A DNA stretch of 50,429 nucleotides. It comes from a virus. Shown here piece by piece: positions 1 through 50,429 of the stretch (position 1 is its first letter; every line of letters begins with the position of its first letter). Location: IMG/VR virus record IMGVR_UViG_3300028607_001326, positions 1 through 50,429 of that record, one strand, 5' to 3'. A program made the translations under genes and the position numbers. The notes under the pieces were generated by a model. That model was not told the origin of the DNA and searched no databases. It was given only the letters and a program-made list of their open reading frames with translations.

Positions 1-1
1 A

Positions 2-235
2 GATGAAATTACAGATAATATGGGTGATATAATGGATCAGGGTGTGCAAGGTCTGCAAGAAGAGGGAAATGAAGAGGGTAGTTGGTGGGATAGACTCACT
101 GGAGGTAGCATACGCCAAGAACAAGAAGAAGGAGATGTCCCACTTGAATCAGCTGCAACAGATTATGCTATGGGAAGTCCTGAATGGCACAAAGCACGTA
201 GACTAAAAATACAAAAAGAAGATTTATTAGGTTAA
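2..235 (+). CDS. Partial hypothetical protein (5' end cut by window)
   Basis: An open frame enters from the left edge and stops at 233-235. In-frame codons before the first ATG (position 20) are all sense (DEITDN), so the real start probably lies outside the window. The visible part is acidic and Gln/Glu-rich in the first half and ends in a basic tail (KARRLKIQKEDLLG). I do not recognise a family. It lies directly upstream of the run of small SPFK-motif proteins and is probably co-transcribed with them, but the visible part has no SPFK motif. Confidence 0.55.
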   Translation, partial: DEITDNMGDIMDQGVQGLQEEGNEEGSWWDRLTGGSIRQEQEEGDVPLESAATDYAMGSPEWHKARRLKIQKEDLLG

Positions 236-256
236 ATTTAACATAAAAACAATAAA

Positions 257-619
257 ATGGCAGGAATAGGCGACTATAGTAAAAAAAGTAAAGGAAATAG
301 GGGTTTTAAAATGAATAATCAATCGATGTCTAATTATCAATTGCATTCATCTTCAGGTACAAATAAGGCAAAAGATTCACCTTTTAAAGTAATTCCACTA
401 CTTGTTATGGCTGGTCAGCAATTAATGGGAGGTATGATGAAACATGGTGCAAAAAAATCTCAAGCAAAAGTGGATGCTGCGGCTACAGAAGCAAGATCGA
501 CACAATTCAAAACGCCAGAGATTACAAAAAAGGTGGATCCAGGAAAATATAGTAGTGGTCCAGTAAACCAACCATTGAATTTACCAGAAGTACCTAAAAA
601 CAAAGGATTTAATTTTTAA
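257..619 (+). CDS. Small SPFK-motif protein, unknown function
   Basis: A 120-residue basic protein of no recognised family. Residues 41-44 are SPFK, preceded by a Ser/Asn-rich stretch and followed by a hydrophobic, Met-rich segment (about 45-60, VIPLLVMAGQQLMGGMM) that could be a membrane-active or buried helix. The C-terminal half is Pro/Lys-rich. The SPFK signature links it to the next five genes, which are otherwise unrelated in sequence. The leader before the ATG is A-rich (aaaacaataaaATGG) without a Shine-Dalgarno sequence. A virion or internal-protein role is inference only. Confidence 0.6.
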   Translation: MAGIGDYSKKSKGNRGFKMNNQSMSNYQLHSSSGTNKAKDSPFKVIPLLVMAGQQLMGGMMKHGAKKSQAKVDAAATEARSTQFKTPEITKKVDPGKYSSGPVNQPLNLPEVPKNKGFNF

Positions 620-631
620 AAATAAAAAACA

Positions 632-901
632 ATGATAAAAACACCGTTTAAAATGAAAGGATTTTCAGGATTTGGTAACTCACCAGTAAAAAATGTAATG
701 CAACTTTTGAATGTATCCAATGACGCTACTACCACAAATGGAGACGGAGATGGAAACGGAGACGGAGATGGAAACGGAGGAGAACTTGCATCTCAAGCAG
801 GTAAAGCTGCAATAGGGGCAATAACATCCTCAATGAATCAACCACCACCTAAAAGAGGTGCCACTCAAGAAGGTTTTACACAAATGAAAATAGGAGTATA
901 A
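632..901 (+). CDS. Small TPFKMKG-motif protein with Gly-Asp repeat
   Basis: An 89-residue protein whose N terminus reads TPFKMKG at residues 4-10 with NSPVK at 16-20, the shared tag of this cluster. The middle holds an acidic run in which NGDGDG is repeated, encoded by a perfect 18-bp tandem duplication (740-775). Alternating Asp/Asn/Gly of this kind can bind calcium in other proteins, but no full EF-hand or RTX unit is present. The remainder is Ala/Gln/Pro-rich. The function is unknown. Confidence 0.6.
   Translation: MIKTPFKMKGFSGFGNSPVKNVMQLLNVSNDATTTNGDGDGNGDGDGNGGELASQAGKAAIGAITSSMNQPPPKRGATQEGFTQMKIGV
740..775 (+). repeat. 18-bp perfect tandem duplication
   Basis: The unit GGAGACGGAGATGGAAAC occurs at 740-757 and again at 758-775 without mismatch. 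It encodes the repeated GDGDGN stretch of the 89-residue protein. It looks like a recent slippage duplication and keeps the reading frame. Confidence 0.9.
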
Positions 902-935
902 TAAAAGTAAGTAAATAAACAAAACAAAACAAATT

Positions 936-1385
936 ATGGAAGAATCACATGGAACACCATTTAAATTACGATCAGGTAATTCACCACTTCATGAAAGTTT
1001 TTTTAAGGCAGGAGGAAAGAGGAAGAGGAAAAAACAATTGCAAAAAATAGCACAAGAAGAAAAAGAAGCATTAACCCTAAAGATAAAGGAACATGAAAAA
1101 TCTACAACGGAGGGTTATATAGATCCTGATGCTTATAAAAATCAAAAGGCTTACCTAATGGCTAAGCGTAACCAAGAAGTTCAAAAAGAGAATGAAAAAC
1201 GTACAGGAGTTGTAGTAGATGAGGATACTGAAGAAGCCAAAAGAAGAATTCGACATGGAGAAGTAAAAGTAGTATCGGAAGGGGGTACAAGTACTAAGGA
1301 TTTATCCGGTGAGGCTGGAAAAAAAGCAGTCGGTAAAACTGCTCAAGATATTGCAAATCAAAAAAAGATAGATATAAATAAATAA
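936..1385 (+). CDS. Basic TPFK-motif protein, unknown function
   Basis: A 149-residue, strongly charged protein. It begins with TPFK at residues 7-10 and NSPL at 15-18, matching the N-terminal signature of its neighbours. A KRKRKK cluster follows at about residues 28-33, then a Lys/Glu-rich, probably helical or coiled-coil body. No enzymatic motif is visible. The start follows the A-rich AACAAATTATGG context used by many genes in this window. It could be a DNA-associated internal protein, judging only by charge. Confidence 0.6.
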   Translation: MEESHGTPFKLRSGNSPLHESFFKAGGKRKRKKQLQKIAQEEKEALTLKIKEHEKSTTEGYIDPDAYKNQKAYLMAKRNQEVQKENEKRTGVVVDEDTEEAKRRIRHGEVKVVSEGGTSTKDLSGEAGKKAVGKTAQDIANQKKIDINK

Positions 1386-1397
1386 AAATAACAAATT

Positions 1398-2087
1398 ATG
1401 GCAAGTACACCCTTTAAAATGAAAGGCAGTCCGGCTAAACTGGGTACAATACAGGGAACATCAGGGCATTCCTCTGCATTAAAAAAAGCATCTGCACTCA
1501 AAAAAGCATCTGCCCTAAAAATTGTACCTGACTACAAAACAACCAGCAGATTCGACGTTGATACAGATGAATGGGTTGATGAAACCACAATGATACCAAG
1601 TGAAGAGAAAAATAAGATTGATCGTTTAAACGCTATAATAGAAAAATCTTTTACTGCTGAAAGCGGTAACATGACTGAAAAGGGAAAAAAGGCTGAAAGA
1701 AGATTGGATAAACTTGTCGGTGAAGATACCACCGTGACTACTTCTTCCTCAGGTGTATCAAAAGCTGCCTCTGAAGCATCAAAATACGAAACGTCGGGTG
1801 GATACAAAGCAGAATCTAGTGGTGATATTGTGACTATAGAAGGAGAAAAACAACCGTTTGCGGGAGAAATCTCGAAGAGTGTCAGAACCGCTATTGAAGA
1901 AACTGAAGAACCAGAAGTAATAACGGAAGAGCTAAAACAAATTGAAAAATTCCCTCAAGATTACATAAACGCTTATAAAATGATAGTAAAAAATAAAGGG
2001 ATTAAAGCTGTAACACCTAGAATGAAGGAAAACCTTAAAATAGCTCATGCTAATTTACGAAAAGGAAAAATAATTAAAGATGTATAA
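1398..2087 (+). CDS. TPFKMKGSPAK-motif protein with SALKKA repeats
   Basis: A 229-residue protein of no recognised family. It carries the cluster tag in its clearest form, TPFKMKG-SPAK at residues 4-14, followed by GHSSALK at 23-29, a sequence also found in the 230-residue protein at 2486. The SALKKA unit is then repeated about 2.7 times (18-bp DNA repeat at 1473-1520). The remainder is Lys/Glu/Ser/Thr-rich and probably largely disordered, with a more basic C terminus. Only 12 bases separate it from the preceding gene, which implies co-expression. Confidence 0.6.
   Translation: MASTPFKMKGSPAKLGTIQGTSGHSSALKKASALKKASALKIVPDYKTTSRFDVDTDEWVDETTMIPSEEKNKIDRLNAIIEKSFTAESGNMTEKGKKAERRLDKLVGEDTTVTTSSSGVSKAASEASKYETSGGYKAESSGDIVTIEGEKQPFAGEISKSVRTAIEETEEPEVITEELKQIEKFPQDYINAYKMIVKNKGIKAVTPRMKENLKIAHANLRKGKIIKDV
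1473..1520 (+). repeat. Imperfect 18-bp tandem repeat (SALKKA)
   Basis: Units at 1473-1490 and 1491-1508 and a partial unit at 1509-1520 each encode SALKKA or SALK. Differences fall at third codon positions, so the peptide is preserved while the DNA has drifted. That suggests selection on the repeat itself. Confidence 0.8.
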
Positions 2088-2095
2088 TAGAATAA

Positions 2096-2114
2096 TATAG
2101 GGAAAGACCCTATA
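2096..2114 (+). other. Intergenic hairpin without T-tract
   Basis: A perfect 7-bp inverted repeat, TATAGGG / CCCTATA, is separated by AAAGA in the gap between the genes at 1398 and 2143. No run of T follows, so it is not a canonical intrinsic terminator. It could be an RNA-processing or stability element. Confidence 0.4.
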
Positions 2115-2142
2115 CCACACAAATAACCTAAAAACCAAAACA

Positions 2143-2433
2143 ATGACTTATTTGTATTACAAAACCAGTACATACTCTGGTACACCAAAAGTAAACGAGA
2201 ACACCATTAACCAGTGGAAACACCTATCCGACAAGAAACATTGGAGGATAACTCAACTACCTAATGGATTTTATCAAACAGAATGCCAAAACCCTGATAA
2301 TAAGGAATGGCATGATGTAACAAGAAGAGAGACTATAGAAGGTGCCGAAGCTGCTATCGACGGAAGTGTTGATCATTTCACAAAGAAATTAGAAGCTACA
2401 AAAGGACCGAAAGTAGTAAAAACATTTGAATAA
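2143..2433 (+). CDS. Hypothetical 96-residue protein
   Basis: A small soluble protein with several Trp/Tyr/His residues and a compact mixed composition (KKHWRITQLPNGFYQTE). It lacks the SPFK tag, unlike its neighbours on both sides. The leader is A-rich (aaaaccaaaacaATG). It is flanked by two hairpins, one upstream at 2096-2114 and a terminator-like one downstream at 2438-2472, so it may be expressed as a separate unit. No family is recognised. Confidence 0.55.
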   Translation: MTYLYYKTSTYSGTPKVNENTINQWKHLSDKKHWRITQLPNGFYQTECQNPDNKEWHDVTRRETIEGAEAAIDGSVDHFTKKLEATKGPKVVKTFE

Positions 2434-2437
2434 CTAA

Positions 2438-2473
2438 TAAAGAGGGGGGAGATACCTCTCCTCCCTTTATTTT
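2438..2473 (+). terminator. Probable intrinsic terminator after 2143 gene
   Basis: AATAAAG on the left pairs with CTTTATT on the right. Between them a G-rich arm (AGGGGGGAGA) faces a C/T-rich arm (CCTCTCCTCC) with some G-T wobbles, and the right arm runs into TTTATTTT. It lies just after the stop at 2433 and before the gene at 2486. Confidence 0.65.
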
Positions 2474-2485
2474 AAAACAATAATT

Positions 2486-3178
2486 ATGGCATTTAAACAA
2501 TCACCGTTCCCTATGGTTAGTGGAACAAAAGGACATTCTTCAGCACTTAAGAGAACTTGGAAGGAAGCTTATGAAATTTCTCAAAAAAAGGAAGGAAGTA
2601 GATACAAGGGTATGAGTGAGGAAGCTTATATAGCTGAAGCTAAAAGACAATCTGCCAGTTATAAGAAAACTGGTAAATGGGATGTGAAATCTAAGGAAAC
2701 ATATCAACCTAAAAAAGAAGATGATAAAGGGCCCGATTTGGTAGAAGATGTGGCAAGTGAAGTTACAGCCGTTGAAACACCTACTGCAAAAACTAAGTAT
2801 CAAATAAGACAAGAAAAACATAAAGGCAAAAGAGCGGCTATGGATAAAGGCACACCTGGCGGTACAGAAATTACCAGGGCAGAGCAAGCTGATATTAAAG
2901 TTAAAAAATTAACTTCTAAACAAGAGACTGCAGTTGCAGAAGGAAAAACTAAAAAAGCTGCAAGACTTGCAAAAAGAGTATCAAAAAGAAAAATTAAAGC
3001 TGAAAAATTAACTGCAAAAGCGGAAGCTAGAGAAAGAGGTGGTGGAGTAATTTCTGTAGCAGATAGAAAAGCTATAAAAACTCAAAAATTAAAATCAAAA
3101 CTAGCAACAGTAGACCCTGAGAGTAGAAAAGGAAAGAGGATAGCTAAAAGAGTTAAGAAACGTGAAGGTGAGGTTTGA
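2486..3178 (+). CDS. Very basic SPF/GHSSALK-motif protein with internal repeat
   Basis: A 230-residue, strongly Lys/Arg-rich protein. The N terminus has SPFP (residues 6-9) and GHSSALK (16-22), related to the tag in neighbouring genes. The C-terminal half contains two diverged copies of a unit of about 48 residues: a GG-containing lead-in, KLxSK, and then an AKRVxKR basic block. High charge and repeats suggest nucleic-acid binding, for example an internal DNA-associated virion protein; this is inference. Its last 17 bases overlap the next gene. Confidence 0.6.
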   Translation: MAFKQSPFPMVSGTKGHSSALKRTWKEAYEISQKKEGSRYKGMSEEAYIAEAKRQSASYKKTGKWDVKSKETYQPKKEDDKGPDLVEDVASEVTAVETPTAKTKYQIRQEKHKGKRAAMDKGTPGGTEITRAEQADIKVKKLTSKQETAVAEGKTKKAARLAKRVSKRKIKAEKLTAKAEARERGGGVISVADRKAIKTQKLKSKLATVDPESRKGKRIAKRVKKREGEV

Positions 3179-4043
3179 TCAAAAATATAAAAGATTAGTG
3201 GGTTCACCTTTCAAAACAGTAATAGGAGGAGTTTCCCCTTTTTTACAAGTTGAGGAAGAAAAAGTAAATGTTCCTAGAAGAACAGATATTCCTGTACCAA
3301 GTGAATCCGGGGTTCGAGGAAAAACTGAATTAAAACAAGGTCCAGATATAAACAAAAAAATAGTTGACGCTATAACTAATTTTATAGTACCGCAAGGTGG
3401 TGGAGAAGCTGCTTTAGGTATTGGTTTGCTTGGATTAAATAGAATACCAGGTGTAAATAAGTTGGTATCAAATATAGTTAGTAAATTTAAAGGTGATAAA
3501 GCAACTAAAGCAATTATTAAGGGTGGTGTTCAAGGTGGTACTAAAGTAAAGAATAAAGGTTTCGATTTCGCTAAAGGAAGTAAAACTAGTCAACAGCATT
3601 TTAAACAATTTTCAGAAAGAACCCATCCCGTAAGAGGTGGTAAGGTATTTGACGAAGGTCTAGCAGAATATAATTCACTATCTAGTATGCATAAATTATA
3701 TCCGAACAAAATAGTTAAACCTTTAAATGTAGTTACGAATGATGCTGGAAAAATATTAGGCTATAACATGGAAAAGGTTAAAGGTGTTACGCTTTATGAG
3801 AAAAATAAGCTTTCAAAAAAGATGTATGATGACATAGTCAAAACTATTAAAGATATGAACTCGAAGGGACTATATCATGGAGATCTTAATGCTAATAATA
3901 TAATTATAGATAAGACTGGTAAATGGAAACTTATAGATCCTGTAGGATACCAACATGCCTCTCACATGAATAAAAATGTATTGGCTGATGCTGCAAGTCG
4001 AGATATTAAATCTTTACAACAGTTAAAAAAGTACGTAGAATAA
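3162..4043 (+). CDS. Protein-kinase-like protein with SPFK tag
   Basis: A 293-residue protein in two parts. The N-terminal part (about 1-130) carries GSPFK (14-18) and VSPF (24-27) and then a Gly-rich linker. The C-terminal part (about 145-293) matches the protein-kinase/APH fold: a probable alpha-C helix near EYNSLSSMHKLYP, a hinge near YNMEKVKG, the catalytic loop HGDLNANN with H239, D241 and N246, and KLIDP with D259 in the place of the DFG Asp. No clear glycine-rich loop is visible, so it is an atypical (RIO/APH-like) kinase. The start is GTG at 3162, overlapping the upstream gene; GTG at 3168 is also possible. The substrate is unknown. Confidence 0.7.
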   Translation: MKVRFDQKYKRLVGSPFKTVIGGVSPFLQVEEEKVNVPRRTDIPVPSESGVRGKTELKQGPDINKKIVDAITNFIVPQGGGEAALGIGLLGLNRIPGVNKLVSNIVSKFKGDKATKAIIKGGVQGGTKVKNKGFDFAKGSKTSQQHFKQFSERTHPVRGGKVFDEGLAEYNSLSSMHKLYPNKIVKPLNVVTNDAGKILGYNMEKVKGVTLYEKNKLSKKMYDDIVKTIKDMNSKGLYHGDLNANNIIIDKTGKWKLIDPVGYQHASHMNKNVLADAASRDIKSLQQLKKYVE

Positions 4044-4069
4044 TTTAATCAAATTTAATTTAATCAAAT
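4042..4069 (+). repeat. Direct repeat abutting the groEL start codon
   Basis: AATTTAATCAAAT occurs at 4042-4054 and at 4057-4069, ending directly at the ATG of groEL. This AT-rich leader replaces a Shine-Dalgarno sequence. It may help ribosome access, or it may be chance in an AT-rich genome. Confidence 0.5.
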
Positions 4070-5665
4070 ATGGAATACAATCTACCTAGCGAAATCGTCA
4101 AAGATTTAAACTTTGGCGACGACGCTAAAAAAAGAATAATAAAAGGAGTAGAGAAACTTGCTAAAGCAGTATCATCTACTTTAGGGGCTTCAGGTAAATG
4201 CGTAATTTACGAAGATGCTCTAGGTAAACCGGTAATAACAAAAGACGGTGTAACAGTAGCCGAATCTGTTGTCTTATTTGACCCGGTTGAAAACATAGGG
4301 GCAACCTTAATTAAGGAATCCGCGAGAAATACAGTTAGAGAAGCTGGTGATGGTACGACTACAGCTATAGTCCTTGCTGAGTCATTAATAAAAGAAGTTA
4401 ATCGAAATGGGAAAAAAGCATCGATTAGAGAAATTAAAGAAGGTATTAACTCAGCTTTGGCAAAAGTCAATGAATACCTTGAAGATAACGCTATACAAGT
4501 TACAGATGATATGCTGGAATCTGTTAGCACTATCAGTTGCAACAACGATATTGATCTTGGAAAAATTATCGCGGAAGCGTACACGAAGGTAGGAAAGGAT
4601 GGGGTAGTATTAATGGAGGAATCAGAGACAGAAGAAACTTATGTCGATGTAGTTGATGGTATACAAATGGACGTTAGTCTCACGTCTCCGCATTTTGTAA
4701 CAGATACAGACAAACAGCGCGCAGTTCTAGAAGATCCACTAATTCTAATCGTTGCATCGGAAATCCCTAATATAAGAAAAATACAAAAAATCCTTGAATT
4801 TGTTATAAAAAACAAAAAATCCCTTTTAATAGTGGCTCCAGTGGATCAACAAGTGAAAGCTGCACTACTAATGAACAAAGTTAAGGGCAATATTAAGGTG
4901 AATATTATAGATTTACCTGGATTTGGGCCTACAAAAGAAGATGCTACTAAAGATTTAGCGTTTTTAACAGGAGCAAAGGTAATAAATGAAGAACTTGGCG
5001 ATGATTTAGACCTAATTGACGTAGATTGCTTAGGTAAAGCCGAAAAAGCCGTTACAGACAACAAAAATACAGTTATCACTACATATGATATAGGTGAAGA
5101 TCTTGAAGGAAGAATAGAAGAGGTTAAAAATATCATTAAAAACGAGAAAAACGATTTTATAAAGAAAAAACAAGAGGATAGATTGGCAATGCTATCTGGT
5201 TCTGTTGGTATAATCAGAGTAGGTGCAGATTCTAAGGTAGAACTAAAAGAAAAGAAAGATAGAGCAGAAGATGCTATATATGCTACAAAAGCAGCACTTA
5301 AAGAAGGAATAGTATCAGGAGGAGGTGTGGCACTACTCAACGCATCTCAAAAAATTATTGGTAAAACAGTGGGTGAAAAGATATTATTAAAAGCTATACA
5401 AGCCCCTTTTCATGTAATATTAGAAAATGCGGGTATTGACTATCTTGATTATACAGATCTTAATATGTCTAATGAATGGTTTGACGATATAGAAGGAGAA
5501 GGTATAGATGTGATAACTGGAGATAGAGTTAATATGATTAAATCTGGTATCATAGATCCATTATTAGTTACCAAAACAGCATTGAAAAACGCTGTAAGTG
5601 TAGTAAATACTATTATATCAGCTGATTGTGTAATTTCAAATGTAAGAATGAATGAAAGCAATTAA
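4070..5665 (+). CDS. groEL: Chaperonin GroEL (phage type)
   Basis: A 531-residue group I chaperonin subunit, expected to form a ring that folds proteins with ATP and a GroES-type lid. Nucleotide-site motifs are present: ITKDGVTVA with D59 (equivalent of E. coli D52), GDGTTT at 93-98 (D94, equivalent of D87), the EDAIYATKAA segment followed by SGGGVALL, and GIIDP (equivalent of D495). The apical domain is recognisable (SPHFVTD, then APVDQQV, then LPGFGP). It lacks the GGM-rich C-terminal tail of cellular GroEL and is slightly shorter. It overlaps a GroES-like gene by 14 bases. Phage chaperonins usually serve capsid or other virion protein folding; the client here is unknown. Confidence 0.95.
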   Translation: MEYNLPSEIVKDLNFGDDAKKRIIKGVEKLAKAVSSTLGASGKCVIYEDALGKPVITKDGVTVAESVVLFDPVENIGATLIKESARNTVREAGDGTTTAIVLAESLIKEVNRNGKKASIREIKEGINSALAKVNEYLEDNAIQVTDDMLESVSTISCNNDIDLGKIIAEAYTKVGKDGVVLMEESETEETYVDVVDGIQMDVSLTSPHFVTDTDKQRAVLEDPLILIVASEIPNIRKIQKILEFVIKNKKSLLIVAPVDQQVKAALLMNKVKGNIKVNIIDLPGFGPTKEDATKDLAFLTGAKVINEELGDDLDLIDVDCLGKAEKAVTDNKNTVITTYDIGEDLEGRIEEVKNIIKNEKNDFIKKKQEDRLAMLSGSVGIIRVGADSKVELKEKKDRAEDAIYATKAALKEGIVSGGGVALLNASQKIIGKTVGEKILLKAIQAPFHVILENAGIDYLDYTDLNMSNEWFDDIEGEGIDVITGDRVNMIKSGIIDPLLVTKTALKNAVSVVNTIISADCVISNVRMNESN

Positions 5666-5909
5666 TCACTATATAATCATAGAAAATATAAAAGAAGGAC
5701 CTAAGAAAATCGCTGGGTTAATAATGACTGAAGAGACTGATAAAGATAATAGGTACTTAAAAGCAAAGATAATTTCTACAGGCAACCTCGTAGAAGGATT
5801 AAAAGATGGAGATACAATATACTATGATAAGCATGCCGGACACGGTATCTCATGGAAAGACATATTGTACCATGTAATCCGATCAGGCGATGTTGTTCTA
5901 GTAGAATAG
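5652..5909 (+). CDS. groES: GroES-like co-chaperonin
   Basis: An 85-residue protein at the end of the groEL gene, starting inside its last codons, which suggests translational coupling. It shows the GroES pattern: an N-terminal strand (INHYIIIENI), a Gly-containing turn with a short acidic mobile-loop-like stretch (LIMTEETDKDNR), AKIISTGN, a KDGDTIYYDKHAGHGI segment corresponding to the vGDxVxf region, and a C-terminal strand SGDVVLVE. Identity to cellular GroES is low, as is usual for phage co-chaperonins. The assignment rests on pattern plus adjacency to groEL. Confidence 0.8.
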   Translation: MKAINHYIIIENIKEGPKKIAGLIMTEETDKDNRYLKAKIISTGNLVEGLKDGDTIYYDKHAGHGISWKDILYHVIRSGDVVLVE

Positions 5910-5985
5910 ATTAAACCTAAGCCAGAATCCCTAAACCTTAAACTCAAAAACAAAAACAAATTATTAATTAAAAAAAACAAAAAAA

Positions 5986-6336
5986 ATGGCAAATTATGTT
6001 TATTTTGGAGAAGGAACAGCGGCTGGTGCTGGTACTGCTGCTATGTATCCATCAAATACTTTTATCGGTATGGAATCTAGTAGCGCAACCACATGTACAC
6101 TTTTCTTTAAGACTTTAGCTGATACTGATGCTGGTGATCTTAATGAAACAGTTATTCTTACAATTCCAAACACTGGTACTGCTGGTAATTTGAATTTCGC
6201 ACAAATATGTGAAATTGTTGCTGGTGCTATAGAAGGATCAAAACCTTCTGGATCTATGACAGTTATTGCGGACGAGCTAAATAGCAATTATATCACACCG
6301 TTTACTGGTGTAGTAGAAATTGTTCCTGGTGCTTAA
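5986..6336 (+). CDS. Small probable virion protein
   Basis: A 116-residue protein rich in Ala, Gly, Thr and Ser with few charged residues. This composition is typical of beta-rich phage surface or decoration proteins and is also seen in the 8953, 45991 and 46436 products. It has a long A-rich leader with no Shine-Dalgarno sequence, suited to strong expression. No family is recognised. A capsid-decoration role is a guess from composition and context. Confidence 0.55.
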   Translation: MANYVYFGEGTAAGAGTAAMYPSNTFIGMESSSATTCTLFFKTLADTDAGDLNETVILTIPNTGTAGNLNFAQICEIVAGAIEGSKPSGSMTVIADELNSNYITPFTGVVEIVPGA

Positions 6337-6342
6337 TAACAG

Positions 6343-6783
6343 TTGAGACTAACCGCGCAGGATCTGCGTGAATTAAATATCCTTAAGTATTACAGGCTCA
6401 CTAGAAAGTGGGTCTGTAAGACTTACGGTTTAAAAGATGCAGATTTAGAATTATTAATTTACTTAGATTGTAAAGGAAGATTTACACGAAAAGAGTTTTT
6501 AGACGGGGTTTATACATATTCATGGGATAAGAACCGTTGGGAGAGATTACGAAGAGATGGTTGGATAGATGTATGGAGACATAGGAATAGAACTACTATT
6601 ATGTATTCAGTGTTCAAAACATCTTGGAAATGTGGTCAAATGATAAGTAGGATATATAGAATCCTATTAGGTGAGGAAGACTTACCCACTTCAGAGAGAA
6701 GTGTATTCTATAAAAATAAATCATATTCAGATAAAGTTTACAACAAAGCTATAGATGATATGATAAAAGATAAAGATAGATAA
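6343..6783 (+). CDS. Putative winged-helix DNA-binding protein
   Basis: A 146-residue basic protein. Its middle (about 30-90) reads like a winged helix-turn-helix of the MarR type: helices around DLELLIYLDCKGRFT and KEFLDGVYTYSWDKNRWERLRRDGWI, followed by a beta-wing (VWRHRNRTTIMYSVFK). The best start is TTG at 6343, because no ATG precedes the conserved part. It begins 6 bases after the previous stop. Similar proteins are common in marine phages of Bacteroidota, to my recollection. A regulatory role is inferred from the fold. Its stop codon overlaps the next start. Confidence 0.6.
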   Translation: MRLTAQDLRELNILKYYRLTRKWVCKTYGLKDADLELLIYLDCKGRFTRKEFLDGVYTYSWDKNRWERLRRDGWIDVWRHRNRTTIMYSVFKTSWKCGQMISRIYRILLGEEDLPTSERSVFYKNKSYSDKVYNKAIDDMIKDKDR

Positions 6784-7208
6784 TGGGATTTAAACTAGGA
6801 ACAGAAAGAGGTAATTATGCTGTAAGTGGTGAGATTAGAACTAAAATGCGATTTCATCAAGAAGCTGGTGGAGACGTGTCTGTACCTGGAACCCCTGTTA
6901 TTAGAAAAGATTTAGAACCTGGTGTTACTGGCGAGGCAAATATGGATGGTAGTATATATCTTAGCAACCTAGTAGAGCCAGATAGTCCTGAAGAAAGGCA
7001 AATATTAATACACGAAATGCGGCATGCAACAGATATAAAGATAGGTAAATTAGAATACGCAGACGATTATGTAAAGTTCAATGGAGAAACTTTTCCTAGA
7101 CAAACTATAGAAGGAAAAGATGTGATATTAATAGAGGGTAAGTGGAAAGAAGCTGGAGATGGTGATTTTCCTTGGGAAATAGATGCTAATAATGGCAAAC
7201 ACGCTTAA
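6783..7208 (+). CDS. HExxH-motif putative metallopeptidase
   Basis: A 141-residue protein with ILIHEMRHATD at 74-84, a HExxH zinc-binding signature (H77, E78, H81) in a hydrophobic helix context. E132 in FPWEIDAN could be the third ligand, giving a compact gluzincin-like site. The start overlaps the upstream stop by one base. It could act as a lysis or virion-associated peptidase or as a maturation protease, but nothing shows the substrate. The N-terminal half is otherwise unfamiliar. Confidence 0.55.
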   Translation: MGFKLGTERGNYAVSGEIRTKMRFHQEAGGDVSVPGTPVIRKDLEPGVTGEANMDGSIYLSNLVEPDSPEERQILIHEMRHATDIKIGKLEYADDYVKFNGETFPRQTIEGKDVILIEGKWKEAGDGDFPWEIDANNGKHA

Positions 7209-7219
7209 GACAATAAATA

Positions 7220-7987
7220 ATGGCACATTATCAAGATCCACTAGATCCTATTCCTTCTTCACCTGTAACTCGTAAAGCTAAATCAACACAAGAAAAAGAA
7301 AAGGTAACTCTTGAAAAACCAAAACTAACAGAAGTAGATTCTTCTGTGAATCTTCCGGGAAATCGTTATACTCTTTCAATAATAGATGGGGTACCTTTAT
7401 TTGATAATCCAAAAAAAGCTTTATTATGGGGTAAAAAATACGGTTTAGAAGAATACCATATTCATCATTTTGAAGGTAAAGAAGTTGGTTATATGGCTGG
7501 TAGTAATCATAAGGAAGTTCGTGATTTGGTTGATGGAAAAGAATCAGTTCCTCCAGCGCCGGTACCTGGTGCCTGCTGCTACAACGCTAACCTGGGTGGA
7601 CAACCTCAGGGATATGCGGGAATAGCTCCAGGAGAATTTGGTTATGTTGGGCTTATTGGTGGTACAATGTGGGGTTTTCATTATTCACCGTTAAACGCAA
7701 CGTCAAACCCATCTTTAGGATCACCACTTACAAATCCAGCAGTATCTACGTTACCAATATGGATGGGTGGAGGTGTTGGGAATCCTCCTTACAACAACTT
7801 ATCAGGACAGAGTCAATACGGGACATGTCATCCACCGTTATGGCCTTATGCTTATCCTGAAGGATTATGTATAGAATGGGATCTTCACCATCAAATTCCA
7901 AACAGCTTTAATCCCAATTTTTATGTTCCCCTCCCACAACAGAAAGGTTGGTGTCCGCCACAACTTCTAGCGTTGGGTATATGTTAA
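7220..7987 (+). CDS. Pro/Gly-rich hypothetical virion-like protein
   Basis: A 255-residue protein in two parts. Residues 1-110 are soluble and mixed, opening with DPLDPIPSSPVTRK, a weak echo of the S-P-x-K tag of region 1. From about residue 110 it is rich in Pro, Gly, Asn and aromatics with several Cys (ACCYN near 117, further Cys later), suggesting an irregular, possibly extracellular structural segment. No family is recognised. It lies immediately upstream of the holin gene. Confidence 0.5.
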   Translation: MAHYQDPLDPIPSSPVTRKAKSTQEKEKVTLEKPKLTEVDSSVNLPGNRYTLSIIDGVPLFDNPKKALLWGKKYGLEEYHIHHFEGKEVGYMAGSNHKEVRDLVDGKESVPPAPVPGACCYNANLGGQPQGYAGIAPGEFGYVGLIGGTMWGFHYSPLNATSNPSLGSPLTNPAVSTLPIWMGGGVGNPPYNNLSGQSQYGTCHPPLWPYAYPEGLCIEWDLHHQIPNSFNPNFYVPLPQQKGWCPPQLLALGIC

Positions 7988-7998
7988 AATTATAAAAT

Positions 7999-8391
7999 AT
8001 GAATATATTAAGTAAAATATTTTCTTCTGGAGCAACAGAACTTATAAAAGGAATTGGTGGAGTAATAGATAATCTACACACATCGAAAGAAGAAAAACTT
8101 GAAGCAGAAAGAAAAATACAAACTCTCATAGCAAATCATGAGGTAGAAATGGAGAAACAAATCACATCTCGTTGGGATAGTGATATGAAGTCTGATTCAT
8201 GGCTTAGTAAAAACGTTAGACCTATGACACTTATATTTTTAGTAGTGTCTACAGTTTTAATGATATTTATAGATGCAGGAACAATAAATTTCGTAGTAGA
8301 ACCTAAATGGACAGATCTATTACAATTAGTATTAATAACCGTGATAGGCGCTTATTTTGGAGGACGATCATTTGAGAAAATAAAGAAGTAA
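7999..8391 (+). CDS. Holin (three-helix-type family)
   Basis: A 130-residue protein with an N-terminal helix containing IIxGIGG-like spacing (about 9-23), a charged coiled-coil stretch (28-58), the SWLSKNVRPMTL segment characteristic of the GTA/phage 'holin of 3TMs' family, and two clear membrane helices (about 76-92 and 105-121) ending in a basic tail. It should form inner-membrane lesions that let the endolysin reach the cell wall. The candidate endolysin is far away, at 47209. The stop is directly followed by the ATG of the next gene. Confidence 0.8.
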   Translation: MNILSKIFSSGATELIKGIGGVIDNLHTSKEEKLEAERKIQTLIANHEVEMEKQITSRWDSDMKSDSWLSKNVRPMTLIFLVVSTVLMIFIDAGTINFVVEPKWTDLLQLVLITVIGAYFGGRSFEKIKK

Positions 8392-8904
8392 ATGTTAGGA
8401 ATTGGAAGCGGTTTAATGTATCAAAGTAATTCTGGTCCATTTGGATGCCCATATATTGGAGATACTCATCAAGGTGGTGTCGTATTTTACTTGGGGAACG
8501 GATGTAGCGGTTTAATCGCCTCACCATACGACAATCAGACTGGAACAGATCCATTTGGTTGTCAAGGAACTTCAATTTCAACTGAAACATCTATTTACAC
8601 AGGAGCACAAAATACGCAGAATATCCTTGATAATTGTGCTACGGGAGGTATAGCTGCACGTGTTGTTACAAATCTTACAATTGGAGGTTATAATGATTGG
8701 TATTTACCTTCAAAAGATGAATTATATCTAATGTACCAACTCAAGACTACAATTGGTGGTTTCGCCACTTTTTTTTATTGGAGCTCGAGTGAGAGTACCG
8801 CCACAAAAGGGTGGATACAGAATTTTGGTAATGGGGGTTTTCCCATCCAAATGACCTATAACAAATCAATAGGATTGTTTGTACGTGCTATTCGGGCTTT
8901 TTAA
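8392..8904 (+). CDS. DUF1566/C-type-lectin-like protein, candidate DGR target
   Basis: A 170-residue protein. After a short MLGIGSGLMYQ N terminus comes GDTHQGGVVFYL, then YNDWYLPSKDELYLMYQ, and finally YWSSSE...QNFGNG...VRAIRAF, the signature of the DUF1566/Lcl C-terminal (C-type-lectin-like) fold. This fold is the usual target of diversity-generating retroelements, with the variable region at the extreme C terminus as here (about 8776-8904). The segment has several C-ending codons (AGC, ACC, GCC, CCC, ATC, ACC, AAC), the outcome expected when template AAC codons are mutated at A. No reverse transcriptase or template repeat is seen in the window. The likely role is a variable receptor-binding or decoration protein. 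Confidence 0.8.
   Translation: MLGIGSGLMYQSNSGPFGCPYIGDTHQGGVVFYLGNGCSGLIASPYDNQTGTDPFGCQGTSISTETSIYTGAQNTQNILDNCATGGIAARVVTNLTIGGYNDWYLPSKDELYLMYQLKTTIGGFATFFYWSSSESTATKGWIQNFGNGGFPIQMTYNKSIGLFVRAIRAF
8776..8904 (+). other. Candidate DGR variable region
   Basis: This is the 3' end of the DUF1566 gene, from the YWSSSE codons to the stop. It ends in TTCGGGCTTTT, resembling the GC-containing 3' boundary of variable repeats in Bacteroidota DGRs. C-ending codons are clustered here relative to neighbouring genes. It is inferred only: the matching template repeat is not in the window. Confidence 0.5.
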
Positions 8905-8952
8905 TAACAACTCTTAAATAAAAATTTAAAAATAACAAAAAAAGAAAAAATT

Positions 8953-9621
8953 ATGGGACAAAATTCAACAGAAGTCGCTTATGGATTTGGGCAAATGGGT
9001 AGTGCTACTTGTCAAACAGCAACACCAATAATACCACCACAAAGCATGGTTATTGTAGCTATTCAATTTTTAGCAGATAATATACCAACAGTTCTAGAGA
9101 CTGAAGACCTAGGAGATCATGGACCTCAGTTTATAAATACTGTTTCGGGAGCTAATTTCGAAGGAGTAGCACAATCACAAGATCAAATTATCAGTACTAG
9201 TGCTGCTACAGTAACCGCGGGCACTGCTATTGCTATAACAGCTAATGCTGATGTAAAAAAGGGACAATATGTATTATTAGTAGATGATGAAAACACAGAT
9301 GCAGTTGGAATGGGTACGGCAGCGACAAGTGCTGGTGATGGTGTAGATCCTACAACCGCTACACCGGTTTACAACGGAGATAACCAACAAGGAACGTATG
9401 TTACTAGTGTGAACGCTGCAGGAACTTCAATTACATTAAGTGCGTCATTAACAGTTGATGGTGATCAACATTTAGTATTCCTTGACAACTACCACGGTGC
9501 CGGAGGTAACGATGCGGATGCTATAAATTATCCAAAAGGATTAACTATATACGGTAGATGGACAAAAGTAATTCCTGCAGCTGATGCAGACGGTGGTATA
9601 ATCTGTTATTTCGGTATATAA
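8953..9621 (+). CDS. Probable virion structural protein
   Basis: A 222-residue Ala/Thr/Gly/Asp-rich protein without catalytic motifs. The composition and alternating hydrophobic pattern suggest beta-rich modules. The central part (ATVTAGTAIAITANADVKKGQYVLLVDD...) resembles small beta-sandwich domains of phage head or tail decoration proteins. It starts with the strong AAAAAATTATGG leader and its stop overlaps the next start by one base. It lies between two carbohydrate-binding-like genes, so a surface role is plausible. No named family is assigned. Confidence 0.55.
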   Translation: MGQNSTEVAYGFGQMGSATCQTATPIIPPQSMVIVAIQFLADNIPTVLETEDLGDHGPQFINTVSGANFEGVAQSQDQIISTSAATVTAGTAIAITANADVKKGQYVLLVDDENTDAVGMGTAATSAGDGVDPTTATPVYNGDNQQGTYVTSVNAAGTSITLSASLTVDGDQHLVFLDNYHGAGGNDADAINYPKGLTIYGRWTKVIPAADADGGIICYFGI

Positions 9622-10421
9622 TGTTAGGATTAGGGATACCAATAATATATCAAGCTCCAGTTTCCGTAGTACATAATACCACAACGAATACTTATGCATG
9701 TCATTTTGATGGCTTCCTAGATACTTTAACCGTCTCTGATGTTGATGATCTATCTTTTAGTGGCGGTAGTAGTGATGATGATGTTCCGTTTTCAATTGCA
9801 GCATGGGTTAAAAGAGATGCTACTGTAAGCGATGGTTTTTGTCATAAGGGGAACGCTGGGATTGCCAATTTAGAGTATAGAATATTTTGGCATGGAAGTG
9901 GGGGTGCGGCAAAATTGTATATGGATATTAGTGCTGGAACGGTTGGGAGTTCTTCTGGTTATCGAAGAGTTACGACCTCAGATTCATCAACATCTTGGCA
10001 TCATATAATTCTCACCTACACCGGTGTTATAGGTGGCGCTGCCGAGAAGAAAATATATTTTAATGGTGTCGAACAGTCTTTAGCTGCAAGCGGTTCTGAT
10101 GCTGCAGGAATGACTCCTAGTAGTGGGAATCTTATTATTGGTGATATAGATAATTCCGGTTATGATTTTGGTGGTGAAATGTGCCAATTTATAATGTGGA
10201 AAAACCATGTGATAACTCCATTTGAAGCATCCTACTTATATGCTAACGGAGAGGCTCATAGAAACCCAATACTTTCAGCTTCAGATTATAGCCAAGCAGC
10301 GGCTGATGCGGTAGTTTTATGGCTTCCTTTACAAGATGATCTTACAGACAGTACCACAAATGGTTATGATAGTGTTGCTGGTGGAAATGCAGCTTTAAGT
10401 AACAGCACAGTACCGTTCTAA
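9621..10421 (+). CDS. LamG/concanavalin-A-like lectin domain protein
   Basis: A 266-residue protein. After MLGLGIPIIYQ, an N terminus like that of the DUF1566 protein (MLGIGSGLMYQ), residues about 28-215 form a LamG-type jelly roll: SIAAWVKRDA, SWHHIILTYTG, KKIYFNGVEQ, LIIGDIDNSG and a GEMCQFIMWK strand are the typical blocks. The C terminus (LWLPLQDDLTDST...) is a usual ending for these phage lectin-like proteins. It probably binds glycans on the host or on particles as a virion surface protein. The shared N terminus with the 8392 product suggests a common docking site. Confidence 0.75.
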   Translation: MLGLGIPIIYQAPVSVVHNTTTNTYACHFDGFLDTLTVSDVDDLSFSGGSSDDDVPFSIAAWVKRDATVSDGFCHKGNAGIANLEYRIFWHGSGGAAKLYMDISAGTVGSSSGYRRVTTSDSSTSWHHIILTYTGVIGGAAEKKIYFNGVEQSLAASGSDAAGMTPSSGNLIIGDIDNSGYDFGGEMCQFIMWKNHVITPFEASYLYANGEAHRNPILSASDYSQAAADAVVLWLPLQDDLTDSTTNGYDSVAGGNAALSNSTVPF

Positions 10422-10454
10422 TAAAAAAATAACAATTAACTTAAATTAAATAAA

Positions 10455-10742
10455 ATGGCAAAAACAAAAACACCTAAGATTAAAAATATTAAACCAGAAA
10501 AAATTACTAGTGAACAGCTAGAAAAAGTTCAAAATACTGTAAATAACATGAATAGATCCCAATTAGAAATAGGCTCTATGGAGGTTAGAAAACACGAATT
10601 GTTACACGGTATCGCTGGTTCAAGAGATGAACTTAAGATATTGCAAAATGAATTTGAAAAAGACTATGGTACTTTTGATATTGATATTCAAAATGGTACA
10701 ATAAACTATCCAGGAAATGGCAAAACTGATAAGAAAGATTAG
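10455..10742 (+). CDS. Hypothetical coiled-coil protein
   Basis: A 95-residue, Lys/Glu-rich protein with a central heptad-like helix (about 20-75) and a basic N terminus (AKTKTPKIKNIKPEKI). No family is recognised. Its 3' end overlaps the next gene by 26 bases, which shows tight packing and probable coupling. Confidence 0.5.
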   Translation: MAKTKTPKIKNIKPEKITSEQLEKVQNTVNNMNRSQLEIGSMEVRKHELLHGIAGSRDELKILQNEFEKDYGTFDIDIQNGTINYPGNGKTDKKD

Positions 10743-10938
10743 TGTAGGTAAAGATTATAAGAATGACGCTATGCACTATGCTGTTGGACAAGAGGTATAT
10801 GGTGGTCATACTATTTGCGATATAATAGAAAAAGAAACTAAATTTTCTATTTATATCAAAAAAGATAAAGATGTGCTTCCATGGAAAGACTTCAATAAGA
10901 ACATGGCAGTATCTGTAGAATATAATCTAGAATACTAA
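10717..10938 (+). CDS. Small conserved-type phage protein
   Basis: A 73-residue protein that starts within the preceding gene and whose stop overlaps the next start. The sequence RKISVGKDYKNDAMHYAVGQEV...HTICDI is compact and looks like a small beta-rich domain. I have the impression of similar proteins in marine phages near the terminase genes, but I cannot name a family or a function. Confidence 0.55.
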   Translation: MAKLIRKISVGKDYKNDAMHYAVGQEVYGGHTICDIIEKETKFSIYIKKDKDVLPWKDFNKNMAVSVEYNLEY

Positions 10939-11543
10939 TGAAGAGTATTTACAACTTTGTTGTAACGCCAGTAGGAGAAAGATATAATAATACTAAAAAA
11001 GTTGAAGGTGGTGATCTTATATTAAATACTGAGATTTATAATCATCAATTTGTAAATAGAGTTGCTAAAGTTATATCCATACCGATTATTGGTGATACAG
11101 ATATACAACCTGGAGATGAAGTTATCATACATCATAACGTTTTTAGAAGATGGCATGGATTGAAAAATAAGGAAAGAAATAGTAGAAGTTACTTTAACGA
11201 ATCCACTTATTTTATAACACAAGACCAAATTTTTTTATACAGACAAAGTGATACTAATGATTATTATACTCGAGGTAAATGGAGAGCCCCAAAAGGTTAT
11301 TGTTTTGTAAAACCTATAAAAGCTAAAGATCAATTTAATATTGATAAAGAAAGGCCTTTGATTGGTATTGTTAAATATTCAGATGGTACCGTCAAAGTTG
11401 GCGAACTAGTTGGTTTCAGACCAAGTAGTGAATATGAGTTCGTTATTGATGGCGAACGACTATATCGTGTTTTATCTAATTTTATAACTATCAAATATGA
11501 ATATCAAGGAGACGAAAAGGAATATAATCCAAGCTGGGCATAA
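10938..11543 (+). CDS. Protein with two GroES-like halves
   Basis: A 201-residue protein. Residues about 5-107 follow the GroES pattern: a first strand NFVVTPV, a turn with EGGDLILNTEI, RVAKVISIP, then QPGDEVIIHHNVFRRW (the vGDxVxf region) and a last strand DQIFLYR. Residues about 118-195 repeat it in shorter form: GYCFVKPI, GIVKYSDG, KVGELVGFRP, EYEFVIDGERLYRV and ITIKYEY. It is therefore probably a tandem GroES-fold protein distinct from the 85-residue GroES beside groEL. It sits just upstream of the terminase genes. Whether it caps the phage GroEL or has another role is unknown. Confidence 0.6.
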   Translation: MKSIYNFVVTPVGERYNNTKKVEGGDLILNTEIYNHQFVNRVAKVISIPIIGDTDIQPGDEVIIHHNVFRRWHGLKNKERNSRSYFNESTYFITQDQIFLYRQSDTNDYYTRGKWRAPKGYCFVKPIKAKDQFNIDKERPLIGIVKYSDGTVKVGELVGFRPSSEYEFVIDGERLYRVLSNFITIKYEYQGDEKEYNPSWA

Positions 11544-11772
11544 AGCTGTTGAGGAATTAATCAAAGTAGCAAAAGAACCAATTGTAGATTCAGACGATGA
11601 TATATCAGCAGATAGATTAAAAAATGCTGCAGCTACAAAAAAACTAGCTATATTTGACGCATTTGAAATACTTAACAGAATTCAAGAAGAAGAGAACCTT
11701 TTGGAGGGCAAAGCACCTGAAGAGACAAAGGAAAAAGTCTTTAGAGGATTCGCAGAAGGTAGATCTAAATAA
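11497..11772 (+). CDS. Possible terminase small subunit
   Basis: A 91-residue, mainly helical, charged protein between the GroES-like gene (47-base overlap) and the large terminase (one-base overlap of stop and start). Position suggests the small terminase subunit, the DNA-recognition part of the packaging motor, but no clear helix-turn-helix is visible and the length is short for that role. The DDDISADRLKNAAATKKLAIFDAFEIL stretch, read as two helices, is the most structured part. The call rests mainly on context. Confidence 0.4.
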   Translation: MNIKETKRNIIQAGHKAVEELIKVAKEPIVDSDDDISADRLKNAAATKKLAIFDAFEILNRIQEEENLLEGKAPEETKEKVFRGFAEGRSK

Positions 11773-13988
11773 TGTACGAGCAAAGTTTAGTTAAAATAAT
11801 TGAACCTATAAAACGCACAACTATCAGTAGGTTTAATAAGGGTAAGAAATGGAAGTATGGATATAATAAAGAACATGATATTATCATTATATCTAAAACT
11901 GGACAGATTGGTGATATATATGAAATTCAAAATCTTAGAATAGCACTACCAAAAGTTTCTAAAGAAGTATTTAAAAATAAAAAAAATAAGTGGGTCAAAT
12001 TTGAACATCCTAAAGGATTGTCTCATTTAAAAAATATATTTGATTGGAGAAATTATCCAGATGAAAACAAAGAACAATGGTTTGATTATATAGATGAAGA
12101 ATTTAAAAGAAGAGATGATGGGTTCTGGTTTATAAGTAAAGACAAACCAATCTATATAACAGGTACACACTACATGTATCTTCAGTGGAGTAAAATTGAT
12201 GTTGGTGCTCCAGACTTTAGGGAAGCAAATAGATTGTTCTATATATTTTGGGAGGCTTGTAAAGCAGATAAAAGATGCTATGGTATATGTTATCTTAAAA
12301 ATAGACGATCAGGATTTTCCTTCATGTCTTCAGCTGAAGCAGTTAATCTAGCCACTCTTGCAAGTGATGCTAGATATGGTATACTTTCTAAAACCGGTTG
12401 GGATGCCAAAAAAATGTTTACAGACAAAGTCGTTCCAATTAGCGTAAATTATCCATTCTTTTTTAAACCGATTCAAGATGGTATGGATAGACCTAAATCA
12501 GAATTAGCATATAGGGTTCCAGCTAGTAAATTCACTCGAAAGAAAATAACAACTAACGAAAAGTTAGAGGATATTCAAGGTTTAGATACAACTATTGATT
12601 GGAAAAATACTGGTGATAATAGTTATGACGGTGAAAAATTAAATCTTCTAGTACATGATGAAAGTGGTAAATGGGAGAGACCTGATAATATATTAAATAA
12701 CTGGAGAGTTACAAAAACATGTTTACGATTAGGTAGTAGGATTATAGGTAAATGTATGATGGGCTCGACTTCAAACGCATTAGATAAAGGTGGAGACAAT
12801 TTTAAAAAACTATATAACGCATCAGATGTCACCAAGAGAAATAGAAATGGCCAAACGAAGTCTGGTTTATATTCTATGTTTATCCCAATGGAGTGGAACT
12901 ACGAGGGATTTATTGATGAGCACGGAATTCCAGTTTTTGATACACCAGACCACGATGTGTTCGGTCCAGATGGTGAACTAATAGATATAGGTATTATAGA
13001 ACATTGGCAAAACGAAGTTGATGGTTTAAAAAGTGATCATGATGCTTTAAATGAATTTTATCGTCAATTCCCAAGAACTACAGAACACGCTTTTAGAGAT
13101 GAAGCAAAGGGAAGTATATTTAATCTTGTTAAAATATATGAACAAATAGATTATAACGAAGAGATGTCTAGAACTCTTGGCATTACAAAAGGTAATTTCC
13201 AATGGGTTAATGGAATAAAAGATACACAAGTTATATTTTACCCAGATCAACAAGGTAGATTTAAATTAAGTTGGGTACCAAGATCTGAATTACAGAATAG
13301 AGTTATACTTAAAAATGGCGTTAAGTATCCAGGTAACGAACACATGGGGGCGTTTGGTTGTGATAGTTACGACATATCAGGAACAGTAGATGGAGTTGGA
13401 TCAAAAGGTGCACTTCATGGATTAACAAGATTCTCAATGGAAGATGCTCCTGCAAATAGTTTCTTTTTGGAATATTTATCAAGACCACCCACAGCAGAGA
13501 TATTCTTTGAAGATGTTTTGATGGCATTAGTATTTTATGGAATGCCAATACTTTGTGAGAATAATAAACCTAGATTATTATACTATTTAAGAAGAAGAGG
13601 TTATAGAGGTTTTAGTATGAACAGACCAGATAAATTATGGAACAAATTGTCTGTAACAGAAAAAGAAGTTGGAGGAATTCCTAACTCCAGCGAAGATATA
13701 AAACAAGCTCATGCGGCAGCAATTGAGATGTATATTCAAGATCATGTTGGTATACAACAAGATGGAACATTTGGGGATTTGTATTTTAACGCTTTATTAA
13801 ATGATTGGACTAGGTTTGATATAAATAAGCGTACAAAGTTTGATGCAACAATTAGTTCAGGTTTAGCAATAATGGCAAACAATAGACACTTATACGCTCC
13901 AAACGCAAAAATAGAAAAACCAAAATTAAATATACATATTTCTAAGTATAAGAATACTGGTAGTATGTCAAAATTAATCAAAGAATAA
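11772..13988 (+). CDS. terL: Terminase large subunit
   Basis: The 738-residue packaging motor: an N-terminal ATPase that pumps DNA into the prohead and a C-terminal nuclease that cuts the concatemer. A degenerate Walker A is at LKNRRSGFS (about 175-183). Walker B plus catalytic Glu is LLVHDESGKW (D296, E297), followed by a coupling motif region near MGSTSN. The nuclease begins around AFGCDSYDISG (D531), with further acidic residues in FFEDVL and in the C-terminal KFDATISSG segment. Length and motifs fit terminases of Bacteroidota podoviruses. The portal starts just after its stop. Confidence 0.92.
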   Translation: MYEQSLVKIIEPIKRTTISRFNKGKKWKYGYNKEHDIIIISKTGQIGDIYEIQNLRIALPKVSKEVFKNKKNKWVKFEHPKGLSHLKNIFDWRNYPDENKEQWFDYIDEEFKRRDDGFWFISKDKPIYITGTHYMYLQWSKIDVGAPDFREANRLFYIFWEACKADKRCYGICYLKNRRSGFSFMSSAEAVNLATLASDARYGILSKTGWDAKKMFTDKVVPISVNYPFFFKPIQDGMDRPKSELAYRVPASKFTRKKITTNEKLEDIQGLDTTIDWKNTGDNSYDGEKLNLLVHDESGKWERPDNILNNWRVTKTCLRLGSRIIGKCMMGSTSNALDKGGDNFKKLYNASDVTKRNRNGQTKSGLYSMFIPMEWNYEGFIDEHGIPVFDTPDHDVFGPDGELIDIGIIEHWQNEVDGLKSDHDALNEFYRQFPRTTEHAFRDEAKGSIFNLVKIYEQIDYNEEMSRTLGITKGNFQWVNGIKDTQVIFYPDQQGRFKLSWVPRSELQNRVILKNGVKYPGNEHMGAFGCDSYDISGTVDGVGSKGALHGLTRFSMEDAPANSFFLEYLSRPPTAEIFFEDVLMALVFYGMPILCENNKPRLLYYLRRRGYRGFSMNRPDKLWNKLSVTEKEVGGIPNSSEDIKQAHAAAIEMYIQDHVGIQQDGTFGDLYFNALLNDWTRFDINKRTKFDATISSGLAIMANNRHLYAPNAKIEKPKLNIHISKYKNTGSMSKLIKE

Positions 13989-13989
13989 T

Positions 13990-16386
13990 ATGGCAGAGTC
14001 TGGCATGAAAGGTTATTTCCCGAGTCAAGTTGTAAGTGATGTAGAGAAATTAAGTTATGAGTATGGTTTAAAAGTAGCTAAAGCTATAGAGCAAGAATGG
14101 TTTAATAATGATAGAAATCTTAATAGATATACAGCTAATCACAATAGTTTTCATAAATTAAGATTGTACGCTAGAGGCGAACAACCAATTCAAAAGTATA
14201 AGGATGAGTTATCTATTAATGGTGATTTGTCCTATCTTAATTTAGATTGGAAACCAGTTCCAATTATATCCAAATTTGTAGATATAGTTGTTAACGGTAT
14301 GGCAGATAGAATGTATGATATAAAAGCCTTTTCTCAAGACCCACATGGGGTTAGTAAAAGAACCGCTTATATGGAATCTATACTAAAAGATATGCGTACC
14401 AAAAAATTTAATGATTATGCCGAGGCCGCATTTGGAATAAACTTATATGAGAACGATACAAAAAAGTTACCGGATACTGAGCAAGAATTGCAATTACACA
14501 TGCAACTTAGTTATAAGCAAGCTGTAGAAATAGCAGAAGAGCAAGCTTTAAACGTTTTATTAGAAGGTAACAATTATGATTTAATAAAGAAAAGGTTTTA
14601 TTATGATTTAACTGTTTTAGGTATTGGCGCGGTTAAAACATCTTTTAACACTTCAGAAGGTGTTGTTATAGATTATGTTGATCCAGCTAATCTAGTTTAC
14701 TCTCGCACTGATTCACCATATTTTGATGACATATATTATGTTGGTGAAGTAAAATCAATACCAATTAACGAATTAGTAAAACAATTTCCGCATCTAGAAC
14801 AAAAAGATCTTGAAGAAGTAATAAGTAATAAATCTTTTAATAGATTTTCTGTAAATAAAGAAGATAACAATACAGTTCAAGTTTTATATTTTAACTATAA
14901 AACATACATGAATGAGGTTTATAAATTAAAAGAAGTAGGTAGTGGTGGTGATAAGATAATTCCAAAGAGCGACCAGTTTAATCCACCAACAAATAAAGAA
15001 GGTGGATATTCTAGATTGTTAAGATCTATTGAAACATTATATGAAGGTGCTATGATTCTTGGCACTAATAAATTGCTTAAATGGGAGATGGCAAGAAATA
15101 TGTTACGTCCTAAGAGTGATTTTACTAAAGTAAAGATGAATTATGCTATTGTTGCTCCTAGAATGTATAATGGAAAAATCGAATCTTTAGTTGGAAGAAT
15201 AACCGGTTTTGCTGATATGATTCAGTTAACGCATTTAAAATTACAACAAGTAATGTCAAGAATGGTGCCTGACGGTGTTTATCTTGATGCTGATGGTCTT
15301 GCTGAGATAGATTTAGGTAATGGTACGAATTATAGTCCACAAGAAGCTTTAAATATGTTCTTCCAAACTGGTTCTGTTATAGGTAGATCGCTTACACAGG
15401 AAGGTGATATGAATCCTGGAAAAATACCTATTCAAGAAATACAAAGTGGTAGTGGTGGTAATAAAATGCAGGCTTTAATTGGTACATATAATTACTACCT
15501 ACAAATGATAAGAGATGTTACAGGATTAAACGAAGCTAGAGATGCTAGTACGCCAGATAAAGACGCTTTAGTTGGTGTTCAAAAATTAGCCGCTGCAAAC
15601 TCTAATACAGCCACGCGACATATATTACAATCTGGATTATTTTTAACAGCTGAAGTTGCAGAGGCGTTGTCACTTAGAATATCTGATATTTTAGAATATT
15701 CACCTACAAAAGATGCATTTATTCAAGCTATAGGAGCTCACAATGTTGCGACATTAGAAGAAATGTCTAATTTACACTTATATGATTTTGGTATATTTCT
15801 TGAGTTAATGCCAGATGAAGAAGAAAAATCAATGCTTGAAAATAATATACAAATGGCTCTTCAGCAACAAAGTATAGATTTAGAAGATTCTATCGATTTA
15901 AGAGAAATAAAAAATCTAAAGTTAGCTAATCAATTGTTAAAAATTAGGAGAAAAGAAAAAGCTTTAAGAGATCAAAAAATGCAACAAGAGAATATGCAGG
16001 CACAACAGGAAGCTAACACACGAGCTCAAGAAGCTACAGCTATGTTTGAAGTACAAAAAAGTCAGGTGATTACATCGTTGCAAGAAAGATTGGAAAAAAC
16101 TAAAGCTGATTTAGATGCTGAAAAAATGGAAAGAGAAGTGTTACATAAAAAAGAATTAATGCAATTAGAATTCCAATACAACATGCAATTAAGGGAAATG
16201 GATGGGCAAGGTTTAGATAAAAAAGAACAAATTAAAGAAGATCGTAAAGATCAAAGAACTAGAATACAAGCAACACAACAATCTGAACTAATAGATCAAA
16301 GACAATCAGGGAAACCACCAAAGAATTTTGAATCAGTTAATGACACATTAGGTGGTTTTGATTTAGGCGCATTCGATCCAAGATAA
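13990..16386 (+). CDS. Portal protein
   Basis: A 798-residue protein directly after the large terminase. The N-terminal half has the portal-like segment FHKLRLYARGEQPIQKYK, then LDWKPVPIISKFVDIVVNGM, then a clip/stem region. It would form the dodecameric ring at the capsid vertex through which DNA passes. The C-terminal 200 residues are a long Gln/Glu/Lys-rich helix or coiled coil (about 610-760), as in large podovirus portals with a barrel. The segment resembles crAss-like phage portals as I remember them. A tandem order of terL, portal, scaffold and capsid supports the call. Confidence 0.9.
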   Translation: MAESGMKGYFPSQVVSDVEKLSYEYGLKVAKAIEQEWFNNDRNLNRYTANHNSFHKLRLYARGEQPIQKYKDELSINGDLSYLNLDWKPVPIISKFVDIVVNGMADRMYDIKAFSQDPHGVSKRTAYMESILKDMRTKKFNDYAEAAFGINLYENDTKKLPDTEQELQLHMQLSYKQAVEIAEEQALNVLLEGNNYDLIKKRFYYDLTVLGIGAVKTSFNTSEGVVIDYVDPANLVYSRTDSPYFDDIYYVGEVKSIPINELVKQFPHLEQKDLEEVISNKSFNRFSVNKEDNNTVQVLYFNYKTYMNEVYKLKEVGSGGDKIIPKSDQFNPPTNKEGGYSRLLRSIETLYEGAMILGTNKLLKWEMARNMLRPKSDFTKVKMNYAIVAPRMYNGKIESLVGRITGFADMIQLTHLKLQQVMSRMVPDGVYLDADGLAEIDLGNGTNYSPQEALNMFFQTGSVIGRSLTQEGDMNPGKIPIQEIQSGSGGNKMQALIGTYNYYLQMIRDVTGLNEARDASTPDKDALVGVQKLAAANSNTATRHILQSGLFLTAEVAEALSLRISDILEYSPTKDAFIQAIGAHNVATLEEMSNLHLYDFGIFLELMPDEEEKSMLENNIQMALQQQSIDLEDSIDLREIKNLKLANQLLKIRRKEKALRDQKMQQENMQAQQEANTRAQEATAMFEVQKSQVITSLQERLEKTKADLDAEKMEREVLHKKELMQLEFQYNMQLREMDGQGLDKKEQIKEDRKDQRTRIQATQQSELIDQRQSGKPPKNFESVNDTLGGFDLGAFDPR

Positions 16387-16419
16387 ACTTTTTATTAATT
16401 ATTATTATATTATATTATG
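16387..16419 (+). promoter_or_regulatory. AT-rich leader shared with the 19307 gene
   Basis: The leader before the scaffold gene contains TTTTTATTAATT and then a TTATTATATTATATTATGG-like stretch. A nearly identical leader precedes the gene at 19307. There is no Shine-Dalgarno sequence. The shared sequence may be a translation or expression element; the two copies flank the capsid gene. Confidence 0.45.
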
Positions 16420-17670
16420 GAAGAAAAACAAGAAAAAGTAGTTGAAGAAACTACAAAACAAGAAAATCCTGTAAAGGAAGAACCTAAAGTAGACAATACA
16501 GTTGAAAAAATAAAGGTTAAGAAGAAATCAACGATGAAAAAATTTAGTCAAGATGACAAACCTATCAAAGTTGATTTAAGTAAACCACCAAAAACAAAAG
16601 AAGATGCCATTCAAGAGCGAGAAACAGAGAAGGTACATGTGGAAGAACCATCCGGAGATAGCAAAGAGGTGGGAGAAGGAGGAACAGAGTCCAGTTCAAA
16701 AGAGACTCAACCAAGCGAAGATGAATCTAAGGTTGAGGACACCCCCATTATTGAGGAAATAACTGATGAAAAGGTAGAGGAAAAAGTTGAAAAGGTTAAA
16801 GAACAGATTAAGGATGTTATAGATGAAACTGAAAAAACCGGAGAACCTTTACCAGACAGTATTCAAAAGCTAATGGACTTTATGACGGATACTGGTGGTA
16901 ATTTAGAAGATTATGTTAAATTAAATCAAGATTACGATAATTTAGATGAGAACGCTTTGTTAAGAGAGTATTACAAACAATCAAAACCTCATTTAAATGG
17001 TGAAGAAATTAACTTCCTTTTGGAAGATCAATTCTCTTACGACGAAGAAGTCGATGAAGAAAGAGATATAAAAAGAAAACAACTAGCGTTAAAAGAGCAA
17101 GTTGCCAGCGCTAAAGGTCACTTGGACGACCTAAAGTCCAAATACTATGAAGATATTAAAAGCGGATCAAAGCTCACGAGTGAGCAACAGAAAGCTGTTG
17201 ATTTCTTTAATAGGTACAACAAGGAGTCAGAAGAAAACAAAAAAGCAACAGAGCACTCAAGGAGTATTTTTAAAAAGAAAACCAGTGAAGTTTTCAACGA
17301 TAAATTCAAAGGTTTTGAATATAGTGTTGGAGATAAAAAATTCAGGTTTAATGTTAAAGATATAGATTCTACAAAAGAGATTCAAAGCGATATCAATAAT
17401 ACGGTCAAAAAGTTTTTGAACGAAAATAATGAAATTGAAGACGCGGCGGGCTATCATAAATCTATTTTTACTGGGATGCATGCTGATGCTGTAGCAACTC
17501 ATTTTTATGAACAGGGTAAAGCAGATGCTATTAAAGATAGTATAGCCAAATCTAAAAACATAGATATGGATCCTAGACAACCACATGGCGAGATACAAGC
17601 TGGTGGAATGAAGTTCAAAGTTTTAGGTGATGACTCTTCTGATTTTAAGTTTAAAATTAACAAAAAATAA
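16417..17670 (+). CDS. Probable head scaffolding protein
   Basis: A 417-residue, strongly charged protein. The first 150 residues are Glu/Lys-rich and disordered; the middle is helical (KSKYYEDIKSGSKLTSEQQ region); the end is more structured and basic (GGMKFKVLGDDSSDFKFKINKK). Position between portal and major capsid protein, high charge and helix content match phage scaffolding proteins, which guide capsid assembly and then leave or are digested. No protease domain is recognised in it or beside it. Confidence 0.75.
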   Translation: MEEKQEKVVEETTKQENPVKEEPKVDNTVEKIKVKKKSTMKKFSQDDKPIKVDLSKPPKTKEDAIQERETEKVHVEEPSGDSKEVGEGGTESSSKETQPSEDESKVEDTPIIEEITDEKVEEKVEKVKEQIKDVIDETEKTGEPLPDSIQKLMDFMTDTGGNLEDYVKLNQDYDNLDENALLREYYKQSKPHLNGEEINFLLEDQFSYDEEVDEERDIKRKQLALKEQVASAKGHLDDLKSKYYEDIKSGSKLTSEQQKAVDFFNRYNKESEENKKATEHSRSIFKKKTSEVFNDKFKGFEYSVGDKKFRFNVKDIDSTKEIQSDINNTVKKFLNENNEIEDAAGYHKSIFTGMHADAVATHFYEQGKADAIKDSIAKSKNIDMDPRQPHGEIQAGGMKFKVLGDDSSDFKFKINKK

Positions 17671-17690
17671 TAATTTAAAATTTAAAAATT

Positions 17691-19235
17691 ATGGCAATTA
17701 CAGCAGGTAGTAATTTGAATATAGTGCCAGCAGCAATGCAACAAACACTAGCTACAAATTACATCGATTTTACGGCCACAGCTACGGCTGGTTGGGCCCA
17801 ACAATATCTGCCTGATTTGATGGAAAAAGAAGCTGAAGTATTTGGTCCTAGGACTATATCAGGTTTCCTATCTCAAGTCGGTGCAGAAGAGGCTATGCAA
17901 TCTGATCAGGTTGTTTGGTCTGAACAAGGTAGATTACATCTATCTTATAAAGCACAATTAACAAACGCAACAACACAACCAGATGTTTCTGGAACACCAG
18001 CAGGTGGATCTATTACTATTGATTTTGATATTGATGGAAATCAATATGCTGATTCCATTACGGGCGGTACTACATATCCTTTTAGTACTAACCACGGTAT
18101 TAGAGTTAACGACTTACTATTAATAGCTTCTTCTGCAGGTACAGCTCAATGTATTTGTACAGCAGTTGTTTCAGGTAGAGTTAACGTAGCTGTTTATTCA
18201 GATAATACTTTAGGAGCATCAGGTGCATTGAATTACACTACAACAGGTAGTTCTTCGTCTTTAAGAGTACTAGTTTACGGTTCTGAATATGCAAAAGGAA
18301 AGAGTTATCTTACTGCAGCTGGAACCGCTGATACTGATCAAAGAGGTGCAAACAAACCAGCATTCAAAACTTTTACCAATAAGCCAATCATTATCAAAGA
18401 TTATTATGAAATCTCTGGTTCTGACACATCTCAAATTGGTTGGGTTGAAACTACTGGTGAAGATGGACAAAGTGGTTACTTATGGTATTTAAAAGCTGGA
18501 AGTGATACTAAAATGCGTTTCACTGATTATTTAGAAATGGCATTGATGGAATCAAGAAAAGGTGGTACAGATACTGTAGATACTTTCTTATCAAGCGTTA
18601 ATGATCCAGTTGGCACACAAGGTTTATTTGATGCTATTGGTGACAGAGGCAATAAAACTTCAGGTATTACTGGTGTTAACGCAGCTACTGATTTAGCAGA
18701 GTTTGACGCTATATTAGCTGAGTTTGATAAACAGGGTGCTATTGAAGAAAACATGATGTTCTTAAATAGATCTACTTCGTTAGCTATTGATGACATGTTA
18801 GCTTCAATGAATGGTTACGGAGCTGGTGGTACTTCTTATGGAGTATTTGACAATTCTGAAGACATGGCTTTAAATTTAGGTTTCTCTGGATTCCGTAGAG
18901 GTTCTTACGATTTCTACAAATCTGATTTTAAATACTTAAATGATAGAGCTACTAGAGGTGGTATTAACGATAAAGATGTAGTTACTGCTATCAGAGGCGT
19001 TATGATTCCAGCTGGTGTATCTTCAGTTTATGATGAACAACTTGGAAAGAATCTTAAACGACCTTTCTTACACGTTCGTTATAGAGCTTCTCAAGCAGAC
19101 GATAGAAAGCTAAAAACTTGGACCACTGGTTCAGTTGGAGCTGTTACATCTGCTTTAGATGCAATGCAAGTTCACTATTTATCTGAAAGATGTTTAATTA
19201 CACAAGGTGCTAATAACTTTATGTTAATGGTTTAA
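17691..19235 (+). CDS. Major capsid protein (HK97-like expected)
   Basis: A 514-residue protein with low Cys and high Ala/Gly/Thr/Ser content, preceded by the strong leader AAAAATTATGG and followed by the clearest terminator in the window, consistent with very high expression. Blocks such as YLPDLMEKEAEVFGPRTISGFL and QVVWSEQGRLHLSY near the N terminus, and RPFLHVRYRASQADDRKLKTW near the C terminus, fit capsid proteins of Bacteroidota podoviruses as I recall them. Order after portal and scaffold supports it. The HK97 fold is assumed, not shown. Confidence 0.9.
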   Translation: MAITAGSNLNIVPAAMQQTLATNYIDFTATATAGWAQQYLPDLMEKEAEVFGPRTISGFLSQVGAEEAMQSDQVVWSEQGRLHLSYKAQLTNATTQPDVSGTPAGGSITIDFDIDGNQYADSITGGTTYPFSTNHGIRVNDLLLIASSAGTAQCICTAVVSGRVNVAVYSDNTLGASGALNYTTTGSSSSLRVLVYGSEYAKGKSYLTAAGTADTDQRGANKPAFKTFTNKPIIIKDYYEISGSDTSQIGWVETTGEDGQSGYLWYLKAGSDTKMRFTDYLEMALMESRKGGTDTVDTFLSSVNDPVGTQGLFDAIGDRGNKTSGITGVNAATDLAEFDAILAEFDKQGAIEENMMFLNRSTSLAIDDMLASMNGYGAGGTSYGVFDNSEDMALNLGFSGFRRGSYDFYKSDFKYLNDRATRGGINDKDVVTAIRGVMIPAGVSSVYDEQLGKNLKRPFLHVRYRASQADDRKLKTWTTGSVGAVTSALDAMQVHYLSERCLITQGANNFMLMV

Positions 19236-19246
19236 GCATTTATTTT

Positions 19247-19277
19247 AAAAGATCGAGGCTTCGGCCTCGACCTTTTA
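19247..19277 (+). terminator. Intrinsic terminator after the major capsid gene
   Basis: TCGAGGC (19253-19259), loop TTCG, GCCTCGA (19264-19270) form a perfect 7-bp stem with a stable UUCG tetraloop. Pairing extends through AAAAG / CTTTT with one A-C mismatch, and TTTTATTTTT follows. It would end or attenuate transcripts after the capsid gene and protect their 3' ends. Confidence 0.9.
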
Positions 19278-19309
19278 TTTTTATTAATTTTATTATATAT
19301 TATATTATG
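19275..19309 (+). promoter_or_regulatory. AT-rich leader, near copy of the 16387 leader
   Basis: After the terminator comes TTTTTATTAATT followed by TTATTATATATTATATTATGG in pieces, nearly the same as the leader of the scaffold gene. No -35/-10 or TAnnTTTG promoter is evident. It may be a translation leader duplicated within the head module. Confidence 0.45.
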
Positions 19310-20146
19310 GCAAAGAAAAAACAAACAAAAGTTGAGGTAGAAGAACCTCAATTTGAACAAGAAGAAACGGTTGTTGTTGAACAACCGAAAGTGAAGGAAA
19401 AACCTTTACCAAGTCCAGATAACACTTGGGACATAAAAGATAGAATTTATTTTTTACATGGTAAAAGAAAACCTTTATCCCACATGATTAAATCAGCAAA
19501 TATTTACTTTTTTGATGAAGAGAAGGGATATGAAAGAGAATTAAAATATTGCGAAAACCAAAGAACGTGTTTTGTAGATGAAATGAAAGGTGACCAAAGG
19601 TTGTCACATATCATTTTTAGAAACGGAGCTTTAAATGTTGATAAAGAGAAGGTAATATTACAAAGATTATTATCCTTATATCACCCGCATAGAGATAAAT
19701 TATTCTATGAGTGGAATCCAGTAGTAGAAGCAGCCGATGAAATGGAAGTGTTAGAGTTAGAAGTTGATGCTTTATTAGCCGCTAAAAATATGGATGTTGA
19801 TATGGCAGAGGCTATTATGAGAGTAGAGAATGGATCTAAGGTATCTGGGATGAGTTCTAAAGAACTTAGACGTGATTTACTTATATTTGCTAAGAGTAAT
19901 CCAAATTTGTTCTTAAATCTAGCAAGTGATGAAAATGTTATACTTAGAAACTTTGGTATAAAAGCTACTGAAATGGGGATATTAAGATTATCACAAGATC
20001 AAAGAACATTCCATTGGGCTTCTAATGATAGAAAACTAATGAACGTTCCGTTTGATGAACATCCTTATTCAGCTTTAGCCTCTTGGTTTAAAACTGATGA
20101 AGGCATGGAAATTTATTCAAACATTGAAAAAAGGTTAAGTAAATAA
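19307..20146 (+). CDS. Conserved-type capsid-proximal protein
   Basis: A 279-residue protein with a charged Lys/Glu/Val N terminus (1-40) and a mixed alpha/beta body: DRIYFLHGKRKPLSHMIKSANIYFFDEE, then FVDEMKGDQRLSHIIFRNGALNVD, then a helical C-terminal half. The head position right after the major capsid gene suggests a virion component such as a head or neck protein. No catalytic motif is visible. I do not assign a family. Confidence 0.6.
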   Translation: MAKKKQTKVEVEEPQFEQEETVVVEQPKVKEKPLPSPDNTWDIKDRIYFLHGKRKPLSHMIKSANIYFFDEEKGYERELKYCENQRTCFVDEMKGDQRLSHIIFRNGALNVDKEKVILQRLLSLYHPHRDKLFYEWNPVVEAADEMEVLELEVDALLAAKNMDVDMAEAIMRVENGSKVSGMSSKELRRDLLIFAKSNPNLFLNLASDENVILRNFGIKATEMGILRLSQDQRTFHWASNDRKLMNVPFDEHPYSALASWFKTDEGMEIYSNIEKRLSK

Positions 20147-20154
20147 TCAATCTG

Positions 20155-20191
20155 TAGTAAGCGATCGCCCCGTAGGGCGATCGCATTACTA
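20155..20191 (+). terminator. Large GC-rich hairpin between head and tail modules
   Basis: GCGATCGCCC (20161-20170), loop CGTA, GGGCGATCGC (20175-20184) is a perfect 10-bp stem. TAGTAA (20155-20160) and TTACTA (20186-20191) extend it to 16 bp with one bulged A at 20185. It stands out in an AT-rich genome. The following bases are not a T-run, so it may be a terminator or attenuator of unusual form, or an mRNA processing or stability element. Confidence 0.75.
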
Positions 20192-20204
20192 TAAATTAAG
20201 TTCC

Positions 20205-20372
20205 ATGAAAAACAAAAAACCAAAAGGATTAGGCGACACTATAGAAAAAATAACTAAATTAATAGGGATAAAAAAGGTTGTTAAAAATATTAGTAAAGTA
20301 ACTGGTAAAGACTGTGGATGTGATGAGAGAAAAGATACTTTAAATAGATTATTTCCTTATAATTATAAATAA
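20205..20372 (+). CDS. Small CGC-motif protein in the neck cluster
   Basis: A 55-residue basic protein encoded between the hairpin and the first ring-protein gene. The sequence starts KNKKPKGLGDTIEKITKLIG, continues with a Lys/Val helix, and ends with DCGCDERKDTLNRLFPYNYK. The CGC-x(3)-K-x(2)-LN-x-LFPY ending recurs in small proteins of Bacteroidota phages as I recall, usually at this location. It could bind a metal or form a small structural peg; its function is unknown. The start is ATG at 20205, and 5 bases separate its stop from the next ATG. Confidence 0.65.
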   Translation: MKNKKPKGLGDTIEKITKLIGIKKVVKNISKVTGKDCGCDERKDTLNRLFPYNYK

Positions 20373-20377
20373 AAATT

Positions 20378-21091
20378 ATGGTACTTATAGATACAGTATA
20401 TCAAAGAGTTTTAGCGTTGGCTAACAAAGAGCAAAGAGGTTACATAACTCCTCAGGAATTTAATCTATTTGCTGATCAAGCTCAACATGAAATAATAGAG
20501 CAATACTTTTACGATATAAATCAATACAGTAGGATGCCTGGAAATGAATCTGAGTATTCAGATTTAGTAGATTTAGTGAATGAAAAATTAAGTATACTTA
20601 AAAGAATGGATACTAATATAACTGTTACAAGTGGTATAATACAACTTCAAACAGCTACAAATAATGTATATAAAATAGGTAGTATTTATAGGAATAATAT
20701 AGAGGTTCAAGAAGTTCAACAAAATGAGTTGAATGAATTACGAAGATCTCCATTAACAAGACCTACAGGACTAAATCCCATGTATGTTATGGAGAATACT
20801 GATGCCACAACCGGTGGCGGACCAAGAATATTTCCAGGATGGATACCTAGGGTAGATATGACTTATATTACATTACCACCGAGACCTAGATGGGGATATG
20901 TTGTTGTACAAGATAAAGCTCTTTACGATCCTACCCCAACAAAAACAGTAAATTTCGGATTACACGTAGCAGAAGAAACAGAATTGGTATATAAAATATT
21001 GAAATTTGCGGGTGTAGCTATACAAAGACAAGACATAGTACAAGCTGGTGCACAATTAGAAAGTCAACAAATTTCACAAGAAAAACAATAA
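20378..21091 (+). CDS. Head-tail connector (ring/adaptor) protein 1
   Basis: A 237-residue protein with an N-terminal helical part (YQRVLALANKEQRGYITPQEFNLFADQAQ read in pieces, residues 8-37; then EQYFYDIN) and a beta-rich second half with DPTPTKTVNFGLH near residue 190. The N-terminal blocks are typical of the first neck-ring protein found after the capsid gene in Bacteroidota podoviruses. It probably attaches below the portal and joins the next ring and the nozzle. There is no enzymatic motif. The call combines pattern memory and gene order. Confidence 0.65.
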   Translation: MVLIDTVYQRVLALANKEQRGYITPQEFNLFADQAQHEIIEQYFYDINQYSRMPGNESEYSDLVDLVNEKLSILKRMDTNITVTSGIIQLQTATNNVYKIGSIYRNNIEVQEVQQNELNELRRSPLTRPTGLNPMYVMENTDATTGGGPRIFPGWIPRVDMTYITLPPRPRWGYVVVQDKALYDPTPTKTVNFGLHVAEETELVYKILKFAGVAIQRQDIVQAGAQLESQQISQEKQ

Positions 21092-21095
21092 ATAA

Positions 21096-22445
21096 ATGGC
21101 ATTACTATCGCAAACTCCGCAGAATTATTATGATGACCCTAAGACTTATGGTAAATATCAGTTTACATCTTTAGAAAATATAATAAATCAATTTTTAATT
21201 GCTTATGTTGGACAAGATAAAATAATACCTAAAATTAGACGACCTGATGTTATTTTCCATGCACAACGTGCTATGCAGGAATTATCTTTTGATACGTTTA
21301 AATCGTGTAAATCACAAGAGATAACTTTACCACCAACGTTACAAATGATTCTTCCACAAGATTACGTTAATTATACTAAAGTCAGTTGGGTTGATAGTTC
21401 TGGTATAAAACATATAATTTACCCAACATCTAAAACATCTAACCCGCCAAACCCATATCAAAATAGTGATGGAGATTTTAATATAGTAGCTCTAGGAACT
21501 TTAACAAATAGTTCAGATATCGTTCCACTTGATGGGCAGTATGATAATATTTTAGTTGGCATGGCTGTTTCTGGTAATGGTGTAACGCAAGGAACCACAG
21601 TTAAAGGTACATCTATGTCTAGTAATATAACAACAGTAACGCTGTCTAGTAATATTACTGTCAATTTTGGTATTTATGATGGTGTAACACTTAATTTTAC
21701 TCAAGCCAGTGGCGATTTAACAAACACTCCAGATTTTCAAAAAACCTTCGAACATGGTGGTTGGTCATTAGGTAATTCTGTTATTACATTCTACGATATG
21801 AGTGCAGGTGAAATTGTGGATATGGAAAATTCAGGTGTAAAAATTGGAATGCTTGTTTCAAATGCAGGTTTTGCGGTGGGTACGGTTGTTACAGATGTAG
21901 TTGCGCAATCTGTTTTTGTTTCTCCTCCAGCTATAGCAACTGCGTTGGGAAGCGCATACAGTGAGGAAATTACATTTACATCACAAAACTCTGAATCTGA
22001 CACTTGGTCAAGTTATAAATCTGGAACTCCATCTGAAAATCAAGATGATTATCAAGATGACACTTATTGGCCATTAAACGGATCAAGATATGGATTAGAT
22101 CCTCAACATGCTCAAACTAACGGTTCTTATTATATAGATTGCCATGCTGGAAAAATACACTTTAGTTCTAATTTGTCTGGAAAAACTATTGTATTAGATT
22201 ATATAAGCGATAGTTTGGGTACTCCCGGGGAAATGGTGGTTCATAAATTTGCTGAAGAAGCAATGTATAAACATATTGCTTATGCTATTCTTTCTACGCG
22301 AGCAAACGTTCCAGAATTTCAAGTGGCTAGATTTAAAAAAGATAAAATTGTAGAAACTAGAAGAGCAAAATTAAGACTATCAAATATTAAATTAGAAGAA
22401 ATTACTCAAATTTTAAGAGGTAAATCGAAACAAATAAAACACTAG
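21096..22445 (+). CDS. Ring/adaptor protein 2 with inserted beta domains
   Basis: A 449-residue protein. The N-terminal 115 residues (YYDDPKTYGKYQFTSLENII, IPKIRRPDVIFHAQRAMQEL, TLPPTLQMILPQDYVNYTKVSW) and C-terminal 90 (FAEEAMYKHIAYAILSTRA and a Lys-rich helix) look like the helical ring adaptor of short-tailed phages. The middle (about 130-330) is a Thr/Ser/Gly-rich insertion with VGMAVSGNGVTQGTTV-type repeats, likely surface beta domains. It starts 4 bases after ring protein 1. The insertion could decorate the neck. Confidence 0.65.
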   Translation: MALLSQTPQNYYDDPKTYGKYQFTSLENIINQFLIAYVGQDKIIPKIRRPDVIFHAQRAMQELSFDTFKSCKSQEITLPPTLQMILPQDYVNYTKVSWVDSSGIKHIIYPTSKTSNPPNPYQNSDGDFNIVALGTLTNSSDIVPLDGQYDNILVGMAVSGNGVTQGTTVKGTSMSSNITTVTLSSNITVNFGIYDGVTLNFTQASGDLTNTPDFQKTFEHGGWSLGNSVITFYDMSAGEIVDMENSGVKIGMLVSNAGFAVGTVVTDVVAQSVFVSPPAIATALGSAYSEEITFTSQNSESDTWSSYKSGTPSENQDDYQDDTYWPLNGSRYGLDPQHAQTNGSYYIDCHAGKIHFSSNLSGKTIVLDYISDSLGTPGEMVVHKFAEEAMYKHIAYAILSTRANVPEFQVARFKKDKIVETRRAKLRLSNIKLEEITQILRGKSKQIKH

Positions 22446-22448
22446 TAC

Positions 22449-25400
22449 ATGCCAGAGATTAAAAATAATTTTACCGGAGGTAAAATGAATAAGGATCTCG
22501 ATGAGAGAATTATTTCAAATGGACAATATAGACATGCTATGAATATACAGGTGTCAACTTCAGAAGGTTCTGATGTTGGCGCTTTACAAAATATATTGGG
22601 TAATTCAAAAATATCATCTGGGTTTTCGTTTCCAAGTGGTGCTACTTGTGTAGGTTCTATTTCTGATGAAAAAAATGATATTTTATATTGGTTTATCACA
22701 AGCGTTACAGGTGATTATATATTAAGATATTCTGATGCTAATAGTATAGAAATAGTTTTTGCAGATATAAAAAAAGATTGTTTAATGTTTACTGAAAAAA
22801 TTATAACAGGAATAAATGTTATTGATGACATGTTATTATGGACAGATAACGAAAACGAACCTAGAAAAATAAATATACAACGTTCTTTAAATGGTACAAC
22901 TCAATCTGGTCTTGTACATACAAAACTCGTAAATGAAGATTTAGGTATATCACTATCTGGTATAATAATAGATATTGAAGAAAAACATATTACTGTTATA
23001 AAAAAATCTCCTCAAAACCCCTTAAATTTAGAAACTTTCACAGGTCGTGATACATTTTCAACATATAATGGTATAATGACTATCGTACCAGACCCAGGGT
23101 ATGCTACAAACAATTCTTCATTTATAGCTGATTATAATAGTCTATATGATTTCTCATCTTTACAAGTTGGTGAAACTTTTCAAGTATTGATGGAAACAAA
23201 TATTACTGGTAGCGCTTCTTTTACTTTACAATGGAATATAGGAGACAAAGTTGTTTTAAAAGAATTCGACGATAGTGGTTCTCCGCCTCCACTACCTATT
23301 AATGATTATAGAATAAGAGGTGTAATAACAAGCTGGATAGACACTTATTCAAGTAATCCTTGTGATGTCCCGGGAGCTAACGGTATAGATAATGCCACTT
23401 CTGGGCAAGAATGTAATAGATTTACAGCAGATTCAAACGCTGCGGGTTATAACCCGACAGCTCTTTGGCCCACAAATTTCCCAGGCACAGCTCACGTTCA
23501 AATCCAAATAACAGCGATAGAAGGTAATCCCCCTAGCATTGGTGGCAACAACACTTTAAATTACGCTATAGATTTGTTTGACGAAACAGAGAAACTGTTT
23601 GAATTTAGATTCCCTAGATTTTCCTACAGATACAAATATGAAGACGGTGAGTATTCTTGTTTTGCTCCTTGGTCTGAAGTAGTATTTATTCCTGGATCTT
23701 ATGATCATCATCCAAAAAAAGGTTTTAATCTTGGTATGACAAATAGATTGACCTCTGTAAATGTACAAAACTTTGTGCCAAGCGATATTCCAGATGACGT
23801 TGTTGAAGTTGATATCTTATATAAAGAAGATGCCTCTCCAAATGTTTATACTGTAGAAACTGTAAGACCAAAAGATAATATACTACAAGGACAAGCTACT
23901 AATAATTGGCAAAATAATAGTTATAGTATAACGTCAGAAACTATACACGCTGTTGTACCTTCAAATCAAATATTACGCCCATGGGATAATGTACCTAAAA
24001 AAGCATTAGCACAAGATATTACGGGAAATAGAGTTGTTTATGCAAACTACTGGCAAAATTATGATTTAAAAGCTGGAACATCAACAAATAATTATTATCC
24101 AGATTTTAGACATGTTATAGAGCAATTTCAAACAGTGCCAACAAACGCTATGAAATCTGTAAAATCATTAAGAGAATATCAATTAGGTGTAGTGTTTATT
24201 GATGGTTATGGTAGAGAAACACCTGTAATAACAAGCCCAACAGGCACATTTAAATTAGATAAATCATACGCAAAATCTCACAATAGAATAAAGGTGGGAT
24301 TTAATGGAATTGATTTTCCACATAACATGTCTTATATGAAGTTTTATATAAAAGAAACTTCTGGTGAGTATTATAACATGGCTATGGATAGGTATTATGA
24401 TGCTGAAGATGGTAATGTTTGGTTAGCATTTCCTTCATCAGATAGAAATAAAGTTGATATCGACACGTTTTTAATATTAAAAAAAGCAACAGATTCTAAT
24501 GAGGTTATACTAGAACCAGCTAGGTTTAAAATATTAGCTATAGAAAATTTTGCACCGGATTATGTAAAAACTAATAAAATATTAATAGAAGATAGACAAC
24601 ACGCTATAGGTGGAGCTGGTTTAGCTGATATTTTTGGTACTAGTATGACCAACGTTCCAAGTGTAGGTGGTGATTATTTTGAAATGAATTATGAACCGTT
24701 TTTCATGAGTAGTGGAGCGAATATGCATAACATTACAGATGGCAAGTTATATGTTGAATTTTCAGTGTCAGAGCAAGATGAGGTTTCCGCTAGATATAGA
24801 ATAACAGAAATAGTCTGTAACTACGATTCTGATTTAAGTAATCTTTCAAGCGCAAAATATAACGTTGCAATAGATGGGGTGTTTGGAGATGATGTTAATT
24901 TCATATCAGATGATACTAGTGGGCTAAATTCTACAAAAATACAAGATGGTGCGCAAGTAAGGATTTATAAATATGCTGTAGAAAATAAACCACAATTTGA
25001 TGGTAGATTTTTTGTGAAAATTTTAAATGATGACATTTTTAGAAAATATATTAAAAAAATGTTTAGAGATGATGACGCAGATTACAAGGTTGTAGCCGCT
25101 CAAAAAGTAAGTTATTTAACAAATGACTTTCACGATGGTGGTGGTGCGAGCCCTGCTAATCCTTTACTGTCTGTGTTTGATCTTCCTAATGTTACTCAAG
25201 CAACTGGATGGCCTGGTTGGAATACGAGTTATATGGTTGGAAATCAAGCGAGATATAATTTTTATGCTCCTAGCAAACATCATTTTCAAGCTTATTTACA
25301 AGATTTTAAGTTTGCAGATGATGGTGGAATAAATCAAACTTATACTAATGCTTTTAGTGGGGGCCTTCTAAATGTCCAGGACATGCTGGAAAGTCATGAA

Positions 25401-27803
25401 GAATATGGGTGGTGGATGTATTATCCAGGTTATCATCCACAGGTGCAAACTGGAGAGAATTTGAATATAGACGCACCAAAAACCAATTGGTTTGTAGACA
25501 ATGGCGCCTATCATGCCACAAGATATGATACAAATTTTAAATCGGAGCCAGATTCGGGTCCTTCAGGTTTTGGATATACTGGTTTTGATACGCCATTTGG
25601 AGCTGGTACTTATGGTAACAAAGGAGAGTTAACAGGATTAGGAAATGGTATTGCCGATAATCCTGGTAATAATTATTGGAAAATGGACTTGTCTTTTGGT
25701 GGTATTTGGTCTCGTGATTGGAATTGGAATGATGATACTGGGCTTGAATACTATGATGACATGGAAAACTTTTGGGTTATTGGACAGACAGGAGGAAATG
25801 AAAAGCATGTTGATGAGGGTGCTTTTGCTGGGCAATTATTACCTGGAACTAAAGTTAGGTGGAGAGAAGACCCAGAGAAAACAATATACACAATCTCTTC
25901 TGGTGTTGCCGAGAAACAAAGGATTAGATATTTCAGTTATAGTGGTAATCAATCACCAATAGGATATAACTCCAACAACCCGCCACCGTGGGGTTTGATT
26001 AATCTTGGTAGTTGGACTGGTATTTTAGATTCTCCTGATGGTTGGCCTCAGGGTGGATATCATCAAAATATAGGTTTTACTAATCCAGCTAATTTTACAA
26101 AAACTTGGGATTTAAAATTCGAGCCATCCTTACATTGGAATCCAGTAGAATCTGGTATCATAACAAATGGACATCATATAACTTTACAAACACGAAGTGG
26201 TACTGCAAGTGACATATCGAACTTTGCCACAGGTGGCACCGCTAATCCAAACAATGCTTACTTTAAATTCGATAGTGTTGTTGGACCGTGTTCGGTTACT
26301 GGTACAGACCAGCAAATAGCACCGGGCATGATGATCACCTCCTATAATAACACTCCTGTAACTTGGCCAACCGTAGAACCGAACGTTAGTGCCGCTAATA
26401 GTATAGCGTTTGCTGGTGGTGGTCCAATTGTAAAGAAAATAGAATACCAACAAGCAAGTGGAGTATATCACGTTTGGCTTACTGGTTATAAAAAGATTTT
26501 AGAAGCATCTGATTTAACTTTTTCTACAGCAATACAAAACGCTCAAAATATAGTATTTCGACAACCAGGTATGAATACGTATAATGAAACTTTCATAGAA
26601 AATTACCATTGGATGGATCCAAATCTTAGTGCAGATGATAGACGTGTAGAATCTGTAGGATATACTCTTGAGATAATAGAAGCGGTGAATCCCTTAGAGG
26701 TATTACCAGATGACCCGGCTATATGGGAAACAGAACCAAAAGAAACAACGGATTTAAATATATATTACGAAGCAAGTTCAGCTATTCCGTTATTGTTAAA
26801 TAGGGAAACTATAGCGACAGCGATACCTATTGGTTCAAAAATTCTTGGTTCTGGAAGTGGTTATGTAGGATTGCTTTGGTTATCTACTGATGGATCTACC
26901 GTTAACATTACGAGCGCTACAGATTTAACGTTAGACCCAACAGAAATAGTTGTGAATAATGCGAGTGAGATTTTTAATATTGGAGCTGTTGGTGCAGCTT
27001 CATCAGATCCTCTTGATGTAAATGATTGGTTGGCTTTAAATCCTCAACAAGTTAAAATAACAACTCCTAGTGGATTAGAATTTATAACCAATATAATAGC
27101 GTGTGATGTTGATGATATTACAATTACTATTGATGATACAATGCCTTTTTATAGTAATGATTTTTCTTTAACATGGCATAATTGTTTTTCATTTGGTAAT
27201 GGTGTAGAGTCAAATAGAATTAGAGATAATTTTAATTTACCTTATATTTTAAATGGCGTAAAAGCATCAACAACATTCGCCGAACAATATAAAGAGGAAC
27301 ATAGAAAATATGGATTAATATATTCAGGCATATATAATTCTACTAGCGGTGTAAACAACTTAAACCAATTTATACAAGCTGAAAGAATTACAAAAGATAT
27401 AAACCCAGTGTATGGTAGTATACAGAAATTACATACAAGAGATACGGACTTAGTTACGCTTTGTGAAGATAAAGTTTTAAAAATACTAGCAAATAAAGAC
27501 GCTTTATTTAATGCTGATGGAAACACTCAATTAACGGCAACCGCGAACGTACTTGGACAAACAATTCCCTTTGTCGGAGAGTATGGTATATCTAAAAATC
27601 CAGAATCTTTTGCGTCGGAAGCTTATAGAGCTTACTTTACCGATAAAGTTAGAGGAGCCGTTATGAGATTATCAATGGATGGTTTAACACCTATATCGTC
27701 TCATGGTATGAAAAACTGGTTTAAAGATAATCTAAGATTAGGTGATAAAATTATTGGTAGTTATGATGATAAAAAAGGTGAATATAATATTACAATAAAT
27801 TAA
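22449..27803 (+). CDS. Tail nozzle / tail stabilization-like protein
   Basis: A 1784-residue protein, far larger than P22 gp10 or T7 gp12. The N terminus (IKNNFTGGKMNKDLDERIIS, then NGQYRHAMNIQVST and VGALQNILGN) is a typical opening of the podovirus nozzle protein, and the C terminus (AYFTDKVRGAVMRLSMDGLTP, then SSHGMKNWF) is also typical. Propeller-like blocks around FLYWF-type strands near residue 80 (DILYWFITSV) support this. Large aromatic Gly/Asn-rich insertions lie between about 850 and 1450 (WPGWNTSY, GYHPQVQTG, NYYWKM-like stretches). It probably forms the tail tube's lower part and holds the fibres. Confidence 0.75.
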   Translation: MPEIKNNFTGGKMNKDLDERIISNGQYRHAMNIQVSTSEGSDVGALQNILGNSKISSGFSFPSGATCVGSISDEKNDILYWFITSVTGDYILRYSDANSIEIVFADIKKDCLMFTEKIITGINVIDDMLLWTDNENEPRKINIQRSLNGTTQSGLVHTKLVNEDLGISLSGIIIDIEEKHITVIKKSPQNPLNLETFTGRDTFSTYNGIMTIVPDPGYATNNSSFIADYNSLYDFSSLQVGETFQVLMETNITGSASFTLQWNIGDKVVLKEFDDSGSPPPLPINDYRIRGVITSWIDTYSSNPCDVPGANGIDNATSGQECNRFTADSNAAGYNPTALWPTNFPGTAHVQIQITAIEGNPPSIGGNNTLNYAIDLFDETEKLFEFRFPRFSYRYKYEDGEYSCFAPWSEVVFIPGSYDHHPKKGFNLGMTNRLTSVNVQNFVPSDIPDDVVEVDILYKEDASPNVYTVETVRPKDNILQGQATNNWQNNSYSITSETIHAVVPSNQILRPWDNVPKKALAQDITGNRVVYANYWQNYDLKAGTSTNNYYPDFRHVIEQFQTVPTNAMKSVKSLREYQLGVVFIDGYGRETPVITSPTGTFKLDKSYAKSHNRIKVGFNGIDFPHNMSYMKFYIKETSGEYYNMAMDRYYDAEDGNVWLAFPSSDRNKVDIDTFLILKKATDSNEVILEPARFKILAIENFAPDYVKTNKILIEDRQHAIGGAGLADIFGTSMTNVPSVGGDYFEMNYEPFFMSSGANMHNITDGKLYVEFSVSEQDEVSARYRITEIVCNYDSDLSNLSSAKYNVAIDGVFGDDVNFISDDTSGLNSTKIQDGAQVRIYKYAVENKPQFDGRFFVKILNDDIFRKYIKKMFRDDDADYKVVAAQKVSYLTNDFHDGGGASPANPLLSVFDLPNVTQATGWPGWNTSYMVGNQARYNFYAPSKHHFQAYLQDFKFADDGGINQTYTNAFSGGLLNVQDMLESHEEYGWWMYYPGYHPQVQTGENLNIDAPKTNWFVDNGAYHATRYDTNFKSEPDSGPSGFGYTGFDTPFGAGTYGNKGELTGLGNGIADNPGNNYWKMDLSFGGIWSRDWNWNDDTGLEYYDDMENFWVIGQTGGNEKHVDEGAFAGQLLPGTKVRWREDPEKTIYTISSGVAEKQRIRYFSYSGNQSPIGYNSNNPPPWGLINLGSWTGILDSPDGWPQGGYHQNIGFTNPANFTKTWDLKFEPSLHWNPVESGIITNGHHITLQTRSGTASDISNFATGGTANPNNAYFKFDSVVGPCSVTGTDQQIAPGMMITSYNNTPVTWPTVEPNVSAANSIAFAGGGPIVKKIEYQQASGVYHVWLTGYKKILEASDLTFSTAIQNAQNIVFRQPGMNTYNETFIENYHWMDPNLSADDRRVESVGYTLEIIEAVNPLEVLPDDPAIWETEPKETTDLNIYYEASSAIPLLLNRETIATAIPIGSKILGSGSGYVGLLWLSTDGSTVNITSATDLTLDPTEIVVNNASEIFNIGAVGAASSDPLDVNDWLALNPQQVKITTPSGLEFITNIIACDVDDITITIDDTMPFYSNDFSLTWHNCFSFGNGVESNRIRDNFNLPYILNGVKASTTFAEQYKEEHRKYGLIYSGIYNSTSGVNNLNQFIQAERITKDINPVYGSIQKLHTRDTDLVTLCEDKVLKILANKDALFNADGNTQLTATANVLGQTIPFVGEYGISKNPESFASEAYRAYFTDKVRGAVMRLSMDGLTPISSHGMKNWFKDNLRLGDKIIGSYDDKKGEYNITIN

Positions 27804-27812
27804 ATTGTTAAG

Positions 27813-30800
27813 ATGGCATATACATTAACTTTTAGAGAGGACGTTAAAGGATGGGTGAGTTTTAAATCATTCATTTACGAAAGTGCTATTAGTATGGCTA
27901 GCAACTATTATTCTTTTAATAGTGGTGAACTATATATTCACCACGATGAAACTGTTGATAGAAATACGTTTTATAACCAACCATTAGTACCTTCTAGTTT
28001 TAAAGTTATTATGAACAGCTTTCCAGATGCTATTAAGTCTTTTAATGCGTTGAATTATGAGGGTTCGCAAACAAAAGTTTCAGAATTTATAGAATATCAA
28101 GTTCCAAATGATCCAACTTGGTACACAGACAGAGATTATTATAACTTAGCCGATAAAGATGGCTGGTATGTTAGTAACATAAAAACAGATTTACAAAACG
28201 GTGTTATCCCTGAATTTATAAATAAAGAAGGTAAATGGTTTAATTATATAAAAGGTATTAATATAACAACTACTATTGATGGACAAGTAACGGGTCACTT
28301 AGATCCAAGTGAATTTTCTTTTCAAGGGTTAGGTTATGTTGATGGTGTTAATATTTTTGTAGGTGTTCTTGGGTGTATGGATTCAAACTTTATACAGTTC
28401 AATCCACTAGCTAATATAGACGATGGTAGTTGTACAACATTAAATGTTTTAGGTTGTATGAATTCAACAGCAACAAACTATAATTCATTAGCAAATGTTA
28501 ATGATGGATCTTGTGTTATACCTGGTTGTATGGATTCTAACATGTCAAACTTTAATCCTTTAGCCACTGTAAATGATGGTAGTTGTATTCCTTGGATTTA
28601 TGGGTGTTTGAATGATATCGCGTTTAATTATGATGCGACCGCTAATGCTCCTTGTGATGCTTCTAGCTCAGGATGTTTTCCTCCTGGTTGTACTGGTCCT
28701 GCAGCTTGTATGGGAACGCCCGGGTGTGATGGTTTATGTTGTACAGGCGTCACTCTTGGATGTATCGATCCAACAGCATTTAATTATAATTCAAATGCAA
28801 ATGTAAGCGACGGAAGTTGTGAATACGATGGTTGTACAAACTGTTCTGCATATAATTACTGTCCAACGTGCGCACTTGATTGCGATGGAAATAGTGCCCA
28901 AACAGCTTTCTGGTGTTGTTGTATGACAAGCGGTTGTATGGATTCTAATTCGGTTAATTATGATACAAATAATTGCGCAGATTGTAATAACGTCGTTAAT
29001 GGTAACGATACAACTTGTTGTGTTACTTGCGTTTGGGGTTGTACGACTCCAGCAGCAACGAACTATAACTCAAGTGCTACTTGTAATGATGGTAGTTGTA
29101 CGGGTGTTCCTGGTTGTACCGATCCAATAGCAAATAATTATGATCCATTAGCTACTAATAATAATGGTACTTGTGAATATTGTGCAAGTCCACCAACCTG
29201 GTCTTTATCAAACGAAACAGATACCACTATAGATGTAGATATTAGCACTCAAAACACTACATCCCCAAATAATGCTTTGGTATATACAGCAACAATTGAA
29301 TACAGAATAACAGGTACCTCTACTTGGACGGTTGATACAACCACTGCTACAGCTGGTCCAGGAGCCCCAACATATACTATAACAGGTCTTACATCAAGTA
29401 CTGATTATGATGTTCAAGTTACCGGTCATTGTTCTAATACAGACTATGATGCTGGTACCAATAGCACTGCAACTTTAGCAATTCCAATTTTAGGGTGTAC
29501 TGAACCTAGTGCGTGTAATTTTAACACAAGCGCTAACACTAATGATGGTAGTTGCGATTATATACTTTGTGCTGGATGTATGGATTCCAATGCAAATAAT
29601 TTTAACAGCGGTGATGCTAACACTTGGAATGCAACTGGTGTTTGCAGAGATGCTAATGGAAATCCTAGTGCATGCACAATAGCGTGTAACAATAGTAGTC
29701 CAGGTACTGGATGTTGTACTTACACTATACTAGGTTGTATGGATGCGACTACAGGTTATAACGCAGATGTTAACGGAGATGCGCAAGGAGCAACCGGTGG
29801 TCCAGGCTCTTATCCATGTCTATTTGCAAACAACGCATTTGTAGACCCATGGTCTACTGATACCAACTGTATAGCCGTTGGGGGAGCTCAAATAGGATAT
29901 TTAGCTTCAAATTATGATCCAGCAGTAACCGCTTCAGGAACTGGAGGTAATTTAAGTTCAGGATTACAAGGACTAGCAAATAATGGTTGTACTTATGTAA
30001 TGGGTTGTACCGATATTGGCACTTATCCTTCAAACGGTACGTATGATTATACGTCAATTGTACCAAGTAATATGAGAGAGGTAAATGGAGGACATTATCC
30101 TACAGCAGGTGGATCTCTTACGCCTGGGCAAGCGGCATTGAATTATAATTGTTCCACTGCTTCAAATCCTAATTCTAATGTGTCGTGTAATGATAATGTT
30201 GGGGTTGATGATGGTAGTTGTAGACCTTTAATTCGTGGATGTGTTGATACTATGGCTCCACAAGATGTAAGCTTTGTAGATGGTGAAACATATACTTTAG
30301 CTAATTGGAATTTAGGTAGAGGATGTCCAGTTCCTGGAGCTGGTGATTGGCCAGTTGCACCTTTTATGGATATACCTGTACCGAATTTCCCTATTGGTGA
30401 CGAATGGGTGGATGCTAATTACCATGATCAAGGTTGTTGTATAAGAGATCAAGAAGGGTGTATAGATAACTCAACAGTAACAATAAAACAAGGAATGGTT
30501 GGTGATATAAATTACTTTATATCTTCTATGACTGTTCTTGGTCAATTTATGCCTGAAAATGATGGAGTTCAAATTCAAACTTCACCAACTGGTACAGCTT
30601 GGCATGAAACCACAAACGAACTTTACGAACGATTGTTACCAAATGGCGCGTGGACAGAGGGTTCACAATGGGGGGCTTATAATTATATGGCGTATTCCAT
30701 GACCACTTTTAACTCAGGTTGGGTGGATTCAAATAACAATCCAATCACTTATGATTTATTTGATATTATGCACCCTTGGTCACCTGTAAATATGGATGCG

Positions 30801-31274
30801 TGTTGTTTCTCGGCTGGATGCCTACATCCTATGGCTTATAATTTTGATTTAATAGGTTATCAATATGAGGGTTGGGATCCTTCAATCGGTGGCCCGATGG
30901 GGTTTCCATCGCAATTAAACCCGTACTATGATATAAACGAAAATCAACACCGATCATGTGCAGCTTGTAATGGTACGCCGGCAGAGGAGAGTTTTAGAGA
31001 TTATCCTATAGGTACTGGTGGTGATCCATCAACATGGGATGGTACTTTAGGTTTTAATGCCAGTGCGTTGGGGATGGTGACAGGTCCTTATTCATCGTGG
31101 AGTGGTGCACAATCTAGTGAGGAAACTTCGTGTTGTTGTTGGTCTATTGGTTGCACGGATTCTAATGCTACGAATTGGAGTGGTGGCGCACAATGTGATG
31201 ATGGGAGTTGTTGTGGAGGAGCAGGAATGCCAGCGTGTTCTGGAACAACAGGCACAGGTGGTGGTGGTGCATAA
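27813..31274 (+). CDS. Cys-rich repeat tail adhesin with FN3 domain
   Basis: A 1153-residue protein. Residues 1-185 (FREDVKGWVSFKSFI, YESAISMASNYYSFN, NQPLVPSSFKVIMNS) are a nozzle-associated domain that follows directly from the 22449 protein. From residue 187 come repeats of GC-[MTIL]-D/N-x-x-A-x-N-[YF]...[DNS]-[DN]-G-[ST]-C, with at least nine DGSC-type ends down to about residue 1135. A fibronectin-III-like domain lies at about 455-555 (PPTWSLSNETDTTIDVDIST, then YTITGLTSSTDYDVQV). Repeats of this type are common in secreted Bacteroidota proteins, so it is probably a disulfide-rich receptor-binding or fibre protein. Confidence 0.75.
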   Translation: MAYTLTFREDVKGWVSFKSFIYESAISMASNYYSFNSGELYIHHDETVDRNTFYNQPLVPSSFKVIMNSFPDAIKSFNALNYEGSQTKVSEFIEYQVPNDPTWYTDRDYYNLADKDGWYVSNIKTDLQNGVIPEFINKEGKWFNYIKGINITTTIDGQVTGHLDPSEFSFQGLGYVDGVNIFVGVLGCMDSNFIQFNPLANIDDGSCTTLNVLGCMNSTATNYNSLANVNDGSCVIPGCMDSNMSNFNPLATVNDGSCIPWIYGCLNDIAFNYDATANAPCDASSSGCFPPGCTGPAACMGTPGCDGLCCTGVTLGCIDPTAFNYNSNANVSDGSCEYDGCTNCSAYNYCPTCALDCDGNSAQTAFWCCCMTSGCMDSNSVNYDTNNCADCNNVVNGNDTTCCVTCVWGCTTPAATNYNSSATCNDGSCTGVPGCTDPIANNYDPLATNNNGTCEYCASPPTWSLSNETDTTIDVDISTQNTTSPNNALVYTATIEYRITGTSTWTVDTTTATAGPGAPTYTITGLTSSTDYDVQVTGHCSNTDYDAGTNSTATLAIPILGCTEPSACNFNTSANTNDGSCDYILCAGCMDSNANNFNSGDANTWNATGVCRDANGNPSACTIACNNSSPGTGCCTYTILGCMDATTGYNADVNGDAQGATGGPGSYPCLFANNAFVDPWSTDTNCIAVGGAQIGYLASNYDPAVTASGTGGNLSSGLQGLANNGCTYVMGCTDIGTYPSNGTYDYTSIVPSNMREVNGGHYPTAGGSLTPGQAALNYNCSTASNPNSNVSCNDNVGVDDGSCRPLIRGCVDTMAPQDVSFVDGETYTLANWNLGRGCPVPGAGDWPVAPFMDIPVPNFPIGDEWVDANYHDQGCCIRDQEGCIDNSTVTIKQGMVGDINYFISSMTVLGQFMPENDGVQIQTSPTGTAWHETTNELYERLLPNGAWTEGSQWGAYNYMAYSMTTFNSGWVDSNNNPITYDLFDIMHPWSPVNMDACCFSAGCLHPMAYNFDLIGYQYEGWDPSIGGPMGFPSQLNPYYDINENQHRSCAACNGTPAEESFRDYPIGTGGDPSTWDGTLGFNASALGMVTGPYSSWSGAQSSEETSCCCWSIGCTDSNATNWSGGAQCDDGSCCGGAGMPACSGTTGTGGGGA

Positions 31275-31291
31275 AATTAAAAAAATAAGAT

Positions 31292-31663
31292 ATGCTTGAT
31301 ATTGTTATTAATCAAATAAATGAATCTGTTGAAATAGGGGATATAGTTTACTCTGTACCCGTTTTATCTACATCACCTAGTGGTGTTTCAGATGCTTTTC
31401 TCGAAGGTAATTTTGGAAGTATTGTAGAACTTGGACCGATAACAGCGTTTATAACCGGGGTTTTTGGAACTGGCATTACAGTTGATAACACTACTTCTAA
31501 CGCTATACCTAGTACGGGAGATTTTTTGATGTTTTCTAAAAATAAAATAGCTAATACATCTGGATTGCTAGGATATTATATTGATATTGATTTTGTAAAT
31601 GATTCAAAAATTAAGGCTGAATTATTTCAAGTGGGTGCCATAACCGAAATAAGTAGTAAATAA
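31292..31663 (+). CDS. Small tail-module protein
   Basis: A 123-residue beta-rich protein (DIVINQINESVEIGDIVYSV, then TGVFGTGITVDNTT, then FSKNKIANTSGLLGYYIDID) without catalytic residues. It lies between the Cys-rich adhesin and the 500-residue tail protein. The pattern is that of a small structural protein that could mediate attachment. No family is assigned. Confidence 0.5.
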   Translation: MLDIVINQINESVEIGDIVYSVPVLSTSPSGVSDAFLEGNFGSIVELGPITAFITGVFGTGITVDNTTSNAIPSTGDFLMFSKNKIANTSGLLGYYIDIDFVNDSKIKAELFQVGAITEISSK

Positions 31664-31664
31664 T

Positions 31665-33167
31665 ATGAAAACTATAAAGAAATTTAATTTAGATACTAGC
31701 AATGTACCGGCTAATGGTGAACGCAGATATTTTACTATTATAGGGGATAAAGGTGCCATCTTTAGATTAGAAATTAGAGATGAAGATGGTAAATACTATA
31801 ATTTTTCATCACAAGTATTTCAAACAGCAAAGTCAGTTTTAAGAAGATCTATAATTAGTTTAGAGTATAAAGATTATATAGTATTTCCAAAAATTAGTGA
31901 TGAAGATCAATATGATATTTACCTGTTTGCTGAAGCGTCTAACAATACTAAACACACTACTTATAATGAAGTTCGATTTGCTGATGGTAGTGTTGATATA
32001 AATTCTTCAAGTGGATCTAATTCTGAATTAATAACAAAAGTAATACGTCAGTATACTTCTTCAACATTTACAATTACAGCATTAGCGCCAACGTTAGCAG
32101 ATGGTGGTGAGATTTGGAACGGAGTTTCTTTTACACCTGACACATTAACAGTTGAAAGAAGAAGTGCTAATAGATTTAAAAAAGATTTTACAGTTGTTAT
32201 AACAGCTGGTTCTGGACATTCTATAAAAAAAGATAGAAACCCTGATAGTAGTGACGTGTTTGTAACTGTAGACAGGATTATAGGTAGCGCTTTAGTTATA
32301 AAGGGTGAAGATACTAGTGGTGGAAATTATAGATGGAGTATTAAATCCAATAGTAGTATACATGGATTAACAGATGGCATGAGTTTAATAGGTACAAATG
32401 TTACTGCTAGCACTGTAATAGCTCCTTATAATGAAACATTAACAGTAACAGAATTTTCAGATGTTATGACATCTGTTGACGATATAAGGGGGGCGATAGA
32501 AAGAGATGGTATAGATTTAATGGATACTTATTTATCAGAAGATGAATTAGCAACATATTTATCAGAGGCAGAAGACGCAGTAAGTTCCCAGCCTAAAGTT
32601 GCTACTATAACGACTTTAAATAAAGTTCATGTTGATGGAGTGGATACCTTTGGTTATAAACCTACTATTACAAAAGGTGAAGTTACAAAACAATTAGGTA
32701 ATCTTACATTTGACAAACAGCAAGCAGCAGGATTAGCTGATGATACAGTGGCTTTTTATGCTTATGGGCAAGAAAATATAGCAAAATTTAATGGTAACAT
32801 ATTTAAGTTAAGTAATTTAAAAGTAGAATTAACAGATGTGACAACAACTGTTAGTGATGCTAGTGCAACTGGTAGCGCTGCATTATCTGATTTTGATGTT
32901 GCTAGTGTAGCTGGTATAATGGATGATGTTAGTATCGTAACAGGTGTTAATATAAAATCTTCTGGTGTTAATCCCACTGTTACAGCAATATCTTCTAGCA
33001 ATTTAACTGTTTCTCCAACAGGACATCTTTTACAGAATGGGCAGACGTTAGTATTTAAAAACGCTGGATTCATAGCAACTATAACAGGTACTATTGAAAT
33101 TTTAAGAATTTCAGATAGCACTCCTAGTTGTACTTTTGATGTGGAAAGGTTCTTAACAGCTGTCTAA
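31665..33167 (+). CDS. Tail structural protein, probable fibre or spike base
   Basis: A 500-residue protein. The N-terminal 110 residues (KKFNLDTSNVPANGERRYFT, then FRLEIRDEDGKYYNF, then YKDYIVFPKISDEDQYDIYLF) form a beta-sandwich-like domain. The rest is Ser/Thr/Val/Asp-rich with regular strand periodicity. The opening resembles tail proteins following the nozzle in other marine Bacteroidota phages as I recall. The start overlaps nothing and follows one base after the previous stop. It probably belongs to the distal tail. Confidence 0.55.
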   Translation: MKTIKKFNLDTSNVPANGERRYFTIIGDKGAIFRLEIRDEDGKYYNFSSQVFQTAKSVLRRSIISLEYKDYIVFPKISDEDQYDIYLFAEASNNTKHTTYNEVRFADGSVDINSSSGSNSELITKVIRQYTSSTFTITALAPTLADGGEIWNGVSFTPDTLTVERRSANRFKKDFTVVITAGSGHSIKKDRNPDSSDVFVTVDRIIGSALVIKGEDTSGGNYRWSIKSNSSIHGLTDGMSLIGTNVTASTVIAPYNETLTVTEFSDVMTSVDDIRGAIERDGIDLMDTYLSEDELATYLSEAEDAVSSQPKVATITTLNKVHVDGVDTFGYKPTITKGEVTKQLGNLTFDKQQAAGLADDTVAFYAYGQENIAKFNGNIFKLSNLKVELTDVTTTVSDASATGSAALSDFDVASVAGIMDDVSIVTGVNIKSSGVNPTVTAISSSNLTVSPTGHLLQNGQTLVFKNAGFIATITGTIEILRISDSTPSCTFDVERFLTAV

Positions 33168-33217
33168 GGTAAAAAAAGTATAAAAACTGTAACTATATAA
33201 ATGATAAAAATAATAAT

Positions 33218-34168
33218 ATGGCAAATTATAAAGCAACTCCATTAAGACGTAGTCCTATTAAAGAATTAGTAGAAAATTTTAAGAAAAATTATTCTTCTAG
33301 TAATTCTAAAGATAGTCCTCTTAATAAATTAGGGTTGATGCAGTATGAAGGAAAAGATAAGTGGAGGAACATTTTCGACCCATTAGGAATTCACAAAGGC
33401 CAAGATGATTCTTGGAAGGAAGAATATGATACGAATATACAAGAACAAGTAGATATTTTTAAAGGTATAGGTACTGAAAATCTATATGCTGGAGCAACAA
33501 ATAAAATGGGGAGTGTAAGATTTGATCTCCAAAATAAACAATTTAAAAATCAATTTAAAGGGTTTGAAAACAAGTATCAAGATCTTGGCGATTTGGAGAT
33601 GAATAATATGTATGCAAATATGACAGTTGATCAAAGAGCTTCCGATTTTATGAAGCAACAACAAATGCAACAACAAGCTAATATAATGCAAGGATTGCAA
33701 GGTGCTGCCGGTGGTAGTGGTATAGCAGCTCTAGCACAGACAATGGCTCAACAAGGACAACTACAAGCACAACAAGCAGCAGCAGGTATTGGCCAACAAG
33801 AAAGAGAAATTAAAATGAAACAAGCCGGTGCCGGTATGGACATACAAAGAATGCAGGAACAAAGGAAAGAATTAATAGCAAGAGGTGGTATGGAGTCCCA
33901 AATGGCTAGAATGCAAGGAGCACAAAGCGCTGAACAAATGCTATCGCAAAGAGAACAAGCAGTGGCTAGCGGACAATTTCAAGCTTCACAAGCAAGAGCT
34001 CAGGGAGCTATGCAAGTTCAGGGAATGCAAATGCAAGGTGCAACTGATGCTAGAAATTTAGAATTTCAAAAATCTCAAGGATTAATGTCTTTTTACGCTG
34101 GGCAAAAGCAAGCTGAAGAAGAATCAATACAAGCTGATAAATCTTGGTTGGAGAGAACATTTGGATAA
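33218..34168 (+). CDS. Gln/Ala-rich internal virion protein with SP-motif N terminus
   Basis: A 316-residue protein. The N terminus has ATPLRRSPIKE (6-16) and KDSPLNKLG (31-39), the same type of S/T-P-x-K tag seen in region 1. Residues about 145-300 are an extended Gln/Ala/Met-rich helix or coiled coil with repeated QxQ and MQ steps. Its position before two larger internal-type proteins matches the ejection-protein cluster of podoviruses, where such helical proteins form a trans-envelope channel. This supports a virion location for tagged proteins. Confidence 0.6.
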   Translation: MANYKATPLRRSPIKELVENFKKNYSSSNSKDSPLNKLGLMQYEGKDKWRNIFDPLGIHKGQDDSWKEEYDTNIQEQVDIFKGIGTENLYAGATNKMGSVRFDLQNKQFKNQFKGFENKYQDLGDLEMNNMYANMTVDQRASDFMKQQQMQQQANIMQGLQGAAGGSGIAALAQTMAQQGQLQAQQAAAGIGQQEREIKMKQAGAGMDIQRMQEQRKELIARGGMESQMARMQGAQSAEQMLSQREQAVASGQFQASQARAQGAMQVQGMQMQGATDARNLEFQKSQGLMSFYAGQKQAEEESIQADKSWLERTFG

Positions 34169-34193
34169 AATATTAAAATAAAAAATTAAAAAC

Positions 34194-35672
34194 ATGGGAG
34201 TAATAGATCCACATGCAATGTTTCGAGCTGGGTATGCTAGTAGAGCTAAAGCAAGATCAGGTCAAGCTGAATTAGCTGATACGATAGATAAGATATTAGG
34301 TTTTGTAGGAACAATAGCAATGAAACGTTTTGATGCTGGTTTGAATGAATTAACTGATTTGAGAAAAAAATCCAGAAGCACAAAAGCAGATATTAATACT
34401 CTAGTTCATGATGTTGGTGCTGAATTAAACCCAGTGTTTAAAACAGCATTAAAAGATTGGACTAAAGAATACGATAAAGGATCTAAAATGGCAACAATGG
34501 GATTAACTTCAAAAAGAAAAGAAAAAGGACAGAGTATGATGGATTTTGCTTATTCAAAAATGCAAAACATGCATATGAAGTTTCAGGATTTAAGTGCTAA
34601 ACATGCTTTATATGAGAAACAGGGGTTATTAGAACTAAATGAAGATGTTCCTGGTTTTACTGGTAAAAAATGGAATTCAGGTACAACATCTGATCAAAGA
34701 CTAAATGCCGCACAGTTAGCAAATGGAACGCTATTTAAAAACATGTCTATTGATCCAAATAGTGGTGAAATTGTTTTATTGAAGGAGATAGAAGACCCAA
34801 ATAATCCTGGTAATATGATTGTTGACACAATACCTTATGATCAAATAGATTGGCCTGATAATGAAGATGATAGTTTACAAGGAATCCAAAAAGGTTATAT
34901 AGACAACAGTATAGGTAGAGGCGAAAAAGGAAAAGTTTGGGATGAAATGCATGGGAAATACACGTATGATGAAATAACAGGTTCCGTTAATGGATCTTCT
35001 AATGCTGCTAAACGTAGTTACTTTTTTGGAGGTACTGCTAATGATTTTTCTAGTGGAAAAATGGAATCAAGTTCTCCAGCTTATATGATGTTAACAGAAC
35101 AAGGTTTTACACCTGGTACACCACAATGGAAGGGACAATTAGAGTTAATGAAGAGTAATTTAGATTTTAATGAAGGTAGTGCGGCTAGTCAAAGAATTAT
35201 AGATTTAATGTATGGAGCTTCTCAACGATATCATAATAATTCTTATGGCAATTGGGAGGCTAAGCAAGCAAAAAGTATTAAAAGTAGAAGACGTAGTGTA
35301 AGTAGACCCGATAAAACCAAAACATTTAAAGGAGCTAATCTTAGTTTTGGATATAAAACAAAAATTCAAATGGATGGGCAAGTTAAAAAGATAGAAGCAG
35401 AACAACCGCAAATGAAATCATTAGATGGTATAACGTGGAAATGGAATCCAGAAAATGAAAAATATGAAACAGAGACGGCAGACGGTACTATTAGTTATAG
35501 TAAAAAACAAATGTTAGAACATAATGAATTAACAGAATATTATCCAGACAAGTTTAGTGCTAATAAAATAGATAAGCTTAAGGTAGCTTCAGAAACGTCT
35601 ATGATAGATGATATGCCAGCTATGGAGTGGTTGGAACAGTATAGCGAATCTCTTAGTAATGTTGAAAGATAA
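34194..35672 (+). CDS. Probable internal virion protein
   Basis: A 492-residue protein, helical in the N-terminal 150 residues (KARSGQAELADTIDKILGFV, then AMKRFDAGLNELTDL) and mixed after that, without catalytic motifs. Gene order (Q-rich 316-residue protein, this one, then the 3128-residue giant) is like the ejection-protein modules of T7-type phages, in which three consecutive genes of rising size encode core proteins. It carries no SPFK tag. The role is inferred from context. Confidence 0.55.
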   Translation: MGVIDPHAMFRAGYASRAKARSGQAELADTIDKILGFVGTIAMKRFDAGLNELTDLRKKSRSTKADINTLVHDVGAELNPVFKTALKDWTKEYDKGSKMATMGLTSKRKEKGQSMMDFAYSKMQNMHMKFQDLSAKHALYEKQGLLELNEDVPGFTGKKWNSGTTSDQRLNAAQLANGTLFKNMSIDPNSGEIVLLKEIEDPNNPGNMIVDTIPYDQIDWPDNEDDSLQGIQKGYIDNSIGRGEKGKVWDEMHGKYTYDEITGSVNGSSNAAKRSYFFGGTANDFSSGKMESSSPAYMMLTEQGFTPGTPQWKGQLELMKSNLDFNEGSAASQRIIDLMYGASQRYHNNSYGNWEAKQAKSIKSRRRSVSRPDKTKTFKGANLSFGYKTKIQMDGQVKKIEAEQPQMKSLDGITWKWNPENEKYETETADGTISYSKKQMLEHNELTEYYPDKFSANKIDKLKVASETSMIDDMPAMEWLEQYSESLSNVER

Positions 35673-35692
35673 AATAAATAAATTATAATAAT

Positions 35693-38600
35693 ATGTTTGA
35701 ATACGACGGAGATGAGTATACTTTGGAAGAATTACAATTTTCTGCAGAAGATCAAAGTTTAGACTTCACTACATTCATGAAAAGAATGACAAATCTTGGA
35801 ATGGTGGAGAAGCAAACAGATTTCACGATACAAGATCCAGATGGAGAGTCAGACGATGGTACTTTAGCGTTAATAAAGAAGATAGCGACGGCTGAGGAAA
35901 AAGGTGGTGGTAAAAAAGAAGTTGAAACTGAATTAGAAAGTTTATTACAAATTCCTAATTATTATGATGAAGATCGTTTAACTCCAGATCCTAACTTTGG
36001 ATTTTTTCCAGATGACAATGGAGAGACAGATCCTTTTATGCAACCAACTGATCAGATATCTAATCAAGTTGCTGAATTTTATACTATTCAAGAAAACGAT
36101 TATAAAAAAGACAAACATAGATTACACCAAATAGGTAGTGAAGAAGCTCAAGTTTATTTTGAAGAGAACAACCCGCTTAAACTATCACAACCAGAGTTAG
36201 ACGCTAGATCTAAAGAAAATGGCGGTTTAGGAGATGATATATGGTATGCTAATCCTGATATTTTTGGTGATCCTAAACCTGAAATTACAAGAGACACATA
36301 TAATATAGAGCGTGATGAAAGTTATTATGATCAATCTGAAGAGCAATTATCTGCGCGTGAAGAACAAATGCTTGCTGAAACTAAGAAAGTTAATGGGTTT
36401 GTTTTTCAAAGAAACAATAATGATCCACTACAAGTAGATGCTGAAATATCGGAATATTCTCCAAATTTATTATCTGTATATGATCAAGATATACAAGATT
36501 TAATTAAAAAGGGAGATCAAGAGGCGGCAGATAAAATGGCTGAAGATAGAGATTACAAAAAACTTTATGATGAAAATGGGAAGTTTACAGATTATATACC
36601 TATAGATATGGAAAATGAGGCTATTGATAAATCTTCTTCTAATTTAGATGATTTAATGGCCGAACAAAGAAATGCTTACGCTAGATTTATTGCTTCTCAA
36701 AAACTTGCAGCAAGAAATGCTACTGGAGGTAATTGGAAAGGAATGGCTAAGTATGGAGTTGGTGTTACTGATCATATAAGTGGTTTTGCAAGCTCCGATA
36801 GACAAGCGTTATATAATGTAGGTCTAGGAAGACGTGTTTCAATTAATGCAAACGCAAATAAACTTATAGAAAAAGTAAATGCGTTACCGGGTAATTCACC
36901 CATAACCCAAGAACATAATAGAAATTTAGATAAATTAAAAACTATAACTAGGGCTATTGAACTAAATATGAATCCTGCTTTGTTACCAGAAGAAGCTCAT
37001 TGGAAAGAAATAATAGACAATAGAACTGCAGATGTTATAAGCAACGATGAGGCGTTAGAAATATTTAATGACTTTACAGAAACAAACTTAGGTTTAAAAC
37101 TAAAAACAGGTATTGGTGAAGGTAGTGGTACTTTTGGTGAAGAGCGTACTTCTACAGTTAGAGGTATTGCAGAAGGTGGTAGAAATTTTGTAGATCATTT
37201 TGCGGAATTAGCAGCCGCTCTTTATATTACTAAAAGATTACCAATAGGTGTTTTAAAAAGAGGTAAAGGGGTTGTAACACTTGAGACTGGTTTAAAAACG
37301 GGTCTTAATAAACTTGGAACAGGTTTAAAGAGTCTTAACCAAAGTAGAACATACGGGCGATTTGTGGATATTAGTTTAGGTGGTGTTAAGGAATTAGTTG
37401 TTTTAGGTGGTGCAGATTTAGTGTCTAGTGAATTATTTGGTACAGAAGGTATGGTATATAATACAAAAACTAAAGAGTTTCACCCTGAGTTTGCTATAGC
37501 TTTAGGTGTTGGGGGTGTTGCTGCAAAAGAAATAACCAATAAAATTTTAAGAACAGAATCTCTTTTTACACGTGTGCTAGGTAGATTAAACAAAACAGCA
37601 GAACCAACTCTTTTATCTTCCATTGGTGGTGCTGGAACACAAGCCGCAACAGGAACATTGGTATTAAAGTTTGGGGAAATAGCTTCGGAACTACTAAGCG
37701 ATGATCAGCAATATAGATTAATGGCAGATGGTAATTATGAATCTATAGACCAGTGGAAAGAAATTCTTGGTTGGAGAAGTATGATAGAAACCTTTATTGG
37801 TATGACTATGTTAGGTGGTAAGGCTACTGCGACTAATATGTATAGAGGTATGCGTGGTAGTATCGCTAGTTTAAAGGGATCTACTGTTAGAGGTAATGAT
37901 GCCGCTACAGGTCTTGGTATTAAAGTAAATTCTACTAATAGCACTATAAAAACAACCAGTGATACAAAAATAAGGGATATAAATAAAGATAAAACCTTAA
38001 GTGAAAGTGAAAAATTAGAAAAAATAAAACAAGTAAAAACTTGGTCTGAGGATTTACATTGGGAAAACGAAAGAAGGTATGCTATTAAATTAGCTAAAAA
38101 AGAAGGTAAGAAGGACGAAGCTTTAGAAAACACATACGCTCTCGGTAATAAAATATTACAAAAAGAAAAATTTACACCGGAAGAAATAGAACGTTTACAT
38201 AGTTTAAAAGATTATGAATATGATATAATGAAATCTAGAATGGGGTTTTCTAAAAACTCTGCAAATGGAAGAAAGTTAGATGAGATGCGTGATACTTATA
38301 AAACTATAGTGGATCAATTAGATGCTCCAGGCGCGGCTAGGATATTTGGAGAAGAAAGAGACAACGTTATAAGACAGATAGTAAATGGGCATGAAATACA
38401 ATCTGAAATTGGTAAGTTAAAAGATATAATAAAAAATCACCCAGAAACAGAGGGAATTAACAATGTTAAGTTAGATAAGTTGCAATTAAAGTTAGATGCT
38501 ATAAACGAAAAAATAGGAACTTCTTACGATATATATAACACTAAGGTTAAGGAGATACAGAGAACATACGGCGCATTAATGAAAACTTATGCTAAAAAAT

Positions 38601-41600
38601 TAGAAGCTGATGATAGATATAAAATTGTAAATCACGAAACTTATTCTAAAGAATTAGCTAAAAGATATAATGTAGATATTAAAGAAGCTAGAGAAATGGC
38701 TAATGAAAGTGAGGGGTTTTATGATAGATACAAAGATCTAATATTTATAAACAAAGAAGTAGCTGACGCCAATAAGAATCCTAGCACTGAGATGCATGAG
38801 GTTATACATCGTATATTAAGAAATTCTTTCAAAAATGCCGATGGTGTAATGACGAAAGAAGGTATAAACGCTATAGATGCCTTTAGAGATATAGTTGAAA
38901 AGAATGATCCTAAAGCAAGTAGAATTATAGAAGGTCTAATAGAAACTAATTATAAATATGAATACGATAAAGAAGGTAATAGAAAAGAAGTGCCTAAAGA
39001 ACATTATTATGAAGAGTATTTAAATACTTATTTTACTGCTTTAACTCGTGAACAAATAAAATATACTCCTAGTGTTGGTGAAACATTATCAGAGTTTGTT
39101 TTACCATTCGTAAGAAAAGTATATCCTCAATATCAAAGAGGTAAAAAGACAGCACCTGAAACAGGTAGGGATCTTTACAACATGATGAGGGGATTCCATA
39201 GAACCGCTTCAAAAGGAGAAGTTTTAGAATCAGCTGTGGAACTTGGTCTTAAAGGAGAAAGAATGGATAAAGGTGAAGGGATTATACAAGAATCAAGAGA
39301 AAGAGAGATAAAAGAATTAGGCTATAAAAAACCAACTGTAAAAGGAGAGCTTGGGAAAAGACTTAATAAAGCTGAATGGGATAGAAGCGTTGGTGAAGTT
39401 TATTTAAAATTATTTGGGGAAAGGGGTCAACCAGGATTATTAGATGGAGTGATATTAAAAGGCTTGAAAGGAAGCGATATATTTGGTAAACCTAAAAGTA
39501 AATTTATAGAGGACGTTAAAATACAAATACAAAAACCACTATTTGATTTTGATCCTACAATAAACGATAACCTATCTGGTTATATGAACTTCTATATTAG
39601 TAAAAGAAAAGTAGCAATATTAGATAAATACGAGAAAGAGAAATTTCAAAAACCAATAGAGGGTGAAGGCGCTCCAATATTAAAAGCGGAGCCTAGTGGT
39701 CCAAAAGAAGTTGTTGGTAAACAGCTTATGATAGCAGATAAGTTTGGTGATGCTGGTATAGTTTTAAACGAAAAAATACATAGCATGGTTGAATCTGGAA
39801 AGATCGACCCTAAAGGAAAATCGTTTAAAAATTTAAGAAAACTTGTTACTAAAGATGTGGCTAAACTATTTATTGGTGAAGCCGATGCTGTACAAAGATA
39901 TATAAAGGATGGTCTTTCTAAAGAGGAAGCTGAGATAAAAGCTGCAGAAGAATTTGTTTATGTAGATGACGGTAGTGCTTTTTGGAAATCTCCAAAAGGT
40001 AAAAAATTATTAGGAACTAGTATAGCTGATTCTATAGAAAAGAAATTATTAGAAGACGCCAATTTAAATAAGCAAGATATAAAGCTTATACAAATGAAAA
40101 TGAATAAAATGGGAGCTAGCCCGTTTATAAATATAGTTTTACCTGAGGGCCATACTAATCTCCTAGCAAAAAAGAAAACCACTTGGATTCCAAGGGTTGT
40201 AAAAAATGAGTTTTATAATAAAAGTTCTAAAAGAGTAGGTAATGATTATCCTTGGTACAAAAAACCTAATATTACTGATACTCAAATGTATGATTTTGTG
40301 GGTATAACAGAAAGAGGTAATCCTAACTTATATAAAAAAGATAGCAACACTAGTATAAGGATAAAAGACATGTTGATGTTAACTGAGCGAATGTTTGTTA
40401 ACCAGGGAACTAGACAAAAACTAGTGGAAGATGGAAAAATACCATTATCTGATATTATTGCATTAGGTGAGGGTAAACCGCTATTAGCATTTTCTAAAGA
40501 CTTAAGAGAGCAAATTAAAAAAGACCCAGAAAAGGGAGTACATATAATAACTAAATTACAACAGCAAGCAGAAAGTATATTGTCTAAAACAGGTAACAAC
40601 TATAAAGCATCATTTAACAATATATTTGCCGGGGAAATAGAAAGAGGTTATTTAGATAGAAAAGTAATAGAAGGTATAGCTAAGGATTGGCAAGTTATAC
40701 ATGATAGATATTCTAGAAAACCTGAGAAAGATGTTATATTAAAAGATTTTTCTGTTGAGGAAATAGTTACAGAGCAATTAGTATACGATGCTTTAAACCC
40801 ACGACAGTACTACAAGACAATAGTTGAGGGTAGAACGGGGCAAAAAGAACTTAAATCTATAACAGACCCTGAATTCGCTAGTATAGTTAGAACAAATGTT
40901 TTAAGACCGTTAGCAGAACATTTTGGACCAGAATTTTCAGAAGCTTTCTTATATCCAGGTGTTAATGCTCCAGCTAAAATAGGTAAAGGTGAAGTTTTTT
41001 TTACTGATATAAACACGTTTGAAAAAACTCCAGGTTGGAAACCTACTAAGTTAAATAAAAAAGGGAAAAAGGTAACACAAGACAATAGAAAAGGTGTTAC
41101 TACTGGAGAGGTTGATAGTAGAATGGTATTAAAAACTAAGAAAGGTGAAATTGGTTCTCATACTAAATTACCTGCTATAGCTACTAAAGGAAAGTTATCG
41201 TCTGAGCAGATGAAGACTGTTAAGAAACACAAGGATCAAACTATAAAATCTCAACAAGAACATAATCAAGCGTTTAGAAAAGTTGTTGGAAAACTTAAAG
41301 ACATGTACGATAGTAAGGACGTGTCTGTTGACGAGGTTGTTGCAGTTTTAGAGTTAATGAACGCGAATCCTAAAGGATTAACTAGAACGTCTGCTATATT
41401 AGATTTTTTACCAAGCGGAAAATTTGAAGGATTAGCGACTTTAGAACATATGACACCTGCTTTAAAAGTAAATTTAAGAGCGTTAAATTACATATTATCA
41501 GGAAAAGAAACTCAACCAAGTATAGATTTTAATAATACAATGGATAACTATAGAGTTTCTTATATGCCTGAGAAATATGATATTGCATTAAATAAGTTTT

Positions 41601-44600
41601 ACAAATCCGGAATACCTATATATTCAAGACCAAACATGTCTCCGCTGGTTAGAATATTCAATCCTGAGACATATGATTTAATGGCGGGTTTAAAATTTGA
41701 ACAGTTATCTACTGGTAGCATTATTGGTCGTGACATGGTTGTTAACAAGAGACTTTGGAATAAAATAAACAAAAATAAAAAAACTGCTCTTGGGAATTTA
41801 TACAATAAAGAAATGAGTCAACATGAGGTTAATCAAAACCTAAATACTGTTTCTAAAGTTGTATTGCTACATTCTAAATCTAATCCTAAAAAAGGTATGA
41901 GCGCTTGGGATTTTGATGATACGCTAGCTAGAACAAAATCTGGCGTTAGATATACTTTACCAAATCCAAGTGGTAAACCCGCTCCCGGAAGAAAAGTTAT
42001 ATTTATGGCTGGTGGTCCTGGTTCAGGTAAGTCAACTGTAATTAAAGGACTAGGTTTAGAAAAACAAGGTTTCAAGGTTGTTAATCAAGATATATCACTT
42101 CAATGGTTAGCGAAAAATTCTGGACTACCTACAGACATGAGAGACTTTACTCCAGAACAAGCAAGTAAGTGGAGTTCACTTGGATGGGATGCTAGAATGA
42201 TAGCTAAGCATAAACAAAGTAAATTTCAAGGCAAGGGCGATGGAATTATTATTGACGGAACTGGTAATAGTTTGAATGTTATGAAAAACCACGTTCAAGA
42301 ATTTAAGAATAAGGGTTACGATGTTCAAATGGTGTTTGTTGAAACGTCTCTTGAAACAGCTTTGCAAAGAAATCGCGCTAGAAAAGAACGTTCATTAAGA
42401 GACAAGATAGTAATAAAAACTCATGAATCGGTACAGAATAATAAAGAGGCGTTTAAAGAATTGTTTGGTGATAGTTTTGCGGAAGTTAACACAGACAACT
42501 TAAAACAAGCGGATGCTATGCCCCTTGATTTAGCTACTAAGATGAACAAGTTTACTAAAGGTTATATCAAAGGCAGATTAGACGCTGGAGAATATGCTCA
42601 TAAAGGCATGGAGCTAGAAGCTCAAGGTGCTAAATTTGATTTTACAGAATTTGATTATGTAAAAGAGGGTGAGAGAGGGCCTTTGTTTGGTAAAGCTATG
42701 GAAAGAGCTAAAAAGTTTGGTACTAAAGATCAATTTGTAATAACAGCTAGACCTCACGCTGCTAAAATGCCTATATTTAGATTTTTAGATGCACAAGGTT
42801 TAAAAATACCTTTTGAAAACATTATAACATTAGAGAGTAGCAGCGCTGAGGCAAAAGCCATGTTTGTGCTTGAGAAGTTTAAGGAGGGATATAATGATAT
42901 ATATTTCGCTGATGATGCGATGCAGAACATTAAGGCTGTTAAAGAGGTTTTAGATCAATTAGATATTAAATCTAAAGTTCAGCAAGCTATTCAACATAGT
43001 AGAGAAAAATTAAGTAGCGATTTTAATAAAATAATAGAGGAAGTTAAAGGCGTTAGAAAAGAAATTACTTTTGATGTCGCTAAAGCCCGTATAAGCGGTA
43101 GTGGTAAAGGTAAATATGCTTGGGTTTTACCTCCATCAGCATCTGATTTTGAATTATTAACTTCTTATACTATGGCTGGTAAAGGTAAAAAGGGACAGGA
43201 GCACCAAGAATGGTGGAATAAAAATTTATTTAAACCATTTGCAAAAGGTGTAAATAATATAAACACGTCTAAACAAGCTATAACAAACGACTATTTAGCC
43301 TTAAGAAAAATAATGCCCGGAGCTAAGAATAGATTACGAAAAAAAGTACCTGGTACGAAATTTACTTATGATACTGCTATGAGAGTACATAGATGGACTG
43401 AGGCTGGTTATGAGGTTCCAGGATTATCAAAAGCAGATGCGAAAACATTAAATAACGCTATAAAAAATGATGGAGAATTATTAGCTTTTTCTGAACAGTT
43501 AGGTTTAATATCAAAAATGAAAGAAGGTTGGGTTAAACCTACAGAGCATTGGTTGGCGGAAAACATAACAGCAGATCTTGAAGCTGTAAACAAGAGAGTT
43601 AGAAGAAAAGAATTCCTTGCTGAATGGATAGAAAACAAAAATATTATATTTGATAAAAACAACTTAAATAAGATAGAAGCTCTATACGGAGAAAGACATA
43701 GAGAAGCTATAGAAGATATGTTATGGCGTATGGAGAACGGTACTAACAGACACGCTGGTATGAATAAGATAACAAATCAATTTATGAATTGGCAAAACAG
43801 AGCTGTTGGTGCTATTATGAATTTTAATATGCGATCTGCCTCTTTACAGTTATTGTCTACGGTGAATTATATAAACTGGGGAGAGAACAATCCAATAGCA
43901 GCAGCTAAAGCTTTTGCTAATCAACCACAATATTGGAAAGATTTTGCAACATTATGGAATTCTGATATGTTAGTTCAAAGACGAGCAGGTTTGAAGATGA
44001 ATGTTAATGAAGCTGAACTTGCTAGTCATGTTCATGGTGCTAATAATAAAGCAACCGCAGCACTCGATTGGTTTCTTAAAAAAGGTTTTATACCAACAAA
44101 AACGGCTGATAGTTTTGCTATTGCCTCTGGTGGCGCTACATATTATCGTAATCGAATTAAGACGTATGAAAAGCAAGGTCTAGAAACTAAAAAAGCTGAA
44201 AAAAAAGCATTTCTAGATTTTCAAGAGATTGCAGAAAAAACTCAACAGTCAGCTAGACCAGATTTAATATCACAAGAACAAGCATCTCCACTTGGTAGAA
44301 TTATATTACCATTTGCAAACACTCCTTTACAATATAATCGTTTAGCTAAAAAAGAAGTGTTAGATATAGCCAACGGTAGATTTGATGGAGCTTTTGGTGA
44401 TAACTCTCTAACGTCCAAAATAGGTAAGATAGTTTATTATACAGCTGTACAAAACTTTATATTTTCATCGCTACAAGCTGGAATGTTCTCTTTAATATTT
44501 GACGACCAAGAAGAAGATTATATAACTAAGAAACAGGATAGAATTGCTAATAACATGTCAAACTCTCTGTTGCGCGGTATGGGTGTTTACGGGGCTTCTA

Positions 44601-45079
44601 TTGCTGCTTTAAAAGATGGTGTGTTAAGATTTCTACATGAGAATGAAAAAGATTATAGAGCGGACTACGCGAACGTTGCGATTGACATGCTAAACATATC
44701 TCCAACTATTGGTTCTAAAGTTAGAAAGTTGAAGAGTGCTGGAGATTCTTATAAATGGAATAAAGATATAATTCCGGAAATGGGATTTGATATAGAAAAC
44801 CCATTGTTTTATGCTATTGGTAACACAACGTCTGCTATTACAAATGTTCCTTTAGACAGGTTGGTAACTAAGGTAAACAATGTTAAAGGAGCATTAGACA
44901 CTGAGAATAATGCGTGGCAACGTGTAGCTTTAATGATGGGTTGGAACAGGTGGGATTTGGGTATGGAAAAACCTAAAAGTATTTTAGAAGTTAAAGAAAA
45001 AGTTAAAGAGAAGAAAAAGAAAAAGAAAAAGAAGAAGAAATTTAAAACATTTAAAACATTTAAAATGAAAACGCTATAA
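35693..45079 (+). CDS. Giant internal/ejection protein with HEVIH and nested HAD-kinase domains
   Basis: A 3128-residue protein starting MFEYDGDEYTLEELQ. Hydrophobic stretches occur near residues 490-520, 560-610 and 640-670. HEVIH at 1035-1039 is a HExxH-type zinc site in a helix. A HAD phosphatase site is split: motif I DFDDT (2073-2077), a P-loop kinase insert (GGPGSGKS at 2107-2114, IIIDGTG at 2186-2192, RNRAR at 2226-2230, zeta-toxin/PNK-like), then HAD T2351 (VITAR) and DD 2407-2408. The C terminus is Gln/Lys-rich and ends with a poly-Lys run. It probably enters the host with the DNA, as inferred from the position and size of podovirus ejection proteins. Confidence 0.75.
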   Translation: MFEYDGDEYTLEELQFSAEDQSLDFTTFMKRMTNLGMVEKQTDFTIQDPDGESDDGTLALIKKIATAEEKGGGKKEVETELESLLQIPNYYDEDRLTPDPNFGFFPDDNGETDPFMQPTDQISNQVAEFYTIQENDYKKDKHRLHQIGSEEAQVYFEENNPLKLSQPELDARSKENGGLGDDIWYANPDIFGDPKPEITRDTYNIERDESYYDQSEEQLSAREEQMLAETKKVNGFVFQRNNNDPLQVDAEISEYSPNLLSVYDQDIQDLIKKGDQEAADKMAEDRDYKKLYDENGKFTDYIPIDMENEAIDKSSSNLDDLMAEQRNAYARFIASQKLAARNATGGNWKGMAKYGVGVTDHISGFASSDRQALYNVGLGRRVSINANANKLIEKVNALPGNSPITQEHNRNLDKLKTITRAIELNMNPALLPEEAHWKEIIDNRTADVISNDEALEIFNDFTETNLGLKLKTGIGEGSGTFGEERTSTVRGIAEGGRNFVDHFAELAAALYITKRLPIGVLKRGKGVVTLETGLKTGLNKLGTGLKSLNQSRTYGRFVDISLGGVKELVVLGGADLVSSELFGTEGMVYNTKTKEFHPEFAIALGVGGVAAKEITNKILRTESLFTRVLGRLNKTAEPTLLSSIGGAGTQAATGTLVLKFGEIASELLSDDQQYRLMADGNYESIDQWKEILGWRSMIETFIGMTMLGGKATATNMYRGMRGSIASLKGSTVRGNDAATGLGIKVNSTNSTIKTTSDTKIRDINKDKTLSESEKLEKIKQVKTWSEDLHWENERRYAIKLAKKEGKKDEALENTYALGNKILQKEKFTPEEIERLHSLKDYEYDIMKSRMGFSKNSANGRKLDEMRDTYKTIVDQLDAPGAARIFGEERDNVIRQIVNGHEIQSEIGKLKDIIKNHPETEGINNVKLDKLQLKLDAINEKIGTSYDIYNTKVKEIQRTYGALMKTYAKKLEADDRYKIVNHETYSKELAKRYNVDIKEAREMANESEGFYDRYKDLIFINKEVADANKNPSTEMHEVIHRILRNSFKNADGVMTKEGINAIDAFRDIVEKNDPKASRIIEGLIETNYKYEYDKEGNRKEVPKEHYYEEYLNTYFTALTREQIKYTPSVGETLSEFVLPFVRKVYPQYQRGKKTAPETGRDLYNMMRGFHRTASKGEVLESAVELGLKGERMDKGEGIIQESREREIKELGYKKPTVKGELGKRLNKAEWDRSVGEVYLKLFGERGQPGLLDGVILKGLKGSDIFGKPKSKFIEDVKIQIQKPLFDFDPTINDNLSGYMNFYISKRKVAILDKYEKEKFQKPIEGEGAPILKAEPSGPKEVVGKQLMIADKFGDAGIVLNEKIHSMVESGKIDPKGKSFKNLRKLVTKDVAKLFIGEADAVQRYIKDGLSKEEAEIKAAEEFVYVDDGSAFWKSPKGKKLLGTSIADSIEKKLLEDANLNKQDIKLIQMKMNKMGASPFINIVLPEGHTNLLAKKKTTWIPRVVKNEFYNKSSKRVGNDYPWYKKPNITDTQMYDFVGITERGNPNLYKKDSNTSIRIKDMLMLTERMFVNQGTRQKLVEDGKIPLSDIIALGEGKPLLAFSKDLREQIKKDPEKGVHIITKLQQQAESILSKTGNNYKASFNNIFAGEIERGYLDRKVIEGIAKDWQVIHDRYSRKPEKDVILKDFSVEEIVTEQLVYDALNPRQYYKTIVEGRTGQKELKSITDPEFASIVRTNVLRPLAEHFGPEFSEAFLYPGVNAPAKIGKGEVFFTDINTFEKTPGWKPTKLNKKGKKVTQDNRKGVTTGEVDSRMVLKTKKGEIGSHTKLPAIATKGKLSSEQMKTVKKHKDQTIKSQQEHNQAFRKVVGKLKDMYDSKDVSVDEVVAVLELMNANPKGLTRTSAILDFLPSGKFEGLATLEHMTPALKVNLRALNYILSGKETQPSIDFNNTMDNYRVSYMPEKYDIALNKFYKSGIPIYSRPNMSPLVRIFNPETYDLMAGLKFEQLSTGSIIGRDMVVNKRLWNKINKNKKTALGNLYNKEMSQHEVNQNLNTVSKVVLLHSKSNPKKGMSAWDFDDTLARTKSGVRYTLPNPSGKPAPGRKVIFMAGGPGSGKSTVIKGLGLEKQGFKVVNQDISLQWLAKNSGLPTDMRDFTPEQASKWSSLGWDARMIAKHKQSKFQGKGDGIIIDGTGNSLNVMKNHVQEFKNKGYDVQMVFVETSLETALQRNRARKERSLRDKIVIKTHESVQNNKEAFKELFGDSFAEVNTDNLKQADAMPLDLATKMNKFTKGYIKGRLDAGEYAHKGMELEAQGAKFDFTEFDYVKEGERGPLFGKAMERAKKFGTKDQFVITARPHAAKMPIFRFLDAQGLKIPFENIITLESSSAEAKAMFVLEKFKEGYNDIYFADDAMQNIKAVKEVLDQLDIKSKVQQAIQHSREKLSSDFNKIIEEVKGVRKEITFDVAKARISGSGKGKYAWVLPPSASDFELLTSYTMAGKGKKGQEHQEWWNKNLFKPFAKGVNNINTSKQAITNDYLALRKIMPGAKNRLRKKVPGTKFTYDTAMRVHRWTEAGYEVPGLSKADAKTLNNAIKNDGELLAFSEQLGLISKMKEGWVKPTEHWLAENITADLEAVNKRVRRKEFLAEWIENKNIIFDKNNLNKIEALYGERHREAIEDMLWRMENGTNRHAGMNKITNQFMNWQNRAVGAIMNFNMRSASLQLLSTVNYINWGENNPIAAAKAFANQPQYWKDFATLWNSDMLVQRRAGLKMNVNEAELASHVHGANNKATAALDWFLKKGFIPTKTADSFAIASGGATYYRNRIKTYEKQGLETKKAEKKAFLDFQEIAEKTQQSARPDLISQEQASPLGRIILPFANTPLQYNRLAKKEVLDIANGRFDGAFGDNSLTSKIGKIVYYTAVQNFIFSSLQAGMFSLIFDDQEEDYITKKQDRIANNMSNSLLRGMGVYGASIAALKDGVLRFLHENEKDYRADYANVAIDMLNISPTIGSKVRKLKSAGDSYKWNKDIIPEMGFDIENPLFYAIGNTTSAITNVPLDRLVTKVNNVKGALDTENNAWQRVALMMGWNRWDLGMEKPKSILEVKEKVKEKKKKKKKKKKFKTFKTFKMKTL

Positions 45080-45088
45080 TTTAAAACT

Positions 45089-45364
45089 ATGACTAAGGAA
45101 TTAAACGAAAACACTGGTTTCAAAATAAGTATAAAAACTTTAATCGCAATTGGAGCCGTTATGGTAACTATTATTAGTATGTGGTTCGTGTTACAGGCTG
45201 ATATTGCCGAAGCAAAGAGTTTACCAAGACCAGATGTAACTAGAATGGAGTTTGATATGAAAGACGAGTTGATTCGTCAAACTATAATGAACACACAAGA
45301 TGATGTAACAGAAATTAAAGAGAATATTAAACGAATTGAATTTAAAATAGATCAATTAAGATAA
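45089..45364 (+). CDS. Membrane-anchored coiled-coil protein
   Basis: A 91-residue protein with one strong membrane helix (about 17-36, TLIAIGAVMVTIISMWFVL) and a Glu/Lys/Ile heptad tail (about 54-91). The short cytoplasmic N terminus and long soluble tail suit an inner-membrane spanin or a lysis regulator, but no partner outer-membrane lipoprotein is recognised. It starts the block that contains the endolysin. It could also be a holin-like protein. Confidence 0.5.
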   Translation: MTKELNENTGFKISIKTLIAIGAVMVTIISMWFVLQADIAEAKSLPRPDVTRMEFDMKDELIRQTIMNTQDDVTEIKENIKRIEFKIDQLR

Positions 45365-45366
45365 CT

Positions 45367-45561
45367 ATGTGTATAAAAACAGTTGAAGCTTTACATTTGG
45401 TAAAGAAACTTATAGATGAAGATGTCTACGAATGTTGCGAAGCAGATATGGATAAAGAAGATGTAACTGATAAGTTAGAGAAAATAAAAAAGTATATTGA
45501 AAAAATTGATAAAAAAGAAAATCCTGTGGACATGAAAGATCCGTTTAATGGGTACTATTAA
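45367..45561 (+). CDS. Small acidic hypothetical protein
   Basis: A 64-residue Asp/Glu/Lys-rich helical protein with a CC pair (ECCEAD, about 22-27). It starts 2 bases after the previous stop and ends 2 bases before the next start, so it is part of a tightly packed unit. No family is recognised. Confidence 0.5.
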   Translation: MCIKTVEALHLVKKLIDEDVYECCEADMDKEDVTDKLEKIKKYIEKIDKKENPVDMKDPFNGYY

Positions 45562-45563
45562 TT

Positions 45564-45941
45564 ATGAAAGAAACTTGGAAAATATTTGGAACTTATTTAT
45601 TAATATTATTCTTTATATTAGTATGTAATAACGCTTTTGGACAATTTAAATTCTGTGAACAAGAAATTTGTGTTGTAGAGTTTAATGCTGATTGGAATAA
45701 AGATAATAGTGTTAGATGGTTAGATTCGTTGGAAGATTGTGGGATAACAAGAGTCAGTATAGATGAGAATAAAATAACACAACAACAAAAAGAAGATTTT
45801 GGTATAGTAGTTGTACCTACAATAATAGTTTTTAATGGTAAGGAAGTGAAAAGATTCCAAGCTTGTTTAAGATTTAAAATGGGGGCAACAAGAGAAGAAG
45901 TTCAAGCAACTATAGATGAAATTATAATGAATAAATTTTAA
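45564..45941 (+). CDS. Exported thioredoxin-fold protein lacking CXXC
   Basis: A 125-residue protein with an N-terminal signal peptide (about 1-26, hydrophobic YLLILFFILVCNNAFG, probable cleavage before Q27). The remainder follows thioredoxin: VVEFNADWNKDN (38-48), where the usual WCxxC is W44 followed by NKDN, and VVPTIIVFNG (83-92), with the cis-Pro at P85. The two active-site cysteines are absent, though C31, C36, C59 and C101 remain. It is probably a periplasmic binding or folding factor rather than a redox enzyme. A lipobox is not convincing. Confidence 0.7.
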   Translation: MKETWKIFGTYLLILFFILVCNNAFGQFKFCEQEICVVEFNADWNKDNSVRWLDSLEDCGITRVSIDENKITQQQKEDFGIVVVPTIIVFNGKEVKRFQACLRFKMGATREEVQATIDEIIMNKF

Positions 45942-45990
45942 ACAATATAAAAACAAAAACAATTAATTAATAATAAAAAAGTAAAAAATT

Positions 45991-46410
45991 ATGGCAACAA
46001 CAACAGCAACAATAACGCTAGCTAGTGCAGATTTGCTTAGCGACAACTTATCGTTGTCAGCTACTACAACTCTTTATGACGCGGGCACAACTACTGGTTT
46101 AACTCAGTACGACTCAGGTAGAGTAGACATACCTGGAGATACCAATATCTATGTATTACTAGATTCTACCGCAGCGGGAGTTAGTAAGGCGAGTAGAGTA
46201 TACATAGCAAATAAAAATACTGATGAAGCTCATTACGTTATAATATCAATAGACGAGACAGTATTAGGTAGATTATACGCAGGGGACTGGATGTTTATTC
46301 CTTGGAGCCAAGCAGACGCGGCCGCAAATATTGAAGTTAAAGCACCTAATGAAGTCAACACATTAGAATACGCTATTTTCCACGAAGGCAGAACATTTAC
46401 AGGAGCATAA
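45991..46410 (+). CDS. Virion-type protein, copy 1 of a tandem pair
   Basis: A 139-residue Ala/Thr/Ser-rich beta protein starting ATTTATITL. The next gene encodes a paralogue that shares this opening, the SLSxTxTL block, a central KVYIKN/RVYIAN strand, an LYGGDWMF / LYAGDWMF strand and a TLEYxxxxE end. The strong A-rich leader AAAAAATTATGG suggests high expression. Probable decoration or fibre-associated proteins; no named family. Confidence 0.6.
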   Translation: MATTTATITLASADLLSDNLSLSATTTLYDAGTTTGLTQYDSGRVDIPGDTNIYVLLDSTAAGVSKASRVYIANKNTDEAHYVIISIDETVLGRLYAGDWMFIPWSQADAAANIEVKAPNEVNTLEYAIFHEGRTFTGA

Positions 46411-46435
46411 TAATAACATAAAAAAATAAATAAAT

Positions 46436-46888
46436 ATGGCAACAACAACAGCAACGATAACATTAACTAGTACTGATATATCAGACAACACTATTTCGCT
46501 ATCGAACACAGCTACATTAACAAAAGCTGATAGTACAACAGGATTAGATCAAACAAGTGGTTTATCAAGAAGAACTTTAACGTCTGTGTCCACGGTAAAA
46601 CTTATAGATCTTGATCATTATCAAGGCCAAACTCTTACAGAAAACAAAGCAGCGAAGGTGTACATTAAAAACACTGGAACTTCAACTGCTCAACACGTAA
46701 AGATTGGTATACGGCAAGGAGATGGTAGTGCATTAGAGGAAATAGGTTGGCTATACGGTGGAGATTGGATGTTTTTTCCTTACTCAGCAGTATGGACAAG
46801 TGCAGCTCACGCGAACAACCAAGATATTGACGTAACTCCTAGTAATACTGATTCTGTTACTTTGGAATATATGGTAATCTACGAATAG
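46436..46888 (+). CDS. Virion-type protein, copy 2 of a tandem pair
   Basis: A 150-residue paralogue of the previous product: shared opening ATTTATITL, a TATLTKADSTTGLDQTSGL block, AKVYIKNTGTSTAQHVKIGI, WLYGGDWMFFPYS and a TLEYMVIYE end. DNA of the first 30 bases is almost identical between the copies, whereas the middle has diverged. The pair therefore arose by duplication and has separated in sequence, perhaps for different contacts on the particle. Confidence 0.6.
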   Translation: MATTTATITLTSTDISDNTISLSNTATLTKADSTTGLDQTSGLSRRTLTSVSTVKLIDLDHYQGQTLTENKAAKVYIKNTGTSTAQHVKIGIRQGDGSALEEIGWLYGGDWMFFPYSAVWTSAAHANNQDIDVTPSNTDSVTLEYMVIYE

Positions 46889-46891
46889 TAA

Positions 46892-47197
46892 ATGTCTTTT
46901 AAACACCACAATATAACTGGTGAATTTACAAATGAATTATTAGCGCCTGGAGTTAAAGTTAGAGTTAGCTCTATATCCTTAGCTAATGTTGAGGGTACAA
47001 ACGCTTGTTCTGTTAATTTGTGGATTGAAAAAAAATTAACTGGTTCTTTTTATTTTATGAAAGAAGTTTTGCTTCCCGCTAACACGTCATTGATTTATGA
47101 TTTTTCTTTTGATAATAGCGATAGCGAATTCGGTTTATACATAAAACTAACTAAATCAGCTTCTGAAACACCGGCAGTAGATGTGATAATAAGTTAA
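46892..47197 (+). CDS. Small beta-rich virion-type protein
   Basis: A 101-residue protein of alternating hydrophobic strands (VRVSSISLANVEGTNACSVN, then LWIEKKLTGSFYFMKEVLLP, then FGLYIKLTKSASETP). It follows the paralogue pair by 3 bases. Size and composition are those of a small beta-sandwich structural protein, possibly a partner of the pair. No family is assigned. Confidence 0.5.
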   Translation: MSFKHHNITGEFTNELLAPGVKVRVSSISLANVEGTNACSVNLWIEKKLTGSFYFMKEVLLPANTSLIYDFSFDNSDSEFGLYIKLTKSASETPAVDVIIS

Positions 47198-47208
47198 AAT
47201 TAATTAAT

Positions 47209-47664
47209 ATGATAAGTAAGCATGTATCAGATAAAGAGGGCGTGTATAGCATAACCGCAATACGTAGAGAAATTGATAATATTCCTGACGACGAGCAATT
47301 AAGTAACATGAAGTTAATAGCTAAAAAAATATTCGAGCCTTTAAGAGAATTTGTTGGAGGTCCTATTAAAATTAATAGTTTTTTTAGATGTAAAAAATTA
47401 AATACAGCTATTGGAGGTTCAAGAACTTCACAACATTGTCAAGGCCAAGCTATGGATATAGACGATACATTTAAAGTTGTTGCCAACTCAGATATGTATG
47501 AATATATTAAAAATAACTTAGACTTTGATCAATTGATTTGGGAGTTTGGAGATGATGATAACCCTAATTGGTTGCATGTTAGCTATGTGTCACCTGAAAA
47601 GAATAGAAATAGATGTTTAAAAGCTTACAAAGAACAAGGTAAAAGTAAGTATATGATTATATAA
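47209..47664 (+). CDS. Endolysin, peptidase M15 family
   Basis: A 151-residue protein of the M15 (VanY/DD-carboxypeptidase-like, Peptidase_M15_3) family. INSFFRCKKLNTAIGGS leads to SRTSQHCQGQAMDID, with H76 and D83 as zinc ligands, and WEFGDDDNPNWLHVSY, with H123 as the third ligand and an acidic general base near E112. It should cut the peptide part of peptidoglycan at lysis. There is no signal sequence, so it depends on a holin (candidate at 7999). The stop overlaps the next start by one base. Confidence 0.88.
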   Translation: MISKHVSDKEGVYSITAIRREIDNIPDDEQLSNMKLIAKKIFEPLREFVGGPIKINSFFRCKKLNTAIGGSRTSQHCQGQAMDIDDTFKVVANSDMYEYIKNNLDFDQLIWEFGDDDNPNWLHVSYVSPEKNRNRCLKAYKEQGKSKYMII

Positions 47665-49559
47665 TGAAATGGATAGGGCAACATATATGGGATTTTTATT
47701 CTCGATTTAGAAATGATGTATATTTAGAGGATATAGATACTGGTACTATAGCTAGTGGAGGTAATCTAGGATTAGATTCAGACAATAAAATTGTTAAAGC
47801 AACTGTTAGCAGTGGAAGCGGAGATCTTACAGCGATTGTAGCTGGAACAGGTTTAAGTGGTAGTAGTTTATCTGGGCCAATCCCAACTTTAGTTGTAGAT
47901 TTTTCTGAATTTGGAATTACAACACCCGCCGATGGAGACTGGCTTGTAACTTTAGATTCTGATGGAGCTACCGAACAAAGAACAACATTAGCTTCTTTAG
48001 CAACTTTATTTGCTGGTACAGGATTAGACGCTAGTAGCTCTGTACTTAGCGTAGATGTCTCTGATTTTATGGCAAATGGGAGTAACAATAGAGTGTTAAC
48101 CGCAACTGGTACGGATGCAATGAATGCTGAGAGTAATCTTACGTTTAATGGTACTACTTTAGCTTGTGTGGGAAATGCAACTATAACGCCAGGGGTAGGA
48201 GCAGGAGCGACTGCCTTGACAATAACTAATGCCGCTGAAGAAGGTGATCAAATAGCATTAGATATAGTTGCTAGTAACACAACTGCTGACGTGATAAATA
48301 TAACAGCAGACGCTGTTACAACAGGTAATGTAATAGATATATCGTGTGATGCTTTAACTACGGGTAGTGGTTTGTTTATAGATGATAATTCAGCGGTTAG
48401 TGGTATTGGTGGAATAAGAAGCATAGCAAAATTTAGACAGAATAATACCGCGGCTACAGCGGCAACTGCTTTAGAAGTAATATCTAACGGCGCGGCTACA
48501 GGTGTTTTAATTGATAAAAATGCTAGTGGAACTACAGGCCAAAACGCAAGTGCTTTGTGGGTTGATTTTGATAGAACAGTTGCGGGTAGTGGAACGGCTG
48601 CACATAATGATATAGGTATTAATTTAGATGTCACTTCAGCGAGTTTAGGTACGTCTACTTTAAAAGGTATGGAAATAGATGTAGTTGGAGCTACATCTGG
48701 TGATAGTACAGCTATTGGAATAGATATAACTATGAGCGGAGCTGATGATCATTTCGGTATAAAAATTAAGGGCCCAGATACTGGGATGGCAATAATAAAT
48801 AACGCAACTAGTAGCGCAACAGAAGGTGGAAAAATAAGATTAATATCTAGTGATGGAGCCGCAATGGGGGATGATCATAGATTAGGTGTGATAGAATTCG
48901 AGGCAGGTGATGGGAGTGTTGGTGTTACCGGTGCAAGTATTGAAGCATTTGCTGATGCCGCTTGGTCTACATCTGAGAACGGAGGTAGATTGGTGTTTAG
49001 TACAACAGATGGTGACGATACACAATCTGTGGTGTTAACTCTTGATAGTGATAAACTAGCAACTTTTGCGGGAGCTGTTACGGTGACTGGAGCGCTTACA
49101 ATGCCAGATGACACCGTTACATTCGCTAAAGCGGTTGGTGTTACTCCCAATATTTATGGTAATGTAATAAAGTTAATACCATCAGATTTTATGGCTAACG
49201 ACGATGGTGGTAACCAAAAGTTTGGCGTGGGTTATCTTGAACACCCAGGGGCAACCACTTATGGTATGAGAGTCGCGAATAACGCTACAGAGCTATTTGC
49301 TTTTGTTTCAATACCAGAAGGTATGAAAGCTACTCACGTTGATATTTATGATAAAAATGATTTGGCTATTGAAGTTTTTGAAGTCCAAATAAACGCAACA
49401 ACAATGGTTTCAAAAGGATCAGGAAAAGCAAACACTCAACTAACATTAAGCGATGAGGTTAGCGCAACGGCTACAAATTTCTTAGCAATACAGGTAACAA
49501 CAATTTCAGCAACTAATGATTTAGTTTGGGGTGGTCAAGTAACAATAGCACCTCAATAA
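47664..49559 (+). CDS. Tail fibre protein
   Basis: A 631-residue protein with a short conserved-looking N terminus (MKWIGQHIWDFYSRF, then NDVYLEDIDTGTIASGGN), probably the virion-docking part. It continues as a long Ala/Gly/Thr/Asp-rich repetitive shaft with TADVINITADAVTTGNVIDI-type repeats and ends in a compact C-terminal domain (about 500-631, GVGYLEHPG, then SIPEGMKATHVDIY). This is the layout of a trimeric fibre. It is the last + strand gene before the terminator. Confidence 0.75.
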   Translation: MKWIGQHIWDFYSRFRNDVYLEDIDTGTIASGGNLGLDSDNKIVKATVSSGSGDLTAIVAGTGLSGSSLSGPIPTLVVDFSEFGITTPADGDWLVTLDSDGATEQRTTLASLATLFAGTGLDASSSVLSVDVSDFMANGSNNRVLTATGTDAMNAESNLTFNGTTLACVGNATITPGVGAGATALTITNAAEEGDQIALDIVASNTTADVINITADAVTTGNVIDISCDALTTGSGLFIDDNSAVSGIGGIRSIAKFRQNNTAATAATALEVISNGAATGVLIDKNASGTTGQNASALWVDFDRTVAGSGTAAHNDIGINLDVTSASLGTSTLKGMEIDVVGATSGDSTAIGIDITMSGADDHFGIKIKGPDTGMAIINNATSSATEGGKIRLISSDGAAMGDDHRLGVIEFEAGDGSVGVTGASIEAFADAAWSTSENGGRLVFSTTDGDDTQSVVLTLDSDKLATFAGAVTVTGALTMPDDTVTFAKAVGVTPNIYGNVIKLIPSDFMANDDGGNQKFGVGYLEHPGATTYGMRVANNATELFAFVSIPEGMKATHVDIYDKNDLAIEVFEVQINATTMVSKGSGKANTQLTLSDEVSATATNFLAIQVTTISATNDLVWGGQVTIAPQ

Positions 49560-49572
49560 AAATAAAACAAAT

Positions 49573-49613
49573 GAAAAAAAGGGATGATCTTTCGATCGTC
49601 CCTTTTCTTTTTT
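49573..49613. terminator. Bidirectional terminator between convergent genes
   Basis: GGGATGATC (49581-49589), loop TTTC, GATCGTCCC (49594-49602) form a 9-bp stem with one T-G pair. Seven or more A precede it and a T-rich run (TTTTCTTTTTT) follows, so it can stop transcription from both directions. It lies exactly between the + strand fibre gene and the minus-strand histone-like gene. Confidence 0.92.
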
Positions 49614-49628
49614 GTAGCTATTAACTAC

Positions 49629-49820
49629 TTATGCTGTAACAGAGTTCTTTTGTTCTTGAACTTCAATTCTAACGTGTTGCGCTAGACCTTTAATGTTCTG
49701 CATTGCTTTTCTAACTCGCGTTCCCGCAGAGTTATTACCCGATTCAAATTTCATAGCGTCAGCAGCTGCACCTCGCAGTTGATCTTCCATGTTTTGTAGG
49801 GTTTCCGTAATTTCATTCAT
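49629..49820 (-). CDS. Histone H1/Hc1-like DNA-binding protein
   Basis: A 63-residue protein, the first on the minus strand. NNSAGTRVRKAM (29-40), NIKGLAQHV (42-50) and RIEVQEQKNS match the short histone H1-like (Hc1-type, PF07432) proteins widespread in Flavobacteriia, to my recollection: an AGTR-x-RKA-x-Q-x-LK core with a basic helix. It could compact phage DNA or act on the host nucleoid. It is shorter in the basic tail than chlamydial Hc1. It is one of the best clues to the host phylum. Confidence 0.75.
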   Translation of the reverse strand: MNEITETLQNMEDQLRGAAADAMKFESGNNSAGTRVRKAMQNIKGLAQHVRIEVQEQKNSVTA

Positions 49821-49849
49821 AATTTAATTTAATTTAAAGTATTAGTAAT

Positions 49850-50074
49850 TTATTTTTTCTCTAATAAGCTATATAAAATAACAATTGCTATCAAACCAAC
49901 GACACCACTGTTACCTAATAAGTTTATAAGATCTACTACGTTACCAATTACAGATATTCCTAGTACAGGAGCTCCGAATAAAATTTCAGCCAATATTCCA
50001 AAGGACAATAGCCCCATAAATAGTGTTGTCATTTTACCAATAAATCCAGTTACTATGTTAAATACATTTTCCAT
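49850..50074 (-). CDS. Small two-helix membrane protein
   Basis: A 74-residue hydrophobic protein with two predicted membrane helices (about 15-34 and 56-71) joined by a Gly/Val/Asn-rich loop, and a basic KK end. No holin family is clear from the sequence. It lies between the histone-like and outer-membrane-barrel genes. It could be a holin/antiholin or a superinfection factor. Confidence 0.55.
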   Translation of the reverse strand: MENVFNIVTGFIGKMTTLFMGLLSFGILAEILFGAPVLGISVIGNVVDLINLLGNSGVVGLIAIVILYSLLEKK

Positions 50075-50097
50075 TTCTTATAATTTTTAGTTAATAA

Positions 50098-50429
50098 TTA
50101 GAATCGGTAAGATAAACCGATGTTAAAATCTCCCTCTCTTTCTCCGTTCTCGTCCTCTTTCAAACCTATAGTATAATTAGGTTCTACATAAAGACTTTTC
50201 CACATATTAAATGCATATCCTACACCAACCGTTAGGTTATCTAGCATTTCTTTTGTTGGGGCTTGAACTGTAGCGTAAATACCTTTATCTGTGTAATAAC
50301 GTCCAAATAAATCGTATTCATCCCCACTTTTTACAACACCTACAACACAAGAGTTGTTTACTTGATATCCAATACCAAGGTTGTCGGTGAAGTTGTTCAT
50401 TCCCCATTCAGTGCTATCTGCGGGTTGAC
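50098..50429 (-). CDS. Partial outer-membrane beta-barrel protein
   Basis: The frame is open on the minus strand to the right edge; in-frame codons before the internal ATG at 50400 (QPADSTEWG) are sense, so the gene continues outside. The C-terminal 100+ residues alternate hydrophobic and polar residues in barrel-type strands (LGIGYQV, YDLFGRYYT, IYATVQAP, LTVGVGYAFNM, SLYVEPNYTIGL, FNIGLSYRF) and end in Phe, the outer-membrane insertion signal recognised by BamA. It is probably an OmpA/OMP-type protein placed in the host outer membrane. Confidence 0.7.
   Translation of the reverse strand, partial: QPADSTEWGMNNFTDNLGIGYQVNNSCVVGVVKSGDEYDLFGRYYTDKGIYATVQAPTKEMLDNLTVGVGYAFNMWKSLYVEPNYTIGLKEDENGEREGDFNIGLSYRF

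Follow-up and report, generated by a model that had tools for sequence, protein, structure and literature searches.

The window analyzed here, a 50,429-nucleotide stretch of DNA (positions 1 to 50,429 of record IMGVR_UViG_3300028607_001326), belongs to a marine bacterial virus whose TerL and portal proteins match those of phages of Flavobacterium, Cellulophaga, Tenacibaculum, and Maribacter. Positions 35693 to 45079 on the plus strand form one intact open reading frame without an internal stop, encoding a giant protein of 3,128 amino acids. The gene starts downstream of two muzzle-type genes on the same strand (22449 to 31274), one for a muzzle-like tail protein (22449 to 27803; crAss_MUZ, E = 1.8e-10) and one for a protein with a muzzle C-terminal-type domain (27813 to 31274; crAss_MUZ_C, E = 7.5e-7). 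In crAss001, muzzle and cargo proteins are parts of one virion module, and the cargo genes come after the muzzle (PMC10172136). The window also encodes a phage chaperonin of 531 amino acids (4070 to 5665) with a full-length match to Cpn60_TCP1 (E = 7.3e-53) and a 293-amino-acid protein (3162 to 4043) with RIO1/Kdo-type protein-kinase-like matches (E values of 7e-7 and 1.5e-5); in the related phage Panino, a GroES-type co-chaperonin gene adjoins the terminase.

The N-terminal 2,036 amino acids of the giant protein are similar in only 6 of 18 relatives, whereas a C-terminal core (43130 to 44980, plus strand) is shared by all 18 at 44 to 54% identity. This core remotely matches part of Gundel_1_74, a protein annotated as "structural protein" (hhalign, 96%); no HAD or kinase was found in the stretches examined from MW202828, Gundel_1, and Panino. 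Gene context and this remote homology make it probable that the giant protein resides in the virion and is ejected. A metallopeptidase-type HEVIH motif lies at amino acid 1035 (38795 to 38809), and as 77 of 83 homologous open reading frames contain an HExxH somewhere along their length, a zincin may belong to the conserved payload. The protein ends in a lysine-rich tail (44990 to 45079), where many homologues instead close with a brief Cys/His-rich sequence (C-x-RCK-x-CYYHD or CYAHQ) that may bind zinc.

All relatives examined have, alongside the conserved core, a HAD phosphatase domain, which in the window is split in two by a P-loop kinase (all features on the plus strand). The N-terminal HAD piece, comprising the motif I strand and the first flap strand (amino acids ~2067 to 2092; 41891 to 41968), was delimited from alignment to homologues that lack the kinase and from predicted strands, and it carries motif I, DFDDT (D2073 and D2075; 41909 to 41923). 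A kinase insert of 199 amino acids follows (41969 to 42565, with edges uncertain by a few residues), bearing a Walker A motif, GGPGSGKS, from amino acid 2107 (K2113; 42011 to 42034); the Asp of a VNQD motif, which by homology would be the general base (D2133; 42089 to 42091); a DGTG motif whose D, T, and G are invariant (D2188 and T2190; 42254 to 42265); and lid-type arginines in RNRARKER (R2226, R2230, and R2233; 42368 to 42391), assigned from conservation and alignment to T4 Pnkp. The HAD then resumes with a C-terminal piece running from the second flap strand to motif IV (42566 to 43009), defined by alignment to the kinase-free homologues and by structure prediction. It contains motif II, TAR (T2351, the T of TARP; 42743 to 42751); an invariant motif III lysine that aligns with K325 of A2 (K2388; 42854 to 42856); and motif IV, D2407-D2408 (42911 to 42916). 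The original prediction had placed DFDDT at 2073, GGPGSGKS at 2107, RNRAR at 2226, T2351, and DD at 2407-2408, all of which agree with the sequence; IIIDGTG is present as well, starting at amino acid 2185 rather than 2186.

We compared this locus with homologues from IMG/VR contigs and two genome bins. The IMG/VR scans, the last of which kept the best 80 of 271 relatives, together with a genome scan gave 97 usable loci including the window, representing 84 giant proteins with distinct HAD sequences. All 84 have the same HAD, with motifs I (DxDxT), II (T/S), III (K), and IV (DD) conserved in order. In 48 the kinase lies between motifs I and II (nested form) and in 36 it is absent (compact form), a ratio that is uninformative about abundance, given that the 271 relatives were cut to the 80 with the best scores. 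Motif I and the FDF motif are 242 amino acids apart at each of the 56 nested loci, as against 42 or 43 at each of the 41 compact loci; therefore, the kinase adds 199 to 200 amino acids everywhere. One further locus (L067), unclassed under a stricter pattern and not counted, nevertheless has a P-loop and the 242-residue spacing. Natural empty sites are provided by the compact members, L019 and L022 among them, in which the alignment runs continuously across the position of the kinase, so the two domains are not mere unrelated neighbors. Conservation across the 84 distinct homologues likewise rules out a chance motif match. The part of the protein beyond the HAD is longer than 1,100 amino acids in the nested members L040, L015, L011, and L012 compared with about 670 to 820 in others, which suggests further variable downstream insertions.

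Since the nested pair recurs in many related viruses and the insert-free HAD in others, the arrangement is genuine and maintained by selection, and we consider it very likely that the kinase is nested in the HAD with both sites kept. The insertion topology proposed in the original prediction is thus borne out. The nested pair is shared by 48 of 84 distinct sequences, and the refuting case named in that prediction, homologues in which the kinase is missing and the HAD residues vary, does not arise: the 36 sequences without a kinase keep the HAD residues. Because the HAD lacks the kinase in 36 homologues, the pairing is not obligatory. Motif I varies to DFDET, DFDYT, or DFDKT in some compact members and to DLDGT in one nested member. 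A large compact subclade (L044, L048, L064, L085, and relatives) has DFDET for DFDDT, or DFDYT in L085, and FVDDA for FADDA, and perhaps acts on a different class of substrate.

Structure prediction agrees with the alignments on where the kinase is inserted. Two flap-like strands are predicted for the compact form (E18-22 and E28-32); in the nested form, the predicted flap strands (E21-27 and E228-234) flank the entire kinase. The nested model has a mean pLDDT of 83 and a pTM of 0.61, and because of the latter value, the packing of the kinase on the HAD is uncertain. An insert in the HAD flap hairpin constitutes a C1 cap (PMC7822558, PMC3734299), and in the model the kinase occupies the flap-hairpin loop, i.e., the C1-cap position.

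The HAD halves of the window protein had no significant match in profile searches, a HAD profile retrieved nothing useful from PDB sequences, and a HAD-only tblastn search across 50,697 phage records gave no match. Compact homologues match PHROG 415, "polynucleotide kinase" (22 of 35 members; best E = 1.2e-6), and Pfam DUF2608 (30 of 35 members; best E = 6.6e-6), a HAD-type family. Of the HAD hallmarks of a Rossmannoid fold with squiggle and flap, a flap-like hairpin is predicted, and the compact model matches PDB folds weakly (E of 0.009 and above), HAD enzymes being among these. We rejected membership in the T4 HAD 3'-phosphatase group, as hhalign aligned the two profiles at motif I and nothing beyond.

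The kinase is, by profile and fold comparison, closest to polynucleotide kinase. It is recognized well above chance by Pfam AAA_33 (E = 1.3e-12), Zeta_toxin (2.5e-11), and the PHROG polynucleotide kinase family (3.3e-9), and hhalign aligns it to the T4 Pnkp kinase (96% over 133 columns) with the base Asp and the lid arginines in register; D2133 falls on the Asp of the VN/INRD motif of T4 Pnkp and on the base Asp of zeta toxin. In the PDB, Foldseek ranks Pnkp1 and T4 Pnkp highest, with alignments of ~350 columns, and gives a TM score of 0.70 by target length for a bacterial polynucleotide kinase. Kinase residues are kept in all 48 nested sequences, K2113, D2133, T2190, and R2226/R2230 being invariant. 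Three residues after the base Asp, all 48 have Leu where T4 Pnkp has Arg38, an important residue; Arg38 is not universal among polynucleotide kinases, however, because mouse PNKP has Gly at that position. The closest kinase relatives in GenBank phages (Melnitz, HTVC008M, and Atu_ph07; 31 to 43% identity) differ in being stand-alone P-loop kinases, and no flanking HAD halves were found in the gene products examined from these three phages.

Both domains are under purifying selection: the median dN/dS is about 0.20 in the kinase and about 0.15 in the HAD (428 pairs, which share ancestry, so the values are descriptive). A tree built from just the HAD pieces, without an outgroup, accounts for the nested state by one change (support 90/98), whereas a terminase tree covering 19 classed genomes requires five changes, at least three of which are forced by well-supported branches. 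It follows that the module either moved from one phage backbone to another or was gained and lost repeatedly on the backbone. Compact lineages are more diverse than nested ones, which fits insertion of the kinase into a compact ancestor, although the unrooted HAD tree leaves gain versus loss unfixed.

Our working model is that the virus would be a crassvirus-like podovirus akin to flavobacteria phages and the giant protein its polyvalent-type cargo (ejection) protein, with a small HAD phosphatase beside the conserved C-terminal core. In one lineage, a kinase of the polynucleotide-kinase type would have entered the flap-hairpin loop of the HAD, yielding a single kinase-phosphatase unit. Judging from the conserved motifs, both the kinase and the HAD are presumably catalytic. 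The pair would most likely process nucleic-acid ends in the newly infected cell, phosphorylating 5'-OH ends and removing 3'-phosphates, and sealing of the healed ends would be left to a ligase. An ATP-dependent DNA ligase is encoded in 8 of 14 related records, in nested and compact phages alike, with several of the remaining records being fragments. For a T4-type RNA ligase, PF09511 gave no match in related records, but the search controls were silent as well; an RNA ligase partner suggested by PF09414 was rejected, as its matches in 2 of 14 relatives coincide with the DNA ligase genes. Nucleic-acid ends are the best single reading of the substrate, but a tentative one that we rate somewhat short of even, and the account as a whole, a crassvirus-like cargo protein with a nested kinase-HAD and Pnkp-like end processing, is held with slightly more conviction, also below even.

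Alternatively, the pair could be a kinase-phosphatase switch whose target is a host protein or small metabolite instead of nucleic-acid ends, as the kinase profile also matches adenylate, shikimate, and L-seryl-tRNA(Sec) kinases, PFKFB2, itself a kinase-phosphatase, is among the fold matches, and the HAD falls in no named family. Against this, Pnkp enzymes give both the best fold matches at full length and the longest of the profile alignments, and we regard such a switch as unlikely. The original prediction had offered end healing or a zeta-toxin-like activity; the former is plausible and the latter disfavored. A zeta/PezT-like kinase would phosphorylate UDP-N-acetylglucosamine or a related sugar nucleotide and weaken the cell wall at entry, with the HAD acting separately or as a reversing phosphatase. 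The Zeta_toxin match noted above, PezT/zeta among the PDB matches, and the automatic naming of one family member as a UDP-N-acetylglucosamine kinase would agree with this, as would the shared P-loop kinase fold and the invariance in nested members of the equivalents of the zeta base Asp67 (D2133) and Thr118 (T2190). Zeta-like kinases are also known among polyvalent-protein payloads and in MuF fusions (PMC5512222). However, zeta-toxin Arg120, which contacts the UDP phosphates (PMC3062530), is replaced by Gly (31), Ala (13), or Asn (4) in all 48 nested sequences, and because this position is never Arg, a zeta-toxin (UNAG kinase) identity is improbable. Least probable of all is that the domains are retained chiefly for a structural or assembly role within the cargo protein, as the position of the HAD beside the conserved core throughout the relatives examined might suggest, since none of the distinct sequences has lost a HAD motif or a catalytic residue of the kinase it carries, and the Gly that follows the Walker A Lys in some nested members (GKG for GKS) is also found in adenylate kinases.

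Among known kinds, the nested kinase-in-HAD stands closest to Pnkp and to polyvalent phage proteins. T4 Pnkp (PseT) and bacterial Pnkp1 combine the same classes of enzyme, a 5'-kinase and a HAD 3'-phosphatase, and the Foldseek matches cover both domains. As the original prediction had pointed out for T4 Pnkp, however, the kinase there precedes the phosphatase, whereas here it lies inside the HAD; in addition, the HAD described here is unmatched to that of T4 Pnkp beyond motif I, the kinase has no Arg38 equivalent, and the pair is part of a 3,128-amino-acid protein. Mammalian PNKP also carries a HAD phosphatase and a kinase in one chain, with a VNRD-type base motif that aligns with VNQD, but its two domains are consecutive rather than nested. 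The polyvalent proteins of phages and conjugative elements are similarly very large and multidomain and combine a variable payload with a conserved part (PMC5512222); the word phosphatase does not appear in that paper's main text, and we found no nested HAD of this kind there. No description of a kinase nested in a HAD was found in the literature searched, which was mostly outside subscription journals. The family sequences are already public, because BFVD holds members under automatic names.

Here the flap of one enzyme has taken up a whole second enzyme of opposite chemistry, and the natural insert-free relatives make this insertion testable domain by domain. It is conceivable, if on balance doubtful, that the nested form represents a new HAD subtype, in which an entire polynucleotide-kinase-type enzyme serves as a C1 cap, couples both activities on one substrate, and is ejected to heal ends cut by host defenses at the start of infection. 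Should the protein indeed be ejected and work on nucleic-acid ends, it would constitute a pre-loaded repair or counter-defense function, delivered before phage gene expression.
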